DNA from: Pseudomonadota bacterium
Lineage (GTDB): Bacteria; Desulfobacterota; Desulfobulbia; Desulfobulbales; SURF-16
Assembly: GCA_018816555.1 (NCBI GenBank)
Contig: JAHIVT010000003.1
Location: 1 to 63,130 of the forward strand
Reading direction: 5' to 3'
DNA: 63,130 bases
The notes beneath the pieces are model-generated. The model had not been told where the DNA came from, ran no database searches, and saw only the letters and a list, made by a program, of their open reading frames with translations. Positions 1 through 63,130 of the stretch are shown piece after piece. The first letter of the stretch is position 1; each line of letters opens with the position of its first letter. Made by a program: the position numbers and the translations under genes.

Positions 1-75
1 AAAAGCTAACAATACAGGAAGAACTTTATGGTCGCCTTGCAATATATTCCATGTAAATTCAATGTGTTACATTGT

Positions 76-106
76 AAGATAACCAGACTCACCACCTGGT
101 TGTCTT
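76..106. other. Imperfect inverted repeat (hairpin) upstream of the MetE-like gene
   Basis: Positions 76-86 pair with 96-106 in an 11-bp stem containing one G-T wobble, around a 9-base loop. No clear T-run follows on the + strand, so it is not a textbook intrinsic terminator. It could be the weak end of a gene lying left of the window or a leader structure. Nothing else in the first 270 bases is recognisable as coding. Confidence 0.3.
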
Positions 107-199
107 AATCTGTAAAAGCGTTCGCGAAAATCGGTGATAATATAAGGCAGAACCCACGGGGCGCTATCTTTTTATTTTTGGCTTTGCACTTTGAACTTT

Positions 200-229
200 T
201 TGAGAGTAAGTTGATCATCTTTTTATACT
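200..229 (+). promoter_or_regulatory. Candidate sigma-70 promoter for the MetE-like gene
   Basis: A TTGAGA box at 200-205 is followed after 18 bases by a TATACT box at 224-229. This places transcription start near 236, about 40 bases before the ATG at 278. A ribosome binding site (AAGGAAG, about 268-274) precedes that ATG. The call rests on box similarity and spacing only. Confidence 0.4.
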
Positions 230-277
230 ATTTCATCACCATGATCATCCTGCAGGTAAATTAATTAAGGAAGAACA

Positions 278-1372
278 ATGTCCCCCCAGAATAACAGCAA
301 AGCAGGTTCCTCATTTGAGGCAGGCGGACATGCCACGTTGATCGGCAGCATTCCTCTGACAAATCACGATGAGGCACTTGAACTCGTGTTTCAGCACACA
401 CCGCACATCCCGCTCTGGCCCCAACTGCCGGGTAATCGCCTTGAGGGAATGCTGCAGCAGTTCAACGAAGGACTGCCAGGCATTTCATCAGTGGGTGAAA
501 GGATATTCTTCAACACTGGATCCGACCATTTCGAGGCGGACCAACTCGCCTTTTATGAGGAATATCTCGAAGTGGCGGAAAATTTTACCAAGCTTGCCGA
601 TTCCCGCTTCAAAGTAAGTCCTTCCCATGCTGAAGGGCTTTACAAACTGGTGGAAAAGGTAAAAAACCGGGATGGCATTCTCGCCCTGAAGGGACAGATT
701 ACCGGCCCCTTTACCCTGCTCACCGGCATATCGGATCAGGATAACCGTGCCGGTTATTATGATCCGATGATCCGGGAGATGATCACCAAGGGGCTTGCCA
801 TGAAGGCCGCCTGGCAGGTCACTTTCCTGAAAAAGGCGGGCAAACCGGTTATAGTTTTCATCGATGAACCGGCCCTGGCAGGTTTAGGCTCATCGTCATT
901 TATCAGTATTTCCAAAGAGGACATTTCCACAGACCAGAACGAGATGATCGAGGCAATTCATCAAGCGGGGGGGCTGGCCGGCATTCACGTCTGCGCCAAC
1001 ACGGACTGGGCACTCCTTCTGTCCCTTGATTTTGACATCTTAAACTTTGACGCCTATGGTTTTTTTGACCGCCTGGTATCATTCAAAAATGAACTCTATG
1101 CTTTTCTTACCCGAGGCGGTATTATTGCCTGGGGTCTCGTGCCGACTGCAGAAAAAGAACATATCCTCGCTGAAAGCACGGATTCTCTCGTTGCCCGCTG
1201 GGAAGAGCAGGCCTCTCAACTCGTTAACAAAGACTGGGATATGTCAACTCTGTTACGCCGGAGCCTGATTACCCCAAGCTGTGGCACAGGCGCATTGACA
1301 GCGGATCTGGCAGCACGGGTTCTCGAGTTGACCCAGGAGGTTTCAGAAAAATTGCGGGAAAAATATTTGTAA
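278..1372 (+). CDS. Core-MetE / uroporphyrinogen-decarboxylase-like protein
   Basis: This 364-residue protein resembles the C-terminal catalytic half of cobalamin-independent methionine synthase, in the UroD/MetE-like TIM-barrel superfamily. Candidate zinc ligands of the MetE type are visible: His237 and Cys239 in a HVCA motif and Cys335 in TPSCGTG. An FIDEPAL stretch near residue 195 fits the conserved acidic strand of MetE barrels. The N-terminal MetE half is absent, as in short core-MetE proteins, which in other anaerobes take methyl groups from a corrinoid protein rather than from methyltetrahydrofolate. That substrate role is family knowledge applied by inference; no corrinoid protein lies nearby. 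The start is supported by AAGGAAG a few bases upstream. lysS follows after 80 bases. Confidence 0.7.
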   Translation: MSPQNNSKAGSSFEAGGHATLIGSIPLTNHDEALELVFQHTPHIPLWPQLPGNRLEGMLQQFNEGLPGISSVGERIFFNTGSDHFEADQLAFYEEYLEVAENFTKLADSRFKVSPSHAEGLYKLVEKVKNRDGILALKGQITGPFTLLTGISDQDNRAGYYDPMIREMITKGLAMKAAWQVTFLKKAGKPVIVFIDEPALAGLGSSSFISISKEDISTDQNEMIEAIHQAGGLAGIHVCANTDWALLLSLDFDILNFDAYGFFDRLVSFKNELYAFLTRGGIIAWGLVPTAEKEHILAESTDSLVARWEEQASQLVNKDWDMSTLLRRSLITPSCGTGALTADLAARVLELTQEVSEKLREKYL

Positions 1373-1452
1373 GCATACCTGAACGATTAAATACATTATA
1401 ACATGCGAATATAACGAACGCACCAGGCAAAATTGTGGTGCGAGGTGGAAAT

Positions 1453-2928
1453 ATGGATGAACTGAACCAGATTTTGAAACAAAGACGGACCAAAGCCGAA
1501 GAGTTGGCCGAACTGGGGGTTGAGCTGTATGCCAACAATTACAAACCGACCCATCAGGTAAAGGACGTTTTGCCGGAAAATCCCGATCCGGAAGCACCCC
1601 TGATGCCAGGCAGCATGTCGCTGGCCGGCAGGATTGTTGCCATGCGCAAATTCGGCAAAGCGACATTCCTGCAGATTCAGGATGAAACCGGCCGCCTGCA
1701 GGTCTATATCAAACAGGATGTGGTGGGGCAAGAGGCCTACAATATTTTCAAAAAACTGGACATCGGCGATATTGCCGGCTTCAAAGGATCGCTTTTCCGT
1801 ACCAAGACCGGTGAACCGACGTTGCAGGCCATTTCCTTCCAGCACATCAGCAAATCCCTTCGGCCTCTCCCTGAAAAGTTTCACGGCCTGACCGATGTGG
1901 AAATCAGATACCGGCAGCGCTATGTTGATCTTATCGTTAATCCCGAGGTGCGGGATACCTTCCGCAAGCGGGTGGAAATTATCCGACTTGTCCGTGATTT
2001 TCTGGTCAACAGAGGATTCATGGAAGTGGAAACACCGATGATGCAGCCCATTGCCGGGGGTGCCACGGCAAAACCTTTCAAGACCCACCATAATGCCCTG
2101 GACATGGATCTTTATCTGCGCATCGCACCTGAACTCTACCTGAAACGGTTGCTGGTGGGCGGATTTGAAAAAATCTTTGAGATTAATCGTAATTTCAGAA
2201 ACGAAGGTCTGTCAACCAGGCATAATCCGGAATTCACCATGCTGGAATTTTATCAGGCATATGCCACCTACCATGACCTGATGGATTTGACCGAAGAGAT
2301 GATCTCGTGGATTGCGGCTGAGGTAACCGGCTCCATGCAGATCACCTATCAAGGTGAGGAGATTGATCTCTCCCCGCCCTGGAAAAGGTACACCATGGAA
2401 GAAGCGCTCATGGAAATCGCCGGCATTGAACAGACCATTTTAAACGATCCGGCAAAAGTCATGCAACTGGCCAAGGACAAAGGCATTGAGCTGGAAGCCA
2501 CGGCAGGTCCCGGCAAGGCCAAAACAGAGCTTTTTGAGCTGCTGGTTGAGGAAAAGCTCATCAACCCGACCTTTATCACCGAGTACCCTACGGAGATCTC
2601 CCCTCTTGCCAGGAGAAACAAGGTCAATCCTGAGGTTACCGACCGTTTCGAACTTTTTATCACCGGCCGGGAAATAGCCAATGCCTTCAGCGAATTAAAC
2701 GACCCCATCGACCAGAAACAGCGCCTGGAAAAACAGATTGCCGAACGGGGCGATGACGAGGAGATCTTCCCGGAACTTGACAGGGATTTTGTCCGGGCTC
2801 TTGAATACGGCATGCCTCCGGCTGCAGGGGAAGGAATCGGCATAGACCGTCTGGTCATGCTGCTCACCGATGCTCCCTCCATCCGTGACGTCATCCTCTT
2901 TCCCCATCTGCGTCCTGAGAAAGGTTAA
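1453..2928 (+). CDS. lysS: Lysyl-tRNA synthetase, class II
   Basis: LysRS charges tRNA-Lys with lysine using ATP in the cytoplasm. The 491-residue protein has the normal bacterial class II length. An N-terminal OB-fold anticodon-binding domain (roughly residues 55-160) is followed by the catalytic domain. Class II motif 2 appears as FRNEGLSTRHNPEF, and motif 3 as GEGIGIDRL followed by LFPHLRPE at the C-terminus. An in-frame GTG lies 18 bases upstream, but the ATG at 1453 is preceded by GAGGTGG at the proper distance and gives the usual N-terminus, so I use it. The stop is only 4 bases before the TTG start of the LolC/E gene, which suggests co-transcription with the lipoprotein export genes. 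Confidence 0.97.
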   Translation: MDELNQILKQRRTKAEELAELGVELYANNYKPTHQVKDVLPENPDPEAPLMPGSMSLAGRIVAMRKFGKATFLQIQDETGRLQVYIKQDVVGQEAYNIFKKLDIGDIAGFKGSLFRTKTGEPTLQAISFQHISKSLRPLPEKFHGLTDVEIRYRQRYVDLIVNPEVRDTFRKRVEIIRLVRDFLVNRGFMEVETPMMQPIAGGATAKPFKTHHNALDMDLYLRIAPELYLKRLLVGGFEKIFEINRNFRNEGLSTRHNPEFTMLEFYQAYATYHDLMDLTEEMISWIAAEVTGSMQITYQGEEIDLSPPWKRYTMEEALMEIAGIEQTILNDPAKVMQLAKDKGIELEATAGPGKAKTELFELLVEEKLINPTFITEYPTEISPLARRNKVNPEVTDRFELFITGREIANAFSELNDPIDQKQRLEKQIAERGDDEEIFPELDRDFVRALEYGMPPAAGEGIGIDRLVMLLTDAPSIRDVILFPHLRPEKG

Positions 2929-2932
2929 TAAC

Positions 2933-4165
2933 TTGAGTTTTGAGACATTTATCTGTTTCCGCTACCTGAAGGCAAAACGGAAACAGGGATTTATTTCGCT
3001 TATCACCTTTATTTCCGTGGCCGGGGTCGCCGTGGGGGTCATGGCCCTCATTGTCGTGCTGGCCGTCATGGCGGGATTCACCTCCGAGCTGCGCAATAAA
3101 ATTCTCGGGGTAAACTCCCATATTGTTGTGCAGAAGCTTGGCGGCATCATCGATGACTACCCGGCCCTGGTTAACGCCATCCAGCATACGGAAGGGGTAA
3201 AGTCAGTCACCCCCTACATCTATTCCCAAACCATGATTACCACGGGTAATAACGGCACCGGCATCGTGCTGCGCGGTATTGACCCGGACAGCGCCTCATC
3301 GGTACTTTCCCTGTCAAGCCAGCTGATCCAGGGACATATTGCCGGTCTTTCCCGTTCCGAAAAGGAACCTGGTATGCCACCGGGGATCATCATCGGCAAA
3401 CATCTGGCACGGCAGCTCAGGATAGGAATGGGAGACAGGGTGAGGCTGCTGTCTCCATCCGGCCCCCTGACCCCCATGGGAGTGATTCCTAAAATAAAAA
3501 CATGCGAGGTTACGGGCATTTTTGACACCGGCATGTATGAGTATGATTCCTCCCTGGCCTATATCTCCCTTAAAACCGCCCAGCAATTTCTCGGTATGGA
3601 CGATGCTGTGCACGGCATTGAAATTAATGTCAACGATATTTATCAGGCCGCAGACATTGCCACCAGGATAGAGGAGATGCTTGGCCCTGGCTTTGTGGCC
3701 AAGGACTGGATGCGCATGAACCAGAATCTCTTTTCCGCCCTGAAACTTGAGAAAACGGCCATGTTTATCATCCTTACCCTGATTGTGCTGGTGGCGGCCT
3801 TTAACATCATCAGCACCCTCACCATGGTGGTCATGGAAAAGACCAAAGACATCGCGGTGTTAAAATCCATGGGGGCCAAATCCGGCAGCATTCTCCGCAT
3901 TTTTGTTTATGAAGGGCTTATCATCGGCTGCACCGGCACCGCAATGGGCGTCGCCGGGGGGCTCGGCTTATGCAAGATTCTGAGTCGCTACCAGTTTATC
4001 AAGCTTCCCAGCGATGTGTATCCCATGTCCACCCTGCCGGTGAAGATTCTGCCCTTTGATGTGACAGCTGTTGCCTTTGCCGCGGTACTTATCACCTTCC
4101 TTGCAACCATCTATCCGTCGTGGCAGGCGTCCCGGGTTGAACCGGCCGAAGCCCTGCGTTATTAA
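2933..4165 (+). CDS. lolC: Lipoprotein-releasing ABC transporter permease LolC/LolE
   Basis: This inner-membrane permease subunit of the Lol system extracts outer-membrane lipoproteins and hands them to LolA. The protein (410 residues) begins FETFICFRYLKAKRKQG, typical of the family. One membrane segment (about residues 20-45) is followed by a large periplasmic MacB-like domain and three C-terminal FtsX-type segments. MGAKSGSILRIF is the cytoplasmic coupling region. It is very likely started by the TTG at 2933, four bases after the lysS stop, with GAGAAAGG upstream; longer in-frame forms run into lysS. LolC and LolE are hard to separate by sequence and many species have only one, which may form a homodimer with LolD. 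lolD follows after 6 bases. Confidence 0.93.
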   Translation: MSFETFICFRYLKAKRKQGFISLITFISVAGVAVGVMALIVVLAVMAGFTSELRNKILGVNSHIVVQKLGGIIDDYPALVNAIQHTEGVKSVTPYIYSQTMITTGNNGTGIVLRGIDPDSASSVLSLSSQLIQGHIAGLSRSEKEPGMPPGIIIGKHLARQLRIGMGDRVRLLSPSGPLTPMGVIPKIKTCEVTGIFDTGMYEYDSSLAYISLKTAQQFLGMDDAVHGIEINVNDIYQAADIATRIEEMLGPGFVAKDWMRMNQNLFSALKLEKTAMFIILTLIVLVAAFNIISTLTMVVMEKTKDIAVLKSMGAKSGSILRIFVYEGLIIGCTGTAMGVAGGLGLCKILSRYQFIKLPSDVYPMSTLPVKILPFDVTAVAFAAVLITFLATIYPSWQASRVEPAEALRY

Positions 4166-4171
4166 TACCAT

Positions 4172-4906
4172 ATGAGAGACACCAGCAGCAGAACAGTTGA
4201 TTTTTCAGCCCGGGGACTGATGAAGTCCTACGGACATGGCCCGGGCAAGGTGGAAGTGCTCAATGACCTCAGCCTTGAACTCCTGAGGGGGGAGATGGTG
4301 GCCATCACCGGTGTTTCCGGAACCGGCAAATCAACGCTTCTCCATATTTTCGGCACCTTGGACAGACCGGATAAGGGCACCTTAACTTACAAAAATGAAG
4401 ATATTTTTAAACGGGATGATGCAAGCCTGGCAACTTTCCGCAATCAGACCATTGGCTTTGTTTTCCAGTTCCACCATCTGCTCCCCGAATTTTCCGCACT
4501 GGAAAACACTCTCATGCCTGGCCTAATCGCAGGCAGGAAAAAAGACGAACTTTTTGACGATGCGAGGGAACTGCTCAACAAAGTAGGTCTCGGGCACAGA
4601 CTGGAGCACCGGGTCGGCGAACTGTCAGGCGGTGAACAGCAGCGGGTCGCCCTGGCCAGAGCCATTATTATGAAGCCCGCACTGTTGCTGGCTGATGAAC
4701 CGACCGGCAACCTTGATCCCAAAACAGGTGAAAAGGTTTTCAATCTGATCCGGGACATGAATCATGATTTCGGGCTGACCACGGTGATGGTTACCCATAA
4801 TTACGCCCTTGCCCGCCAGATGGACCGTTGTCTGACCTTACTAAACGGCAGGCTGTCCGACAGCGGCATTTTACAGGAAAATGAAGCACTCTCCGCCATT
4901 CATTGA
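4172..4906 (+). CDS. lolD: Lipoprotein-releasing ABC transporter ATPase LolD
   Basis: This is the cytoplasmic ATPase that powers LolC/E lipoprotein release. At 244 residues it has the standard single-domain ABC length. Visible motifs are Walker A (GVSGTGKST, near residue 47), a Q-loop (FVFQFHHLLPEF), the signature LSGGEQQRVALARA, and Walker B with LLADEPTGNLD, then a switch histidine in MVTHNY. The LLPEF stretch and GNLDPKTG are typical of the LolD/MacB branch. It sits six bases after its permease, so the two are almost certainly translated together. Confidence 0.95.
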   Translation: MRDTSSRTVDFSARGLMKSYGHGPGKVEVLNDLSLELLRGEMVAITGVSGTGKSTLLHIFGTLDRPDKGTLTYKNEDIFKRDDASLATFRNQTIGFVFQFHHLLPEFSALENTLMPGLIAGRKKDELFDDARELLNKVGLGHRLEHRVGELSGGEQQRVALARAIIMKPALLLADEPTGNLDPKTGEKVFNLIRDMNHDFGLTTVMVTHNYALARQMDRCLTLLNGRLSDSGILQENEALSAIH

Positions 4907-4912
4907 TTTTTT

Positions 4913-4935
4913 AATGGCAACAATCTCCATTTTTT
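4913..4935 (+). terminator. Weak intrinsic terminator candidate after lolD
   Basis: A short 5-bp stem (AATGG at 4913-4917 with CCATT at 4927-4931) runs into six T residues. The stem is short and without GC strength, so this may be a leaky terminator between lolD and bamA, if it works at all. Confidence 0.3.
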
Positions 4936-5072
4936 ATTAACTATCACTAGTTATAATTTTAATTGATGCAAATGAACAGGATCGGAAAAATGGTTGCCGG
5001 TGCGACAATTTTTCACTATCCTGATGAAGATACTTTCTTCTCTTATTCTCTACTCTATTACGAAAACTTGCC

Positions 5073-7760
5073 ATGCATATATCCCGTTCTCCTCTGAGCC
5101 TTGTTATTCCTCTTTTCATTCTTGCTTTTTTATTGGCTTTTTCCTCCGGCAGCAACGCTGCCACCGAGGCAGCAACTGCCGATGCCACATCGGCAAACAC
5201 CGTTTTTCTGCCGTTTAAAATCAATACGGCTGGAGATCCCGCGCTGTTGTCCGAAAAAAGCGACCAGATCCTGTCAACATACGTTACCTCAAGAGGGCAG
5301 AAATTTCTGGATCGCAGCCAGGTGATGGCACAAATTGATTATGCCGCCCTCTTCCCGCCTCCTCCTGAAAAAATCCGCCAGATAATCCCGGAAGGGAATC
5401 TCGAGTACATCGTGTTCGGCAGCATCACCCAGGTCGGCAGCAAATTAAGTGTCGACATTCTGACGGTTGATCTCCTTGACGCCACATCATCCCGCTCATT
5501 CTACCAGGAAGCGGCAAATACCGAAGAACTGGCCATCGTACTCGACACACAGGTGGACAAGATCCTTTCCTACACAGGCCGACTTTACCGCATTGCCAAG
5601 ATAGAAATCAGCGGCAACACCCGCATCGACTCAGGAGCCATCCTCAAACATATCCAGAACAGGGCGGGCGACCGGTATAATCAGGCCCAGCTCAGAGAGG
5701 ACCTGAAGAACATTTACAAGATGGGTTATTTTGACGATGTGCAGATCAATGTGGAAAACACCGAGGAAGGCAAGGTGGTGACCTTTTCCGTCAAAGAAAA
5801 GGAAGTTATCACAAGCGTCACTATCTCCGGTGAAAAAAATCTCGAGACTGACACCATCAAAGAGGTCATCACCGTTACGGCAAACACCATTATCAATCCC
5901 CAGGAGGTCATGACATCCGCGGAAAACATCCGCAAGCTTTACAAGGAAAAAGGATATTTTGACACCGAAGTCACCACGAAACTCACCTACCCTGACAAGG
6001 ACCGGGTCAATATCCTGTTTGAAATCAAGGAAGGGGATAAAATATACGTCAAGGAAATAATCATCCACGGCAACAAGACCTTTGCCAATGATGAAATAGA
6101 AAAAATTCTCTCCACTTCAACTAAAACATGGTTCTCCTGGTTCACGGATTCAGGCCTGCTGAAAAGAGACATCTTGAAGCAGGATGCCTCCCGCATCGGT
6201 GCTTTTTACCAGAATCATGGGTTTATCGATGTTCAGGTGGGTGATCCCGAGGTGGAGAAAAAAGGTGAATGGCTTTATGTTACTTTCAACATCACGGAAG
6301 GTGACCGTTATAAGGTAGGTGTCATCGAGATCGGCGGTGACCTGATCGAAGAAAAATCAGTTCTCCAGGGTATGACAACCATCGGCGAGGAAAAATATTT
6401 CAATCGCCAGGTTCTGCGTGATGATGTCCTGAAAATTTCAGATTACTACGCCTCCAAAGGATACGCCTTTGCCGAGGTTGATCCCCAGGTTACCAAAAAC
6501 AGCGAAGAAAAACGGGTTGACCTTAACATCCATATCAGCAAAGGAGATCTGGTCCATATCAACCGGATTATTATCAAGGGAAACACAAAGACCCGGGACA
6601 AGGTCATTCGCCGCGCCATGGCAGTTGACGAAGACAGCATTTACGACGCAACCGCCTTGAAGAAAAGCACGGAGCGCCTGCAGCAGCTTGATTTTTTTGA
6701 GGACGTCAACATTACCCCTGAACCGACAGAGGAAGACAACCTGATGGATGTCATTGTCGACCTGAAGGAGAAATCAACCGGCACCTTCAGTATCGGCGCC
6801 GGATTCAGTTCTGCCGACGGTCTGCTGTTCATGTCGGACATCACCCAGCATAACTTTCTCGGCCGCGGCCAGTCTGTGACATTACAGGCCAACGTCGGCG
6901 GCAGTAGTACCCATTACAATCTGGGCTTCACCGAACCCCATCTCAATGACTCCAAGCTCTCCTTCGGATTTGATGTTTACCACTGGACGCGGGATTACGA
7001 CGACTATGACAAAAAATCCATCGGCACAGCAATCCGGCTCGGCTACCCTATCTGGGAAAAATGGACGGTCTGGGGCAGCTGGGGCTATGATGACTCGGAG
7101 CTGTCCAATGTCAGCCCAACCGCCTCTCATTACATCCTGGACTCCATGGACATCAATATCACCCACTCAGTGACCTTGGGCCTTTCCCGCGACAGCAGAA
7201 ATCGTCGGTATAATCCCACCGAGGGCTCCCTGCAATCTCTGTCCGTCAAAAAAGCCGGCTCCATTCTGGGTGGCGACAGCGCCTTTACCAAATACGAGGG
7301 ATCAACCAGCTGGTATTTTCCCTACCGCTGGGATACGGTGTTCCATGTCCGGGGTGCCGCCGGTTACGTCACCGAAGACGAGTCAAACAAGTTGCCTATT
7401 TACGAGAAATTCTATCTGGGTGGGTTAAGCACCATGCGCGGTTTTGAAAATTACGGCATCAGCCCGCGCGATCCGGATACCGATGAAAAAATAGGCGGTG
7501 AGAAAATGGCCTACGCTAACTTCGAGTACATTTTCCCTCTTGTCAAAGACATCGGTCTCAATGGTGTAGTCTTCTATGATATCGGTAATGTTGTCCGCGA
7601 TTCGGAAAATATCGGGACGGATCTTCGCTCAAGTGTCGGCTTCGGCTTCCGCTGGCTGTCACCCATGGGGCCACTACGGCTTGAATGGGGGTATAATATT
7701 GATCCCATGTATGATGAAGACCAAAGCCTCTGGGATTTCAGCATCGGGGGGCAGTTCTAG
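5073..7760 (+). CDS. bamA: Outer membrane protein assembly factor BamA with N-terminal extra domain
   Basis: BamA folds and inserts beta-barrel proteins into the outer membrane. The 895-residue protein has a signal peptide (hydrophobic residues about 8-30, ending near SNA-A). From about residue 170 come five POTRA repeats, each with an I-x-G-N or similar strand (IEISGNTRI, VTISGEKNL, IIIHGNKTF, IEIGGDLI, IIIKGNTKT). The 16-strand Bam barrel follows from about residue 560 and ends in the aromatic residue FSIGGQF, the expected C-terminal sorting signal. Residues about 45-165 form an additional domain resembling TolB/FlgO-type N-terminal folds (VFLPF ... YIVFGSITQVGSKLSVDI), absent from E. coli BamA. 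A strong terminator lies 59 bases downstream. Confidence 0.95.
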   Translation: MHISRSPLSLVIPLFILAFLLAFSSGSNAATEAATADATSANTVFLPFKINTAGDPALLSEKSDQILSTYVTSRGQKFLDRSQVMAQIDYAALFPPPPEKIRQIIPEGNLEYIVFGSITQVGSKLSVDILTVDLLDATSSRSFYQEAANTEELAIVLDTQVDKILSYTGRLYRIAKIEISGNTRIDSGAILKHIQNRAGDRYNQAQLREDLKNIYKMGYFDDVQINVENTEEGKVVTFSVKEKEVITSVTISGEKNLETDTIKEVITVTANTIINPQEVMTSAENIRKLYKEKGYFDTEVTTKLTYPDKDRVNILFEIKEGDKIYVKEIIIHGNKTFANDEIEKILSTSTKTWFSWFTDSGLLKRDILKQDASRIGAFYQNHGFIDVQVGDPEVEKKGEWLYVTFNITEGDRYKVGVIEIGGDLIEEKSVLQGMTTIGEEKYFNRQVLRDDVLKISDYYASKGYAFAEVDPQVTKNSEEKRVDLNIHISKGDLVHINRIIIKGNTKTRDKVIRRAMAVDEDSIYDATALKKSTERLQQLDFFEDVNITPEPTEEDNLMDVIVDLKEKSTGTFSIGAGFSSADGLLFMSDITQHNFLGRGQSVTLQANVGGSSTHYNLGFTEPHLNDSKLSFGFDVYHWTRDYDDYDKKSIGTAIRLGYPIWEKWTVWGSWGYDDSELSNVSPTASHYILDSMDINITHSVTLGLSRDSRNRRYNPTEGSLQSLSVKKAGSILGGDSAFTKYEGSTSWYFPYRWDTVFHVRGAAGYVTEDESNKLPIYEKFYLGGLSTMRGFENYGISPRDPDTDEKIGGEKMAYANFEYIFPLVKDIGLNGVVFYDIGNVVRDSENIGTDLRSSVGFGFRWLSPMGPLRLEWGYNIDPMYDEDQSLWDFSIGGQF

Positions 7761-7818
7761 CAGCTTTCCGGATTTCTTGCCGCAGGAACGCAACAACAAG
7801 CCAAATCAATCTCTTCCC

Positions 7819-7850
7819 GCCATGGCAGCTTTCACTGCCATGGCTTTTTT
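7819..7850 (+). terminator. Strong intrinsic terminator after bamA
   Basis: A perfect 10-bp stem (GCCATGGCAG at 7819-7828 with CTGCCATGGC at 7835-7844), a 6-base loop and then six T residues. This is a textbook Rho-independent terminator. It ends only three bases before the ATG of mfd, so mfd must be transcribed either by read-through or from a promoter overlapping this element. Confidence 0.9.
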
Positions 7851-7853
7851 ATT

Positions 7854-11363
<3,510 letters not shown>

Positions 11364-11444
11364 TATCGTAAATACTAAACCTTAACGTTGAGCTACCAAA
11401 TCCGCGTGTTGGCGGAAACATACTGCATTCATCTTGGTTTTCGC

Positions 11445-12461
11445 ATGTTTAAAACGATAAATTCCCCCATATCATTCAGAAAAGCCCGTTTAACCGCTTT
11501 ATTTCTTTTCCTGATCGCCAAACTCTTTCTCTGCTCTGTGACCCTTGCCGGAGAACTTGTTGACCGGGTTGTTGCCGTGGTAAACGACGATGTCATCACC
11601 CTTTCCGAGCTTGAAGAAGAAGCTGCGTCGACTATTGCCAAAATCAGAGCGGAAGCACCTCCAGCCCAGGTTGATGATGCCATCCAGAAAGCACGCAAAG
11701 AGATCCTGCGCAATATGATTGATCACAAACTTCTTCTCCAGCGTGCCGCCAAACTACAGATTGAGGTTGCCGATGCGGACATCGACGCAGCCATCGACCG
11801 GATAATGGAACAGAACAACCTTACCGTGGAACAGTTCCGGGAACAGCTTGCGACCATGGGTGTAACAGAGGGAAAATATCGCACCTCACTGCGCGATCAG
11901 ATTCTCCGCTCAAGACTGCTCAGTTACGAAATCCGGTCAAAGGTGGTGATCACCAATGAACAGATCGAGGCATACTACCGGAATAAGTACATGCAGCACA
12001 ATTCTCCGGAAGGCTATCACATCCTGCAGTTTGGCAGCGGCTGGGAGGACAAGGGACGTTCCGCTTCCAAAGAAGAGGCCCTCAAACGTGCGGAGCAGTT
12101 GCGGGAAATGGTCATGGCAGGTGAAAATTTTAATGAAATAGCTAAAAATTATTCAGACCTGCCTTCCGGGGTTGATGGCGGTGACATAGGCACCTTTAAG
12201 ACAAATGAACTGGCTGACTACATGTGGCAGGCTATTAAAGACCTTCATCCCGGAGAAGTGAGTCCCGTCATCGAGACTCCTGCGGGATTCCAGTTCTTTA
12301 AACTCCTGTCAAAAAGCAGTGACGGTGTTATTGCCCAAGCCCCTCTGGAAAATGTAAAGGAAGAAATCAGGGCAACTCTTTACGACCAGGAACTAAAGAA
12401 AAAATTTGAATACTGGGTCAAGGAATTACGTGAAAATTCTTATGTAAAGGAACTCCTCTGA
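11445..12461 (+). CDS. surA: SurA-type periplasmic chaperone / parvulin peptidyl-prolyl isomerase
   Basis: This is a periplasmic chaperone for outer-membrane proteins. From the ATG at 11445 (MFKTINSP) it is 338 residues. A basic N-terminus and hydrophobic segment ending near TLAG form a signal peptide. Next comes a SurA_N domain starting ELVDRVVAVVNDDVITLSELE, an almost universal SurA opening. A single parvulin (PpiC) domain occupies about residues 190-290 (GYHILQFGS ... LPSGVDGGDIGTF). E. coli SurA has two parvulin domains; one is common in deltaproteobacterial relatives. An in-frame TTG at 11388 would spoil the signal peptide. Proximity to bamA and lolCD makes an outer-membrane biogenesis role likely. 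Confidence 0.88.
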   Translation: MFKTINSPISFRKARLTALFLFLIAKLFLCSVTLAGELVDRVVAVVNDDVITLSELEEEAASTIAKIRAEAPPAQVDDAIQKARKEILRNMIDHKLLLQRAAKLQIEVADADIDAAIDRIMEQNNLTVEQFREQLATMGVTEGKYRTSLRDQILRSRLLSYEIRSKVVITNEQIEAYYRNKYMQHNSPEGYHILQFGSGWEDKGRSASKEEALKRAEQLREMVMAGENFNEIAKNYSDLPSGVDGGDIGTFKTNELADYMWQAIKDLHPGEVSPVIETPAGFQFFKLLSKSSDGVIAQAPLENVKEEIRATLYDQELKKKFEYWVKELRENSYVKELL

Positions 12462-12533
12462 TCTCTCACTTTCATTCGGACAGGATAATGACCTCGAAAA
12501 ACCTCATTGTTCCTGCAAAAGGACTGGAGCCAA

Positions 12534-13328
12534 ATGGCACAAGATTCCCAGCATAACCGGTCAAAAATCAACGACTCGACCGATACCGACACAGGGCCAT
12601 CCCTGGGCAGTTATCTACAGCGTGAACGGATAAAAAAACAATTCAGTCTGGAGGAGATCGCAGAGCAAACCTGTATCAACATTGGGACACTGCGAGCAAT
12701 AGAAAGCAATGACCGCAGTAAAATGCCGGCGGAGGTGTTTTCCAGGGGATTTATCAAGCTGTATGCAAAATTCCTCGGAATTGACCAACAGGAAGTACTC
12801 GAACGTTATGATCGGGAAATGGGGCAGTCCGACGAAGAAAACATCAGAAATCATGATGTTTTCTACAATGAAAAACTGGCTGAATCTTCATCTTTTTTAA
12901 GTCTGCGTAAAATTTTCTTTCTACTCATTCTACTCGCGCTCTTTGCCCTTGGATACTATTTCTTTCTCTACTCCGAATCGCCGACATCCCGCCGCTCATC
13001 TTTTTTTCAGGGTTCAGGGAATCGATCTCTTTCATCACAGATTAATGAAAAATTTGAGACGGTGCAGACTCCCGTTCAAAACCACTATGCTTCTCCATCC
13101 GCAACAGGGAACTCTTACTCCTCGCCAACCTCTCCCTCTGCAGGCAAACCTTCATCATATAACGCCGACAGTAACGCCGACAGTCAAAACCAGGAAACCA
13201 CGTCATTCAATAATAACAATGATCAAACCCTGCCACAGTCAGTGTCTCCCCAGGCCGGAGAAGCATCCACAGAAATCTCTCCTGCCGCCGGTATTGAAAA
13301 TCAAGAGGCACCGCCTCCTGCCCGGTAA
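12534..13328 (+). CDS. RodZ-like helix-turn-helix membrane protein
   Basis: At 264 residues it contains an HTH_25/Xre-type helix-turn-helix near residues 20-90 (GSYLQRERIKKQFSLEEIA ... FSRGFIKLYAKFLGI). One transmembrane helix follows at about 125-148, then a long Ser/Pro/Asn/Gln-rich periplasmic tail. This is the layout of RodZ, which links MreB to cell-wall growth. The beta-rich C-terminal domain of classical RodZ is not visible, so the tail is low-complexity and function is inferred. The ATG at 12534 has GGAG five bases upstream and is preferred over an in-frame start at 12507. The stop overlaps the recO start by one base (TAATG), indicating translational coupling. Confidence 0.75.
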   Translation: MAQDSQHNRSKINDSTDTDTGPSLGSYLQRERIKKQFSLEEIAEQTCINIGTLRAIESNDRSKMPAEVFSRGFIKLYAKFLGIDQQEVLERYDREMGQSDEENIRNHDVFYNEKLAESSSFLSLRKIFFLLILLALFALGYYFFLYSESPTSRRSSFFQGSGNRSLSSQINEKFETVQTPVQNHYASPSATGNSYSSPTSPSAGKPSSYNADSNADSQNQETTSFNNNNDQTLPQSVSPQAGEASTEISPAAGIENQEAPPPAR

Positions 13329-14083
13329 TGTCTTTTCTCCAGTCCCGCGCCATAGTCCTAAAGGTCATGGACTATGGCGAATCAGATAAAATCGTCATAT
13401 TTTATACTCAACATTTCGGCAAATTGAAGGCCATCGCCAAAGGGGCTAAGCGAAGCAAAAAACGATTTGTCAACAAACTTGAATTCTTTTCCCTGCTGGA
13501 TATCACGATTGTTCCCGGTCGTCTTTCCACCATGGGCCGTATCGACAATGCCAGTCTGGTTAACCCCTTTCCCACATTACGTGAAAACTATCACCGTTAC
13601 ACCGCAGCCATGCTTGTCTGCGAATTAATGGACCAGTGGACAAGGGAAAATGACAGTGACGAACCACTCTTCCAACTGCTCTGCTGGTGTCTGCATGAGC
13701 TTTCAGAGAGAGACAGTATTGCGGAAACCGTCATTTTTTTCCTGATCAAAATGCTCGATCTGCTTGGCATGGGTCTTATGCTGGAACATTGTCTTGTTTG
13801 CGGTGAAATGGAACAGACTACCCTTCCCTATTATTTCAGCCCGGCGCAAAGCGGCATTATCTGTTCACGTTGTTGCCGGACAAATGATATCAGGCTGATC
13901 CCATTGTCAATGCCGGCTATCAAAAGTATGCAGATGGCCAGATCCCTGCCGCTGACAAGACTAAACCGCCTTAAAATCTCCGGAAAATCACTTGCTGAAG
14001 CGGCAATGGTCCTCAAACTTTATTGTAATTTTCAGTTGCAGCGTGAAATTCATTCCTGGAAACAATTCAACTTTGCCCAATAA
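13328..14083 (+). CDS. recO: DNA repair protein RecO
   Basis: RecO works with RecR to load RecA on SSB-coated single strands. The 251-residue protein has an N-terminal OB fold opening with SRAIVLKVMDYGESDKIV and KAIAKGAKRSKKRF, both highly typical. The helical C-terminal half carries a four-cysteine zinc site (CLVCGE ... CSRCC, about residues 157-182). It overlaps the preceding gene by one base. Nearly 400 bases without a convincing gene follow. Confidence 0.93.
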   Translation: MSFLQSRAIVLKVMDYGESDKIVIFYTQHFGKLKAIAKGAKRSKKRFVNKLEFFSLLDITIVPGRLSTMGRIDNASLVNPFPTLRENYHRYTAAMLVCELMDQWTRENDSDEPLFQLLCWCLHELSERDSIAETVIFFLIKMLDLLGMGLMLEHCLVCGEMEQTTLPYYFSPAQSGIICSRCCRTNDIRLIPLSMPAIKSMQMARSLPLTRLNRLKISGKSLAEAAMVLKLYCNFQLQREIHSWKQFNFAQ

Positions 14084-14402
14084 GTTGCCCAACGAGACCA
14101 TTGTATCCTCATCAATATTGTTCTCAGTTGTAATTTCTTCGAAAAAAAAATTTCTTACACTTTCTTCCCTAATAAATCTTCCGAAACCGAAAAAAAATCA
14201 CCACGTTCTCTGTTTGCATTCTCACCTAAGTATTAATACTCACATGAATTTTTCAGATTGTTTCATTTTCAGGCACATTCAACCCAGTAAATCTACCTAT
14301 TGATTTTTTCCTTAAAAGCTCGTATCACCGCAATTTGTGTCTATCAGGATGTTATTTTATTGATTTTCTATATGAAATTATACGCTGTGCAAACAGTGCG
14401 AT

Positions 14403-14432
14403 TTGGAACTTTCTGTTTATTGGACTTATTAT
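14403..14432 (+). promoter_or_regulatory. Candidate promoter of the symporter operon within a 397-base gap
   Basis: The gap 14084-14480 is AT-rich and holds no recognisable gene. Within it, TTGGAA (14403-14408) and TATTAT (14427-14432) are separated by 18 bases, a reasonable sigma-70 arrangement about 50 bases upstream of the small subunit ATG at 14481. I saw no sigma-54 type -24/-12 pair or riboswitch-like fold. Confidence 0.35.
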
Positions 14433-14480
14433 CTTACAGATTCACAATTGTACATAAACAAATTACGACGGAGGGAATGC

Positions 14481-14732
14481 ATGAAAAAAGATTTGAAACT
14501 GTACTGGAAAAAAAATCTTTCACTGATGGTTGTCCTGCTATCCATTTGGGCAATTGTCTCCTACGGCTTCGGCATCTTATTTGTCGATCAGATGAATGCC
14601 ATTAAAATCGCCGGCTTTCCACTTGGCTTCTGGTTTGCTCAGCAAGGCTCCATCTATGTCTTTGTGGTCCTTATCTTTATTTACTACTTTATCATGAAGA
14701 AAGTTGACGAAGAATTCGACGTTCACGAATAA
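14481..14732 (+). CDS. DUF4212 small subunit of a sodium/organic-acid symporter
   Basis: This 83-residue membrane protein opens MKKDLKLYWKKNL. Two hydrophobic helices sit at about residues 15-35 and 52-74, with GFPLGFWFAQQGSIYVFV between them, which is the hallmark of DUF4212. Such proteins are encoded just before ActP-like solute/sodium symporters and are regarded as their small subunit. The start at 14481 has a strong GGAGGG ribosome binding site. Its partner begins 260 bases downstream. The substrate is probably acetate or a similar monocarboxylate (inference). Confidence 0.88.
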   Translation: MKKDLKLYWKKNLSLMVVLLSIWAIVSYGFGILFVDQMNAIKIAGFPLGFWFAQQGSIYVFVVLIFIYYFIMKKVDEEFDVHE

Positions 14733-14992
14733 AGATTTTAATTGAGGCCAGAACATCAGGATAAATCAACCTGCACCAAGTTCGTAAAGGCTCCAGTCAC
14801 TTTCGCAAACAGCAACAAATCGCATCAGTCTTGAACAGCGTCGGATCGGCCGCAAAATACGATTCGTTATTCAGGAAAAACCCACAACACGGGGAAACTC
14901 CGATGACTTCGGTGTTTAAGATTGTATTACAGGTCCGTCCAAAAGACATTCATGCTGAATATTAAAGACAAATTCATAAAGGAGAAAAGATA

Positions 14993-16768
14993 ATGTCAAT
15001 TCTGACATGGACTTACATAATGGTTGGAATCACCTTCAGCCTTTATCTGAGTATAGCTTGGATTGCTAGGGTTAAGACAACCAGTGGATTTTATGTTGCC
15101 GGTGGCGGTGTTTCACCTCTCGCCAACGGCATGGCAACAGCTGCTGACTGGATGAGCGCCGCCTCTTTCATTTCCATGGCCGGTCTGATCTCATTCATGG
15201 GCTATACAGGTTCAATCTATCTGCTCGGCTGGACCGGCGGTTATGTGCTCCTGGCCCTGCTGCTGGCGCCCTATCTGAGAAAATTCGGCAAATTCACCGT
15301 TCCTGACTTTGTCGGTGATCGCTATTATTCAGATATTGCCCGTTTTGTCGCCCTTATGTGTGCTATCTTTGTGTCATTCACCTATGTTGCCGGACAGATG
15401 CGCGGCGTAGGCATCGTCTTCAGTCGTTTTCTTGAAGTGGACGTCAACACCGGGGTACTCATCGGTATGGCCATCGTTTTCTTCTACGCCTCACTGGGTG
15501 GCATGAAGGGTATCACCTATACACAGGTGGCTCAGTACCTGGTGCTTATTGTGGCCTATCTTGTCCCGGCTATTGCTATTTCATTAAAAATCACCGGAAC
15601 TTTCATACCGCAGCTCGGCTTTGGCTCCACCATTGCTGAAGGTGCCAATGCCGGCAAATATCTGCTGGATGTTCTCAATCAACTTAATACGGACCTGGGA
15701 TTTTCCGCATACACCCAAGCCTTCGGCCCGGGCAGCAAGTCCATGCTGGACGTTTTCTGCATCACCATGGCGCTGATGGTTGGTACGGCAGGCCTGCCCC
15801 ACGTCATCGTCCGCTTCTACACGGTTCCCAGTGTTCGCGCTGCCCGCCTCAGCGCCGGTTACGCGCTGCTTTTTATCGCCATTCTCTATACCACCGCACC
15901 GGCAATCGCTTCCTTTGCCCGCTACAACATGATTAACTCCATCAGCGGCGTTGAATATTCGAAAGCCCCTGCATGGTTTAAAAACTGGGAAAAAACAGGC
16001 CTTATCGCCTGGTCTGATAAAAACCAGGACGGTATTATTGAATATTTTCCAGGCGACCCCTTTACCGGCAAACCCACATTCACCGGTGAAAAAGGCTCCT
16101 ACGGTCAGGAACTTCTTTCAAACAGCCCCACCGACAACAAGAATGAGCTTTTCATTGACCGTGACATCATGGTTCTGGCAAACCCGGAAATCGCCAATCT
16201 TCCTCCCTGGGTTATTGCTCTCGTTGCCGCCGGTGGTCTTGCCGCTGCCCTTTCAACCGCTTCCGGTCTGTTGCTGGTAATTTCTTCATCCATCTCACAT
16301 GATCTCTACTACCGTCTCATCAACCGCAACGCCTCTGAAAAACAGAGATTAATGGTTGGCCGTATCATGATAGGACTGGCTGTGTGTGTGGCAGGATATT
16401 TCGGTATTCATCCTCCGGGCTTTGTGGCACAGGTTGTGGCCTTTGCCTTCGGCCTTGCCGCTTCATCCTTCTTCCCGATTATCGTTCTTGGCATTTTCTT
16501 CAAAAGGGCAAATCGCGAAGGGGCAATCTGCGGTATGATTGCCGGCATTTCCTTCACCTGTTACTACATTGTCAATATCAAGTTCCTGGGCGGCACCCCC
16601 TGGCTGCTCGGCATCAGTGCTGAAGGAATCGGTACCGTGGGCATGCTCATCAATTTTATCGTGACCCTGCTTGTTTCCTTTATGACCGCTCCTCCGCCGG
16701 CTGACGTCCAGGAGATGGTGGAAAACATCCGTTTCCCCAGGGGAGCAGGTGCCAGTATTGATCACTAA
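14993..16768 (+). CDS. ActP-like sodium:solute symporter (SSS family), large subunit
   Basis: A 591-residue polytopic inner-membrane transporter of the SSS family. The sequence FYVAGGGVSPLANGMATAADWMSAASF (read in pieces) near residues 33-60 is typical of the acetate permease ActP branch. GLAAALSTASGLLLVISSS near residue 410 is the conserved sodium-site helix. Residues about 320-400 form a hydrophilic loop, longer than in E. coli ActP, containing an EF-hand-like stretch SDKNQDGIIE (Asp342, Asn344, Asp346, Glu350). The gene pairs with the DUF4212 subunit upstream, has a good AAAGGAGAAAAG binding site and ends before a strong terminator. For a sulfate reducer, uptake of acetate, lactate or propionate would be sensible, but the substrate cannot be read from sequence. 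Confidence 0.88.
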   Translation: MSILTWTYIMVGITFSLYLSIAWIARVKTTSGFYVAGGGVSPLANGMATAADWMSAASFISMAGLISFMGYTGSIYLLGWTGGYVLLALLLAPYLRKFGKFTVPDFVGDRYYSDIARFVALMCAIFVSFTYVAGQMRGVGIVFSRFLEVDVNTGVLIGMAIVFFYASLGGMKGITYTQVAQYLVLIVAYLVPAIAISLKITGTFIPQLGFGSTIAEGANAGKYLLDVLNQLNTDLGFSAYTQAFGPGSKSMLDVFCITMALMVGTAGLPHVIVRFYTVPSVRAARLSAGYALLFIAILYTTAPAIASFARYNMINSISGVEYSKAPAWFKNWEKTGLIAWSDKNQDGIIEYFPGDPFTGKPTFTGEKGSYGQELLSNSPTDNKNELFIDRDIMVLANPEIANLPPWVIALVAAGGLAAALSTASGLLLVISSSISHDLYYRLINRNASEKQRLMVGRIMIGLAVCVAGYFGIHPPGFVAQVVAFAFGLAASSFFPIIVLGIFFKRANREGAICGMIAGISFTCYYIVNIKFLGGTPWLLGISAEGIGTVGMLINFIVTLLVSFMTAPPPADVQEMVENIRFPRGAGASIDH

Positions 16769-16900
16769 GCTGCTGTAAAAAAACAACTGTAACATCTTCA
16801 TGCCGTGAATGGCATAAGGGGCCGTCACGAAATTATTAGAGATGTAATGGTTATTGCTTAACGGCCCTTAAGATTTAACAGTAAATAATACTCTCACCCA

Positions 16901-16934
16901 AAAAGACGCGCAGCAGATGCTGCGCGTCTTTTTT
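16901..16934 (+). terminator. Strong intrinsic terminator of the symporter operon
   Basis: A GC-rich 13-15 bp stem (AAAGACGCGCAGCA with its complement TGCTGCGCGTCTTT) closes a minimal loop and is followed by a run of T. Because both flanks are A/T runs it may stop transcription from either side. The rest of the 420-base gap to 17188 shows only a weaker imperfect hairpin near 16815-16870. Confidence 0.9.
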
Positions 16935-17188
16935 TATTGCTTCCACCGGAAAAAATCAGCCGAAACTTGAAATTGTAAATCGCTCTTGTATCCTCTTTTC
17001 TTCCATGGTAGATATTTCACATCAATAAATTCTGCCCTTATGACTATGCAATTAACTTACGATGCAGACCAGAAGCATCCCTTGGCCGGGTGAACCGGCT
17101 CCTGAATCTCTCAAGAAACACCGATCCGTTTCCCAAAAGATAAACAAGTTCCCCCCCCCTGCACTACAGCTGTATATGGAAGTGGTCC

Positions 17189-20100
17189 ATGGCTGACTTT
17201 GACGATTCGTTATTTATTTTTCGCGACGAGCAAGGCAAACGTTGGCCGCGACTGCGTCTTGTCCTGATGATTGCCAGTCTACTTTTTTTGATGGGAACCG
17301 TCCTTTTTGTAAGATATCTCATCATAACGCCCCAGCTGCAGCTGCCTGCAGAAGTCAAGCAGCTGCGTGCTCATTTACGCAACGGGTTACAGCTTCAGGA
17401 CCTCCTGCCCGGCTCCCATATGCCGGCGCCTCTCTGGCTGCGTTTCAGCAAAACCAAAGGACTTTCGCCTGCCTCCTCAACGACCAAGGACCCTGCTACA
17501 CCGAAAATGGATACCGCAGCCCCCGAGGTGCATCTTGGCTTCTACGCCAGCTGGGATCCGGACAGTTATGATTCCCTCATGGCGCATGCCGGCCAACTGA
17601 CCCATATCAGCCCGGAATGGTTAACTCTTGTCGACGGTGAAGGTACCCTGCAGGTGAAAACCGACCGGCAGGTGCAGGATATAGCCAAAGACAAAAAAAT
17701 TATCTTATTGCCGCTCTTGCGCAACCTTGTGGGCGACTCCTGGCAACCGGAGGCTGTCGAAGGACTAATCAATGGCCCGCAGGCGCGGCAGGATCAGTTT
17801 ATCGCCCGCGTACTTGACCATCTCATGGAGGCGGATGCCGGTGGTGTGCTCATTGACTGGAACCAGATCGACCCGGCCTATCGCGATTCTCTTACTCTGC
17901 TTCTCAGCCGTCTGGCTGATGCACTGCACCAGCAGAAAATGCAGCTCTGGCTATGTATACCCGTAGGACTTGAACTGAAAGCCTTTGACCTCGAGACCCT
18001 CTCCCCTGTAGTCGATCGTTTTGTGGCCGTGCTCCATGATGAAAACTCCGAAGTGGATCCCCCCGGCCCCATCGCCTCCCAGCCCTGGTTTGACGGCTGG
18101 CTGCAGACTCTTCTCGCTTACGGAAAACCTTCCCAATGGGTGGTCGCCATCGGCTCCTATGGTTATGACTGGGCAAAGGGACAAAAACAGGCACATACCA
18201 TCGGCTTTGCCGATGTCCAGACCCGCGCCGGCCGGGCCGGCCTGCACGACTGCCGTTCCCAGCAGCCGGTTTACAATCCCCACTTCACCTATATGGATGG
18301 CGATACGGAGCACACTGTCTGGTTCCTGGATGGTGTGACGTTTTTTAACCAGGCATGTTCCGCCCGGCGGTTGCATGCCGGCGGTATTGCCGTCTCGCGG
18401 CTGGGGACCGAAGATCCCGTCATCTGGCAGGTCCTGCCCTTGGCCCGGCCCGTTACTGTACTGTCTGCTGCTCTGGACTTCCTCAGCCCCCTTGTCCCGG
18501 AAGATGTTGTGTCACAGTTGGGTGAGGGAAATTTTCTGATGATCGAGGACCATCGAACCAACGGTTATCGGGAAATAGCAGTGGATGCTGCAGGGAAACT
18601 AACGCTCATTTATAAGATATTTCCGTCCTATACCACTATCAGCCATCAGGGCAAGGGACAACCGGATGATGTGGCGATTTCCTTTGATGATGGACCAGAT
18701 CCCCAGTGGACCCCGGCCATTCTCGATATCCTCAAGGCCAAAGGTGTTAAGGCCTCTTTTTTCATGTTGGGTGAGCGCATGGAGAAAAATCCCGCCCTGG
18801 CCAAAAGAATTATCCTCGAAGGGCATGAAATCGGTGTTCATACTTACACCCATCCAAATCTGGCAAATGTTTCCCAAGACCGTGCCCGGCTTGAACTGAA
18901 TGCCACCCAGCGGCTCATTGAAACGGTCACCGGTCACTCGACTTTCTTATTCAGGCCGCCTTACAATGCCGATTCCGAGCCTCATTCACCCGAGGAACTG
19001 GTGCCGATTAAAATTGCCCAGGGTTTGGGCTATCTCACCGTGTCCAGCGATATAGATCCTGAGGACTGGTCTCGACCAGGAGTTGATGCCATTGTGAAAC
19101 GGGTGAAGGAACAGCGTCAGCAAGGCAATGTCATCCTGCTGCACGATGCCGGCGGCAACCGCAGCCAGACCGTCGCCGCCCTGCCCTTGATCATCGATTA
19201 TCTTGAGGCCCGCGGGGACCGACTGGTTTCACTCGGTCAGTTACTGGGAGCATCCGCCTCCTCCCTCATGCCGCCGTTACCGGAAAATCATCCGCCACTG
19301 CAGCGACTGATCGGAGACAGCGGCTTCCGCATCATGCATATGGTTGGAGAGCTGGGTTGGGCCTTCATGATCGTGGCCACCATTCTGGTTACCCTGCGCA
19401 CCCTGGTTGTGGCAGTTCTTGCCCAGAGCCATCGGCGTCGCCCCTTATCTTCCCCAGCTGCTGCGGCCGAGAAATTCCAGCCGCCGATCAGTATTGTCAT
19501 TGCCGCCTTTAATGAAGAAAAAGTGATCGCCCGCACTCTGCAAAACCTGCTGCGCACCGACTACGCCGGGGAAATTGAGATCATCGTGGTCGACGACGGC
19601 TCCACTGACCGAACGGACTCGGTGATAAGGGAAATTGCAGGCAATGATCCCCGTCTCCACCTTCTCAGTCAGGACAATCTGGGCAAGGCCCGTGCCCTTC
19701 GTACCGGATTCCACAACGCTCATCATGAAATCATTGTCACTCTCGACGCGGATACTCTTTTTCAGCCCGATACCATTGTTCACCTGGTGCAATCCATGCA
19801 GGATGAGCTGGTCGGGGCCGTATCAGGCCACGTCAAGGTCGGCAACAAACAGACCCTTGTCGCCCGTTTCCAGGACCTGGAATATACTTGCGGTTTTAAT
19901 CTTGACAGACGGGCTTACCAGCAGCTTAACTGTATCACGGTGGTGCCTGGTGCGGTAAGCGCCTGGCGCCGTTCGGCCGTAACGGCAGCGGGCGGGATCA
20001 GCAGCGACACCCTGGCTGAAGATACGGACCTGACCCTCAGCCTGCACCGCGCCGGCTACCGGATCGCCTATGCCCCCCTGGCCGTTGCATGGACCGAGGC

Positions 20101-20554
20101 CCCGGAAAACTACGCCTCACTGGCTAAACAGCGATCTCGTTGGGCCTTCGGTACCCTCCAGTGTCTCTGGAAACACCGGGACCTGGTTGGCAACCCCAGA
20201 CACAAAAGCCTTGGCTGGTTCAGTCTGCCTTCCATATGGCTTTTTCAGATACTGCTGGTGGCTGTCAGCCCTCTGGTCGATGGTCTGCTTATTTTTTCCC
20301 TGTTTTTTGATATTAAATTCTCCATCTTACTGTATTTATTTGCTTTCCTTGCCATGGATCTTCTAATAGCGACATTGGCATGCTGGATGGAGAAAGAATC
20401 TCTCAAGACAGCCTGGCGCATCCTGCCAATGCGTTTTCTTTACCGCCCCCTGCTGGCCTGGGTGGTCTGGAAATCCATTATACGTGCCGCCAAGGGCGCC
20501 CTGGTCGGCTGGGGCAAGCTGGAAAGATCCGCCTCTATTACTCTTAAAAACTAA
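17189..20554 (+). CDS. Three-domain polysaccharide synthase: GH18-like, NodB deacetylase, GT2
   Basis: A 1121-residue fusion. A membrane anchor (about residues 23-46) leads into a GH18-like barrel (about 113-450). A polysaccharide deacetylase/CE4 domain follows (about 488-690) with SFDDGPD, HTYTHP, RPPYN and LLHDAGG motifs intact. After a membrane helix comes a processive GT2 (about 765-1000) with DDGSTDRT, LDADT, EDTDLT and QRSRW, and then C-terminal membrane helices. In the GH18-like domain the catalytic Glu position is Asn225 in IDWNQ, so it is probably a non-hydrolytic binding module. The family is expected to polymerise and deacetylate a beta-linked amino-sugar or related glycan across the inner membrane. 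It is followed after 18 bases by a GH26-like lipoprotein, presumably acting on the same polymer. Confidence 0.85.
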   Translation: MADFDDSLFIFRDEQGKRWPRLRLVLMIASLLFLMGTVLFVRYLIITPQLQLPAEVKQLRAHLRNGLQLQDLLPGSHMPAPLWLRFSKTKGLSPASSTTKDPATPKMDTAAPEVHLGFYASWDPDSYDSLMAHAGQLTHISPEWLTLVDGEGTLQVKTDRQVQDIAKDKKIILLPLLRNLVGDSWQPEAVEGLINGPQARQDQFIARVLDHLMEADAGGVLIDWNQIDPAYRDSLTLLLSRLADALHQQKMQLWLCIPVGLELKAFDLETLSPVVDRFVAVLHDENSEVDPPGPIASQPWFDGWLQTLLAYGKPSQWVVAIGSYGYDWAKGQKQAHTIGFADVQTRAGRAGLHDCRSQQPVYNPHFTYMDGDTEHTVWFLDGVTFFNQACSARRLHAGGIAVSRLGTEDPVIWQVLPLARPVTVLSAALDFLSPLVPEDVVSQLGEGNFLMIEDHRTNGYREIAVDAAGKLTLIYKIFPSYTTISHQGKGQPDDVAISFDDGPDPQWTPAILDILKAKGVKASFFMLGERMEKNPALAKRIILEGHEIGVHTYTHPNLANVSQDRARLELNATQRLIETVTGHSTFLFRPPYNADSEPHSPEELVPIKIAQGLGYLTVSSDIDPEDWSRPGVDAIVKRVKEQRQQGNVILLHDAGGNRSQTVAALPLIIDYLEARGDRLVSLGQLLGASASSLMPPLPENHPPLQRLIGDSGFRIMHMVGELGWAFMIVATILVTLRTLVVAVLAQSHRRRPLSSPAAAAEKFQPPISIVIAAFNEEKVIARTLQNLLRTDYAGEIEIIVVDDGSTDRTDSVIREIAGNDPRLHLLSQDNLGKARALRTGFHNAHHEIIVTLDADTLFQPDTIVHLVQSMQDELVGAVSGHVKVGNKQTLVARFQDLEYTCGFNLDRRAYQQLNCITVVPGAVSAWRRSAVTAAGGISSDTLAEDTDLTLSLHRAGYRIAYAPLAVAWTEAPENYASLAKQRSRWAFGTLQCLWKHRDLVGNPRHKSLGWFSLPSIWLFQILLVAVSPLVDGLLIFSLFFDIKFSILLYLFAFLAMDLLIATLACWMEKESLKTAWRILPMRFLYRPLLAWVVWKSIIRAAKGALVGWGKLERSASITLKN

Positions 20555-20572
20555 GAACTTGTTCAAGTGATC

Positions 20573-21736
20573 ATGAAGATGGGTTATACGAAATTGACAG
20601 TCAGCTATAGATTGGCGATAAAACGCTTTTCCACCCCGTTAAAACCGCCGGTCGCTTTGCTGGTATTATTGCTGGTTTTGTTGACTGGCTGCAACAATCA
20701 GGAACCCGTCACTCCCTCCGCCAATAGGGCTGCCGCCGAAAAAATCTCCACAGTTGTCTTCCCGGCCACCGGTGCTTTTACCGGTGCCTACATCGACTTT
20801 GGTGATTTTGAGGACGATGTGACGCTTGAGGCAATTGAAAAATTTGAAACCATGGTCGGCAAACACCAGGCCATCATTGCCTCCTCAAGTTTTTGGGGTG
20901 AACAGAAATTCCCGAAAAGGAATGTGGAACTCATCTACCGCCACAATTCCATTCCACTGATTTTCTGGTCGCCATGGGATCGTCCCTATGTGGAAGACAG
21001 GCCTCCTGACCGTTTCAGCCTGAATAACATTCTGGCCGGCAAATGGGACGAGTATATCGACCATTGGGCCGATGAGGCTCGGGCCATCGATAAACCGTTG
21101 CTGGTATCCTGGGGACTGGAGATGAACGGCGAATGGTTTCCCTGGTCCGGCTTGCATTATGGAGGCGGGCAGCTTGTTACCGCTGCTGAACAGCCTGTCA
21201 GATATGTCGGACCGGAACTTTTCAAACAGACCTATTGCTATGTGGTATCACGGGTAAGGGCCCGTGGAGCAGACAAAATTCTCTGGGTCTTCCATGCCAA
21301 TAATCTCTCCTTCCCTTCCGCACCATGGAACGCCATTACGCAGTACTATCCAGGATCTGATGTGGTTGATATCCTGGCTCTGAGCGTCTACGGCAAACTC
21401 TTTTCCTATACTCCGTGGGTTTCACTTGAAGAGGCCATGGACAAAGGCTATAGGGAACTTTGTCGCCTTGATGCCCACAAGCCGCTTATCGTTGCCGAGT
21501 GGGGGGTTGGGGAATTTCCGCAAGCAGGCGATAAGGCTGCCTGGCTTGAGAAGGCTTTTGGCGCTTACCAAAAAAAATTTCCGCGGGTCAAGGCCGCGGT
21601 TTACTGGCATGAACGGTGGCAGAATAAAGATGAAACGTACAGCAATCTGAGGGTCAACTCCTCTCCGGAGTCTTTGGCAGCGTACCGGCAAGCAGTAGCG
21701 GATCCTTACTGGCAGGGCAACCAGCAGCAGAGGTGA
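20573..21736 (+). CDS. GH26-like glycoside hydrolase lipoprotein
   Basis: About 387 residues. The N-terminus carries a hydrophobic segment ending LLTGCNN, a lipoprotein signal with Cys as the lipidated residue. The body is a TIM-barrel of the GH26 beta-mannanase type: GLEMNGEWFPW near residue 185 carries the expected acid/base Glu, and IVAEWGVGEF near residue 310 the expected nucleophile Glu. An in-frame GTG at 20567 and ATG at 20579 are alternative starts; no strong ribosome site decides between them. Because it follows the GH18/CE4/GT2 synthase within 20 bases, it probably trims or releases the polysaccharide made by that enzyme. Substrate specificity is unknown. Confidence 0.78.
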   Translation: MKMGYTKLTVSYRLAIKRFSTPLKPPVALLVLLLVLLTGCNNQEPVTPSANRAAAEKISTVVFPATGAFTGAYIDFGDFEDDVTLEAIEKFETMVGKHQAIIASSSFWGEQKFPKRNVELIYRHNSIPLIFWSPWDRPYVEDRPPDRFSLNNILAGKWDEYIDHWADEARAIDKPLLVSWGLEMNGEWFPWSGLHYGGGQLVTAAEQPVRYVGPELFKQTYCYVVSRVRARGADKILWVFHANNLSFPSAPWNAITQYYPGSDVVDILALSVYGKLFSYTPWVSLEEAMDKGYRELCRLDAHKPLIVAEWGVGEFPQAGDKAAWLEKAFGAYQKKFPRVKAAVYWHERWQNKDETYSNLRVNSSPESLAAYRQAVADPYWQGNQQQR

Positions 21737-21855
21737 TTTTCCGGGTGAGGAACCGCCTCTGCCATATTACCATGGCATGAACATGACATGGCATTATTGG
21801 AAAAAATTCCTAAGAACACAGTATTTGACCAGAGCCGGCTCCAAAATTCCTGCCC

Positions 21856-23307
21856 TCAAACACCAGCCTCAGCCGGAACGATGCCATCGTCTGCCAACGG
21901 CAATTGGCTTTCAGGTTTTATCGTTTCAACGTCTTCAAAGGCGGAAGTCTTCTGACCGATAAGGTTGGCCAGCTCGTCTATCACCTCTTTCACATCGCCC
22001 ACCTGTTGATTGGTCACCTGCGCAACTTCAGACAAATAGGAGACCGTTTCCGCATTATCCTGGGTGACTCCGGTCATCTCAGCCACAGCCTTGTTGATAT
22101 AATCAATTCCCTGGGCCTGTTCCTTTGAAGCAGTGGCAATATCACCCAGGAAGTTGCCAACACGGCCGGCATTGTCTGTTACCTCAGAAAATGAATTTTC
22201 CGTATCTTTTACCAGATGAGTGCCCTTTTTAATTAAATCTCCGGTATTGGCGATGAGATCATTGGTGTTTCTGGCAGCCGTTGCCGAACGCAAGGCCAGA
22301 TTGCGTACTTCATCGGCCACCACGGCAAAGCCGACTCCGGCCTGGCCTGCCCTGGCCGCCTCGACCGCGGCATTCAGTGCCAGAATATTGGTCTGAAAGG
22401 CAATTTCATCAATTGTCTTTATAATTTTGGATGATTCCTCACTTGATTTATAAATCTTTTCCATGGATGCGGTCAGTTCTGTCATCATGCCATTTGCCCT
22501 GCTGATCACCTGGTTTGTTTCCTGCATGAGATCGTTGGCTTTTCGCGAATTCTCGGCATTCATCTCGATCATGGAAGAAATCTCATCAAGGGAGGATGAG
22601 GCTTCGTGCAGAGAGGAAGCCTGGTTCTGAGCACCATCTTCCAGTGATCTGCTGGCCGTTTCAACCTGTTCGCTTGTTACAGCCAACTGATCTCTGCTAT
22701 GGTTTATCGCGCCAATGGCCCGCCGGAGAGGATTGGTAAGCACCTTTCTAAAGGCCAAAAACATGAGGGCGGTCAAGACAACATTCAAAATCACCACTGC
22801 ATAGATAATATTAAGCGTCGATCCGTACAGTTTCTCCCGCATGAGTGATGTGGAGAGGAAAACATCGATAACTCCTAGTTTTTCTTCATCCTTGACCACA
22901 TCAACGCGTTTGGTTTTCAAATCCCCGGAAACCTGACCGGTAAAATCGACGATTTTACCTTCAACATTTCTCTGTTTTCCCAAAAACAGTGTTTTCCCAT
23001 CATTTTCCCAGACAATGACGGCGTGAATCTGTTTTTCAAGCATTTCCACCGACATGACATTGTCAGCCTTTTCCTTATCGAGATTCCACAGTGGGTTTTT
23101 CAGGTTTTCAGCCAGACGCAGGGAAGTCATGGTAACACACTTTTCCAACCCGGCCTCCATATTGGCCTTGTTAATGAAATAACTGACGACGGCAAAAGAG
23201 ATAAGGGCAAGGGTCGTGGCAGCATTGATCAGAATGCCAAGCTTGGTCTGAACGCTTGTTGCGCTAGGATTCACACGTTTTATAAAACCCATAATTTTCT
23301 CCGGCAT
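21856..23307 (-). CDS. Methyl-accepting chemotaxis protein
   Basis: A 483-residue transmembrane chemoreceptor. The first membrane helix (about residues 24-45) and the second (about 168-190) enclose a single-unit periplasmic sensor domain of about 120 residues. The cytoplasmic signalling hairpin carries the highly conserved tip DEIAFQTNILALNAAVEAARAG (shown in the sequence in parts), so it should bind CheA/CheW. A HAMP linker is short and poorly conserved. It lies antiparallel to the GH26 gene, and the solute-binding protein gene is upstream on the same strand. The ligand cannot be inferred. Confidence 0.93.
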   Translation of the reverse strand: MPEKIMGFIKRVNPSATSVQTKLGILINAATTLALISFAVVSYFINKANMEAGLEKCVTMTSLRLAENLKNPLWNLDKEKADNVMSVEMLEKQIHAVIVWENDGKTLFLGKQRNVEGKIVDFTGQVSGDLKTKRVDVVKDEEKLGVIDVFLSTSLMREKLYGSTLNIIYAVVILNVVLTALMFLAFRKVLTNPLRRAIGAINHSRDQLAVTSEQVETASRSLEDGAQNQASSLHEASSSLDEISSMIEMNAENSRKANDLMQETNQVISRANGMMTELTASMEKIYKSSEESSKIIKTIDEIAFQTNILALNAAVEAARAGQAGVGFAVVADEVRNLALRSATAARNTNDLIANTGDLIKKGTHLVKDTENSFSEVTDNAGRVGNFLGDIATASKEQAQGIDYINKAVAEMTGVTQDNAETVSYLSEVAQVTNQQVGDVKEVIDELANLIGQKTSAFEDVETIKPESQLPLADDGIVPAEAGV

Positions 23308-23463
23308 GCATGAATTATCGAACAGTTACGGAATAATTCTTTACGATTCATGATATTCGTCATTCATTGCACTCATCAGTGGGGTTTTATCAGATACATT
23401 TTTCTTGCGCTGCAACCTCTATTCTCATCCGTCTGGAAATGACCAGCACGGCTTTCCGCCGAC

Positions 23464-24189
23464 TTACCAGTTCCATTTTGTCTTCAGTTTCTGGATTTCA
23501 CCGGAGGCCTCGAGTTTCGGGTACGCCTCGTCAAAAATGGCCTTCAGGGCCTTGCCTTTGTCATTATCCGGAAAGGCAAGATAAAGTCCCAGTTCCATCA
23601 CCGGCTCTTTCTGGAATTTATCCTTGTCGACAATTTTCAACTCCAGAACTTCGTCCAGATCGGTCTCGTTCTCCAGGTAGAAATCAACCCGCCCTTTATC
23701 CAAAATCTGCAGGATGTTTTCTCGGGTGTCAAACTCCTTTTGCTCAACCGGAATGCCAAGATATTTGGCAATCGAATAGCCTTTTACGTAGGCAACCGTT
23801 TTCCCCTTCAGCGATTCCTTGCCCTGCCAACTGCTGACGGTGCCTTTTTTAAACAAAGCAACGATCGCATCAGCATCAAAGGCATCATTGGAATAGATCA
23901 TCCCCTTGATCTCATTTTGGTACGAACCGACTACCGCGTCAGCTTTGTTGGTCGTAACCAGGTTGATCGATCCCTCGTAAGAACGGATGATAAAATTAAC
24001 TTTTACTCCGGCAGGTTCATATACCGCCCTGAAAATGTCCCAGTAGAGACCGGTACCGTCCTTATTGGTGGCATCAGTCCACTCCTCGCTTGCCAGCATA
24101 ATTTCTTTGGGTGTCTCAGCCGCCAGCGCACTGCAATGCATCCCCCAAAGCAACAAGAGAACAAGGATTCCCACTCGTTTCATCAGCAC
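23464..24189 (-). CDS. Orphan extracellular solute-binding protein, family 3
   Basis: A 241-residue periplasmic protein with a signal peptide (MLMKRVGILVLLLLWG ... ALAAE). The SBP_bac_3 fold follows: ASEEWTDATNKDGTGLYWDIFRAV, then YEGSINLVTTNKADAVVGSY, as in amino-acid-binding proteins. A RBS (GGAGGTG) lies before the start. No permease or ATPase is nearby, so it may feed a distant transporter or serve as a periplasmic sensor, for example with the adjacent chemoreceptor. This last idea is inference from position alone. Confidence 0.85.
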   Translation of the reverse strand: MLMKRVGILVLLLLWGMHCSALAAETPKEIMLASEEWTDATNKDGTGLYWDIFRAVYEPAGVKVNFIIRSYEGSINLVTTNKADAVVGSYQNEIKGMIYSNDAFDADAIVALFKKGTVSSWQGKESLKGKTVAYVKGYSIAKYLGIPVEQKEFDTRENILQILDKGRVDFYLENETDLDEVLELKIVDKDKFQKEPVMELGLYLAFPDNDKGKALKAIFDEAYPKLEASGEIQKLKTKWNW

Positions 24190-25098
24190 ACCTCCTGTTT
24201 CATGATATTGAGCATATTCATGTTTAATAAATGTTGCCTTTCTCTCAAACTGACGTGTTTGTATGGCAAAATAAACTACCCCGCCGCAAGCAGCAGGGTA
24301 TTAGACCCAAGCTTCGCAATAAAAAATACTCCGAGCGGGTTACCACGCATGCAGCAAAAAAACTTCAGCTCAACATGGGAATCCACCATCAAATAGCGCT
24401 GGAATGAAATATTTTTTTATAGGCACAGCAACTTTGCGATTTTGGCAATTGAAACCACACCCAAAGACAAAAACTTATAAAATCAGTTAGTAATGCGGCT
24501 TTTCCTCTTAATTGAAACGTTACTTTTATATTATATGTGGAAAAAAAAATTAAACTCAACAAAAAGTTCACCATCATAACAAAAAGATGCACTCAAAAAG
24601 TAAACTAAAACCATATAGCTCCCTGAAAAGCTACTATATTTATCATACATTGAATAATCTGTTTACCATTCAATTCCAGTAAAAACGGAAGAAGAAAAGC
24701 CACTGTGACGTGCTAACGAATTGGCAAGGCCGCCGAACGTTTACAGCAATTCCCCCGAAGAGTGTTGGATCAGAAATCCCCTCCTTTGATGGATCAGATC
24801 CGGAGTATCTGTTAAAGATATCCCAGAATAGACGCGCCGGAGCTTTTCCTGAATTCCACTGGCTTGAATTGAGGGATAAATAAATAAGATGAACAAAGAC
24901 AACAACATATAGATGAAACCCTGGAAAAAATGTCCCTCCCTGCTTGAGCAATGATGCTCAAAACATTACTTGTGAACTTCGTTGTAATCTTTTATATTCA
25001 AGTGAATCATGAAAACAAACAATTACGGCTAATTAAGACACCAGATTGACAGGCATTAATATGCACCACTTGCAAAGCCAATATGCCAAGGTTTTTTA
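24190..25098. other. About 900-base AT-rich intergenic region
   Basis: This region lies between the divergently oriented solute-binding protein and histidine kinase genes. I found no gene I can defend. A 93-codon open frame on the minus strand (24670-24951) has no family resemblance and no convincing ribosome site. The region probably holds the promoters of both flanking genes. A short repeated TGGATCAGA occurs near 24769 and 24788, too short to interpret. Confidence 0.4.
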
Positions 25099-27336
25099 TT
25101 GAATTTACTGCGATTTAAAGACATTAGCCTCAAATGGAAACTCATTATTCCTTTCTTTTTCCTTGCTGCCCTAGGAGCTGCCTCCCTGTTTGCCGTTTCC
25201 TTTCGTTTCCAGAACAGCCTCATCCACGTCAATGAAGCAAAGCGGCTAAGAGACCAATATCAATATTTTCTAGACGATATTGTGTCCAAGGAAAACATGG
25301 CCATGAGCCTTGCCTATACGGTGGCAAAAAATCCTGCTGTAGCAGCCGCCTTCGCAGCAAGGGACCGCGACCGATTGATTGAGCTCCTGATGCCGGTCTA
25401 TAAAACCCTACAGAAAGATTTTGGCGTCAAGCAGTTTCATTTTCATATACCACCGGCTACCTCATTTCTGCGGCTTCATGCCTTGTCCCGATACGGCGAT
25501 GACATGGAGTCCTACCGGCATACGATCAATCTGGCCCGACAAAGCGGCACAGGGGTTGCCGGCATAGAGTCAGGAGTCTTTGGTCTCGGCATACGAAGTG
25601 TGGTGCCGGTGTTTCATGAGGATAAACAGATCGGCACTTTTGAGATCGGTCTTTCCCTGGAACAGCCTCTCCTGGATGAGTTCAAGAAAAACTATGGAAC
25701 GGATTTTCTGCTTTATATTCGGGAAGCCCCTGATGTAAACAATCCCACGATTTTTACTTCGACCACTGAAAAGGGACTCCTTACCACAGATTTTTTCAAT
25801 CGCTGTTTTGATAACGGTGAAGTGCTGATTCAGGACGGAAAACTGGGTGATCGCTATCTCGCCAGTATTGCCGGTCCGGTGCGTGATTTTTCCACCCGGG
25901 TGGTGGCGGTGGTTGAGATCAGTGTCGACAGAAGCCCTACCCTGGCTCTTCTTAAGCAATACGGGACAATTGCCTCTGTCATCGGCTCCATCGCCCTCGT
26001 CTTTTCCATCATTTTCGTCTGGTGCGTATCCGTTATTTTTGTCAAGCGTATCCATGAGGTTGTAAAGGCCTCGGAAGAAATTGCCGCAGGCCGGCGCGAT
26101 ACAATGATTCCTGAGGAAAGTGCTGACGAACTGGGAACAATGGCCCGTTCTATTAACAAGATGCTTTCTTCGCTGGAGGCCTCACGGAAACGGCTCAAGA
26201 GTTATTCGCATAATCTGGAGGTCATGGTCGACCAGCGTACGCGGACCCTCAAGGAATCAGAGAAAACGTATCGCACCCTGGTCGAAAATGTGCCGTTGAT
26301 CGTCTATATGATTTCAGCCGACGGGACAGTCGTTTTTTTAAACCGATCGGTTGAACAGATGATAGGTATGTCACCTGAGCAGTTGAACGGCCATCATTCA
26401 TTATGGGATGAGCACATCCATCCTGATGACCTGGCCCGCGTTGTTGCCCGGCGCAAGGAATGTCTGCGGGAGGGAAAAGATCTTCATGTCGATTACCGGA
26501 TGATTCACATAGATCACCATGTGGTCTATGGGGTTGAACATGCCGTTGCGGTACATGACGAGGATAATGAATTTATTCGGATGGATGGTATTGTCGTCGA
26601 TGTGACGATCCAAAAAGAACTTCAGGAGAAAATTCTGCAATCCGAGGAACTGGAAACCCTGAGCCAGATTTCCGCTCGCATGGCCCACGAACTGAGGAAT
26701 CCCCTTACCGCCATCGGAGGGTTGACAAGAAGGTTAATCAAATCTTTCGATGAATCGGACCCGAGAACCCAAAAGGGCAGACTGATCATAGAGCAGGTGG
26801 AAAAGCTTGAAAGAATTCTGCTGATGATGCTGGCCTATATCGGTCCCCAGTCCGTGCATCTGCAGCCCGGTGACCTCAACACAATGGTACTCAAAGCGGT
26901 TGATACCGTGAGGTCGGAATACCCAGATAAAGACTTTTCCATCAAGGCATCCTTTGATGCGAGAATACCCCAGCTGCAACTCGACCTGGCTAAATTTAAA
27001 ACCGTACTGATCAACCTGATGGAAAACGCCTATCACCGCATGGGTCAGAAAGGTGATATGAGCGTAACAACCAGAAAAATCGGCGAGCATGCGACAATTT
27101 CTCTTTCCTACCGGGTGCCATTTATCTCAGACGATGATATTAAAGACTTTTTCTATCCCTTTGCCGTGGCCTACCCCTTTGCCAAAGGGGCGACAAACGG
27201 AGACATCATGGATGTGCCCATTGCCAAGGTCGTCATCCATAACCACGGCGGTATTATCAACGTTGGAAAAGAAGACAATAATCTTGTGTGGATTGATATC
27301 TCTCTTCCGCTCAAACTAGAGGCGGTCAGCCTGTAG
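25099..27336 (+). CDS. Membrane sensor histidine kinase (CACHE-HAMP-PAS-HisKA-HATPase)
   Basis: A 745-residue sensor kinase, probably started by TTG at 25099. A first membrane helix (about residues 15-35) and a second (about 295-318) border a large periplasmic double-CACHE-like domain. HAMP (about 320-372), a coiled coil and PAS (about 390-510) follow. The phosphoacceptor is in ISARMAHELRNPLTAIGG. The ATPase domain keeps the N-box (NLMENAYHRM), but the expected glycine-rich G1 (D-x-G-x-G) and G2 boxes are replaced by YRVPFISDDD and GDIMDVPIA, so it may bind ATP unusually or not at all. It runs toward the oleD end of the adjacent operon, which contains a stand-alone response regulator; pairing is possible but untested. 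Confidence 0.85.
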   Translation: MNLLRFKDISLKWKLIIPFFFLAALGAASLFAVSFRFQNSLIHVNEAKRLRDQYQYFLDDIVSKENMAMSLAYTVAKNPAVAAAFAARDRDRLIELLMPVYKTLQKDFGVKQFHFHIPPATSFLRLHALSRYGDDMESYRHTINLARQSGTGVAGIESGVFGLGIRSVVPVFHEDKQIGTFEIGLSLEQPLLDEFKKNYGTDFLLYIREAPDVNNPTIFTSTTEKGLLTTDFFNRCFDNGEVLIQDGKLGDRYLASIAGPVRDFSTRVVAVVEISVDRSPTLALLKQYGTIASVIGSIALVFSIIFVWCVSVIFVKRIHEVVKASEEIAAGRRDTMIPEESADELGTMARSINKMLSSLEASRKRLKSYSHNLEVMVDQRTRTLKESEKTYRTLVENVPLIVYMISADGTVVFLNRSVEQMIGMSPEQLNGHHSLWDEHIHPDDLARVVARRKECLREGKDLHVDYRMIHIDHHVVYGVEHAVAVHDEDNEFIRMDGIVVDVTIQKELQEKILQSEELETLSQISARMAHELRNPLTAIGGLTRRLIKSFDESDPRTQKGRLIIEQVEKLERILLMMLAYIGPQSVHLQPGDLNTMVLKAVDTVRSEYPDKDFSIKASFDARIPQLQLDLAKFKTVLINLMENAYHRMGQKGDMSVTTRKIGEHATISLSYRVPFISDDDIKDFFYPFAVAYPFAKGATNGDIMDVPIAKVVIHNHGGIINVGKEDNNLVWIDISLPLKLEAVSL

Positions 27337-27410
27337 CCCAGTCCTGGAAAGATTGGTTCCCCTATCGCGAAAACATCAAAAAAAAGGGATGGTGAAAAGG
27401 TGAGGAGCAT

Positions 27411-28409
27411 CTAGTTTTGCTTCCTGCTGAGCCATGCCACCAGCCGGTCAACCCCCTGCGCCGTTGAAACCTCTGGGTGGTAACCCAAATCCCTCCTGGC
27501 TTTTCCCATGGAAAACCAATGGGATTTCGACAGTTGCTCTGCCAGGAATCTCGTCATGGGTGGTTCCTCCCTTCTGCCAAGCAATGAGTAAAGTTTTTCA
27601 AAGACAAATCCCGCAGCATAGGCCTTGCGAAAGCTGACCTGTTTTGTCACCCGTGGGACTTCCAGCCGCTCAAAAAGGCCATTAATCCAGTTCCACAGGT
27701 TCACCGGCTCCCCCTGGGAGATAAAATAGGCCTGCCCTGCAGCAGTTGCCGAATGAGCAAGATTTTCGGCCGCCAGCAGATGGACTGTGGCAACATTATC
27801 TATATAGGAGATATCCACCAGATTTTCACCGGCACCGACGATCTTAAGCTGCCTGCTGCGGCCCCGGGCAAGAAGTCGCGGGATGAGATTGGTATCTCCC
27901 GGTCCCCACACCAGATGCGGCCGTAGCGCCGTGGTCAGCAATTGCCGGCAATTTGCCCCTAGGACCATTTTCTCCGCCACTACCTTTGTTTCGGCATAGT
28001 GGCAGAGGAATCTGTCAGCATAGGGCGCACCTTCATCAACGCCTGCCAGATCACCGCTGCGAAACACCACACTGGGCGTGCTGGTGTAAACCAGTCTTTT
28101 GATGCCATTAGTGCGGCAGGCGGCAAGTACATTTTCCGTGCCCTGCACATTGATGGAGAAATAATCCTGATAATCCCCCCAGATACCCGCCTTGGCCGCC
28201 ACATGAAAAACCGTATCATGATCCTTGAAAACGGTTGAGAGAAACTGTGGATCACGGATATCGCCCCGGGCAACCGTTGCCCCCATTTCTCTCACCTCGG
28301 GATAATCATTACGGCCGATCACGGTGGTGCTGATGCCGCGGGAAATGAGCTGCCGCACCAGGGCCTTGCCCACAAAACCACCGCCGCCGGTAACAATTGC
28401 GCGCTCCAT
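27411..28409 (-). CDS. oleD: OleD-like NAD(P)-dependent 2-alkyl-3-ketoacid reductase
   Basis: OleD reduces the 2-alkyl-3-keto acid made by OleA to the hydroxy acid in head-to-head hydrocarbon synthesis. The 332-residue extended SDR opens with the Rossmann glycine motif TGGGGFVGKAL and has the Y-x3-K pair in HYAETK plus STPSVVF before it. 3-beta-hydroxysteroid-dehydrogenase-like features (AAKAGIWGDYQDY) fit the OleD subgroup. The ATG at 28407-28409 overlaps the oleC stop by one base (TGATG), so the two are translationally coupled. It is the last gene of the operon; I see no clear terminator before the convergent kinase gene. Confidence 0.85.
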   Translation of the reverse strand: MERAIVTGGGGFVGKALVRQLISRGISTTVIGRNDYPEVREMGATVARGDIRDPQFLSTVFKDHDTVFHVAAKAGIWGDYQDYFSINVQGTENVLAACRTNGIKRLVYTSTPSVVFRSGDLAGVDEGAPYADRFLCHYAETKVVAEKMVLGANCRQLLTTALRPHLVWGPGDTNLIPRLLARGRSRQLKIVGAGENLVDISYIDNVATVHLLAAENLAHSATAAGQAYFISQGEPVNLWNWINGLFERLEVPRVTKQVSFRKAYAAGFVFEKLYSLLGRREEPPMTRFLAEQLSKSHWFSMGKARRDLGYHPEVSTAQGVDRLVAWLSRKQN

Positions 28410-30040
28410 CAAACGCCCCCCCCTATCCTTTCCGCTGCCCACACTGCAAGTTTTTCCCTGAAGATCTTGGCATTGTGTCGGATATCAACCGGGAATGAAG
28501 GATGGATGAGAAATCGACTGATGCCCGCAGTCATGCTGCATTGCCGACCAAGTTCCGCAAGTTCTGCGAAAAAACCGGCTTCATCGGCAATCCGTTCAGT
28601 GGGCTCGACAATGAGAACCGGCAGCTGACGACCAATTTCTCCGATGCCCACCAGGGCTGAGCGGAAGACCTTGGGATGCTCGTTAAAAATCGCCTCACAG
28701 CAGATGGTGTAGAGGGTCTCGCTCTCAGTCTGCACCCGGTGGGCTTTTCTGCCGCAGAACCACAGACGACCCTTTTCATCGAGGTATCCCATATCGCCCA
28801 TCCGATGCCAGAAGGAGTGGCCATCAGAGATTTTGGCCAGGCTGTTTTCCCGGTCATTGTGGTCATAGGCCCTGGTCACCACATCCCCCTTAACAATGAT
28901 TTCACCGATTGCCCCCTGAACAAGCAGACGAACCTCGCCCAGTTTTTTGACAGCTCCTTCGACGGGTTCCATAATCCTTATCTCGATACCAGGCAAAGGA
29001 CGGCCGACGCAGGTGCCCTTGCCCTTTCTGGTCAAGGGCCATGTCTCGGCAAGAATTTCCGTGCCGCTGATCGAGACAATGGGCAGTGACTCAGTGGCAC
29101 CATAAGGGGTGAAAACCTCGCCGCCCGGGGCCATGATTTTTTTCACCCGTTCAACCAGTTCACCGGACACCGGTGCGCCGGCCATGAGAATCTTCTTCAC
29201 CCCGAGGGTTATCTTTTTTTCAAGACAATAGCGGCTGACCACGTTCCAGATGGCGGGAGAGCCGAAAGAATAGGTGACATCATGATCCTGGATGGTTTTG
29301 ACGAATTTCTGAGGATCAACTTGGGCGGGGCGGGACGGGTCCATATCCGGGATAACGGCACATGCCCCCAGTGCCGTTGAAAAAAGGGCAAAGAGGGGGA
29401 AGGCCGGCTGGTCCCGGTCATAGGAGGTGATTCGATAATAATTGCGGATGTACTGGAGCTGGGCGGAAAAGATGCCATGGGTGTATTGCACACCCTTTGG
29501 CGGTCCGGTGCTGCCGGTGGTGAAAATAATGGCAGCCAGCTCCTCACGGGCCGAGTCAACCATGTCGTATTCTGTAGAGGCATGTGCGGCAAGGTGCGCC
29601 AGCGATCTGGCAAAGGGCCAGAACCCGGGGCCAGCCAGCAGGGAAATCCTGATGGTGGTAAAGGTCTTCCGGAAGATGGTTTTAAAAAGATGGGCCTTGC
29701 CGATGCCGATGAAAACAGTGGGTTTGACCGAACCGATACAGCGCAGCAGGTTCCTGTACCCCATGCCCGGGTCAATAAGTATCACCACGGCACCCATCTG
29801 AAAAAGGGCAAAGGTGAGGCAGACAAATTCCATGGAGGGTTTGACCATGAGCATGACCCGATCCCCTTTCCTTACTTCACATTGCGTGAGCACATTGGCA
29901 AAACGTGCGCTGTTTTCCCGGAGTTCGGCAAATGTCCAGCGCAGGTATCCCTTTGCCGACGGCACGATCAGACCGGTTCGTTCAGGGAATTTCGCCGCAA
30001 CGGCAACAAGGGTCTGGGCGATATTGTATGACATGGGCAT
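28409..30040 (-). CDS. oleC: OleC-like beta-lactone synthetase (AMP-dependent ligase family)
   Basis: OleC uses ATP to convert the beta-hydroxy acid into a beta-lactone. From the ATG at 30040 (MPMSYNIAQ) it is 543 residues; the open frame extends further upstream, but only over oleB in another frame. The adenylation-family P-loop TTGSTGPPKGV and the later YGATESLP and GDMGYLDEKGRLWFCGRK motifs are all present. The size and the GRKAHRV region match OleC rather than generic acyl-CoA ligases. It starts 22 bases after oleB and overlaps oleD. Confidence 0.87.
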   Translation of the reverse strand: MPMSYNIAQTLVAVAAKFPERTGLIVPSAKGYLRWTFAELRENSARFANVLTQCEVRKGDRVMLMVKPSMEFVCLTFALFQMGAVVILIDPGMGYRNLLRCIGSVKPTVFIGIGKAHLFKTIFRKTFTTIRISLLAGPGFWPFARSLAHLAAHASTEYDMVDSAREELAAIIFTTGSTGPPKGVQYTHGIFSAQLQYIRNYYRITSYDRDQPAFPLFALFSTALGACAVIPDMDPSRPAQVDPQKFVKTIQDHDVTYSFGSPAIWNVVSRYCLEKKITLGVKKILMAGAPVSGELVERVKKIMAPGGEVFTPYGATESLPIVSISGTEILAETWPLTRKGKGTCVGRPLPGIEIRIMEPVEGAVKKLGEVRLLVQGAIGEIIVKGDVVTRAYDHNDRENSLAKISDGHSFWHRMGDMGYLDEKGRLWFCGRKAHRVQTESETLYTICCEAIFNEHPKVFRSALVGIGEIGRQLPVLIVEPTERIADEAGFFAELAELGRQCSMTAGISRFLIHPSFPVDIRHNAKIFREKLAVWAAERIGGGV

Positions 30041-30062
30041 AACGGCAATGGCAATTGATAGT

Positions 30063-30962
30063 TTACAAGGGAGAACTCTGCCGGGAAGGAGCAACCTCCG
30101 CCAGAAATTTTTCAACCAGCGGACCGATGCGGTCAAAGGCGTCTTCAAGCAGATAATGACCTGCATCCGCAAAGTAATGGCACTGAGCCCCGGGAAATCG
30201 TGCTCGCCACTCCTCATAAAAATGGTCATTAAAACAGAAATCCCTGCCTCCCCAGCAGATCAGCATCGGGGTTTGTTGAAACCAAGCGAGTCCTTGCTCA
30301 ATCTCTGTTATTGCCCCCCAGGACGGGTCTTTTTCTGACAAAGGGATGTCCTGGACAAAGCGCAGGGTGGCGATACGGTTTTTCCACGAATCATAGGGCA
30401 AGAGATAGCCCCGGGCAATTTCATCGGGCATTTTTTTCGTCACCGCCATGTGAATGGCCGCACCGGCAAAGGCGTTGCAGCCGCGAATCAGCAAAGCCCC
30501 CAGCAGCGGTGTTCTGCAGATCCTGATGCGCCAGGGTATCCTGCCGGAACGAAAGGCTGCAGTATTGAAAATCACCAGGGAGTTGATCTGCTCACCATGC
30601 CGCACGGCATAGCCCACGCCGATGGCGCCACCCCAATCATGCACCACCAGATTGAGTTTTTTTATCTGCAAAGCCCCGAGGAGATGATCGAGATTGGCAA
30701 TATGGTTTTCCAGACAGTAGGCGTAATCCTGGGGTTTGTCGGAAAGTCCGCAGCCGAGATGATCCGGGACAATGACCCGGTAACTCTGTTTCAGGAGTGC
30801 GGCAAGATTACGATAAAAGAACGACCAGGAAGGGTTGCCGTGCAGCATGACCACGACAGGCCCCTGCCCAACATCAAGATAGGACAGAGTATTGCCATCA
30901 GGAAGCCGGTGGGAACAGGGAGAAAAGGGGTAGCCATCAACAATGGATTGCGACTCAGTCAT
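30063..30962 (-). CDS. oleB: OleB-like alpha/beta hydrolase (beta-lactone decarboxylase)
   Basis: OleB removes CO2 from the beta-lactone and yields the cis-olefin. From the ATG at 30962 (MTESQS) it has 299 residues of the haloalkane-dehalogenase-like alpha/beta hydrolase fold. The oxyanion region is HGNPSWSFFYRNL and the nucleophile elbow is HDWGGAIG with Asp as nucleophile. A later GRDFCFNDHF acidic region and AGHYLLED histidine complete the triad. The start lies one base after the stop of the response regulator gene, so translation is coupled. Haloalkane dehalogenase is the fallback reading, but the ole neighbours decide. Confidence 0.87.
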   Translation of the reverse strand: MTESQSIVDGYPFSPCSHRLPDGNTLSYLDVGQGPVVVMLHGNPSWSFFYRNLAALLKQSYRVIVPDHLGCGLSDKPQDYAYCLENHIANLDHLLGALQIKKLNLVVHDWGGAIGVGYAVRHGEQINSLVIFNTAAFRSGRIPWRIRICRTPLLGALLIRGCNAFAGAAIHMAVTKKMPDEIARGYLLPYDSWKNRIATLRFVQDIPLSEKDPSWGAITEIEQGLAWFQQTPMLICWGGRDFCFNDHFYEEWRARFPGAQCHYFADAGHYLLEDAFDRIGPLVEKFLAEVAPSRQSSPL

Positions 30963-30963
30963 G

Positions 30964-31545
30964 CTAACCCGAGGTATTTTCGTCGGACGAGCGGTTACGG
31001 GAAGAAGACGGAAAGGCATGGTCACGGATCAGTTCCTGGAGATAACCCAAATGCTCCTGCACCATGGCTTCCGTTTTTTTCCGTTCCTGGATTTCCTTTG
31101 CAAGTTGGGTATTCAGGGCGGTCAACTCCTCGGTCTTTCTCAGCAGTTCGTCACGATGCTGCTTGAGGTCAAGATGGGTTTTGATCCTTGACTTGACAAT
31201 GGCCATATTGAAAGGTTTGCGGATATAATCCACCGCCCCGAGGGCAAGACCCATGGCCTCATCATCCTCATCAACAAGGGCGGTAATAAACATCACCGGA
31301 ATTTCACGGGTAACTTCATTTTCCTTGAGTTTCCTGCACACCTCATAACCATCCATTCTGGGCATCATGATATCAAGCAGAATAAGATCAGGCTGGGGAT
31401 TTTCAGCCGCAAGTTTCAGGGCTTCCGGACCATTATCGGCAAAAATGACATCATATTCCAGCCGCAGCATTTCCACCAGAATTCTGATATTTGCCGGGAC
31501 GTCATCAACAAATAAAAGCCTAAATCTCCCCTGCCGTGCCGTCAT
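30964..31545 (-). CDS. Stand-alone response regulator (REC plus coiled coil)
   Basis: A 193-residue protein. A receiver domain (about residues 8-125) carries LLFVDD, the phosphoacceptor Asp in LILLDIMMPRMDG, ITA, and the switch lysine in YIRKPF. A coiled coil (about 130-175) and a short unstructured tail follow; no DNA-binding, GGDEF or kinase output is attached. It lies between oleA and oleB on the same strand, with oleB starting one base after its stop. A regulator inside an ole operon is unusual in my knowledge. It may control an enzyme or partner by protein-protein contact. Confidence 0.88.
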   Translation of the reverse strand: MTARQGRFRLLFVDDVPANIRILVEMLRLEYDVIFADNGPEALKLAAENPQPDLILLDIMMPRMDGYEVCRKLKENEVTREIPVMFITALVDEDDEAMGLALGAVDYIRKPFNMAIVKSRIKTHLDLKQHRDELLRKTEELTALNTQLAKEIQERKKTEAMVQEHLGYLQELIRDHAFPSSSRNRSSDENTSG

Positions 31546-31600
31546 GTCCTCTCTCCTTTATGGTTAAAATCAGGCCATCGAACACTACTACCCGCTCTCT

Positions 31601-32635
31601 TTACCACTCCACGCCAAGCATGAGACAATTGATGCCGCTGCCTATACCCAGAAGGGCTGCCGTTTGACCGGAGCGCAGAACCTGCTGCTCCAGAGCAACA
31701 GCCATGGTTAATGGAGCGGATACGGATCCCACATTACCCCAAAACGGCAATGTTTCAAAATTTTTTTCTGAATCGAGTTGTAATGTCTCGAACAAAAGTT
31801 GCGCATGGGCCCGTCCAACCTGATGGCAGAAAAAATGATCGATGCCTTCATCAGCCCAAGCCAGCTCAGCCTGAAAATCCCGCCAGGTGAGAAAAGCGGT
31901 TTCAACTCCCCGCTTCATGAGCTCTTCCGAGTCCGTAGCCATCAGAATGCCCTCATTACTGCTGTGTCCGCCCTGGCAGAGATTATTGTGACTGCTATTG
32001 GCCCGGACAGCTCCTCCGCTGAGGAGATGGCCGGTATCATGGACCTCACGGTCGCCCAACACGACGGCAACGGCTCCGGAACCAATGGTGAAGGAGGCAA
32101 AACTTGATTTTACCGATTTGCGGGTAACAGACGCATCGGTCAACAAATGCTGGATAGTGGTTTCGACAAGATTTTCGGCGGTTTCCCCGGCCACAACAAT
32201 TCCTTTCTTCACCTGCCCCAGTTCAATCATATTGGCCAGCATGGTCATGCCGTTGAGAAAACCGAGACAGGCGTTTGACAGATCAAAGACATAACATTTT
32301 TCCGGCAAGCCCAGTTGGTGATGAACAAAGGAGGCGGTGGCCGGCTCAAGCATATCGCGGGAGACAGAGGTAAAGATAAGGCAGCCGATGTCACCGGGAT
32401 CAACGCCTGCAAGCGCCAGGGCCTTGCGGCCGGCAATGGCTGCACCGTCGCTTGGCTTTGTGCCGTTATCCCAAAAGCGGCGTTGGCGTATGCCGCTCAT
32501 CAGTTCCAGACGTCCCTCAGGCAGCTTTAAACGCCGATAGAGCGGGGCAAGCCGCTGCTCCAGCATTTCCGACGTCACCACATGGGGAGGCGCTTCATAA
32601 GCAGGCGGATAAAGGCAGACGCGGCGATAACGCAT
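31601..32635 (-). CDS. oleA: OleA-like thiolase: head-to-head acyl condensing enzyme
   Basis: OleA joins two acyl-CoA molecules by non-decarboxylative Claisen condensation, the first committed step of long-chain olefin synthesis. The 344-residue protein resembles FabH/KAS III. The catalytic Cys is in SNACLGF (about residue 121), His in FCHQVG and Asn in WGNVGS. The conserved stretch RDMLEPATASFVHHQ contains the Glu characteristic of OleA proteins, which separates them from FabH. It starts six bases after the enoyl reductase stop. Confidence 0.9.
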   Translation of the reverse strand: MRYRRVCLYPPAYEAPPHVVTSEMLEQRLAPLYRRLKLPEGRLELMSGIRQRRFWDNGTKPSDGAAIAGRKALALAGVDPGDIGCLIFTSVSRDMLEPATASFVHHQLGLPEKCYVFDLSNACLGFLNGMTMLANMIELGQVKKGIVVAGETAENLVETTIQHLLTDASVTRKSVKSSFASFTIGSGAVAVVLGDREVHDTGHLLSGGAVRANSSHNNLCQGGHSSNEGILMATDSEELMKRGVETAFLTWRDFQAELAWADEGIDHFFCHQVGRAHAQLLFETLQLDSEKNFETLPFWGNVGSVSAPLTMAVALEQQVLRSGQTAALLGIGSGINCLMLGVEW

Positions 32636-32641
32636 GGCGAC

Positions 32642-33445
32642 TCAACCAACGACCTTGGCGACAATTTCCGCGTCAAAATAATTTATCCCCATGCCTGCAT
32701 CAACCACCAGACACTGGGCCGTGATGCCGGAGGAACGCTGCGACAGCAGAAAGGCTGCCACATCAGCGGCCTCCCTGGTCTGCACTGCGGCTTTGCGCAG
32801 GGTTGCCGTCTCGGCAAAAAGATAACTGTCCACATAACCCGGGATGCCGGCTGAGGCTGAGGTTTTCAGCAGCCCCGGACAGACGGCGTTGAACCGCACC
32901 CGGGAAAAAGAGGAAAAACTTTTGGCCAGAAAGGCCAGCGATGATTCCAGTGCCGCCTTCACCGGCGCCATGTAACCGTAATTTTCCGCCGCCATCCTGG
33001 TAGTGGAGATCGATATGGTGACAACCGAGGCATCCCGGTCAAAATGTTCTTTGAAATGATTGCAGAGTGCTATCAGGGAAAAACAGGAGATATCAACGGC
33101 CTGGAGAAAATCTTTTTTCAGCGTCGCATGGAAGGGTTGCAAACCTTCCGAGTAATTGGCATAGGCAATGGAATGCACAAGACCTGACAGTTTTTTTCCG
33201 CCAAGATACGCGGCGACTTCATCACGCACCCGGATGATATTCTCCTCCTGTTCCACATCGCAGATAAATACCTTAGCCTGGGGAAACAGCTTTTCCGCAG
33301 TCTGGCGCCTCTCTTCGCTTCTGACAACATGAATGACCTCGGCCCCTTCCGCGACCAAGGCTGTAGCAATGACGCAGGCCACCGACTTCCTGTTTGCCAG
33401 CCCGAAAACGGCAAAAATCTTATCCTGTAAATTAAGAAAACTCAT
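32642..33445 (-). CDS. FabI-like enoyl-ACP reductase (SDR)
   Basis: This 267-residue short-chain dehydrogenase resembles FabI, the last reductase of each fatty-acid cycle. The N-terminus has [13 protein letters not shown], the FabI-type dinucleotide site instead of the usual GxxxGxG. The catalytic Tyr-x6-Lys pair of FabI is visible in YGYMAPVK, followed by [17 protein letters not shown] also matches the family. It sits between FabZ and OleA in the operon. Its presence implies that at least some double bonds are reduced in the dedicated chain-building cycle. It is probably a paralogue of the housekeeping FabI, which I do not see in the window. Confidence 0.83.
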
Positions 33446-33518
33446 GATCCGTTGAATTCAGGGTTCTGGGTTGCTTTCTCTTTCCGCATGGTGAAGTCTT
33501 GGCGGCTCTGTAAGTCTT

Positions 33519-34007
33519 TCATGCGGTTTTGTCCTCGTGCCTGTGCGGATTCATGACGTCTGACATGGCACAGGCAAAATCAACTTTAACTGCTGTTTTG
33601 CCATGCACCATCACTTTGCCCTTTAAAAACCAGGCTGTGCCGACCTGCTCCTTCAATGTGACTTCAAGGGTGATGATTTCACCCGGTTTGACTTCCCGCT
33701 TGAATTTGGCGCTGTTAATCCGGGTCAACACCGGAACTCCCTGCGCTGCAGAGTTATTTTTTCCAATATTGTCCTGTCTGATCAGCTCGGAGATCAACAG
33801 GGCGCCGGCCTGGAAAACTGCCTCACAGAGAATAACGCCGGGTAAAATCGGGTACTCGGGATAATGTCCCTGAAAGATATCCAGGTCAACCGGGATACTT
33901 TTTTCAGCAATCAGACTGTCACCGGAAAAACTGATCACCTTATCCACCCAGAGAAAGGGAGGACGATGGGGAATCCGGGCGAAAATGAAATCCTTAGAGT
34001 CCGCCAT
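33519..34007 (-). CDS. FabZ/FabA-like 3-hydroxyacyl-ACP dehydratase (hotdog fold)
   Basis: About 162 residues from the ATG at 34007 (MADSKDF); another ATG six bases upstream is possible. The hotdog helix motif GHYPEYPILPGVILCEA holds the catalytic His and Glu equivalent to FabZ GHFPxxPxMPGVL-E. The opening HRPPFLWVDKV is the usual FabZ/FabA start. The gene start overlaps the end of the FabG gene by 14 bases, a sign of tight translational coupling. Its insert NIGKNNSAAQG in the middle is a little longer than in FabZ. It dehydrates hydroxyacyl-ACP in the dedicated chain-building set. Confidence 0.85.
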   Translation of the reverse strand: MADSKDFIFARIPHRPPFLWVDKVISFSGDSLIAEKSIPVDLDIFQGHYPEYPILPGVILCEAVFQAGALLISELIRQDNIGKNNSAAQGVPVLTRINSAKFKREVKPGEIITLEVTLKEQVGTAWFLKGKVMVHGKTAVKVDFACAMSDVMNPHRHEDKTA

Positions 34008-34734
34008 TGACATCCAGCACAGCGCCATTAATGTAAGACGCCTTTGGCCCCGCAAGAAAAAGGACCGCGTCAGCAACCTCTTCGGGTGTGCCGAAACGGC
34101 GCATGGGCACCATTTTTTTATACTCACTGAGCTGATCCGGGCTGAGATCATTGATAAGCTCTGTGGCAATAAAGCCCGGTGACACGCAGTTGACCGTGAT
34201 TTTTCTTTTGGCGGTTTCCTTGGAAAGTGATTTCATCATACCTATCTGACCGGCCTTGGAGGCGGCATAATTGGCCTGGCCGGCAAAACCCATATGGGCC
34301 ATGGGGGAAGTGATATAAATGATGCGCCCGTATTTCTGCTTCATCATCAGTTGCACGGCAAATTTCGCCATGATGTAGGAGCCGGTAAGATTGACATCAA
34401 TGACACGCCGCCAGTCATCCTCTTTCATCATGGCAAGCACGGAGTCGCGGCGTATCCCGGCATTGTTGACCAGAATATCGATGGTATCAAACTGCTGCTC
34501 AATCCGGCCATAAAGCGCTTCAACAGCCGCATAATCGCTCACATCACATTGATAGAGCTGTAAAAGATCGCCATAGATCTCGCATTCGTGCTGAAAATCT
34601 TCCGCCGACTTGACATTGCCGCCGTAAAGTCCCAGCACCGTTGCCCCTTGCTGCAGAAAGGCAAGGGAGATGGCCCGGCCAAGGCCGCGGGTGGCCCCGG
34701 TCACCACAACTTTCTGTCCTGTAAATTCAGCCAT
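33994..34734 (-). CDS. FabG-like 3-oxoacyl-ACP reductase
   Basis: A 246-residue classical SDR. It has TGATRGLGRAIS (cofactor), NNAG, catalytic Ser in YITSPMAH, and Tyr/Lys in YAASKAG. SPGFIATEL and the C-terminal INGAVLDVNGG are typical of FabG. The ATG at 34734 follows the stop of the upstream FAD enzyme by two bases. Together with the ketosynthase, dehydratase, enoyl reductase and ACP it completes a type II elongation cycle inside the operon. Confidence 0.9.
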   Translation of the reverse strand: MAEFTGQKVVVTGATRGLGRAISLAFLQQGATVLGLYGGNVKSAEDFQHECEIYGDLLQLYQCDVSDYAAVEALYGRIEQQFDTIDILVNNAGIRRDSVLAMMKEDDWRRVIDVNLTGSYIMAKFAVQLMMKQKYGRIIYITSPMAHMGFAGQANYAASKAGQIGMMKSLSKETAKRKITVNCVSPGFIATELINDLSPDQLSEYKKMVPMRRFGTPEEVADAVLFLAGPKASYINGAVLDVNGGL

Positions 34735-34736
34735 GA

Positions 34737-36143
34737 TCAACTTCGCAGAAACGCATCGGCATCATTGGCCACAATCACGCCGTAATTTATGGCCCCCAGC
34801 CAGCCGGACATGATTATCCCCACCGACCCAACATGAAAGAGGCCTGGAACAACCTTGAAAATTTTGCGGGAGATGTCAAGCCCGGGAAATTTCGTCCCGA
34901 AAGAGGTTCCCTTGGTGTGCAGGGTATAACGGCTAAAGGTTTTGGGCGTGGCGGCCTCGAGCCAGTCAATCTTGCTGCGGATATCCGGTATATACCGTTC
35001 GAGATCAACAAGGGAGCGCTCGATCATCTCCTGCTTGGCAGCCTTATACTCTTCATCTGTAAGGTCTGCCCAGTCATCATAATTGCCGTTCATGGAGGCA
35101 ACAACCGTATAGTCGGGATTTGCCGGTCTTGTCTGGGGATAATAGATGGAAAAGGTCCTGCTCTTTGTTTTCATATCACGCATTTCAAGGGAATCAAAAC
35201 TCGGCGCCGTTGAGGTAAAGAGAAGATCCCCGACATCGGGGAAAGACTCGCCCGGTTTTATGCCCATATAGACCTGGCAGCTGGAGTTATTGATTTTAAC
35301 CTTGTCGAAGTCAGCGAGAAAATCATCGGGAAAGGCGTCCCGGCCGGTAAGTTCATCTACGGTGTTGGTAATGCCGCTATTGGAAATGACGCAGGGGGCG
35401 CTTATCACCCTGCCATCCACCATAACGCCTTTCACTCTGCCCTTTTCAACGACAATGCGTTCCACCTTTGACTTGGTGCAGATGGTAACCCCGTTGGCCT
35501 CCAGTTCATCACTCATCATGCCGATCAGATGGTCGGTGCCGCCCTGAAAGGTAAAAACACCTTTATCCATGAAGTTGGAAAACACTATGCCATAGGTAAT
35601 GGCCGGATCATCGAGCGTTGACCCATTGGCATAGGTAATCGGTTCCATGAGCAGCCGGTGCACATCAGAGCGGCCTGGAAAGAACTCTTCAAAAAGCTCC
35701 CTGGTGCTCATGGCCAGATCATCATAGAAGTTCATTTTCCGCACCGTGACAAAAAAATCATCGATCACCGAGCCGGAAATGGAAAATTTTTCCTGCAGAA
35801 TCCGGGTAAAATCCTGCCGGTCAAAGGTTGTGGTCAGGGAGAACTGGGGATTATCAAAAACGATATTCTTGAGCTGGACAATAGAGTTCTTAATTGCCTC
35901 ATTCCAGTATTTGCGGCATGTTTTTACCATGCCATAGGGAAACCCATGGAGCGAGACATCAAAAGTGTGGTTTTTGCGCTTGAACCAGGTGGCGAGCCCT
36001 CCAAGCCGATGGTGATGCTCAAGCAGCAGGACCTGATGCCCTGCCCGCGCCAGACGATTGGAGACCGTCAGCCCGCCCAGACCTGAACCAACAACAATGA
36101 CATCGTAACTGTTTTTTGCCTTTTCTATTGACTGATAAACCAT
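34737..36143 (-). CDS. CrtI-like FAD-dependent oxidoreductase, first of two
   Basis: A 468-residue phytoene-desaturase-like amine-oxidase-fold flavoprotein. The N-terminal FAD motif VIVVGSGLGGLTVSNRLA and EHHHRLGGLATWFKRK (GG-motif) are clear, and the C-terminal FAD contact is present in FHVGSVGIIMSGWLGAI (read in pieces). Such enzymes desaturate, saturate or isomerise polyene chains. In this operon the likely substrate is an ACP- or CoA-bound acyl chain rather than a carotenoid, because no phytoene synthase is present. It is separated from the second copy by 258 bases and runs into fabG with a two-base gap. The two copies are clearly different in sequence. Confidence 0.85.
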   Translation of the reverse strand: MVYQSIEKAKNSYDVIVVGSGLGGLTVSNRLARAGHQVLLLEHHHRLGGLATWFKRKNHTFDVSLHGFPYGMVKTCRKYWNEAIKNSIVQLKNIVFDNPQFSLTTTFDRQDFTRILQEKFSISGSVIDDFFVTVRKMNFYDDLAMSTRELFEEFFPGRSDVHRLLMEPITYANGSTLDDPAITYGIVFSNFMDKGVFTFQGGTDHLIGMMSDELEANGVTICTKSKVERIVVEKGRVKGVMVDGRVISAPCVISNSGITNTVDELTGRDAFPDDFLADFDKVKINNSSCQVYMGIKPGESFPDVGDLLFTSTAPSFDSLEMRDMKTKSRTFSIYYPQTRPANPDYTVVASMNGNYDDWADLTDEEYKAAKQEMIERSLVDLERYIPDIRSKIDWLEAATPKTFSRYTLHTKGTSFGTKFPGLDISRKIFKVVPGLFHVGSVGIIMSGWLGAINYGVIVANDADAFLRS

Positions 36144-36401
36144 TTGAAATAGATGCGTTTGAGCTATAATGATAATTGACAGCAGTCATATACTGCCTCG
36201 TTTGTCGAACCGACAGCGACCACAGGCCTTGTCCGTTCACCCTATGCCATGTCTGCAGTCACCAAAAGTTGCAACTGGCAAATGATATGAACTGTCGAGA
36301 CAAGCTCCGGCAATAAAACGGACCAGAGGACTGGCCCCCTGAGAAATAAGGATCAAACGGTTTGACCCGGCGGTCGCAGAATTTCAGCAAACCGCTAAAT
36401 A

Positions 36402-37787
36402 TCAATTTTCTGTTAAAATATGTTGATTGACTATGGACACCCCGCTGAGCATGGAACCGACAATGCCCAGAAAACCCTGATCCGTGCCGGCTATGAAAAC
36501 ATTGCTGCAGGGGGTCCTGCCGTCCTTTATTTTCACAGGACTGCCATACACGGCGCCTCGGGCTTTTGCCGTATACCTTTCAATGGTAATTGGCGTGAAA
36601 CTGTCCTCATATACAATGTTTTGCTCATAATTCCCAATGATTTTAGCGCTCATCTCCCTGGATTTCGCCCCCCACTCCTGCTTCATCGCCGTATATTCAA
36701 GGGGTGATGCCTTTTTCCACAGATCATAATTTGCTGCATGGGTGATACGGATCTGAAAATTTTCGGACGTCGGCAAGCCTTGAAAATTTTCAGGAAAGCA
36801 TATCACCCCCCAGCTGGTATCAACGGGTTTTACCGGCTGGCAGTATTGCAATTGATCAGACAGACAGTAAAAGATAATGGTATGGTCGCTTTTCACCTCT
36901 TTTTTTGCCTGCCGAGGCAGGATATAAATCGATTCGACAAAAGTCATCCTCCCCGCATATTTTTCTTCCTGAGGGTTCAGTGAGAGCATGGCAAAGGTGC
37001 CGGGAGCGCCGACGGTTGAAATGACGGCATCGCAGGATATGGCTTCCCCGCCTGCAAGTTTTACGTGGCTGGCCTGCTGATCCGTGATGCCAATTGATTG
37101 AACCTGACTGTTATAGCGTATTTCTCCGCCATAGGAGGTGAACTTATCAACCAGCAGAGCCAGGAAGTCTTTCATGGTGCCATCCGGACGGAAAAAGCCC
37201 TCCTGATAAATGGAACGAAACATAATAACGAACTGGGGAAAATCCATGTCGTGCTCTTCACTGTTGCCGTAAACCATGAGCGGCAGCAGGATCATGTCAA
37301 TCAACAGGGGATCGTGCAGAAACCGGGCAAGCATAACGCGGGTGGAAATCCATGCCTTGGGGGTAAAAGGGTCATAGCCGTTTACCACGGCAAGCAGACT
37401 GTTAAAACCATCTATTTCGGCTGGAAAACGGGAGGCTATCTCCTCCTGCAGCAGGGAAAAATCATTTGAAAAACGGAGAGTGTTACCTGCTGGAAAATGG
37501 ATAAGCGAGGAGAATTGCTCATGGGTGATGAAGTCATGACGGGAAAATTTGAGCTGCCTGAAGAGACGATTTAACGGCGCACGTTTGTCCCCGGGTTCTG
37601 CAAAATTTGTCATGGCATGCAGGCCGGTTTCCAGCAGAAAGCCCTTGCGGAAATAATAGGAGTTCAAGCCGCCGGGAATAGCGTGCTTTTCAAGAATCAG
37701 AACAGAACCGCCGAAACGGGCGAAACGAATACCGGCGGCCAAGCCGGAAAGGCCGCCGCCGATGATAATGAGAGAATAGTCAGCCAC
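36402..37787 (-). CDS. CrtI-like FAD-dependent oxidoreductase, second of two
   Basis: A 461-residue flavoprotein of the phytoene-desaturase/retinol-saturase type. The N-terminal site is LIIIGGGLSGLAAGIRFA with EKHAIPGGLNSYYFRKG, and the C-terminal contact is FIAGTDQGFLGIVGSMLSG. It differs markedly from the neighbour at 34737-36143 in the middle, so the pair probably act on different bonds or in sequence. It follows the ACP gene after 112 bases. Without biochemical data I cannot say whether it oxidises or reduces. Confidence 0.84.
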   Translation of the reverse strand: MADYSLIIIGGGLSGLAAGIRFARFGGSVLILEKHAIPGGLNSYYFRKGFLLETGLHAMTNFAEPGDKRAPLNRLFRQLKFSRHDFITHEQFSSLIHFPAGNTLRFSNDFSLLQEEIASRFPAEIDGFNSLLAVVNGYDPFTPKAWISTRVMLARFLHDPLLIDMILLPLMVYGNSEEHDMDFPQFVIMFRSIYQEGFFRPDGTMKDFLALLVDKFTSYGGEIRYNSQVQSIGITDQQASHVKLAGGEAISCDAVISTVGAPGTFAMLSLNPQEEKYAGRMTFVESIYILPRQAKKEVKSDHTIIFYCLSDQLQYCQPVKPVDTSWGVICFPENFQGLPTSENFQIRITHAANYDLWKKASPLEYTAMKQEWGAKSREMSAKIIGNYEQNIVYEDSFTPITIERYTAKARGAVYGSPVKIKDGRTPCSNVFIAGTDQGFLGIVGSMLSGVSIVNQHILTEN

Positions 37788-37899
37788 CGGCTGTTTTACA
37801 CGTCTTTAATTTCTGACGGTCGAACAACAACCTCTTGACCGCCATCCAGTGCCAAACAACTCATTGATCTGACCTCACGATTTTTTGGCAACAGACTTT

Positions 37900-38151
37900 T
37901 TACAAAGCCTTCAATTTAGGTTCAAGATAATTGATACAGCTGGTTAAGGTGGCCAGTTCAGGATAATCCGCTTCAGGAATCTGGAGTTTGTAGCGTTTCC
38001 TCAATTCCATTACGATATCGAGGAAATCCATGGAATCCAGGTCAAGCTGATCTCGCAGAGGTTCATCCGGATTAAGACCATCCATATCCGCATCTTCATC
38101 GATATCTGCGATTATTTCTAAAATGACGTCTTTTATTTCACCACGTGTCAT
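37900..38151 (-). CDS. Acyl carrier protein dedicated to the operon
   Basis: An 83-residue acidic four-helix carrier protein from the ATG at 38151 (MTRGEIKD), preceded by GGAG at proper spacing. The phosphopantetheine serine is in LDLDSMDFLD, a divergent but recognisable DSL-type motif with Met in place of Leu. Helices II-III (DFLDIVMELRKRYKLQIP) fit the family. The longer in-frame start at 38196 would add an unlikely N-terminus. It sits directly after the ketosynthase gene and before the FAD enzyme. Confidence 0.9.
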   Translation of the reverse strand: MTRGEIKDVILEIIADIDEDADMDGLNPDEPLRDQLDLDSMDFLDIVMELRKRYKLQIPEADYPELATLTSCINYLEPKLKAL

Positions 38152-38206
38152 GTTTACTCCATATTCACTAAATGGTATGCCGAGAGCAGCACCCATAACC
38201 TTTTGG

Positions 38207-39463
38207 TCAAATTTGCTCTTCTACAAATTTTCTGACAATCACGGCGGAATTGATTCCGACCATGCCGAATGAGTTATTCAAAATTGTGCTTACATTGTCA
38301 AGCTGTTTTGGAAAATGAGCGACGATATTGGGCAAAGCACAATCCGTATCGAGATTATCGAGATTAATCGTCGGATGAACAAAACCATCTTCAAATGACG
38401 GCAGATTCCCGGCCAGTTCCAGAACACCGGCAGCGCCCATGGCATGTCCTATCACGCTCTTCGTGTTATTGATATACGTTGAGCTGCTCCCTGCAAAAAC
38501 CTCCCGTATTGCCCGGCACTCCTCCACATCACCCTGCCTGGTGCCAGTGGCATGGGTATTGATGATATCAATATCCTCAGGGGCAAGCCCTGCCCGCTTC
38601 AAGGCAAGAAGCATGCATTCAGCCTGGCGTGGACCATAGGGAAGGACAAAATCACGGGCATCGGAATTCATGGCATGCCCCACAATTTCACCATAAATTC
38701 TGGCACCGCGTTCAAGGGCACGATCAAGCCGCTCCAGCACATAAACGCAGCCGCCTTCAGAAATGACAATACCGTTTCTGTCACGATCAAATGGCCGGGA
38801 AGCCTTTTGGGCATCGTCATGCTCGGCTAATGCACCCTGGGCCTTAAAACTGGCAAAGATTCCAAACGACCCGGTGCATTCGGAAATACCGCCGCAGAGC
38901 GCCATATCCACTTCCCCGAGTCTGATCATCTGTGCACCCTGAATAAGCGCGGCGTTGCCGGCCGCACAGGCTGCTCCCACTGAATAGTGGGGACCGGTGA
39001 TACCAAGATTCATGGTAATCTCACCGGCCGGATTATTTAAGACCGTTCGTGGATTATGATGGTGGGTCCAGTAATCAACATTATAATCAAACTTACTGAT
39101 ATTATAGACTTCATTTTCCGTCTCAACAGTGCCATGCTCAGTAAGACCGATATAAACGCCGGTGCTTTCTCTGGCATATTGGCTGAAATCAATTCCCGCA
39201 TCGAGCAGAGCCTCATTGGCGCAATAGACCCCGATGCAGCCGGCCCGGGTGCCCCGCTTGTTTTCCTTTTTTTTGCGGTACTTTGTCTCATCAAAGGAGC
39301 ATATGCCGGCGTGAACCTTCCCCACATAGCGCAGATCAATAGTCTGGATCTCGCTGATGCCGGCAAGCAGCTTTCTGCGGAAATCCTTAAGACTACTGGC
39401 ATTTGGCGCAGCAAGACCAACACCGGTGATGACGATTCGTTGTTTTTCTGGTAAGTTTTTCAT
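38207..39463 (-). CDS. FabF-like beta-ketoacyl-ACP synthase
   Basis: A 418-residue type II ketosynthase. Catalytic residues are Cys in GAACAAGN (about residue 170), His in NTHATGTRQGD and His in SVIGHAMGAAG. This Cys-His-His triad is that of condensing KAS I/II enzymes. The N-terminus (RIVITGVGLAAPN) is standard. Long insert features (THHHNPRTVLNN) set it apart from the housekeeping FabF. It is the first gene of the 12-gene minus-strand operon. A divergently transcribed small membrane-protein gene begins 88 bases away, so the operon promoter must lie in that gap; a TATATT box there is a weak candidate. Confidence 0.9.
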   Translation of the reverse strand: MKNLPEKQRIVITGVGLAAPNASSLKDFRRKLLAGISEIQTIDLRYVGKVHAGICSFDETKYRKKKENKRGTRAGCIGVYCANEALLDAGIDFSQYARESTGVYIGLTEHGTVETENEVYNISKFDYNVDYWTHHHNPRTVLNNPAGEITMNLGITGPHYSVGAACAAGNAALIQGAQMIRLGEVDMALCGGISECTGSFGIFASFKAQGALAEHDDAQKASRPFDRDRNGIVISEGGCVYVLERLDRALERGARIYGEIVGHAMNSDARDFVLPYGPRQAECMLLALKRAGLAPEDIDIINTHATGTRQGDVEECRAIREVFAGSSSTYINNTKSVIGHAMGAAGVLELAGNLPSFEDGFVHPTINLDNLDTDCALPNIVAHFPKQLDNVSTILNNSFGMVGINSAVIVRKFVEEQI

Positions 39464-39551
39464 ATAAATGCAATTGATTCAAAAAATAAGAACTTTTTAA
39501 TATAGCTGATTTTTCAGGCCATGTCGACCAAGAAAATAAAGGAAAAAATAA

Positions 39552-40022
39552 ATGGCGGACAAATTTGAGAAGGAAATTGAGGAACTTCTGCAAAAAGGGA
39601 AAAACAAAACCGAAATCTGGCAAATGTTCAGAAACGACAAAGAGCCGCTTAAAGTTCTTTTTTATCTCAATAACAGCTCTCTGCCGCGGGACAGAAAAAA
39701 ATTTCAGGTGATCAATCTATTGCTTGCCATAGTGTTGCTGTTTATAACGTCAAAAAAACTTATCACCGCCCTTTCCTTCGGCGCCCTCGATATCTTCTTA
39801 GTGCTCAGCTTGGTGGTCCCGGTCATCAACATCTATGTACTGCGTGAAATCCTGCGTTTTCACAGGATCGGTTATCAGTTTCTTTTTGTCCTCTCCTGCC
39901 TGTCGCTGCTGCAGCCGGAAAATCATCATGAGCAGGAACTCTTTATTCTGGGCCTGCTGATCGGACTTTCCGGCTACCTCTACAAACAGATGTTCCCTGC
40001 AAAAAACCAGATCAGGGTTTAA
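39552..40022 (+). CDS. Hypothetical small membrane protein
   Basis: A 156-residue protein I do not recognise. A charged N-terminal region (about residues 1-55, FEKEIEELLQKGKNKTEIW) precedes three or four hydrophobic helices (about 55-70, 75-95, 103-122, 128-146). The start has AAAGGA upstream. It is divergent from the FabF-like gene and convergent with the WbpM-like gene, whose stop overlaps its own by two bases. It is the only plus-strand gene between the two long minus-strand operons. Confidence 0.7.
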   Translation: MADKFEKEIEELLQKGKNKTEIWQMFRNDKEPLKVLFYLNNSSLPRDRKKFQVINLLLAIVLLFITSKKLITALSFGALDIFLVLSLVVPVINIYVLREILRFHRIGYQFLFVLSCLSLLQPENHHEQELFILGLLIGLSGYLYKQMFPAKNQIRV

Positions 40023-41932
40023 TGAAGCTGCCCCCCGCCGACAACCCTGAGGGGAACCGGCTTGGCAGTTTTTTTGGCCTTGTCACTGACATGCAGCCCG
40101 TTGTATTCGGGCACGATTGCCCGCAGGTGCCTGATAAGCTCCGGCACGTCACGATTGGTTGCTGCGCTGCGCAGCTCTTCAAGAACACTGGTCATACAGT
40201 GCCAGTCGCACTGGCGAGCGCGGGCCAACTGTAATTTAGGATGAGTCGTGCCCCGCAGATCTTCACTTTCATGAAAGATCTCTTCAAAAAGTTTTTCGCC
40301 GGGACGTAATCCTATATATTCAATTTTTATATCACGATGGGGCACCAAACCGGACAAACGGATCATCTGTTCGGCCAGATCTTTTATCAACACAGGGTCT
40401 CCCATTTCCATAACAAAGATCTCACCTCCCTTGCCCATGGAACCGGCCTGAAGAATGAGGCTCACCGACTCGGGAATGGTCATGAAGTAACGTTTTATTT
40501 CACGATGGGTGACAGTGACCGGCCCGCCGTTTTTGATCTGTTTTTCAAAAAGCGGCACCACCGATCCAGCTGAACCAAGCACATTCCCGAATCGGGTGGT
40601 GATAAACTTCGTCTGGGAACGGAGATCGAGATTCTGGCAGTAAATCTCAGCAATACGCTTGGTTGTACCCATGACATTTGCCGGATTAACCGCCTTGTCG
40701 GTTGACACCAGTACAAAACGATCGACATGGTAGCGGTCGGCGGCATCCGCCACCACCTTGGTGCCAAAGACATTGTTCTGCACCCCTTCCGCCGGGTTCA
40801 GCTCCAGCATGGGGACATGTTTATAGGCCGCTGCATGAAACACCACATCAGGTAAAAACTTGCGGAAAACCCAGTCAACCCTGTCGTAATTCTTCATATC
40901 ACCCAGCACATTAACAATTTTCAGACCAGGAAATGAGGAACGCAGTTCATTATCAATGGCATAGAGATTAAACTCGCCATGATCAAAAATAACAAGTCGC
41001 TCAGGATCCAGCTCAGCAACCTGTCGGCAAAGTTCCGAACCGATGGATCCGCCGCCACCTGTCACCAGCACCGTTTTATTATTCAGATATCCAGCAATGG
41101 CCTGCCGGTCCAGTTCAACGGTATCCCGGCCAAGCAGATCTTCGAGAGTCACCGGACGGAGCTGGTCTACTTCGACCTGATTACCGGACAACTCGACAAG
41201 CGATGGTAGAGTTTTACATTCAACACCGACTTTAGCGCACTCTGCAACAAGCCGCTTTACAGTGTCCCTTTTGGCAGAAGGGATAGCAAAAAGGACCAGA
41301 TCAACATCAAGTAATCTTACTATTTCACGAATATTTTCAGAACCACCATACACGCGGACGCCATGGATTTCTCGATCATGTTTTTTTCGATCATCATCGA
41401 CAAAAGCAACCGGTTGATACTCCTGCTTCCGTATAAGATCCCGCAGTAAAAGTTCCCCTGCATGACCTGCTCCAACGATCAGTGTTCGCCGCCCGCTCTC
41501 TTTATTCAACTTTAATCGCTGATCCTTAAACCAACGGTAGCAGAGACGAGGCCCAGTCAATCCAACAACCAGCAAAAGCGGACTTAACAGAAGTACTGAT
41601 CGAGGTATCCCTTCCAACCGAAAAAAAATTACCCCAACTAAAGTAACGACAAGTGCCCCCAATGTTACAGATTTCACGATACGGCTCAGATCTTTTAAGG
41701 AGGCAAATCTCCAAAGCCCTCTGTACAGACCAAAAAACCAGAAAACAATCCCATAGACCGGCAGTGAGAACAGAATTAACCACAAACAACCCTGAAAATA
41801 ATAAGCGGGGATCACCTGCAAATTAAAACGAAACCAATAGGCTGCAAATAATACTGTAGGCACCCAGAACAAGTCATGAAAAAATGCTGCCCAGCGGTTA
41901 AATAGTATTCTTCTCAAGTATTTTTGTAACAA
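40019..41932 (-). CDS. WbpM/CapD-type membrane nucleotide-sugar 4,6-dehydratase
   Basis: A 637-residue protein with four N-terminal membrane helices (about residues 10-120), a first nucleotide-binding region (VGAGHAGELLLRDL) and a C-terminal SDR domain from about residue 280 (VTGGGGSIGSELCRQ). The catalytic region has VSTDKAVNPANVMGTTKR, as in WbpM/PglF, in which Met replaces the usual Tyr. The enzyme is expected to make UDP-4-keto-6-deoxy-GlcNAc. With the WbpV-like reductase and WbpL-like transferase upstream it forms the module that makes and loads UDP-QuiNAc or UDP-FucNAc. Gene at the end of the polysaccharide locus, as in several O-antigen loci. Confidence 0.88.
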   Translation of the reverse strand: MLQKYLRRILFNRWAAFFHDLFWVPTVLFAAYWFRFNLQVIPAYYFQGCLWLILFSLPVYGIVFWFFGLYRGLWRFASLKDLSRIVKSVTLGALVVTLVGVIFFRLEGIPRSVLLLSPLLLVVGLTGPRLCYRWFKDQRLKLNKESGRRTLIVGAGHAGELLLRDLIRKQEYQPVAFVDDDRKKHDREIHGVRVYGGSENIREIVRLLDVDLVLFAIPSAKRDTVKRLVAECAKVGVECKTLPSLVELSGNQVEVDQLRPVTLEDLLGRDTVELDRQAIAGYLNNKTVLVTGGGGSIGSELCRQVAELDPERLVIFDHGEFNLYAIDNELRSSFPGLKIVNVLGDMKNYDRVDWVFRKFLPDVVFHAAAYKHVPMLELNPAEGVQNNVFGTKVVADAADRYHVDRFVLVSTDKAVNPANVMGTTKRIAEIYCQNLDLRSQTKFITTRFGNVLGSAGSVVPLFEKQIKNGGPVTVTHREIKRYFMTIPESVSLILQAGSMGKGGEIFVMEMGDPVLIKDLAEQMIRLSGLVPHRDIKIEYIGLRPGEKLFEEIFHESEDLRGTTHPKLQLARARQCDWHCMTSVLEELRSAATNRDVPELIRHLRAIVPEYNGLHVSDKAKKTAKPVPLRVVGGGQLH

Positions 41933-41980
41933 ATTCCCCCCTACAATTGGCGGGTTGAGTTTAAGTAACGAAAGTTTAGA

Positions 41981-42997
41981 TTAAATATTCCCCGTTCCTG
42001 ATCCAATCTTGACTGCGCACCACACGAGTGGCGTTAGGGCAACCAGTACTGCAACGAAAGCATATTCATTATATCTCGCAGCAATAAAAGCCAAAGGAAA
42101 CAACCAGAAAATATTAATGCCAAGAACCGCCAAGGTAACTTTTAAGTGTGAACCCCATCGGCGTGAAAGAATCTGATAAGCATGACTGCGATGCGCCAGA
42201 TAAAAAGGCGCGCCCCGGATAATTCTACATATAAGTGTAACTGTGGCATCGACAATAAATACAGCATACAGAATCAGCCAACTCCAAATATTGATAGAAG
42301 CTTTTTCCGAAGTAATAAGAGCAAAGATACCCAAAAGGAGCCCTAGAAAACCACTGCACCCGTCACCCATAAAAATTTTTGCTGGAGGCCAGTTCCATAC
42401 CAGAAATCCCAGTGTGGCCACACAAAGGCAAATTAGCCATGGGGCGTTGCTCGAAGCATCTTTATTCAACCACATTATGCTTGCGGCTCCTCCTGCGACA
42501 CAAATCGTTTCAACCGAGGCTATTCCATCTATTCCATCCATAAAATTAAATAAATTCAAAAACCAGATCAGCACAAAAGCAACAAGAACATATCCCCACC
42601 AGCAATTCAAAACCAAATTAATATTCAAAAATTGCAAGGAAGGAAGTTTCTTAATGAGGTAGAGTGCCAATACGACTGAAATGACATGAGACATAAAACG
42701 TATCTTTGCAGAAAGTTGGATGTTATCATCAATAAAACCTATTACAGCCACCAATCCTCCGGGTAGACAAACGGCCCAAACATGATTTTCCCTGACAATT
42801 CCTAAGAGAAAGAGAATCATAGTCCCACCCAGAAAACTCAATATGATGGCTAAACCACCTCCGCGTGGTGTGGGTAATGAATGGGAGCTTCGATGATTAG
42901 GGATATCAATTATTTTAGCCTTCAAAGTATAAGTACGGACAAGGCCTGTCAGGGTCAAGGAGGATAAGAATAAAACAAACAGCGCCCAGAAGCTCAT
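41981..42997 (-). CDS. WbpL/WecA-type undecaprenyl-phosphate glycosyl-1-phosphate transferase
   Basis: A 338-residue polytopic protein of the MraY/WecA family, with about ten membrane helices. The conserved acidic loop FNFMDGIDGIASVE and GDGCSGFLGLLLG are clear. It transfers an acetamido-sugar phosphate to undecaprenyl phosphate, beginning the repeat unit. Its start overlaps the stop of the upstream epimerase by four bases (ATGA). The likely donor is UDP-QuiNAc or UDP-FucNAc because of its neighbours (inference). Confidence 0.9.
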   Translation of the reverse strand: MSFWALFVLFLSSLTLTGLVRTYTLKAKIIDIPNHRSSHSLPTPRGGGLAIILSFLGGTMILFLLGIVRENHVWAVCLPGGLVAVIGFIDDNIQLSAKIRFMSHVISVVLALYLIKKLPSLQFLNINLVLNCWWGYVLVAFVLIWFLNLFNFMDGIDGIASVETICVAGGAASIMWLNKDASSNAPWLICLCVATLGFLVWNWPPAKIFMGDGCSGFLGLLLGIFALITSEKASINIWSWLILYAVFIVDATVTLICRIIRGAPFYLAHRSHAYQILSRRWGSHLKVTLAVLGINIFWLFPLAFIAARYNEYAFVAVLVALTPLVWCAVKIGSGTGNI

Positions 42998-43926
42998 GTC
43001 ACCGTACGCCTGATACCTTGCTCTAATGAAAAGGAAGGATGCCAGTCAAGTATCGCCTGAGTGCTGGAACAATCAACTTGAAGGTTATTGAGTAACTTGC
43101 GGACGTCCTTGGAATGGCCTGAGATTCTGCCCAGCAATTTCAATACGTTAACAGGTACTGATATCAATCGAAGAGTTTTACCTTGAACCTGGGCCAGCAG
43201 CCTAAGCAAATCAGGAGTTGAAATATCTTGTCCGTCAGCAATTAACAATGTCTGCCCTGCCGCCTTTGGATGACACAAACAAACCATGATGAGATCACAT
43301 AAATTTTCCAGATAAACAAGACTTCTCTTATTGCACACGGCACCAAGGGGCAAAGGAAAATCATTTCGCACTAGTTGAATTAAACGCTTAAAATTACCTG
43401 CCACGCCTTTCCCATAGACAAGGGGGGGGCGAATAATAACCAACTCTAAACCCGTTTGTCGGGCAATTTCCCCTAATCCCTTTTCCGCCCGAAATTTTGA
43501 AATAGCATATGGGTCCATTGGCGCTGGTTTGTCATCAGAAGTGAACGGTTTGTCAAATGTTTCCTCGCCATTGACCTTTATAGTGCTCAAGAAAATGAAA
43601 CGCCTCACTCCAGCATTTACTGCCTGTCTGGCCAAATTTAAAGTTCCTTCAACATTAATCCGAACAAATTCAGCTAAGGGTTCTGCGGAGTCATCTTTCA
43701 AGACATGAACCCTGGCTGCCAAGTGCACTACATGTGTTACATTTTTCAGGGCCTGTGACCAATCAGTTTTGTCATTGATATCGCCTACAACAACGCTGCT
43801 TTCTATTTGTGTAATTGTTGGCTGCCGACGCAGGGTCTGTCGAAAAACAATGTCTTTTTTACGCATCTGATTGCAGAGAGCACTGCCTACAAAACCATTT
43901 GCCCCGGTGACCAATACAATGCCCAT
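42994..43926 (-). CDS. WbpV-like NAD-dependent epimerase/reductase
   Basis: A 310-residue extended SDR with TGANGFVGSALCNQ at the N-terminus, AARVHVLKD, STIKVNGE and the catalytic Y-x3-K in YAISKFRAE. It resembles WbpV/WbpK-type 4-ketoreductases that complete UDP-QuiNAc or UDP-FucNAc. The ATGA overlap with the WbpL-like gene supports common translation. GalE-like UDP-glucose epimerase is a less likely alternative. Confidence 0.82.
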   Translation of the reverse strand: MGIVLVTGANGFVGSALCNQMRKKDIVFRQTLRRQPTITQIESSVVVGDINDKTDWSQALKNVTHVVHLAARVHVLKDDSAEPLAEFVRINVEGTLNLARQAVNAGVRRFIFLSTIKVNGEETFDKPFTSDDKPAPMDPYAISKFRAEKGLGEIARQTGLELVIIRPPLVYGKGVAGNFKRLIQLVRNDFPLPLGAVCNKRSLVYLENLCDLIMVCLCHPKAAGQTLLIADGQDISTPDLLRLLAQVQGKTLRLISVPVNVLKLLGRISGHSKDVRKLLNNLQVDCSSTQAILDWHPSFSLEQGIRRTVT

Positions 43927-43955
43927 TTCAATAATTATTGGACCTTATTATAATA

Positions 43956-45095
43956 TCAATTCGAAAAAAAAGAATCTTTCTGACAATTTTCCAGGACAGA
44001 TAAATAAAGAGCAATGTATTGTTGTCCCATTTTCTCTGGAGAGAAAAGTTCTTCAAACCTTATCCTGGCAGCTCTTCCCATGGAATGCACCAAAGCATCA
44101 TTCTCCGCAAGAGTATTCATAGCATTAGCAAGCCCCGTTGAGTCATTGGCCTGGACAACAAGCCCTGTGACATTATCTTTATTCACGTAACTGGTGCCTG
44201 TACCTAATTCAGTGGATATTAAAGGTTTTCCAAACATTGCTCCTTCAATTAAGGTCACACCAAATGCTTCGGCACGTTGGTGTGAGGGAAAAATAACAGC
44301 CCTGCATAAATTAAAAAGGACAACTTTATCCTCTTCAGATAAAAAGCCGGTTAAAATAACGTTTCCTATGTTTTGTTCCGCAATTTGTTTTCGCAATGCC
44401 CTCTCTGTGGGGCCACTACCCACAATGACTACATTATGTTTTGTTTTTCTGGCAGCTTCAAGCAGAATATGTAGTCCCTTATATTGACGAAGAACTCCTA
44501 CAAACAAGAAAAAATCGCTACCTAATTTGTTTTGCCAAAATCTTGTATTCGTCTCCTGTATGCGTGGATATTTTGTTTCATCAACCCCAAGAGGAATAAC
44601 AGTGGATTTTCCCTTATATGTTTTTAGATCCTCACTTGAATCAAGGTAATTGTTCGAGGTAGCCACGATCCGATCCATGGAAGTTAGAAACCGGTGCATA
44701 ATGGGTTTATAAAACGACTTCAGATAGCGGTATTTGATAACGTCAGAATGATAGGTCACAATTGATGGCTTGTTATGAGTCCTAAACAGATGCAACAAAT
44801 CAGCAAATGGCCAAGGAAAGTGATAGTGAAGCAGATCGGCACCTCTAGTAATTTCTCCAAATTCTCTATAGAGTTGCAGACTGACCGGAGATGATGGGAC
44901 ATCAAGAGAAACAGGAAACTGTACAACTCGGGTCCCTTCACGTTCAATGACGCGCTTCCCTTTACAATGACTAAGAGTAATTACGGTATTTTCTACTCCT
45001 TTTTTGGCAGTCTGCCGACAAATTTCGGCAATAACGCGTTCAAGACCACCATTGGTGTCCGGGAAATATGTCTTAAATATATGGAATACTTTAAT
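43956..45095 (-). CDS. GT4 glycosyltransferase with a non-standard start codon
   Basis: A GT-B fold glycosyltransferase of family 4. The C-terminal half has GVLRQYKGLHILLEA, VGSGPTERALRKQIAE and EAFGVTLIEGAMFGKPLI, the donor-site EX7E motif. The frame continues upstream through a normal GT4 N-terminus (HIFKTYFPDTNGGLERVI), but no ATG, GTG or TTG is available before it. The first usable codon after the in-frame TGA (45108-45110) is ATT at 45093-45095, preceded by AAAGG. It overlaps the stop of the GT2 gene. Length from ATT is 379 residues. Shorter starts, for example TTG at 44798, would delete the acceptor-binding domain. Confidence 0.8.
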   Translation of the reverse strand: MKVFHIFKTYFPDTNGGLERVIAEICRQTAKKGVENTVITLSHCKGKRVIEREGTRVVQFPVSLDVPSSPVSLQLYREFGEITRGADLLHYHFPWPFADLLHLFRTHNKPSIVTYHSDVIKYRYLKSFYKPIMHRFLTSMDRIVATSNNYLDSSEDLKTYKGKSTVIPLGVDETKYPRIQETNTRFWQNKLGSDFFLFVGVLRQYKGLHILLEAARKTKHNVVIVGSGPTERALRKQIAEQNIGNVILTGFLSEEDKVVLFNLCRAVIFPSHQRAEAFGVTLIEGAMFGKPLISTELGTGTSYVNKDNVTGLVVQANDSTGLANAMNTLAENDALVHSMGRAARIRFEELFSPEKMGQQYIALYLSVLENCQKDSFFSN

Positions 45096-45861
45096 TGCTC
45101 TTACCTTTCATAAAATTATGCAACAGAGAAGCAAAAGTCACCATTAACGGCCAGGCAATATACCATTTCAAAGGCACACTGCCATAATGTTTCCGAACGA
45201 CAGACATTGCCTCCCGATAATGATCAGCACGCCTCGATGATGTTTTTGTCTCAGCATGCATCCTGGTTGCCGCAACTTCCTTTGCAAGATAATTCAAGGG
45301 ACCACCATATTTATAAAGCTTCCACCAGAGATCGTAGTCAAGACACATGTGTAGACTTTCATCAAGACCTCCGACAGCGTCCCAAGCAGAGCGGCGAATC
45401 AAAGTAGCTGGCTGGGCAATAAAACAACGACGAGCCAGCATCCATTCCGAAAAGGAAGACGTAAAATAAGGCATGGCTTTTGTGCCATCTGGTTTCAACA
45501 GCCAACATTTACCGTAAACGGCTGGTGAATCTCGGTGTTTCTCCAATGATTCCAACAAAGCAGCCAGGGCACCAGGCATCAATAAATCATCGGAGTTAAG
45601 CCAACAGACATAGGGTGCTGAGCCAATGCTAACGGCCTCATTAATTGCGGATGCCTGGCCTTTATCAGTATGAGAACGCCACCAAGACAACCGCGGAGAC
45701 CATTGCTGCAAAATAGCAAGAGAACCGTCAGAAGACCCTCCATCTGCAACGAGTATTTCATGTGGAATATCCTGCAAGAATATAGAGTTAAGGGCTTTCT
45801 CCAAAAACTTACCCTGATTATAGGACGGTACGGCTACAGAGACAAGGGGATGTTCACTCAT
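45091..45861 (-). CDS. GT2 glycosyltransferase
   Basis: A 256-residue GT-A enzyme. VSVAVPSYNQGKFLEKAL, VADGGSSDGS and WLNSDD (DxD-equivalent) are clear, with MCLDYDLWWKL near residue 170 and a C-terminal amphipathic end. No membrane helices beyond a weak one at the C-terminus. It adds one sugar to the growing repeat unit; donor unknown. Its stop overlaps the proposed start of the GT4 gene. Confidence 0.88.
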   Translation of the reverse strand: MSEHPLVSVAVPSYNQGKFLEKALNSIFLQDIPHEILVADGGSSDGSLAILQQWSPRLSWWRSHTDKGQASAINEAVSIGSAPYVCWLNSDDLLMPGALAALLESLEKHRDSPAVYGKCWLLKPDGTKAMPYFTSSFSEWMLARRCFIAQPATLIRRSAWDAVGGLDESLHMCLDYDLWWKLYKYGGPLNYLAKEVAATRMHAETKTSSRRADHYREAMSVVRKHYGSVPLKWYIAWPLMVTFASLLHNFMKGKSN

Positions 45862-45871
45862 TAATTTTTCG

Positions 45872-46876
45872 TCAAGAAATTAAACAGATATTGGATGCCG
45901 GCAAATTTCCGGAATAAAATTTCTCGTGGGCAAGAAAATCCTTATAGGCCAGTCTGATACCCTCTGAGAGATCAATTTTTGGTAGCCAACCCAGATTTGA
46001 GAGGCGCGATACTTCCAATAATTTACGGGGGGTGCCATCAGGTTTACTAACATCCCATTGAACTTCGCCGGAGTATCCGACAATATCTTTCACGAGAAAG
46101 ACCAACTCCCTGATGGTTAAATCTTGTCCACAGCCGATGTTAATTAACGGAGGGATGGATGGAGTAAGTAATTTATCGAACCTATTGCCCGACATGGACA
46201 TAAGGAATATACATGCATCTGCCAAATCTTCACTGAAAAGGAATTCACGCCTCGGTGACCCAGTTCCCCAAGCTTCCACCTTCGCATCACCTGAAACTTT
46301 CGCCTCATGCATTTTTCGAATAAGAGCCGGTAGAACATGAGAGTTCTGCAAGTTGTAGTTATCACCTGGGCCGTAAAGATTTGTCGGCATAACAGCCAGA
46401 TAGCGGGTTCCATATTGGCGATTATATGCCCAGCACATCTCAATACCTGCTATTTTAGCTACAGCGTATGGACGATTAGTAGGCTCCAATGAACCTGTAA
46501 GCAAGTATTCTTCCTTTATGGGTTGCGGACATTCACGTGGATAAATACATGACGAACCAAGAAAAAGCAAACGCTTTACCCCAACCCGCCAGGAATGCCA
46601 GATAACGTTGTATTGAATAGCTATATTCTGCTGGATGAAATCAGCCGGATAATTTCTGTTAGCGAGGATTCCACCTACCTTCGCCGCAGCAAGGAAGATA
46701 TACTCAGGTTTTTCTTTGTCAAAAAAATCACCCACCCTTGCAAAGTCAGTAAGATCAAGCTCTCCATGTGTGCAGGTGATGATGTTTGTAAAGCCTTTTT
46801 CAGAAAGGCATCGCTTAAGTGCGGAGCCGACAAGACCTCTATGTCCAGCTAAATATATCTTGCTATCAGACTGCAT
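45872..46876 (-). CDS. fcl: GDP-L-fucose synthase
   Basis: Fcl (WcaG) converts GDP-4-keto-6-deoxymannose to GDP-L-fucose by epimerisation and reduction. About 334 residues from the ATG at 46876; a GTG nine bases upstream overlaps the gmd stop and is an alternative. The N-terminal GHRGLVGSAL, LGSSCIYPRE and the catalytic Y-x3-K in YAVAKIAGIEMC are diagnostic, as is NLYGPGDNY. It lies directly after gmd, as in many fucose loci. Confidence 0.93.
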   Translation of the reverse strand: MQSDSKIYLAGHRGLVGSALKRCLSEKGFTNIITCTHGELDLTDFARVGDFFDKEKPEYIFLAAAKVGGILANRNYPADFIQQNIAIQYNVIWHSWRVGVKRLLFLGSSCIYPRECPQPIKEEYLLTGSLEPTNRPYAVAKIAGIEMCWAYNRQYGTRYLAVMPTNLYGPGDNYNLQNSHVLPALIRKMHEAKVSGDAKVEAWGTGSPRREFLFSEDLADACIFLMSMSGNRFDKLLTPSIPPLINIGCGQDLTIRELVFLVKDIVGYSGEVQWDVSKPDGTPRKLLEVSRLSNLGWLPKIDLSEGIRLAYKDFLAHEKFYSGNLPASNICLIS

Positions 46877-46881
46877 TTCTA

Positions 46882-47967
46882 TCACTCATGGTAATCGTAA
46901 ACAGTAAAACCATGCCGTTTCACCAACTCATCTCGTTCGGCGGTTTTCAGATCCTCCCGAACCATCTCAGCTACTAATTTGCTGAATGAAATCCGAGGAG
47001 TCCACCCTAACCTCTCTCTTGCCTTAGTTGGGTCACCAAGCAATTCTTCAACCTCAGTCGGCCGGAAATACCTCGGATCGACCGAGACAATGCATCGATT
47101 TTCTTCATCAAATCCTTTCTCATGAACGCCATCTCCCTCCCAGTGGATCTGTATACCTAACTCCTTTGCGGCAACATTCACAAAATCCCGGACACTATGC
47201 TGCACGCCGGTGGCGATGACAAAATCTTCTGGTTTGTCCTGCTGAAGCATTAACCACTGCATCTCTACATAATCACGTGCATGCCCCCAGTCACGCTTGG
47301 CATTGAGATTTCCCAGATAAAGGGTATCCTGAAGACCGAGCCGAATGCGTGCAAGGCCTCTGGTAATTTTACGGGTAACAAATGTCTCACCACGTACCGG
47401 CGATTCATGGTTGAACAAAATACCATTACATGCATACATTCCATAAGCTTCACGATAATTAACGGTAATCCAATACGAATAAAGCTTCGCGACAGCGTAA
47501 GGTGACCTTGGATAAAAGGGGGTTGTCTCTTTCTGCGGTATTTCCTGCACAAGACCAAAGAGCTCCGATGTTGAAGCCTGGTAAAATCGAGTTTTCTTCT
47601 CCATTCCAAGAATACGAATAGCCTCCAGCAAACGCAAGGTACCCAGTGCATCTGAGTTAGCTGTATATTCAGGTTCCTCAAAAGAAACGGCGACATGGCT
47701 CTGGGCGGCAAGATTATATAATTCATCTGGTTGCACCTGTTGAACAATACGAACCAGACTACTGGAATCCGTCATATCTCCATAATGCAATATAAAATTG
47801 CGGTCAGAAACATGAGGGTCCTGATATAAATGATCTATCCTGTCGGTATTAAAAAGAGATGAACGGCGTTTTATTCCATGCACATGATACCCCTTTTTCA
47901 GCAGGAAATCAGCCAGATAGGCCCCATCTTGCCCTGTAATACCTGTTATCAATGCCTTTTTCTTCAT
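46882..47967 (-). CDS. gmd: GDP-mannose 4,6-dehydratase
   Basis: Gmd makes GDP-4-keto-6-deoxy-mannose, the precursor of GDP-fucose and GDP-rhamnose. From the ATG at 47967 ([15 protein letters not shown]) it is 361 residues. The [15 protein letters not shown] Rossmann site, [16 protein letters not shown] (NADP-binding), [21 protein letters not shown] (Tyr and Lys) and [17 protein letters not shown] motifs are nearly those of E. coli Gmd. It ends just before fcl. Confidence 0.95.
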
Positions 47968-48108
47968 AAATGAAAACATCCTATATTGGTCTTTTTTTGT
48001 CTATAATTCACATGTTAAGTGTCAATAACTTGATTGATGAGATGGGAACCAAATTTTAGAAATCCGGATGAATTATGTTATACTCCGAATAAACAAGATA
48101 GAATTGTG

Positions 48109-49047
48109 TTAAATCAATATCGACCGGGATATTTGCCCCTGAGGAGCAAAACATATTATTCCATTCTCCTCAACAGGATCAACATAACCAAATCTTTTAA
48201 GAATTTCACCCAACTCATTGTTTAGAAATTCTATTGTATCAGGTTGCAACTTGTTCAAGTAATTTCCTGGGGAAACTTGACGCACATGTGCGCCGGGATT
48301 TTCCTTCTCAGGACGAATATCATGTCGATCAGCAATTGCCGCGATGCTTTTCCGGGGCAAATCGATATTCAAATAAACCAGCATATCCGCCAGCCACTCC
48401 TGTTTGCGAAAAATGACATCTTCATATCTGTATACTTGTGTCTTATCAGATGATAAATTTGTTAAATAGCTTTCAAATACTTTCTTATATTGACTGGTAT
48501 GTTTGCATACCCATTTATTTATATCTGCTTCCTGCGCAAGTTCCCTATCTTTCAGAAGCAAATCACGCGCAGAACCGTGTTTGGGAGCTGGGTGGCTGAA
48601 AGCCTTCGAATAATACAGAGAAACGAGCATATCCCGTGGGTCACGAACCAATAAAATTATTTTCATTGCCTGAAGATTATTCTTGACCTGTTGCGGATAA
48701 TGGCGCCATCCCAAATAAGCATAACCATATGGAACGAAGACCGGTGCAATCGATTCCGTCAAATCAACCGGTCGAATACCGTTTTTAAATGAAGCAGTCG
48801 GCAGATCTATGACAACTACACCGCTGGCGACACAGACGTCAGACAGGAGTTTGTACAACAGAGTACTTCCTGATTTCGGGGGAGCAAAAGCGATAAAACT
48901 TTCATTCTGGCCCGGGGAGGGCATCATATATTCAAAGCTTTCACCTGTTGTGGCTTTTATGACAAAAGACTTTTCACCTTTAAGGAAACCGCTAACCTTT
49001 TTTTTTAACAGCAAACTTAATGACAAACATGTATTATTATTTTTCAC
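48109..49047 (-). CDS. Sulfotransferase
   Basis: A 312-residue cytosolic-type sulfotransferase fold. The PAPS 5'-phosphosulfate loop is in APPKSGSTLLYKLL, the 3'-phosphate site in LLVRDPRDMLVSLYYSKAF, and RYEDV lies further on. These are the conserved signatures of PAPS-dependent transferases. Within a fucose-containing polysaccharide locus it probably sulfates a sugar or a lipid carrier; the acceptor is unknown. PAPS supply is expected from sulfate metabolism elsewhere. Confidence 0.83.
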   Translation of the reverse strand: MKNNNTCLSLSLLLKKKVSGFLKGEKSFVIKATTGESFEYMMPSPGQNESFIAFAPPKSGSTLLYKLLSDVCVASGVVVIDLPTASFKNGIRPVDLTESIAPVFVPYGYAYLGWRHYPQQVKNNLQAMKIILLVRDPRDMLVSLYYSKAFSHPAPKHGSARDLLLKDRELAQEADINKWVCKHTSQYKKVFESYLTNLSSDKTQVYRYEDVIFRKQEWLADMLVYLNIDLPRKSIAAIADRHDIRPEKENPGAHVRQVSPGNYLNKLQPDTIEFLNNELGEILKRFGYVDPVEENGIICFAPQGQISRSILI

Positions 49048-49107
49048 AACAAAAAACTCCGCAATTTCTTTGATAAAGAAAGTATTCCGACAGCTATTTC
49101 GGAAAAA

Positions 49108-51333
49108 TCAGTTGTAATTAATCAAACCTATTTTCCACATATTTTCTAAAAAAAGAGATTTCAGCATGTATCCTGTAACTTTTCGTGAAATCAAAGCAGG
49201 TGTAGGATTATAACCAAGAAACTGCTTTCGCAGTCGTTTCATCTCCTGGAAACCAACATCCTCAATTAGGCTTGATGTTTTTTGGGCACTATGAATGCGA
49301 AAAATCCCCATAAATTTCGGAAGTCTAGCAATTTTGGCGCCAGCTTCGATGAATCTGAGAAGAAGATCCCAATCCATTGCAAAATTATAAGACTCATCTA
49401 CCCTAGCCCCTACTTTCTCCCATATTCTTTTTCTCCAGAACATTGTTTCTTGAGGAACATAATCAACCCATTTCAGTATTTCATCGGAATGAGGCGCCAG
49501 AACCCAACGTCCGATTTCCATATTATTCTCATCTACGAGTATTCTATGGCCATAAACAACATCGATATCTGGATTTTTTGCAAAAAAATTAGCAACGTAT
49601 GCCAATGTCCCGGGAACAATCTGGTCGTCAGAATTTAACCATGCCATAATTTCACCATTTGAGACTGCAAACCCTTTATTTATCGCATGGGTCTGACCTC
49701 TGTCCGGTTCACTTACCCACCAGGTGAGATGGTCTGAAAATTTCCTAATAACTTCAACTGAGTTATCGGATGATCCACCATCTGCTATCAGGATCTCAAG
49801 TTTAGGATAGCCCTCATCAACTAGACTTTTTATGGTCCCTTCTAGGAAAGTGGCCTGATTGAAGGAAGGAATTACGACCGAGATACGAGGTGAATGTATG
49901 GGTAATTTAAAGGCAGAAATATTAGACTGCTTAAAATGCAATGGTTTTCGTTTCTTTAAATTCCCCAGTGTACCTAGAGAAGGACGGAAAAAAGGACATA
50001 ATTTCAAAAATCTTCGCTGAAACCCGAAAAAACAGGCGGATGGTAAAATCCGAATACAATTTCTAAAAGACATACTAGCAATAACTGCTCCCTGAAGCCT
50101 CTCAATTTCCTGATTTTTCTTATTCACAATTTCCTGCAGCTTATCAATTTCTTGATCTTTCTTGGTAATATGGCTAGCAACTTTTTCTGCGAAATCCTTA
50201 AGTTTTTCTTCATATAAAAAATCTTCCTTTGGTGCAGTGAAACATTTCAGACGAGTCGCACTTTCTCTTAAACAGGGGAGTTCACCGTAATGTTTCCCCC
50301 AGGAAAGCAAGGCTGCTCCCGCTGAGGCCTCGCGTTTCGCGTTAACCGTAGACATAAAAACGGTATCAAACCCTGACTGTGCCATCAAATTTGCTCTCAG
50401 TTGCGGACTTTGAAAAAGTTCTCCAGCAAGATAAATTGAATCACTCAGCCCAGCAGCGGCCAACTTGTCAATAATTTCCTGAAGATGAGCTAAAAGTAAT
50501 GATTGAAGGCTTGCGGCGATACATCCTTTTGAAAATTTGGACATTTTATCACGGAAATCAGAAAAAAGTGTCTCATTTATCAAAAGTAGTGGTGACAGCA
50601 TTTCTGCCTGTGAGACATTCCACTTGATACCGGACGAAAGTTCACCAAAATCATTGACAAAAATATCATACAAAATATCGATGCACCGAGAATTAGGTTC
50701 GCTACCTGCTGCTAGTAACTCGACCTGAGGTCTTGCATTATAGGGATTGAGGTCAATCATCAAACTTACCGCGTTCCAAAAAGAAGAGAAACAGCAATGT
50801 GTTCCTTGATGAAAAAGCTCTAAGGCTTGGAGAGAACATCCTTTGCCCAAAAAAACTCCACCAAAAAACGGAGAATTCCACGTGGGCTGGTCATATACGA
50901 GTATAATACTGCCTTTTGTCTTTCCACTCGTAAAATATGAAAAGGCTGCGAGAGATTCAGGATACCCCCACCACTCATGGGGTAATGGAATTGACTGCAC
51001 AAAAGCCTGAAAAATGTCAGGGGAAAACAGGTTCGCATCAAAATTTTGAAAATGGTGGGTTACAGTATGAAACTGGCTTCTAATCTTACCTAACTGTTCC
51101 TCATTAGAAGATATAGTGTTTTTAAAAGGCCAAGCACAAGCAGAAAAATCATTTATAGACAGCTTGTCAATTAAGGGTTTCGGTGATCTGCCGTCGCTCT
51201 TTTTGCCAGTCAAATCTCCTAAGTGGTAAGAGATGATCTCTCTCCCGTCACGGGAAAGAATTGATATATTGGTATTCTGGCACCCGTCATAGAATACGCC
51301 TAAAATACTATCGCTATCTGATGAACACTGCAT
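49108..51333 (-). CDS. NodU-like domain fused to a GT2 glycosyltransferase
   Basis: A 741-residue two-part protein. Residues about 1-365 resemble the N-terminal ASKHA domain of NodU/CmcH carbamoyltransferases (GVFYDGCQNTNISIL near the start, IYLAGELFQSPQLRANLM and ASAGAALLSWGK near 320-355). A coiled coil follows (about 375-420, KKDQEIDKLQEIVNKKNQEIERLQ in parts). The rest is a GT2 (from about 480) with VVIPSFNQATFLEG, IADGGSSDNS and WLNSDDQ. The NodU C-terminal domain is missing, and the family HHxxHA metal motif seems replaced by HEWWGYPES. The first part may thus be regulatory or binding rather than catalytic. No frameshift is visible, so the fusion looks genuine. Confidence 0.72.
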   Translation of the reverse strand: MQCSSDSDSILGVFYDGCQNTNISILSRDGREIISYHLGDLTGKKSDGRSPKPLIDKLSINDFSACAWPFKNTISSNEEQLGKIRSQFHTVTHHFQNFDANLFSPDIFQAFVQSIPLPHEWWGYPESLAAFSYFTSGKTKGSIILVYDQPTWNSPFFGGVFLGKGCSLQALELFHQGTHCCFSSFWNAVSLMIDLNPYNARPQVELLAAGSEPNSRCIDILYDIFVNDFGELSSGIKWNVSQAEMLSPLLLINETLFSDFRDKMSKFSKGCIAASLQSLLLAHLQEIIDKLAAAGLSDSIYLAGELFQSPQLRANLMAQSGFDTVFMSTVNAKREASAGAALLSWGKHYGELPCLRESATRLKCFTAPKEDFLYEEKLKDFAEKVASHITKKDQEIDKLQEIVNKKNQEIERLQGAVIASMSFRNCIRILPSACFFGFQRRFLKLCPFFRPSLGTLGNLKKRKPLHFKQSNISAFKLPIHSPRISVVIPSFNQATFLEGTIKSLVDEGYPKLEILIADGGSSDNSVEVIRKFSDHLTWWVSEPDRGQTHAINKGFAVSNGEIMAWLNSDDQIVPGTLAYVANFFAKNPDIDVVYGHRILVDENNMEIGRWVLAPHSDEILKWVDYVPQETMFWRKRIWEKVGARVDESYNFAMDWDLLLRFIEAGAKIARLPKFMGIFRIHSAQKTSSLIEDVGFQEMKRLRKQFLGYNPTPALISRKVTGYMLKSLFLENMWKIGLINYN

Positions 51334-51346
51334 AAATATTAACCAA

Positions 51347-52372
51347 CTAACAGCTTTTATTTAACGAAACAGATTCAATGCAATCATGCCGTGTGGCAGC
51401 ATAGAATAAGAAACCTGTGAGACTAAATACGATAAAGGCGACATGGAAAACACTTAAAATCTCTCCTCCATTGGTGGAACCAAATATCGAAAACAATGAT
51501 TCAGCAAAAACTTCACCGGAACCTAATCCCCCCGGCGTCAAAGGTAACGCATTGAGAATCAGTGACACCGGGGCGAGAAAGAAATAATCAACTACATTAA
51601 GGCGGTATTCCCCTGCAGCTCTTCCGATAAAATACATCCCCAAAATTAAAGGAATCTGGCCGAGAAGTGAAACAAAAACAGCTTTGAATATCACATGTTT
51701 TTTTTCTCTGAAAAGAGCAAGGGCGGCAAATAACTTTTCGATAAAATGCCCACCAGGTATTCTTGCAATTACCCAGTTCATAAGTTTGGATAGTTTGGAT
51801 GATTTGATAAAACTGAAACAAAATGCAAAAAGAAAAATAAGAAGAGAAATTGCCAGGAAACACCATAAAGACCACAAATCGTTTTCCTGACCGCTTCTTG
51901 CAAATGATTGAATACCGAACACCAAGACCGCACTGGCGGCGATAGCAGCGGTAAGTAAAAGGGTAAACAGACCTAGAACACGATCCAGAACAATGCTCAT
52001 TGCCGCAGCTGTTTTATTATTACTAACCGATTTCACGATATAATATACCTTAACCATATCACCACTGATAGACCCCGGAATAATCGTGCTGAATGCATAA
52101 CCTATGAAGGTAAGGCGAGTAAGCATCATGATGCCAGGTCTTATATCAACAGCCTCCAGCAGAAGCTGCCAACGAAGAACAGAAAACACAACACTTATTA
52201 AAAAGAAAAATACCGCGACAGCGAACCAGGTAGAGGAAAGCATGTCGCATACTTTGGCAAAATTCAACATGTCAAAGTGAAGCATTACGGCAAAAATGCA
52301 ACAAATAACCAAAACACGCACAAGCATCCATAAAACACGACTCGTGAAACCTTTATCATTTTTCTTCATCAT
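51347..52372 (-). CDS. Flippase-like / LPG-synthase transmembrane domain protein
   Basis: A 341-residue membrane protein with about eight helices, of the lysylphosphatidylglycerol synthase TM-region family (UPF0104, AglD2). Motifs PGSISGDMVKVYYIVK and LPLTPGGLGSGEVFAESL are typical. Such proteins are often in glycan loci and have been proposed to move lipid-linked sugars, but their function is not settled. Twelve bases separate it from the NodU-GT2 gene. Confidence 0.82.
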   Translation of the reverse strand: MMKKNDKGFTSRVLWMLVRVLVICCIFAVMLHFDMLNFAKVCDMLSSTWFAVAVFFFLISVVFSVLRWQLLLEAVDIRPGIMMLTRLTFIGYAFSTIIPGSISGDMVKVYYIVKSVSNNKTAAAMSIVLDRVLGLFTLLLTAAIAASAVLVFGIQSFARSGQENDLWSLWCFLAISLLIFLFAFCFSFIKSSKLSKLMNWVIARIPGGHFIEKLFAALALFREKKHVIFKAVFVSLLGQIPLILGMYFIGRAAGEYRLNVVDYFFLAPVSLILNALPLTPGGLGSGEVFAESLFSIFGSTNGGEILSVFHVAFIVFSLTGFLFYAATRHDCIESVSLNKSC

Positions 52373-52395
52373 GTCATTTAACCACCAGCTTGTCT

Positions 52396-54303
52396 TTATC
52401 CAGGGAAATCGGTCAAAGCATCAAGTGAACGTAGCCATAGAATCAAGACAAGGAGAGAAAACAAAAGATATCCATAATCCTTTCTCTGCAAAAGATGATC
52501 CTGCCACAAATCCTGCACTGCTTGAGTATTTAGAACCCCTGAAGATAAGACACTTTTTGCAGAAAATGCATCTTCACACACCTCTCTCCATGATCCAACA
52601 AGCCAATAAGAGACTGGGGAGTTGAATCCCCTTTTGGGACGTCTTATGACAAAGGAAGGCAATATTTTTTCAGCTATGTTACGCAGGATAATCTTGCCCT
52701 TCAACTTCTTGAATTTCATATGAACAGGTAAACCAGTGCAGAATTCAACCAAGTGATGATCAAGAAAAGGACTGCGAACTTCAAGACCATGAGCCATACT
52801 CGCGCGATCGACTTTAACAAGAATATCATCAGGGAGCCAAGTCTTGTAATCCACATAAAGCGATCGGTCCAGCTCAGACAAGCCCTGAGATTCCTGGTAT
52901 GCTTTCCTGAACGGCGTTAAAGTACTTTCTGCCAGGAAAGCACTTGACATCCCTGTTAGCTGTTCCAGCCCCTGTGTATTTATTAAAGTTCTCCACCAAG
53001 CATGGGCATCACACTTATCAAGAGAGACGCCCCGCATGAACTGTTTCATTTTAAAAATTGTGCTCACCTTTCGCCGGCTGTCGGGAATACTCTCAACAAC
53101 TCTATGCAGGAGCTGCAATACCGGTTTAGGAATCTTTTGTATATATCCATGCAACTGGTCGGCTGCGTGAGTAACATAACCAGCAAGCAACTCATCACCA
53201 CCGTCCCCTGACAAAGCCACAGTGACATGATTTCTAGTCATTTTACTCAAAATATAGGTTGGAATCACAGAGGTGTCGGCAAATGGTTCATCCTGTCGGC
53301 TTATGATCTCTGCAAGGAGGTCTGGCTTCACACCGGCGACTATTTCATCATGATGCATACAACGAAGAAAACCGGCTACTTTTCTTGCCCACGGAGTTTC
53401 ATCGTAAGAAGATTCCTGAAACCCGATACTGAATGTACGCACAGTATCCAGATATTTACGCATATACGCCACAATGACACTTGAATCAAGTCCCCCGCTT
53501 AAAAATGCACCGAGAGGGACGTCACTTACCAGTCTTTTTTCTACAGCTCTGTCAAGCAGGTGGCCAAACTCTTCTTCCAGGTCAACGTCACTACGCCTAT
53601 TCGTTCTGTTTACAATCCATTTTTCTGCAAGATTCCAATAAGAATAAATACGGAAGGGCTCACCACGTTTCCATTTAAGAAAGGAACCTGGCGGCAATCG
53701 CTGAACGCCCTCAATAATTGCGGAATTCCCCAGAACGTAGCCAAAAGAAAGATAGCAGGCCATGGCTGTTTTATCCAATCTCTTAGAAACAAAGCCACTG
53801 GCCAACAGAGCGGTTAATTCAGAGGCAAAAACAATCGAATCATCAGTTAAAGATGCCCAGTACAGAGGTTTCTGACCGAGTCGGTCTCGGGCCAGAAATA
53901 ATGTCTCGTTCCGCTGATCCCAGACGGCAAAAGCAAACATGCCCTCAATACGATGGAGTACATCAATACCCCAATGCAAATAACCAAAAAGCAGTACTTC
54001 CGTATCAGAGACTGTTCTGAAATGATATCCCTCAACCTTAAGTTCCTTGCGCAACTGCCTAAAGTTAAAGATCTCACCATTGAATACGAGAGTCACCATA
54101 CCGGAAGGGTCAGTCATAGGTTGTTGGCCTGCCAGAAGATCCAAAACCTTAAGCCGACGATGAGTAAAACCAACCCCAAGAGATGTAAACTGCCCTTCCT
54201 CATCAGGTCCACGGTAGCGCAGTTTGCTTGCCATCCGGGCCAGGACAGAGGGAAGAACCTCTTTTCTATTATCCTGAAATACAATACCGCCAATACCGCA
54301 CAC
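52396..54303 (-). CDS. asnB: Asparagine synthase (glutamine-hydrolysing)-like amidotransferase
   Basis: A 635-residue class II amidotransferase. The GTG at 54303, preceded by GAGGG, is preferred over an upstream ATG because it leaves Cys2 (CGIGG) as the N-terminal nucleophile after Met removal. The glutaminase half has RGPDEEGQF and FNGEIFNF; the synthase half has LSGGLDSSV (PPi loop) and SGDGGDELLAGY. In a polysaccharide locus such enzymes often amidate a sugar or uronic acid instead of making free asparagine; this is inference from position. Confidence 0.88.
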   Translation of the reverse strand: MCGIGGIVFQDNRKEVLPSVLARMASKLRYRGPDEEGQFTSLGVGFTHRRLKVLDLLAGQQPMTDPSGMVTLVFNGEIFNFRQLRKELKVEGYHFRTVSDTEVLLFGYLHWGIDVLHRIEGMFAFAVWDQRNETLFLARDRLGQKPLYWASLTDDSIVFASELTALLASGFVSKRLDKTAMACYLSFGYVLGNSAIIEGVQRLPPGSFLKWKRGEPFRIYSYWNLAEKWIVNRTNRRSDVDLEEEFGHLLDRAVEKRLVSDVPLGAFLSGGLDSSVIVAYMRKYLDTVRTFSIGFQESSYDETPWARKVAGFLRCMHHDEIVAGVKPDLLAEIISRQDEPFADTSVIPTYILSKMTRNHVTVALSGDGGDELLAGYVTHAADQLHGYIQKIPKPVLQLLHRVVESIPDSRRKVSTIFKMKQFMRGVSLDKCDAHAWWRTLINTQGLEQLTGMSSAFLAESTLTPFRKAYQESQGLSELDRSLYVDYKTWLPDDILVKVDRASMAHGLEVRSPFLDHHLVEFCTGLPVHMKFKKLKGKIILRNIAEKILPSFVIRRPKRGFNSPVSYWLVGSWREVCEDAFSAKSVLSSGVLNTQAVQDLWQDHLLQRKDYGYLLFSLLVLILWLRSLDALTDFPG

Positions 54304-54313
54304 GCTTGGTCCC

Positions 54314-55063
54314 TCACTGTGTCCGGTTTGGGAGACGCTGAACAAGTGCCCAGATCGACTGCCCGAAAAGTCTGCGAGTCACAGGATTTAACAACCGGGA
54401 AACCGGTTGAACATAACGATCGAAAAAAAGAATCTGCTTGTTGATCATCGGCGTGGAAAGGTTGTCGGGACGCAGGAATTTCGTGTTAAGCCACCAACCC
54501 AAACCGCCAATAGGATTAAAATAAGACAACTTATGAATAATGAAATCCGTTTTCACGAGCAGGTTTTGAAGTGAAGATCGGTTATAACGCCTGACATGTC
54601 CGGCCAATTTATCCATGGGTCCATAAAGTGAATGATGGGCAGGCACGAGCAAAAAAAGATATCCTCCGGGTTTCAGACATTGATAAATATTTTGTAGAGC
54701 GTAAAGATCATTTTCTATATGTTCAAGCACATTCAGACACACAGCAGCATCGCAACTATCACTACCTATCCGTTCAACAAAACTGTTTCCAGCAACATCT
54801 TCCCTAAGAGGATGGATATTCGATGTCCATGATCTTGCCTCTTCAACAAATGTTGCTTCAATATCAACTGCGATGACATTATCAGCCTGTTTAGCAATCT
54901 CTCTGGTATACTGACCGTAGCCAAATCCTATTTCCAAAACTGTTCCATGTACAATAGGAAGGAGCAGGTCAAGAATCCACCTGTGATAATTCTCTGCATC
55001 TGGTAGAGCACTACTCATCGTTTCTTTACCTGCTGAAAATGCCATATCTTGCGGAGAAACCAT
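54314..55063 (-). CDS. SAM-dependent methyltransferase
   Basis: A class I methyltransferase of up to 249 residues. VLEIGFGYGQYTREIA is the SAM motif I, VIAVDIE motif II, and AAVCLNVLEHIENDLYALQ the following strand. The start is uncertain: ATG at 55063, or MSSALP at 55018, which has AGGT about ten bases upstream. The stop lies 10 bases before the asparagine-synthase-like gene. The target is unknown; glycan O-methylation is plausible. Confidence 0.82.
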   Translation of the reverse strand: MVSPQDMAFSAGKETMSSALPDAENYHRWILDLLLPIVHGTVLEIGFGYGQYTREIAKQADNVIAVDIEATFVEEARSWTSNIHPLREDVAGNSFVERIGSDSCDAAVCLNVLEHIENDLYALQNIYQCLKPGGYLFLLVPAHHSLYGPMDKLAGHVRRYNRSSLQNLLVKTDFIIHKLSYFNPIGGLGWWLNTKFLRPDNLSTPMINKQILFFDRYVQPVSRLLNPVTRRLFGQSIWALVQRLPNRTQ

Positions 55064-55198
55064 TTTATTTTACACTATTTATTAATTGTAATATGGGTCT
55101 ATAAGGTGGCGGAACGAAACATAACATGTCCTGTTTACAGAAATAATCGATTATATCCTGTTATTTGCTGATGCCTATTTCAATTTGATCCTGATCAG

Positions 55199-55966
55199 TT
55201 AATCAGATTCTTCAACTTTTTGCCATTGGCATAGAGCAAAGCATGTTGTGATTTTTCCGGAAAATGGAGCAAGCATTTTTTCTAAAATAAAAAGGCTGGG
55301 AGAATAAATCTTTTTAAATGATAAAGAAACACGAAAAATCAATGAATTAAGCACAAGAAGATAGGCGATATTTCCTGTATAAATCTCTTTTAGAACCCTA
55401 AATCTTGCTGAATTCGTCTTCTGCAAAGCACCAATATCAATTGCTTCTTCAGAATCAGTAAAAAGCGTGTCATGCCTGTACCAGAAACGACGTATCAGAT
55501 CAAAAAAAGAACCTCTGTGCGGCTCACCAAAACAAAAGAAACCGCCAGGTTTTAATATCCGACATATCTCCTTTGTGACGATTTCAAGGGACTGAGGCAC
55601 GTGGTGCAATCCACCAATGATTACAACACAGTCGAAGGTATTATCCTCAAAATCAGTCTGAAGAATCGATGAAGCAATTCCCCGGCATGATGGCCACCTC
55701 TGGGAAAATCGTGCCGCCGACTGAGGAGAAATATCCAATCCTGTAACATGTGCACCCTCTCCAAGAAGATAGGCTGTGGTCTGACCTGAACCACACATTG
55801 CTTCAAGAACATTCATACCCTTAAAATTTATCCCCGCGAAAAGTGGCGCATAAAGAAATTTCTGACGGTAAATCTGGCTGTACCGGTCATCATAGTGCGC
55901 CTCATAGTCACTTAAAATTTCATCAAAATGCTGATCCTGTGTCCTTTCAACAGCCATTACATTCAA
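55199..55966 (-). CDS. SAM-dependent methyltransferase
   Basis: A 255-residue class I methyltransferase with VLEAMCGSGQTTAYLL (motif I), VTGLDISP, and VVIIGGLHHVPQ (motif IV). The C-terminal third is rich in hydrophobic residues and may touch the membrane. It is flanked by gaps of about 130 and 50 bases. The acceptor is unknown. It is different in sequence from the other two methyltransferases in this locus. Confidence 0.82.
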   Translation of the reverse strand: MNVMAVERTQDQHFDEILSDYEAHYDDRYSQIYRQKFLYAPLFAGINFKGMNVLEAMCGSGQTTAYLLGEGAHVTGLDISPQSAARFSQRWPSCRGIASSILQTDFEDNTFDCVVIIGGLHHVPQSLEIVTKEICRILKPGGFFCFGEPHRGSFFDLIRRFWYRHDTLFTDSEEAIDIGALQKTNSARFRVLKEIYTGNIAYLLVLNSLIFRVSLSFKKIYSPSLFILEKMLAPFSGKITTCFALCQWQKVEESD

Positions 55967-56018
55967 ACCTTATTTTTTTATGTATATAGGTTGGCAAAAA
56001 ATAAATCTTTTTTTTGAC

Positions 56019-56927
56019 TCAACTGCCAGGGAATCTTACTTCGTTTCTGCTTGAAGAAATGCGTTCCATATGCGCCCGCCTCTGTTCTGCGATAAAACCA
56101 AGGCTCAGTATTATGACGGCCGTGAGAAAAAAAAGACTAGCGAGTAGAATCGGCAGATTTAACGATGGAACAAAAAGACTCAGAACCACAGCAATCAAAC
56201 CAAACGCGCCCACAAAACCCGATGCCAGAAGAAAAAGCTTTATGGGGTTGAACATCAATATTGCCATAATAAGAATCTGAGCGGTTCTCAGCGTGTCACG
56301 AAAATAACGGACGTGGCTGCTACCGACACGCTCATGATATTTTATGGGCCGGTAGTCCACAAAATAGTTTGTCAGCATCGCTATCACTGTAATAGTCGTA
56401 GTAAATGAAAAACCACCACAGAGAACGGGCGCAAATTTCATTATCATTTCACGGCGCATCACCCTAAGCCCACTGTTTATGTCAGGGATATTCTGTCCAA
56501 CAGTAAATTCTGCCAATGCCTTAAATGCTATTCTGGATATCCTTTTAATAAATGAACCATGATAGAATTTCCCCTGCCTGGCACCAACAAGCATATCCAA
56601 GCCGCGCACATTCATTTCTTCAACCATGGAGGGCAGTTCATCAACCGGATATGTCCCATCTGCATCCGTTATTGCAACAATTGGAGAATCAGCGTTCGCT
56701 ATGCCTGTAAGCAGAGCATTGCCGTATCCAATATTTCTTGGATGACGCAAAACAGTGGCACCTGCACGTTCTGCCTGCTCCCCAGTATTATCTGATGAAC
56801 CGTCATCGACAACAATAATCCCACAGGTAATGGGTGTATTTTCAAAGGAGGTTCGAATCTTTCTGATTGTGTCCCCTATGGCCCCGGCTTCATTATAGGC
56901 GGGCATGACAACAGTTACTTGAGCCAT
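56019..56927 (-). CDS. Membrane-bound GT2 of the DPM1/GtrB type
   Basis: A 302-residue enzyme: a GT2 domain (VTVVMPAYNEAGAIGDTI, IIVVDDGSSDNTGE, ITDADGTYP) followed by two C-terminal membrane helices (about residues 230-255 and 262-285). This is the layout of polyprenyl-phosphate sugar synthases (GtrB, DPM1), which load a sugar onto undecaprenyl phosphate. The acceptor sugar is then used by a membrane glycosyltransferase such as the 713-residue protein encoded at 57889-60030. Confidence 0.87.
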   Translation of the reverse strand: MAQVTVVMPAYNEAGAIGDTIRKIRTSFENTPITCGIIVVDDGSSDNTGEQAERAGATVLRHPRNIGYGNALLTGIANADSPIVAITDADGTYPVDELPSMVEEMNVRGLDMLVGARQGKFYHGSFIKRISRIAFKALAEFTVGQNIPDINSGLRVMRREMIMKFAPVLCGGFSFTTTITVIAMLTNYFVDYRPIKYHERVGSSHVRYFRDTLRTAQILIMAILMFNPIKLFLLASGFVGAFGLIAVVLSLFVPSLNLPILLASLFFLTAVIILSLGFIAEQRRAHMERISSSRNEVRFPGS

Positions 56928-57043
56928 TATCCTTTCCCTTGAGTAAACTCATAACATATTAAAAATTATTAATCTCAAACAAAACAATAGCATCCGTAGT
57001 GAGGGTTCAACTAGCAGTAGGGAAATCGAGAATATAGTATTAA

Positions 57044-57853
57044 CTAAGGTTGTTTTGGCTTGATGCCTGTTGCCGACCAACTGTATCCATGCCGATGATA
57101 AAGCTTTATGTCAGCAAATCCACTCTCTTCCAAAAGGGCAACAACCTCCTGTCTACTATAATATTTAGCATAAGCAGGATTAAGTTGGTCATATATGGTA
57201 AGTATTTGATTTGATACGCTGAGTCGGTCCAGATGAGAGAGCATATAATTTTTCATTGGTAATGGGATGATTTTACATGCTGAAATATAAGCAAAAAGAA
57301 TTGGATACATAATCCAGCATAACGCTACTAAAAAATAGTGCGGAAGTTTTGTTGTAAGCATGCGAAGTGGTTGGAACACTGCAAGATAAAGCCTATTACC
57401 CTCTTTTCCATATAACCAGACCGCAATTTTACCGCCTGGACGTAATGCTTGGAAAGCCGCATCGACTACCGGACGGGGCTCAGGTATATGATGCAATACC
57501 CCGGCCGAAAAAATAAAATCCAGATCTTCAAAGGGAATATTCTCCCCTGTAACATTCAAACAAGTTACTCTATCTTGTCGATTTGCAACATTCTTTTTTA
57601 AAACATTAAAGGCATTGGAAGGTTCAATTGCGACAACATGTCGGCACCCTACATCTAAAAGCATATTCACTATGCGACCGGTACCACTCCCTATATCAGC
57701 GACTCGTAAATCTTTTAGTTCACTGGGTGGTATCAGTGAAGAGAAAAGATCCTGAAATAATTCTGATGATCCGTAATATCCTTCATTTTTTTGAAAATTG
57801 TTCCATTGATCACCAAAATCACTTATTGTCTTTTTTTTTAAAAGATCAGTCAT
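57044..57853 (-). CDS. SAM-dependent methyltransferase
   Basis: A 269-residue methyltransferase with VADIGSGTGRIVNMLL (motif I), VVAIEPS and FIFSAGVLHHIPEP. A hydrophobic stretch in the middle (about residues 165-190) could be a membrane association. It follows the large membrane protein gene after about 35 bases on the same strand. Acceptor unknown. Confidence 0.83.
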   Translation of the reverse strand: MTDLLKKKTISDFGDQWNNFQKNEGYYGSSELFQDLFSSLIPPSELKDLRVADIGSGTGRIVNMLLDVGCRHVVAIEPSNAFNVLKKNVANRQDRVTCLNVTGENIPFEDLDFIFSAGVLHHIPEPRPVVDAAFQALRPGGKIAVWLYGKEGNRLYLAVFQPLRMLTTKLPHYFLVALCWIMYPILFAYISACKIIPLPMKNYMLSHLDRLSVSNQILTIYDQLNPAYAKYYSRQEVVALLEESGFADIKLYHRHGYSWSATGIKPKQP

Positions 57854-57888
57854 TCACCATAACCTCATACCTCAACAAAATATTTTCT

Positions 57889-60030
57889 TCATCGCTCTTT
57901 TTTTTCATCTTTAAGCCCTAAATATTCATACAGCGCCATTACATCTTTTTCTTTTATCCCCTTTTCATTCAGTAAGAGCTTCCAATTTGGGCTATCATCA
58001 AGAATAGAAATTCTGCCGTTATCAACATAAAGAAATCGTACATGATATCTCTGAGCTATCGCCTCATAAAAAGACAAAGTTTTTTCCAAAACCATATTGC
58101 CTTCATCACCGTCAAAAAGGGCTTTTGTCGTATCCAAATATTCCTGCCGGTCTGATATATTCTCGTCACGCAGTCGAGTCCAATGCCTTAAATTTTCTAT
58201 ACCTTGCATATAAATATCGTCAGGAATGTCTGGCTTTTGGAGAACCCTGAATGAAGGCCCTACGCGCAATGAAGAATAAATTTTTCTCGTGAATGAAGGA
58301 TAATATAAAGGATATGTTCGCCCTTTACCGACAAAAATAAGTGGTTCATTATCTCCAATTATCTTGAAAAAACTTTCAGGGTTACGTGCTAAAAAAAACG
58401 GCCTGCCGGTATAAAGATAAAGACGTCCTTTATTACGTGATACAACATTTGCAAATTGCTTTATTCCCCGGTGGGGCGCCTGATACAATAAGTAATATTC
58501 AGTGACCCCGAATATCAGGACCAAGAGAGAGATAAATACTGGGCGCATCAGAGAATGCCATTGCTGCATAAGTAACAGCAACAGCAGAGGAAACAAAAGG
58601 ACAAAATGTAACTGATAACGACTATCCACAAGGGAATAAGGAGCGGTAATCAGACTTACAAATGAAAGGAAAATCAAATTCCATACAAGAAGAGCACCTA
58701 TAAATAGAAAAGTATAAGGAGCCAATAACGGTTTCAAAAAATTCAAAGAACGGCTCTTTGCAAATTGCAGCATCATTACAAGTAAAACACTCACAAAACA
58801 TGCTGTCGTTAAATAACCGAATCCACCGCTTCCAGGGCTTTTAAACCAGTCAAATGGAGGTAATCCAAAAAAAAGTTTCGGCCAGCGGGCCATCCCTCCG
58901 ATCAATCTTTCAAATGGCGAGATACCAAAATCCTTAAGCCAGGCGTTATAAAAGATAGAATAAGTTTCATCCGGTGAAGGTAAAACGAAAGGGCCGATTT
59001 TAAGAGCAAAAGGATACAGCGGGTTATGATAAGTTATTAAATTATACCCTAATACCCAGCAACCAATGGAGACAACCAACACAACTGCTCCAGAAACTTC
59101 AGCAATCAGGCTTTTACTGCGAGATGAAGTCAATTTCCATTTAGCATGCCAAAAGAAAGAGATACAATAAATTATAAAACAGACAAAAACGGCCAACAAA
59201 CCTGGACCTTTGCTTCCTAAGGCCAAGCCGGCCGAAACACCAAAAATCAGCCAGGGCTTTCCATAAAATCTTTCTCTTCCTATCGCGGCAATAAGGGCCA
59301 GCAAAAAGACTGAATAAAAACCTATATCTATCATTTCCGAGCGCATTTGAAGTACAACAGGGGCATTCATAGACGCCAACAACGCCCCGAAAAGCCTCCA
59401 CCGTCGACGAATACCACACAAACACATCGCCATATACGCAACTAAAGGCCAAAATATTCCCGAAATAATAACTTGAGGCAGACAGACCAGTTGATCGTTC
59501 TTAAGCAGGATAAAGGAAAAGCCGTTGAGCAATTCTATGTTATGAGGGAAAAAATTAGCTCGATAGTCGAGCAAAGGATCAATTGAGACTTTTCCAGCCT
59601 GGAACCATCCGACGACCATCGGCAAATGGTAACGGAGCACGTCAGGGACACTGGGAGGCAAGATTGCAACGGCTATTAGACTATAAAAAAAGATCACTAC
59701 CCAAGCCGCAAAGGCAAAACATGAAGACCAATGCGCAAACAATACCTGCAACCGCCGCTTTAAGTATGTCTGAAATGGGTAGCGTCTCAACCTGCTTCGA
59801 CATGACCATAATACCCCACCCCCCATAATGCTCAACAATCCGCTTGAAATCGTCATACTTGCAGGGGTATAAATAATCCTGCCGACGGTTTCCGACATCA
59901 ATACTATCAAAGCCATAAAAAAAGCAATAAACGATGCTAACCATGCAGAAAGCGTTCGAGGGCGAGTAACCAAAGTTAACGCAATAGCTAATAAACTAAT
60001 AAAAATTGTATTTAGAAAAAGAAGAAACAT
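57889..60030 (-). CDS. Large polytopic membrane glycosyltransferase (GT39/ArnT-like)
   Basis: A 713-residue protein with about 11-13 predicted hydrophobic helices, then a soluble C-terminal domain from about residue 520. An acidic periplasmic loop (PSVPDVLRYHLPMVVGWFQ) between early helices, a later tyrosine-rich loop (SLVDSRYQLHF), and overall size resemble polyprenyl-phosphate-dependent GT-C enzymes. A Wzy-like polymerase is an alternative. It is the most upstream gene of the locus in the window and lies next to the mobile element cluster at 60.1 kb. Confidence 0.65.
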   Translation of the reverse strand: MFLLFLNTIFISLLAIALTLVTRPRTLSAWLASFIAFFMALIVLMSETVGRIIYTPASMTISSGLLSIMGGGVLWSCRSRLRRYPFQTYLKRRLQVLFAHWSSCFAFAAWVVIFFYSLIAVAILPPSVPDVLRYHLPMVVGWFQAGKVSIDPLLDYRANFFPHNIELLNGFSFILLKNDQLVCLPQVIISGIFWPLVAYMAMCLCGIRRRWRLFGALLASMNAPVVLQMRSEMIDIGFYSVFLLALIAAIGRERFYGKPWLIFGVSAGLALGSKGPGLLAVFVCFIIYCISFFWHAKWKLTSSRSKSLIAEVSGAVVLVVSIGCWVLGYNLITYHNPLYPFALKIGPFVLPSPDETYSIFYNAWLKDFGISPFERLIGGMARWPKLFFGLPPFDWFKSPGSGGFGYLTTACFVSVLLVMMLQFAKSRSLNFLKPLLAPYTFLFIGALLVWNLIFLSFVSLITAPYSLVDSRYQLHFVLLFPLLLLLLMQQWHSLMRPVFISLLVLIFGVTEYYLLYQAPHRGIKQFANVVSRNKGRLYLYTGRPFFLARNPESFFKIIGDNEPLIFVGKGRTYPLYYPSFTRKIYSSLRVGPSFRVLQKPDIPDDIYMQGIENLRHWTRLRDENISDRQEYLDTTKALFDGDEGNMVLEKTLSFYEAIAQRYHVRFLYVDNGRISILDDSPNWKLLLNEKGIKEKDVMALYEYLGLKDEKKER

Positions 60031-60123
60031 AATTAGCAGATCCAGTACATCAGGGCCAAATTAAAAAAGACAAATATACTCTGCCCAGCTATCATTTTAA
60101 TTTAATGCAACACACAGTTAAAC

Positions 60124-60291
60124 TGTAGTAATTCAGACTTGATCTGACAGTTACCGGTTTTTCAGAGATGTCTGTCAGTTCAAATTCAGGCTACCAGTTT
60201 TTCTTGCCAGATTTCCTTTCCCTTTACAAGCGTTTCCATCGGGGTTCTTCCGCAGCACATTTTGCCCTGATGGGTACGCTCATTATTATAA
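60124..60291 (-). pseudogene. Remnant of an IS3/IS481-type transposase and element end
   Basis: On the minus strand 60186-60291 translates to the final 34 residues of an rve-type integrase transposase, from YNNERTHQGKMCCGRTPME to a stop. This C-terminus is highly typical of the IS481/IS3 group. Downstream, 60124-60185 shows the AGACTTGATCTGACAG sequence that usually ends such elements. The upstream part is lost exactly where the IS1380 left end begins (60292). Confidence 0.75.
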
Positions 60292-60304
60292 CCTGAATCC
60301 GTGA
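60292..60304 (+). repeat. Left terminal inverted repeat of the IS1380 element
   Basis: CCTGAATCCGTGA; identical in inverted orientation to 61944-61956. Confidence 0.85.
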
Positions 60305-60521
60305 GGTATCCCGGATTCTCCCTGAAAATTGTGGGGCGCGATAAAATTTCAACACCGCGACCGCTAGAAATTTATATATTACCAGCATATTGCTGGTACA
60401 TTGGGACATCGTCCCCGCTGTTCTTTGAAAAATAGCTATATTTGCCTGTTTTTAGGCGTATTTCCCCTGCAGGGCCTGCTGTTCAGCCACTTTCCGGCAA
60501 TATTTCTCTTCTGTTCTTGCA

Positions 60522-61837
60522 TTAGCCAAAGGCAAGCCAGTTATAAACGCCCTGAAATGCGCAACAGTGGCGGCTGAACCGCAGCTTTAATTTCCTGCCG
60601 GTTTCAATCAGTCTGGCTGCACGGTACATGAGTTCCTGGATAACGGTGCGAGTTCTCCTGCGTTTTGCCGAGTGCCGCGCTGGCGAGCGATCACCGAGAA
60701 GGCCAAGCTGGCCGATAAACCGCAAGATGTTATAGGCCAGGCCGGCTATGGACATGATCAGGGAATTGGTCGCAAACTTTCCGGAAGGCAGCCGCTCAAG
60801 ATCCATGTCGGTTTTAAATTCGCTGTGGAACTGCTCGCTTGTGCCGTGGTCCTGGTAGAGCCTGATGATCTCTTTTTCCGGCAGGTAAAGCGAAGTCCAC
60901 CAGCCTTCGAGTTCTATATCCGGCACCAGCAGCAACTGTCCACGTTTGTCAATGGTTCGTTCTATTACCCGGACTACCAGGCGGCTGCTGAACTTTTTGC
61001 CCTCATGTTCCTGAAGTTGGTTGAAACTGAACACGGCAACCCGCTTGCCTCGCCGGGGTTCGCTTACTTGCCCTTCTTGCAGACCGCGGGCCAGCCAGGC
61101 GGGAAGGTCCTGTTTGCGCGGGTTCCACTTCAGGATATAATCGACTTTTTTTGGACTATAAAGTGTGGCACGGGTCTCTATAGCATCGTGGGCAGAGTCA
61201 AGCCTGAACAGCAAGGGCTTCTTGGTTAAAGATCTGGCTCGGGAGATGGTTTCTTCCAAAAAGGGAATAAAGTTGTTTTGGCTGTGCTGGCTTCCCTCTC
61301 GGAACTCAAGATTAACACACCAGCCTTCCTCTCCCATGTAAGCGGCTATTGGCGCATAGCCGTCATAACCGTGATAGGTATGCTTGGAACCTTCTTTTTT
61401 GGTGCCGGAGTTGTCCATGCAAAAGACGTCCATATCGACGGCAACATGCCCCATGGCCAGCGGCGTCACTTTGCCTTTGGCATTGCGGATAAACTCCGTG
61501 TAGGTTGAGGAGACAAGCGGCTGGAAAACTGTTGCGGTTTCGTCAAGGCGCTGCCGCAAGGTCTCGGGCGAAGGAACCGCTTTGATGCCAAGGGATTGCT
61601 GGAAATACCTGTCGTCTTTCATGTCGGCAATGGCTTCGTATCGCTTTTGCCAAGCGAGAGGAGCCCAAGATAACTGCGAATGACATCCGTATTGTCAATG
61701 TCCTTGGTGTCGGGTATCGCCCTTTTCAGCTTGGCGTTCAAGCTGGTAAAGCGGTTGATACCGAGCCCGACCAAGGCCAGGCCCGAATGGGAGGTGTAAA
61801 ATTCGTCTGATGAGCGCTCAATAATAAATCGTTTCAT
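60522..61837 (-). pseudogene. IS1380-family DDE transposase, frameshifted
   Basis: Two overlapping frames together encode a full-length IS1380 transposase of about 435 residues. The N-terminal piece (61837 to about 61641) has SHSGLALVGLGINRFTSLN and ends its true homology at GKSD. The C-terminal piece continues with YEAIADMKDDRYFQQSLG, then VAVDMDVFCMDNSGTKKEG, LRLDSAHDAIETR and LYQDHGTSEQFHSEFKTDMD, which carry the DDE residues. Reading through needs a -1 shift near 61640. The local sequence GGCAAAAGCGAT is not a canonical slippery heptamer, so I favour an inactivating mutation or sequencing error over programmed frameshifting. Confidence 0.85.
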
Positions 61838-61943
61838 TATTTCACCTGCAGAGTGATGTTTTTCGACAGGCCTATACTACAATATTTTAGCTTAAATTTC
61901 AACATGTTATTTAATAATGCAGGCGATTTTTACTGCAAAAATT

Positions 61944-61956
61944 TCACGGATTCAGG
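61944..61956 (-). repeat. Right terminal inverted repeat of the IS1380 element
   Basis: Inverted copy of the repeat at 60292-60304. Confidence 0.85.
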
Positions 61957-62205
61957 GACTATTTAAATGCCATATCCTGGTCATAGTCGATCTGGGTGAG
62001 TCGGGCAGCAAAGGGGATGGGGCATGGTGTTCATGGGATGTAAAAAGCGCAGGCGGATCTCTTCCGGAGATAGGCTGGCAAAGATCTTTTGAAAATTTGG
62101 CTCATCTTTCGGGCGGATCGGGCGGATGAGCAATGTTTGCCCGTCCGGCAGATTCAGGGTTTCTTCTATTCCTGACGGGCTGTTTCGCGCAAGCGGCGTC
62201 TTCCT
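61957..62205 (-). pseudogene. GNAT acetyltransferase remnant truncated by the IS1380 element
   Basis: On the minus strand, GIEETLNLPDGQTLLIRPIRP (in parts) and KDEPNFQKIFASLSPEE followed by IRLRFLHPMNTMPHP match the opening of GNAT domains attached to ADP-forming acyl-CoA synthetases or found alone. A frameshift near 62010 is needed to continue with AARLTQIDYDQDMAF. The frame then meets a TAG at the element boundary (61957). The remaining two thirds of the domain are missing, and no synthetase domain lies upstream. It is a dead fragment. Confidence 0.7.
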
Positions 62206-62216
62206 TGTCATGCCGA

Positions 62217-62867
62217 GAACTGATTTGAAGCCGTTGGGTGAGCTGTTCCGGGCGGAAGTCTTGAAGATGTTAAAAAAAGAAGGGCTGATTGATGACCGGT
62301 TTATCACCATGATCATGAAATGGCGGTATACCTCAGGCTTTTCCGTTGACAATGGCGTGCGTATTGCCAGAGATGATCAAAAGGGCCAGACGGCGGTGGC
62401 ACAGTATATCCATCAGAAGCCCATTTTCAGTGGGGAAAATCACCTACGCCAGCAGTTCCGGCATGGTGGTTTATAAATCGAAGATGACCTACCGCAAGAT
62501 CAAAGGGGGTAAGAAAAATTTCGGTGTCTATACTGCTCAGGAGTTTATTGCTTCCATTACGCAGCACATACCCGATAAAAATTTCCAGCTGGTGCGATAT
62601 TATGGCTGGTATTCAAACCGAATGCGCGGAGACCGCTTAAAGGCGGAGAAGAGGGAATCAAAAGACCATCTGGAGTCCGATGAAATAACCATTCTTGATG
62701 TCTCCGATTATAAACCCCGGCGTATCCCTTCACCCACCTGGCGCGAGTGTATCAAGAAAATATGGGAGGTTGATCCGCTGGAGTGCTCCAAGTTCCATGG
62801 GGAGATGAAGAGTGTTGCACGGCGGTTGTTGTCAAAGAGCGGTCCTTCCACCAATGCTGAATTGTAA
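62217..62867 (+). pseudogene. IS91-family transposase remnant with a frameshift
   Basis: Two overlapping plus-strand frames give the C-terminal half of an IS91-type (Y2/HUH) transposase: LFRAEVLKMLKKEGLIDD, WRYTSGFSVDNGVRI and AQYIHQ in the first, then RSPFSVGKITYASS, VYKSKMTYRKIKG, ITQHIPDKNFQLVRYYGWYSNRMRG and WEVDPLECSKFHGEMK in the second. A shift near 62412-62425 separates them. The N-terminal region with the catalytic Tyr and HUH motif is absent, and the zinc ligands are degenerate (CSKF for CPRC), so this cannot transpose. Confidence 0.85.
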
Positions 62868-63033
62868 GGCGGATGGACAAGTACGTCCGAAAAACGAAAA
62901 AACGGCAAAAAATCGCAACGAAGTACGGTTTTTTACCAGAAGATTCAAAATCAATGGCCCTGATTCAATGTTTTCATCGAAAATTTGTCGTCAAATGTCG
63001 TTTTATTGGGCAGTACGACCTAAACTGGGAATA

Positions 63034-63056
63034 GCTGCCTTCGGTAGCAGTTTTTT
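63034..63056 (+). terminator. Candidate intrinsic terminator near the right edge
   Basis: GCTGCC (63034-63039) pairs with GGTAGC (63043-63048) around a 3-base loop, with one G-T pair, followed by AG and six T. It lies downstream of the IS91 remnant. The last 260 bases otherwise show no gene. Confidence 0.4.
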
Positions 63057-63130
63057 GGGGAGGATCACTTTTTATATTTCTTGACAAAAAGAAATTTTCT
63101 ATCCTATCACACTAACTCAACTTTCTGACT

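Follow-up and report, generated by a model that had tools for sequence, protein, structure and literature searches.

Organization of the fusion gene and its cluster

The window analyzed here, the whole 63,130-nucleotide stretch of DNA, contains a polysaccharide cluster in which one long gene joins a degenerate carbamoyltransferase-like domain to a GT2 glycosyltransferase. The following features were assigned, with residue numbers referring to the fusion protein:

40019..57853, minus strand: polysaccharide cluster enclosing the fusion gene
49108..51333, minus strand: whole fusion gene, 741 aa, a single open frame from ATG to TAA
50284..51312, minus strand: degenerate Kae1-like (NodU/TobZ N-terminal) carbamoyltransferase domain, about aa 8-350, predicted from homology to a protein of G282 and an AlphaFold2 (AF2) model
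50947..50964, minus strand: lost HHxxHA iron motif, aa 124-129, reading YPESLA (H124Y, H125P, H128L; H in 21/21 homologues)
50890..50892, minus strand: D148, the sole iron-ligand position kept (GdmN D156), from the homologue alignment
50419..50424, minus strand: GG motif with its second Gly lost, G304-E305 (G at 305 in 21/21 homologues)
50329..50337, minus strand: fourth iron ligand and following Gly lost, D333K and G335E (GdmN D333), from the alignment
50086..50226, minus strand: coiled coil, about aa 370-416, from a heptad scan, with weak Pfam coiled-coil matches at aa 359-422
50071..50073, minus strand: in-frame ATG (Met421), a possible internal start with GGGAG about 14 nt upstream, which is not evidence of use
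49108..50013, minus strand: complete GT2, about aa 441-741, with DGGSSD, LNSDD, and MDWDLLLR present

The cluster encodes a CapD-type dehydratase, a WecA-like initiating transferase, an SDR, a GT4, a GT2, fcl, gmd, a sulfotransferase, the fusion protein, a flippase-like protein, an asparagine-synthase-like amidotransferase, methyltransferases, and again a GT2. The stop codon of the flippase-like gene (51347) lies 13 bp upstream of the fusion gene and the start of the sulfotransferase gene (49047) 60 bp downstream, spacing that places the fusion gene in one same-strand gene run. The same cluster includes a 713-aa protein (57889-60030, minus strand) with no Pfam or NCBIfam match, and an IS1380-family transposase (60522-61622, minus strand) is found at its upstream edge.

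The initial annotation described one continuous frame, and no internal stop interrupts it. The 365 codons of the N-terminal half are open with normal codon usage, and synonymous codon choice across the N-terminal domain matches that of the neighboring genes in this frame but not in the others. A neutral-drift control predicted about five in-frame stops at 0.1 substitution per site, although it ignores that the downstream GT2 must stay in frame; translation of the GT2 therefore accounts in part for the open N-terminal frame. An assembly error could in principle have joined two genes, as the fusion occurs in one genome only, a draft assembly of 183 contigs. However, both sides of the junction fall within a single 63-kb contig, coding statistics continue across it, and G282 encodes a related fusion in which an intact carbamoyltransferase is joined to a coiled coil and a glycosyltransferase, all of which makes such an error highly improbable.

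The N-terminal domain resembles half of a carbamoyltransferase

The protein had initially been read as a NodU-type N-terminal domain without the C-terminal half of the carbamoyltransferase, followed by a coiled coil and a complete GT2. The family libraries were silent on the first of these parts: Pfam returned no match to the N-terminal domain even up to E 10, so that Carbam_trans_N (PF02543) is not assigned, and NCBIfam and PDB sequence searches with this domain also returned none. The YrdC-like C-terminal domain (PF16861) is absent from the fusion protein, as the annotation had proposed. A weak PHROG match to phrog_7948 (function unknown; E 0.001) spans aa 70-119.

We found no relative of the N-terminal domain at E 0.001 in 258 genomes of the order (the same set as for the class), which gave sub-threshold matches only, and a single relative in 395 genomes drawn from the phylum (G282; E 5.7e-20). 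No relatives beyond G282 were found in plasmids, phages, viral contigs, and the genome_contigs set. Ten candidates (L002, L004-L011, and L044) look like chance-level matches and were rejected. The G282 protein aligns with aa 11-342 at 24% identity (BLASTP E 4e-21) and scores 85 bits, compared with at most 33 bits for the next best carbamoyltransferase tested and 38 SD above shuffled queries (z 38). Judged by these alignments, the homology of the domain to carbamoyltransferases is real, and it rests on one distant relative. The profile search of the 395 phylum genomes revealed no second long fusion, and a second protein with the same degenerate fusion was not found in the sets searched.

A Kae1-like ASKHA fold is predicted for the N-terminal domain. 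An AF2 model built from an alignment of 21 homologues (the G282 protein and 20 carbamoyltransferases from viral contigs) reached pLDDT 78.6, with a confident core of 149 residues above pLDDT 90. This model depends on the homology claim because the alignment consists of intact enzymes; the single-sequence AF2 model has pLDDT 35. The closest solved structures are GdmN, NovN, TobZ, and VtdB (Z 26.6-28.4 over 303-319 residues), and TsaD/Kae1 proteins match at lower scores (Z 16-19). A predicted structure lacking an ASKHA fold at residues 1-365 had been named in advance as one result that would overturn the initial annotation; the ASKHA fold was obtained (pTM 0.82). In a carbamoyltransferase tree, which gave no placement for the fusion protein, it sits on a very long branch (5.2).

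The metal site and the catalytic base are lost

In GdmN, the iron ligands are H133, H137, D156, and D333, and H27 serves as the general base (PMC9633730). The residues aligned with these ligands in the fusion protein are Y124, L128, D148, and K333, so three of the four are replaced, and the suspected loss of the HHxxHA motif and its metal site is upheld. The conserved catalytic-base His in the N-terminal HDS motif (H14 in TobZ) is Q19 here and His in 21/21 homologues. Sixteen of the 18 near-invariant positions in the 21-homologue alignment are replaced (H19Q, D20N, E39G, H124Y, H125P, H128L, G151T, T190S, M205E, G211S, E281L, G305E, N309S, N313R, D333K, and G335E), leaving P197 and A208. Both conserved Asn residues (309 and 313) and the D-x-G motif (333 and 335) are among the replaced positions, and the canonical nucleotide site has been taken apart too. 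Positions that stay invariant with the fusion protein included are K45, S136, D148, A273, Q277, G304, and G339.

The YrdC-like half makes carbamoyl-AMP. With that half absent, and with replacements at three of the four iron ligands, the base His, and 16 of the 18 positions, carbamoyl transfer by the fusion protein is very unlikely. An N-terminal domain still active with a different metal site, and with TsaC supplying the YrdC function in trans, would have a parallel in t6A synthesis, which divides the Kae1 and YrdC halves between two proteins (PMC9654439), but we give this reading scarcely any credence with the metal ligands and the catalytic-base His replaced.

The protein shares with class III O-carbamoyltransferases (TobZ, GdmN, NovN, NodU/NolO, and CmcH) the predicted Kae1-like ASKHA fold, over about aa 8-365, and the residues D148, A273, Q277, G304, and G339. 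It differs from them in having no YrdC-like domain and no PF02543 match, and in the loss of the catalytic-base His and of three of the four iron ligands. The fusion protein descends from this class yet should not be filed within it, since these four defining features fail.

The initial annotation proposed that the domain either scaffolds a glycosyltransferase or senses carbamoyl-type ligands. Scaffolding is the better supported of the two, while carbamoyl binding or sensing is disfavored because the base His, three of the four ligands, the second Gly of the GG motif (now Glu), both Asn residues, and the D-x-G motif are replaced. More broadly, the domain might still bind a small ligand (a nucleotide, carbamoyl-AMP, or a carbamoylated glycan) and use it for sensing or targeting: the fold and D148 are kept, and TsaB, also an ASKHA paralogue, can hold a nucleotide in an atypical site (PMC9654439). 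This is improbable, however, with the canonical site taken apart by the GG-to-GE change, N309S, N313R, D333K, and H19Q, and the organism's own genome has no detected NodU-type carbamoyltransferase to make a carbamoylated glycan. A search of this 97%-complete genome for another NodU-type enzyme returned TsaD as its sole, distant match.

The coiled coil leads into an apparently working GT2

A heptad scan places the coiled-coil peak at aa 376-414, where most a/d positions are hydrophobic. The GT2 that follows is unambiguous, matching PF00535 at aa 485-604 (E 2e-23; 83.6 bits, cut-off 23.3), and both parts agree with the initial annotation. The donor, metal, and catalytic-Asp-region motifs (DGGSSD, LNSDD, and MDWDLLLR) align with those of orthologues, and by these motifs the GT2 is apparently working.

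Orthologues encoded as standalone genes, 320-331 aa long and sharing 43-53% identity over about aa 441-741, are present in at least five genomes of the order (G201, G122, G125, G136, and G138), and four of them lie a few kb from gmd and fcl. They have neither the carbamoyltransferase domain nor the coiled coil, in contrast to the fusion. Two separate genes in a close relative, another result named as able to overturn the initial annotation, were seen only by half: the GT2 does stand alone in relatives, but the N-terminal domain was never found as a separate neighbor. Near the orthologue in G201, an 814-aa protein (L077:11090-13534; G201:C10) has a sulfotransferase domain and a coiled coil, and its C-terminal half has no Pfam match.

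The orthologues begin at about Met421, and an internal start with a second product is therefore possible. These observations bear on whether the N-terminal domain is a functionless vestige, half a carbamoyltransferase that became stranded ahead of the GT2 through fusion or recombination and is now drifting, with the GT2 perhaps translated from the ATG at codon 421. The single occurrence of the fusion, the standalone orthologues in the same order, the GGGAG ahead of an ATG near the orthologue starts, and the very long branch all fit such a history. Against it, the N-terminal codons are open and used normally, stops would be expected after drift of 0.1-0.2 per site (though the GT2 would on its own require an open frame), and the predicted core is confident. 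We consider a vestige unlikely, though well short of negligible.

Related fusions and half-length carbamoyltransferases

The G282 protein (JAFDED010000023.1, a Deltaproteobacteria MAG; L045:8371-12558) is 1,395 aa long and comprises Carbam_trans_N and Carbam_trans_C, both intact, together with a coiled-coil-like stretch and a GT4. It is the nearest relative of the N-terminal domain, it has the same part order (carbamoyltransferase, coiled coil, glycosyltransferase), and its gene likewise sits in a polysaccharide cluster that includes an asparagine-synthase-like gene. Unlike the fusion studied here, it has both carbamoyltransferase halves intact, keeps the HHTAHA motif, and ends in a GT4 instead of a GT2. 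The fusion architecture thus has a catalytic cousin in G282. It had been put forward as not known from earlier descriptions. We found no description of a carbamoyltransferase-glycosyltransferase fusion in a literature search mostly confined to non-subscription papers, but the G282 protein means that the architecture is not wholly isolated.

Standalone proteins of 338-356 aa with only the NodU-type N-terminal domain occur in the same order, in G047 (L012), G051 (L013), G128 (L179:4450-5466), and G130 (L180:4375-5406). We compared the iron ligands of the NodU-type proteins, 35 from the order plus that of G282, and the complete N-only proteins (n = 4). All four ligands are kept in 36/36 proteins with a C-terminal domain, and at least two are lost in 4/4 complete proteins without one. 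The four N-only proteins form one clade (support 99/100) nested among ordinary full-length enzymes, and they therefore count as one loss, not as independent losses. The clade is under purifying selection (G047/G051 pair: dN 0.31, dS 1.19, dN/dS about 0.26), and its genes adjoin polysaccharide genes (flippase, Wzy, SxtJ-like, and GT2). No full-length NodU-type enzyme was detected at E 0.001 in G130, which is 98% complete, so the N-only proteins are not simply partners of such an enzyme.

Like the fusion protein, the N-only clade is missing the C-terminal domain and has lost metal ligands; it differs in being unfused, in matching PF02543 (G047, the one tested), and in having weak similarity to the fusion. 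Half-enzymes may be a recurrent theme, given that a separate N-only clade under purifying selection has also lost metal ligands.

Proposed role of the N-terminal domain

The fusion protein would be a glycosyltransferase of a surface-polysaccharide cluster, with the C-terminal GT2 as its catalytic part. Its N-terminal domain corresponds to a class III O-carbamoyltransferase reduced to its Kae1-like half and stripped of the YrdC-like half, iron site, and catalytic base, an old catalytic fold probably kept as a non-catalytic handle. We favor, with some reserve, the view that this domain is a pseudoenzyme serving as a scaffold or oligomerization module. Together with the coiled coil, it may act as a protein-protein module that oligomerizes the enzyme or docks pathway enzymes, by analogy with TsaB and TsaD. 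TsaB, the partner of TsaD, is a truncated ASKHA paralogue and has no usual nucleotide and metal site (PMC9654439). The likeness to the fusion's N-terminal domain is that of a truncated ASKHA protein without the canonical metal site, but TsaB belongs to another lineage, is a separate gene, and pairs with a catalytic paralogue, whereas no NodU-type one was found in the genome of the fusion. The proximity of the fusion gene and several standalone orthologues to gmd and fcl suggests that the GT2 may use GDP-fucose or another GDP-deoxyhexose as its donor.

A metal enzyme with a multi-step reaction has apparently lent its fold to a glycosyltransferase as a non-catalytic part, one that domain libraries miss. 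The fusion and the standalone metal-dead clade suggest that half-carbamoyltransferases are retained for another purpose. Such genes should not be annotated as carbamoyltransferases, nor should carbamoylated sugars be predicted from them. A more tentative extension is that half-carbamoyltransferases with a dismantled metal site might be recurrent, selected non-catalytic ASKHA modules that organize the glycan enzymes of polysaccharide clusters, standalone or fused to a glycosyltransferase, as TsaB does for TsaD.

Other composite proteins

Two further multidomain proteins were noted. A 1,291-aa protein (L171:2506-6381; G087:C8) consists of an intact carbamoyltransferase followed by a methyltransferase-like C-terminal part, and a 1,121-aa protein in the window (17189-20554, plus strand) joins polysaccharide deacetylase and GT2 domains.
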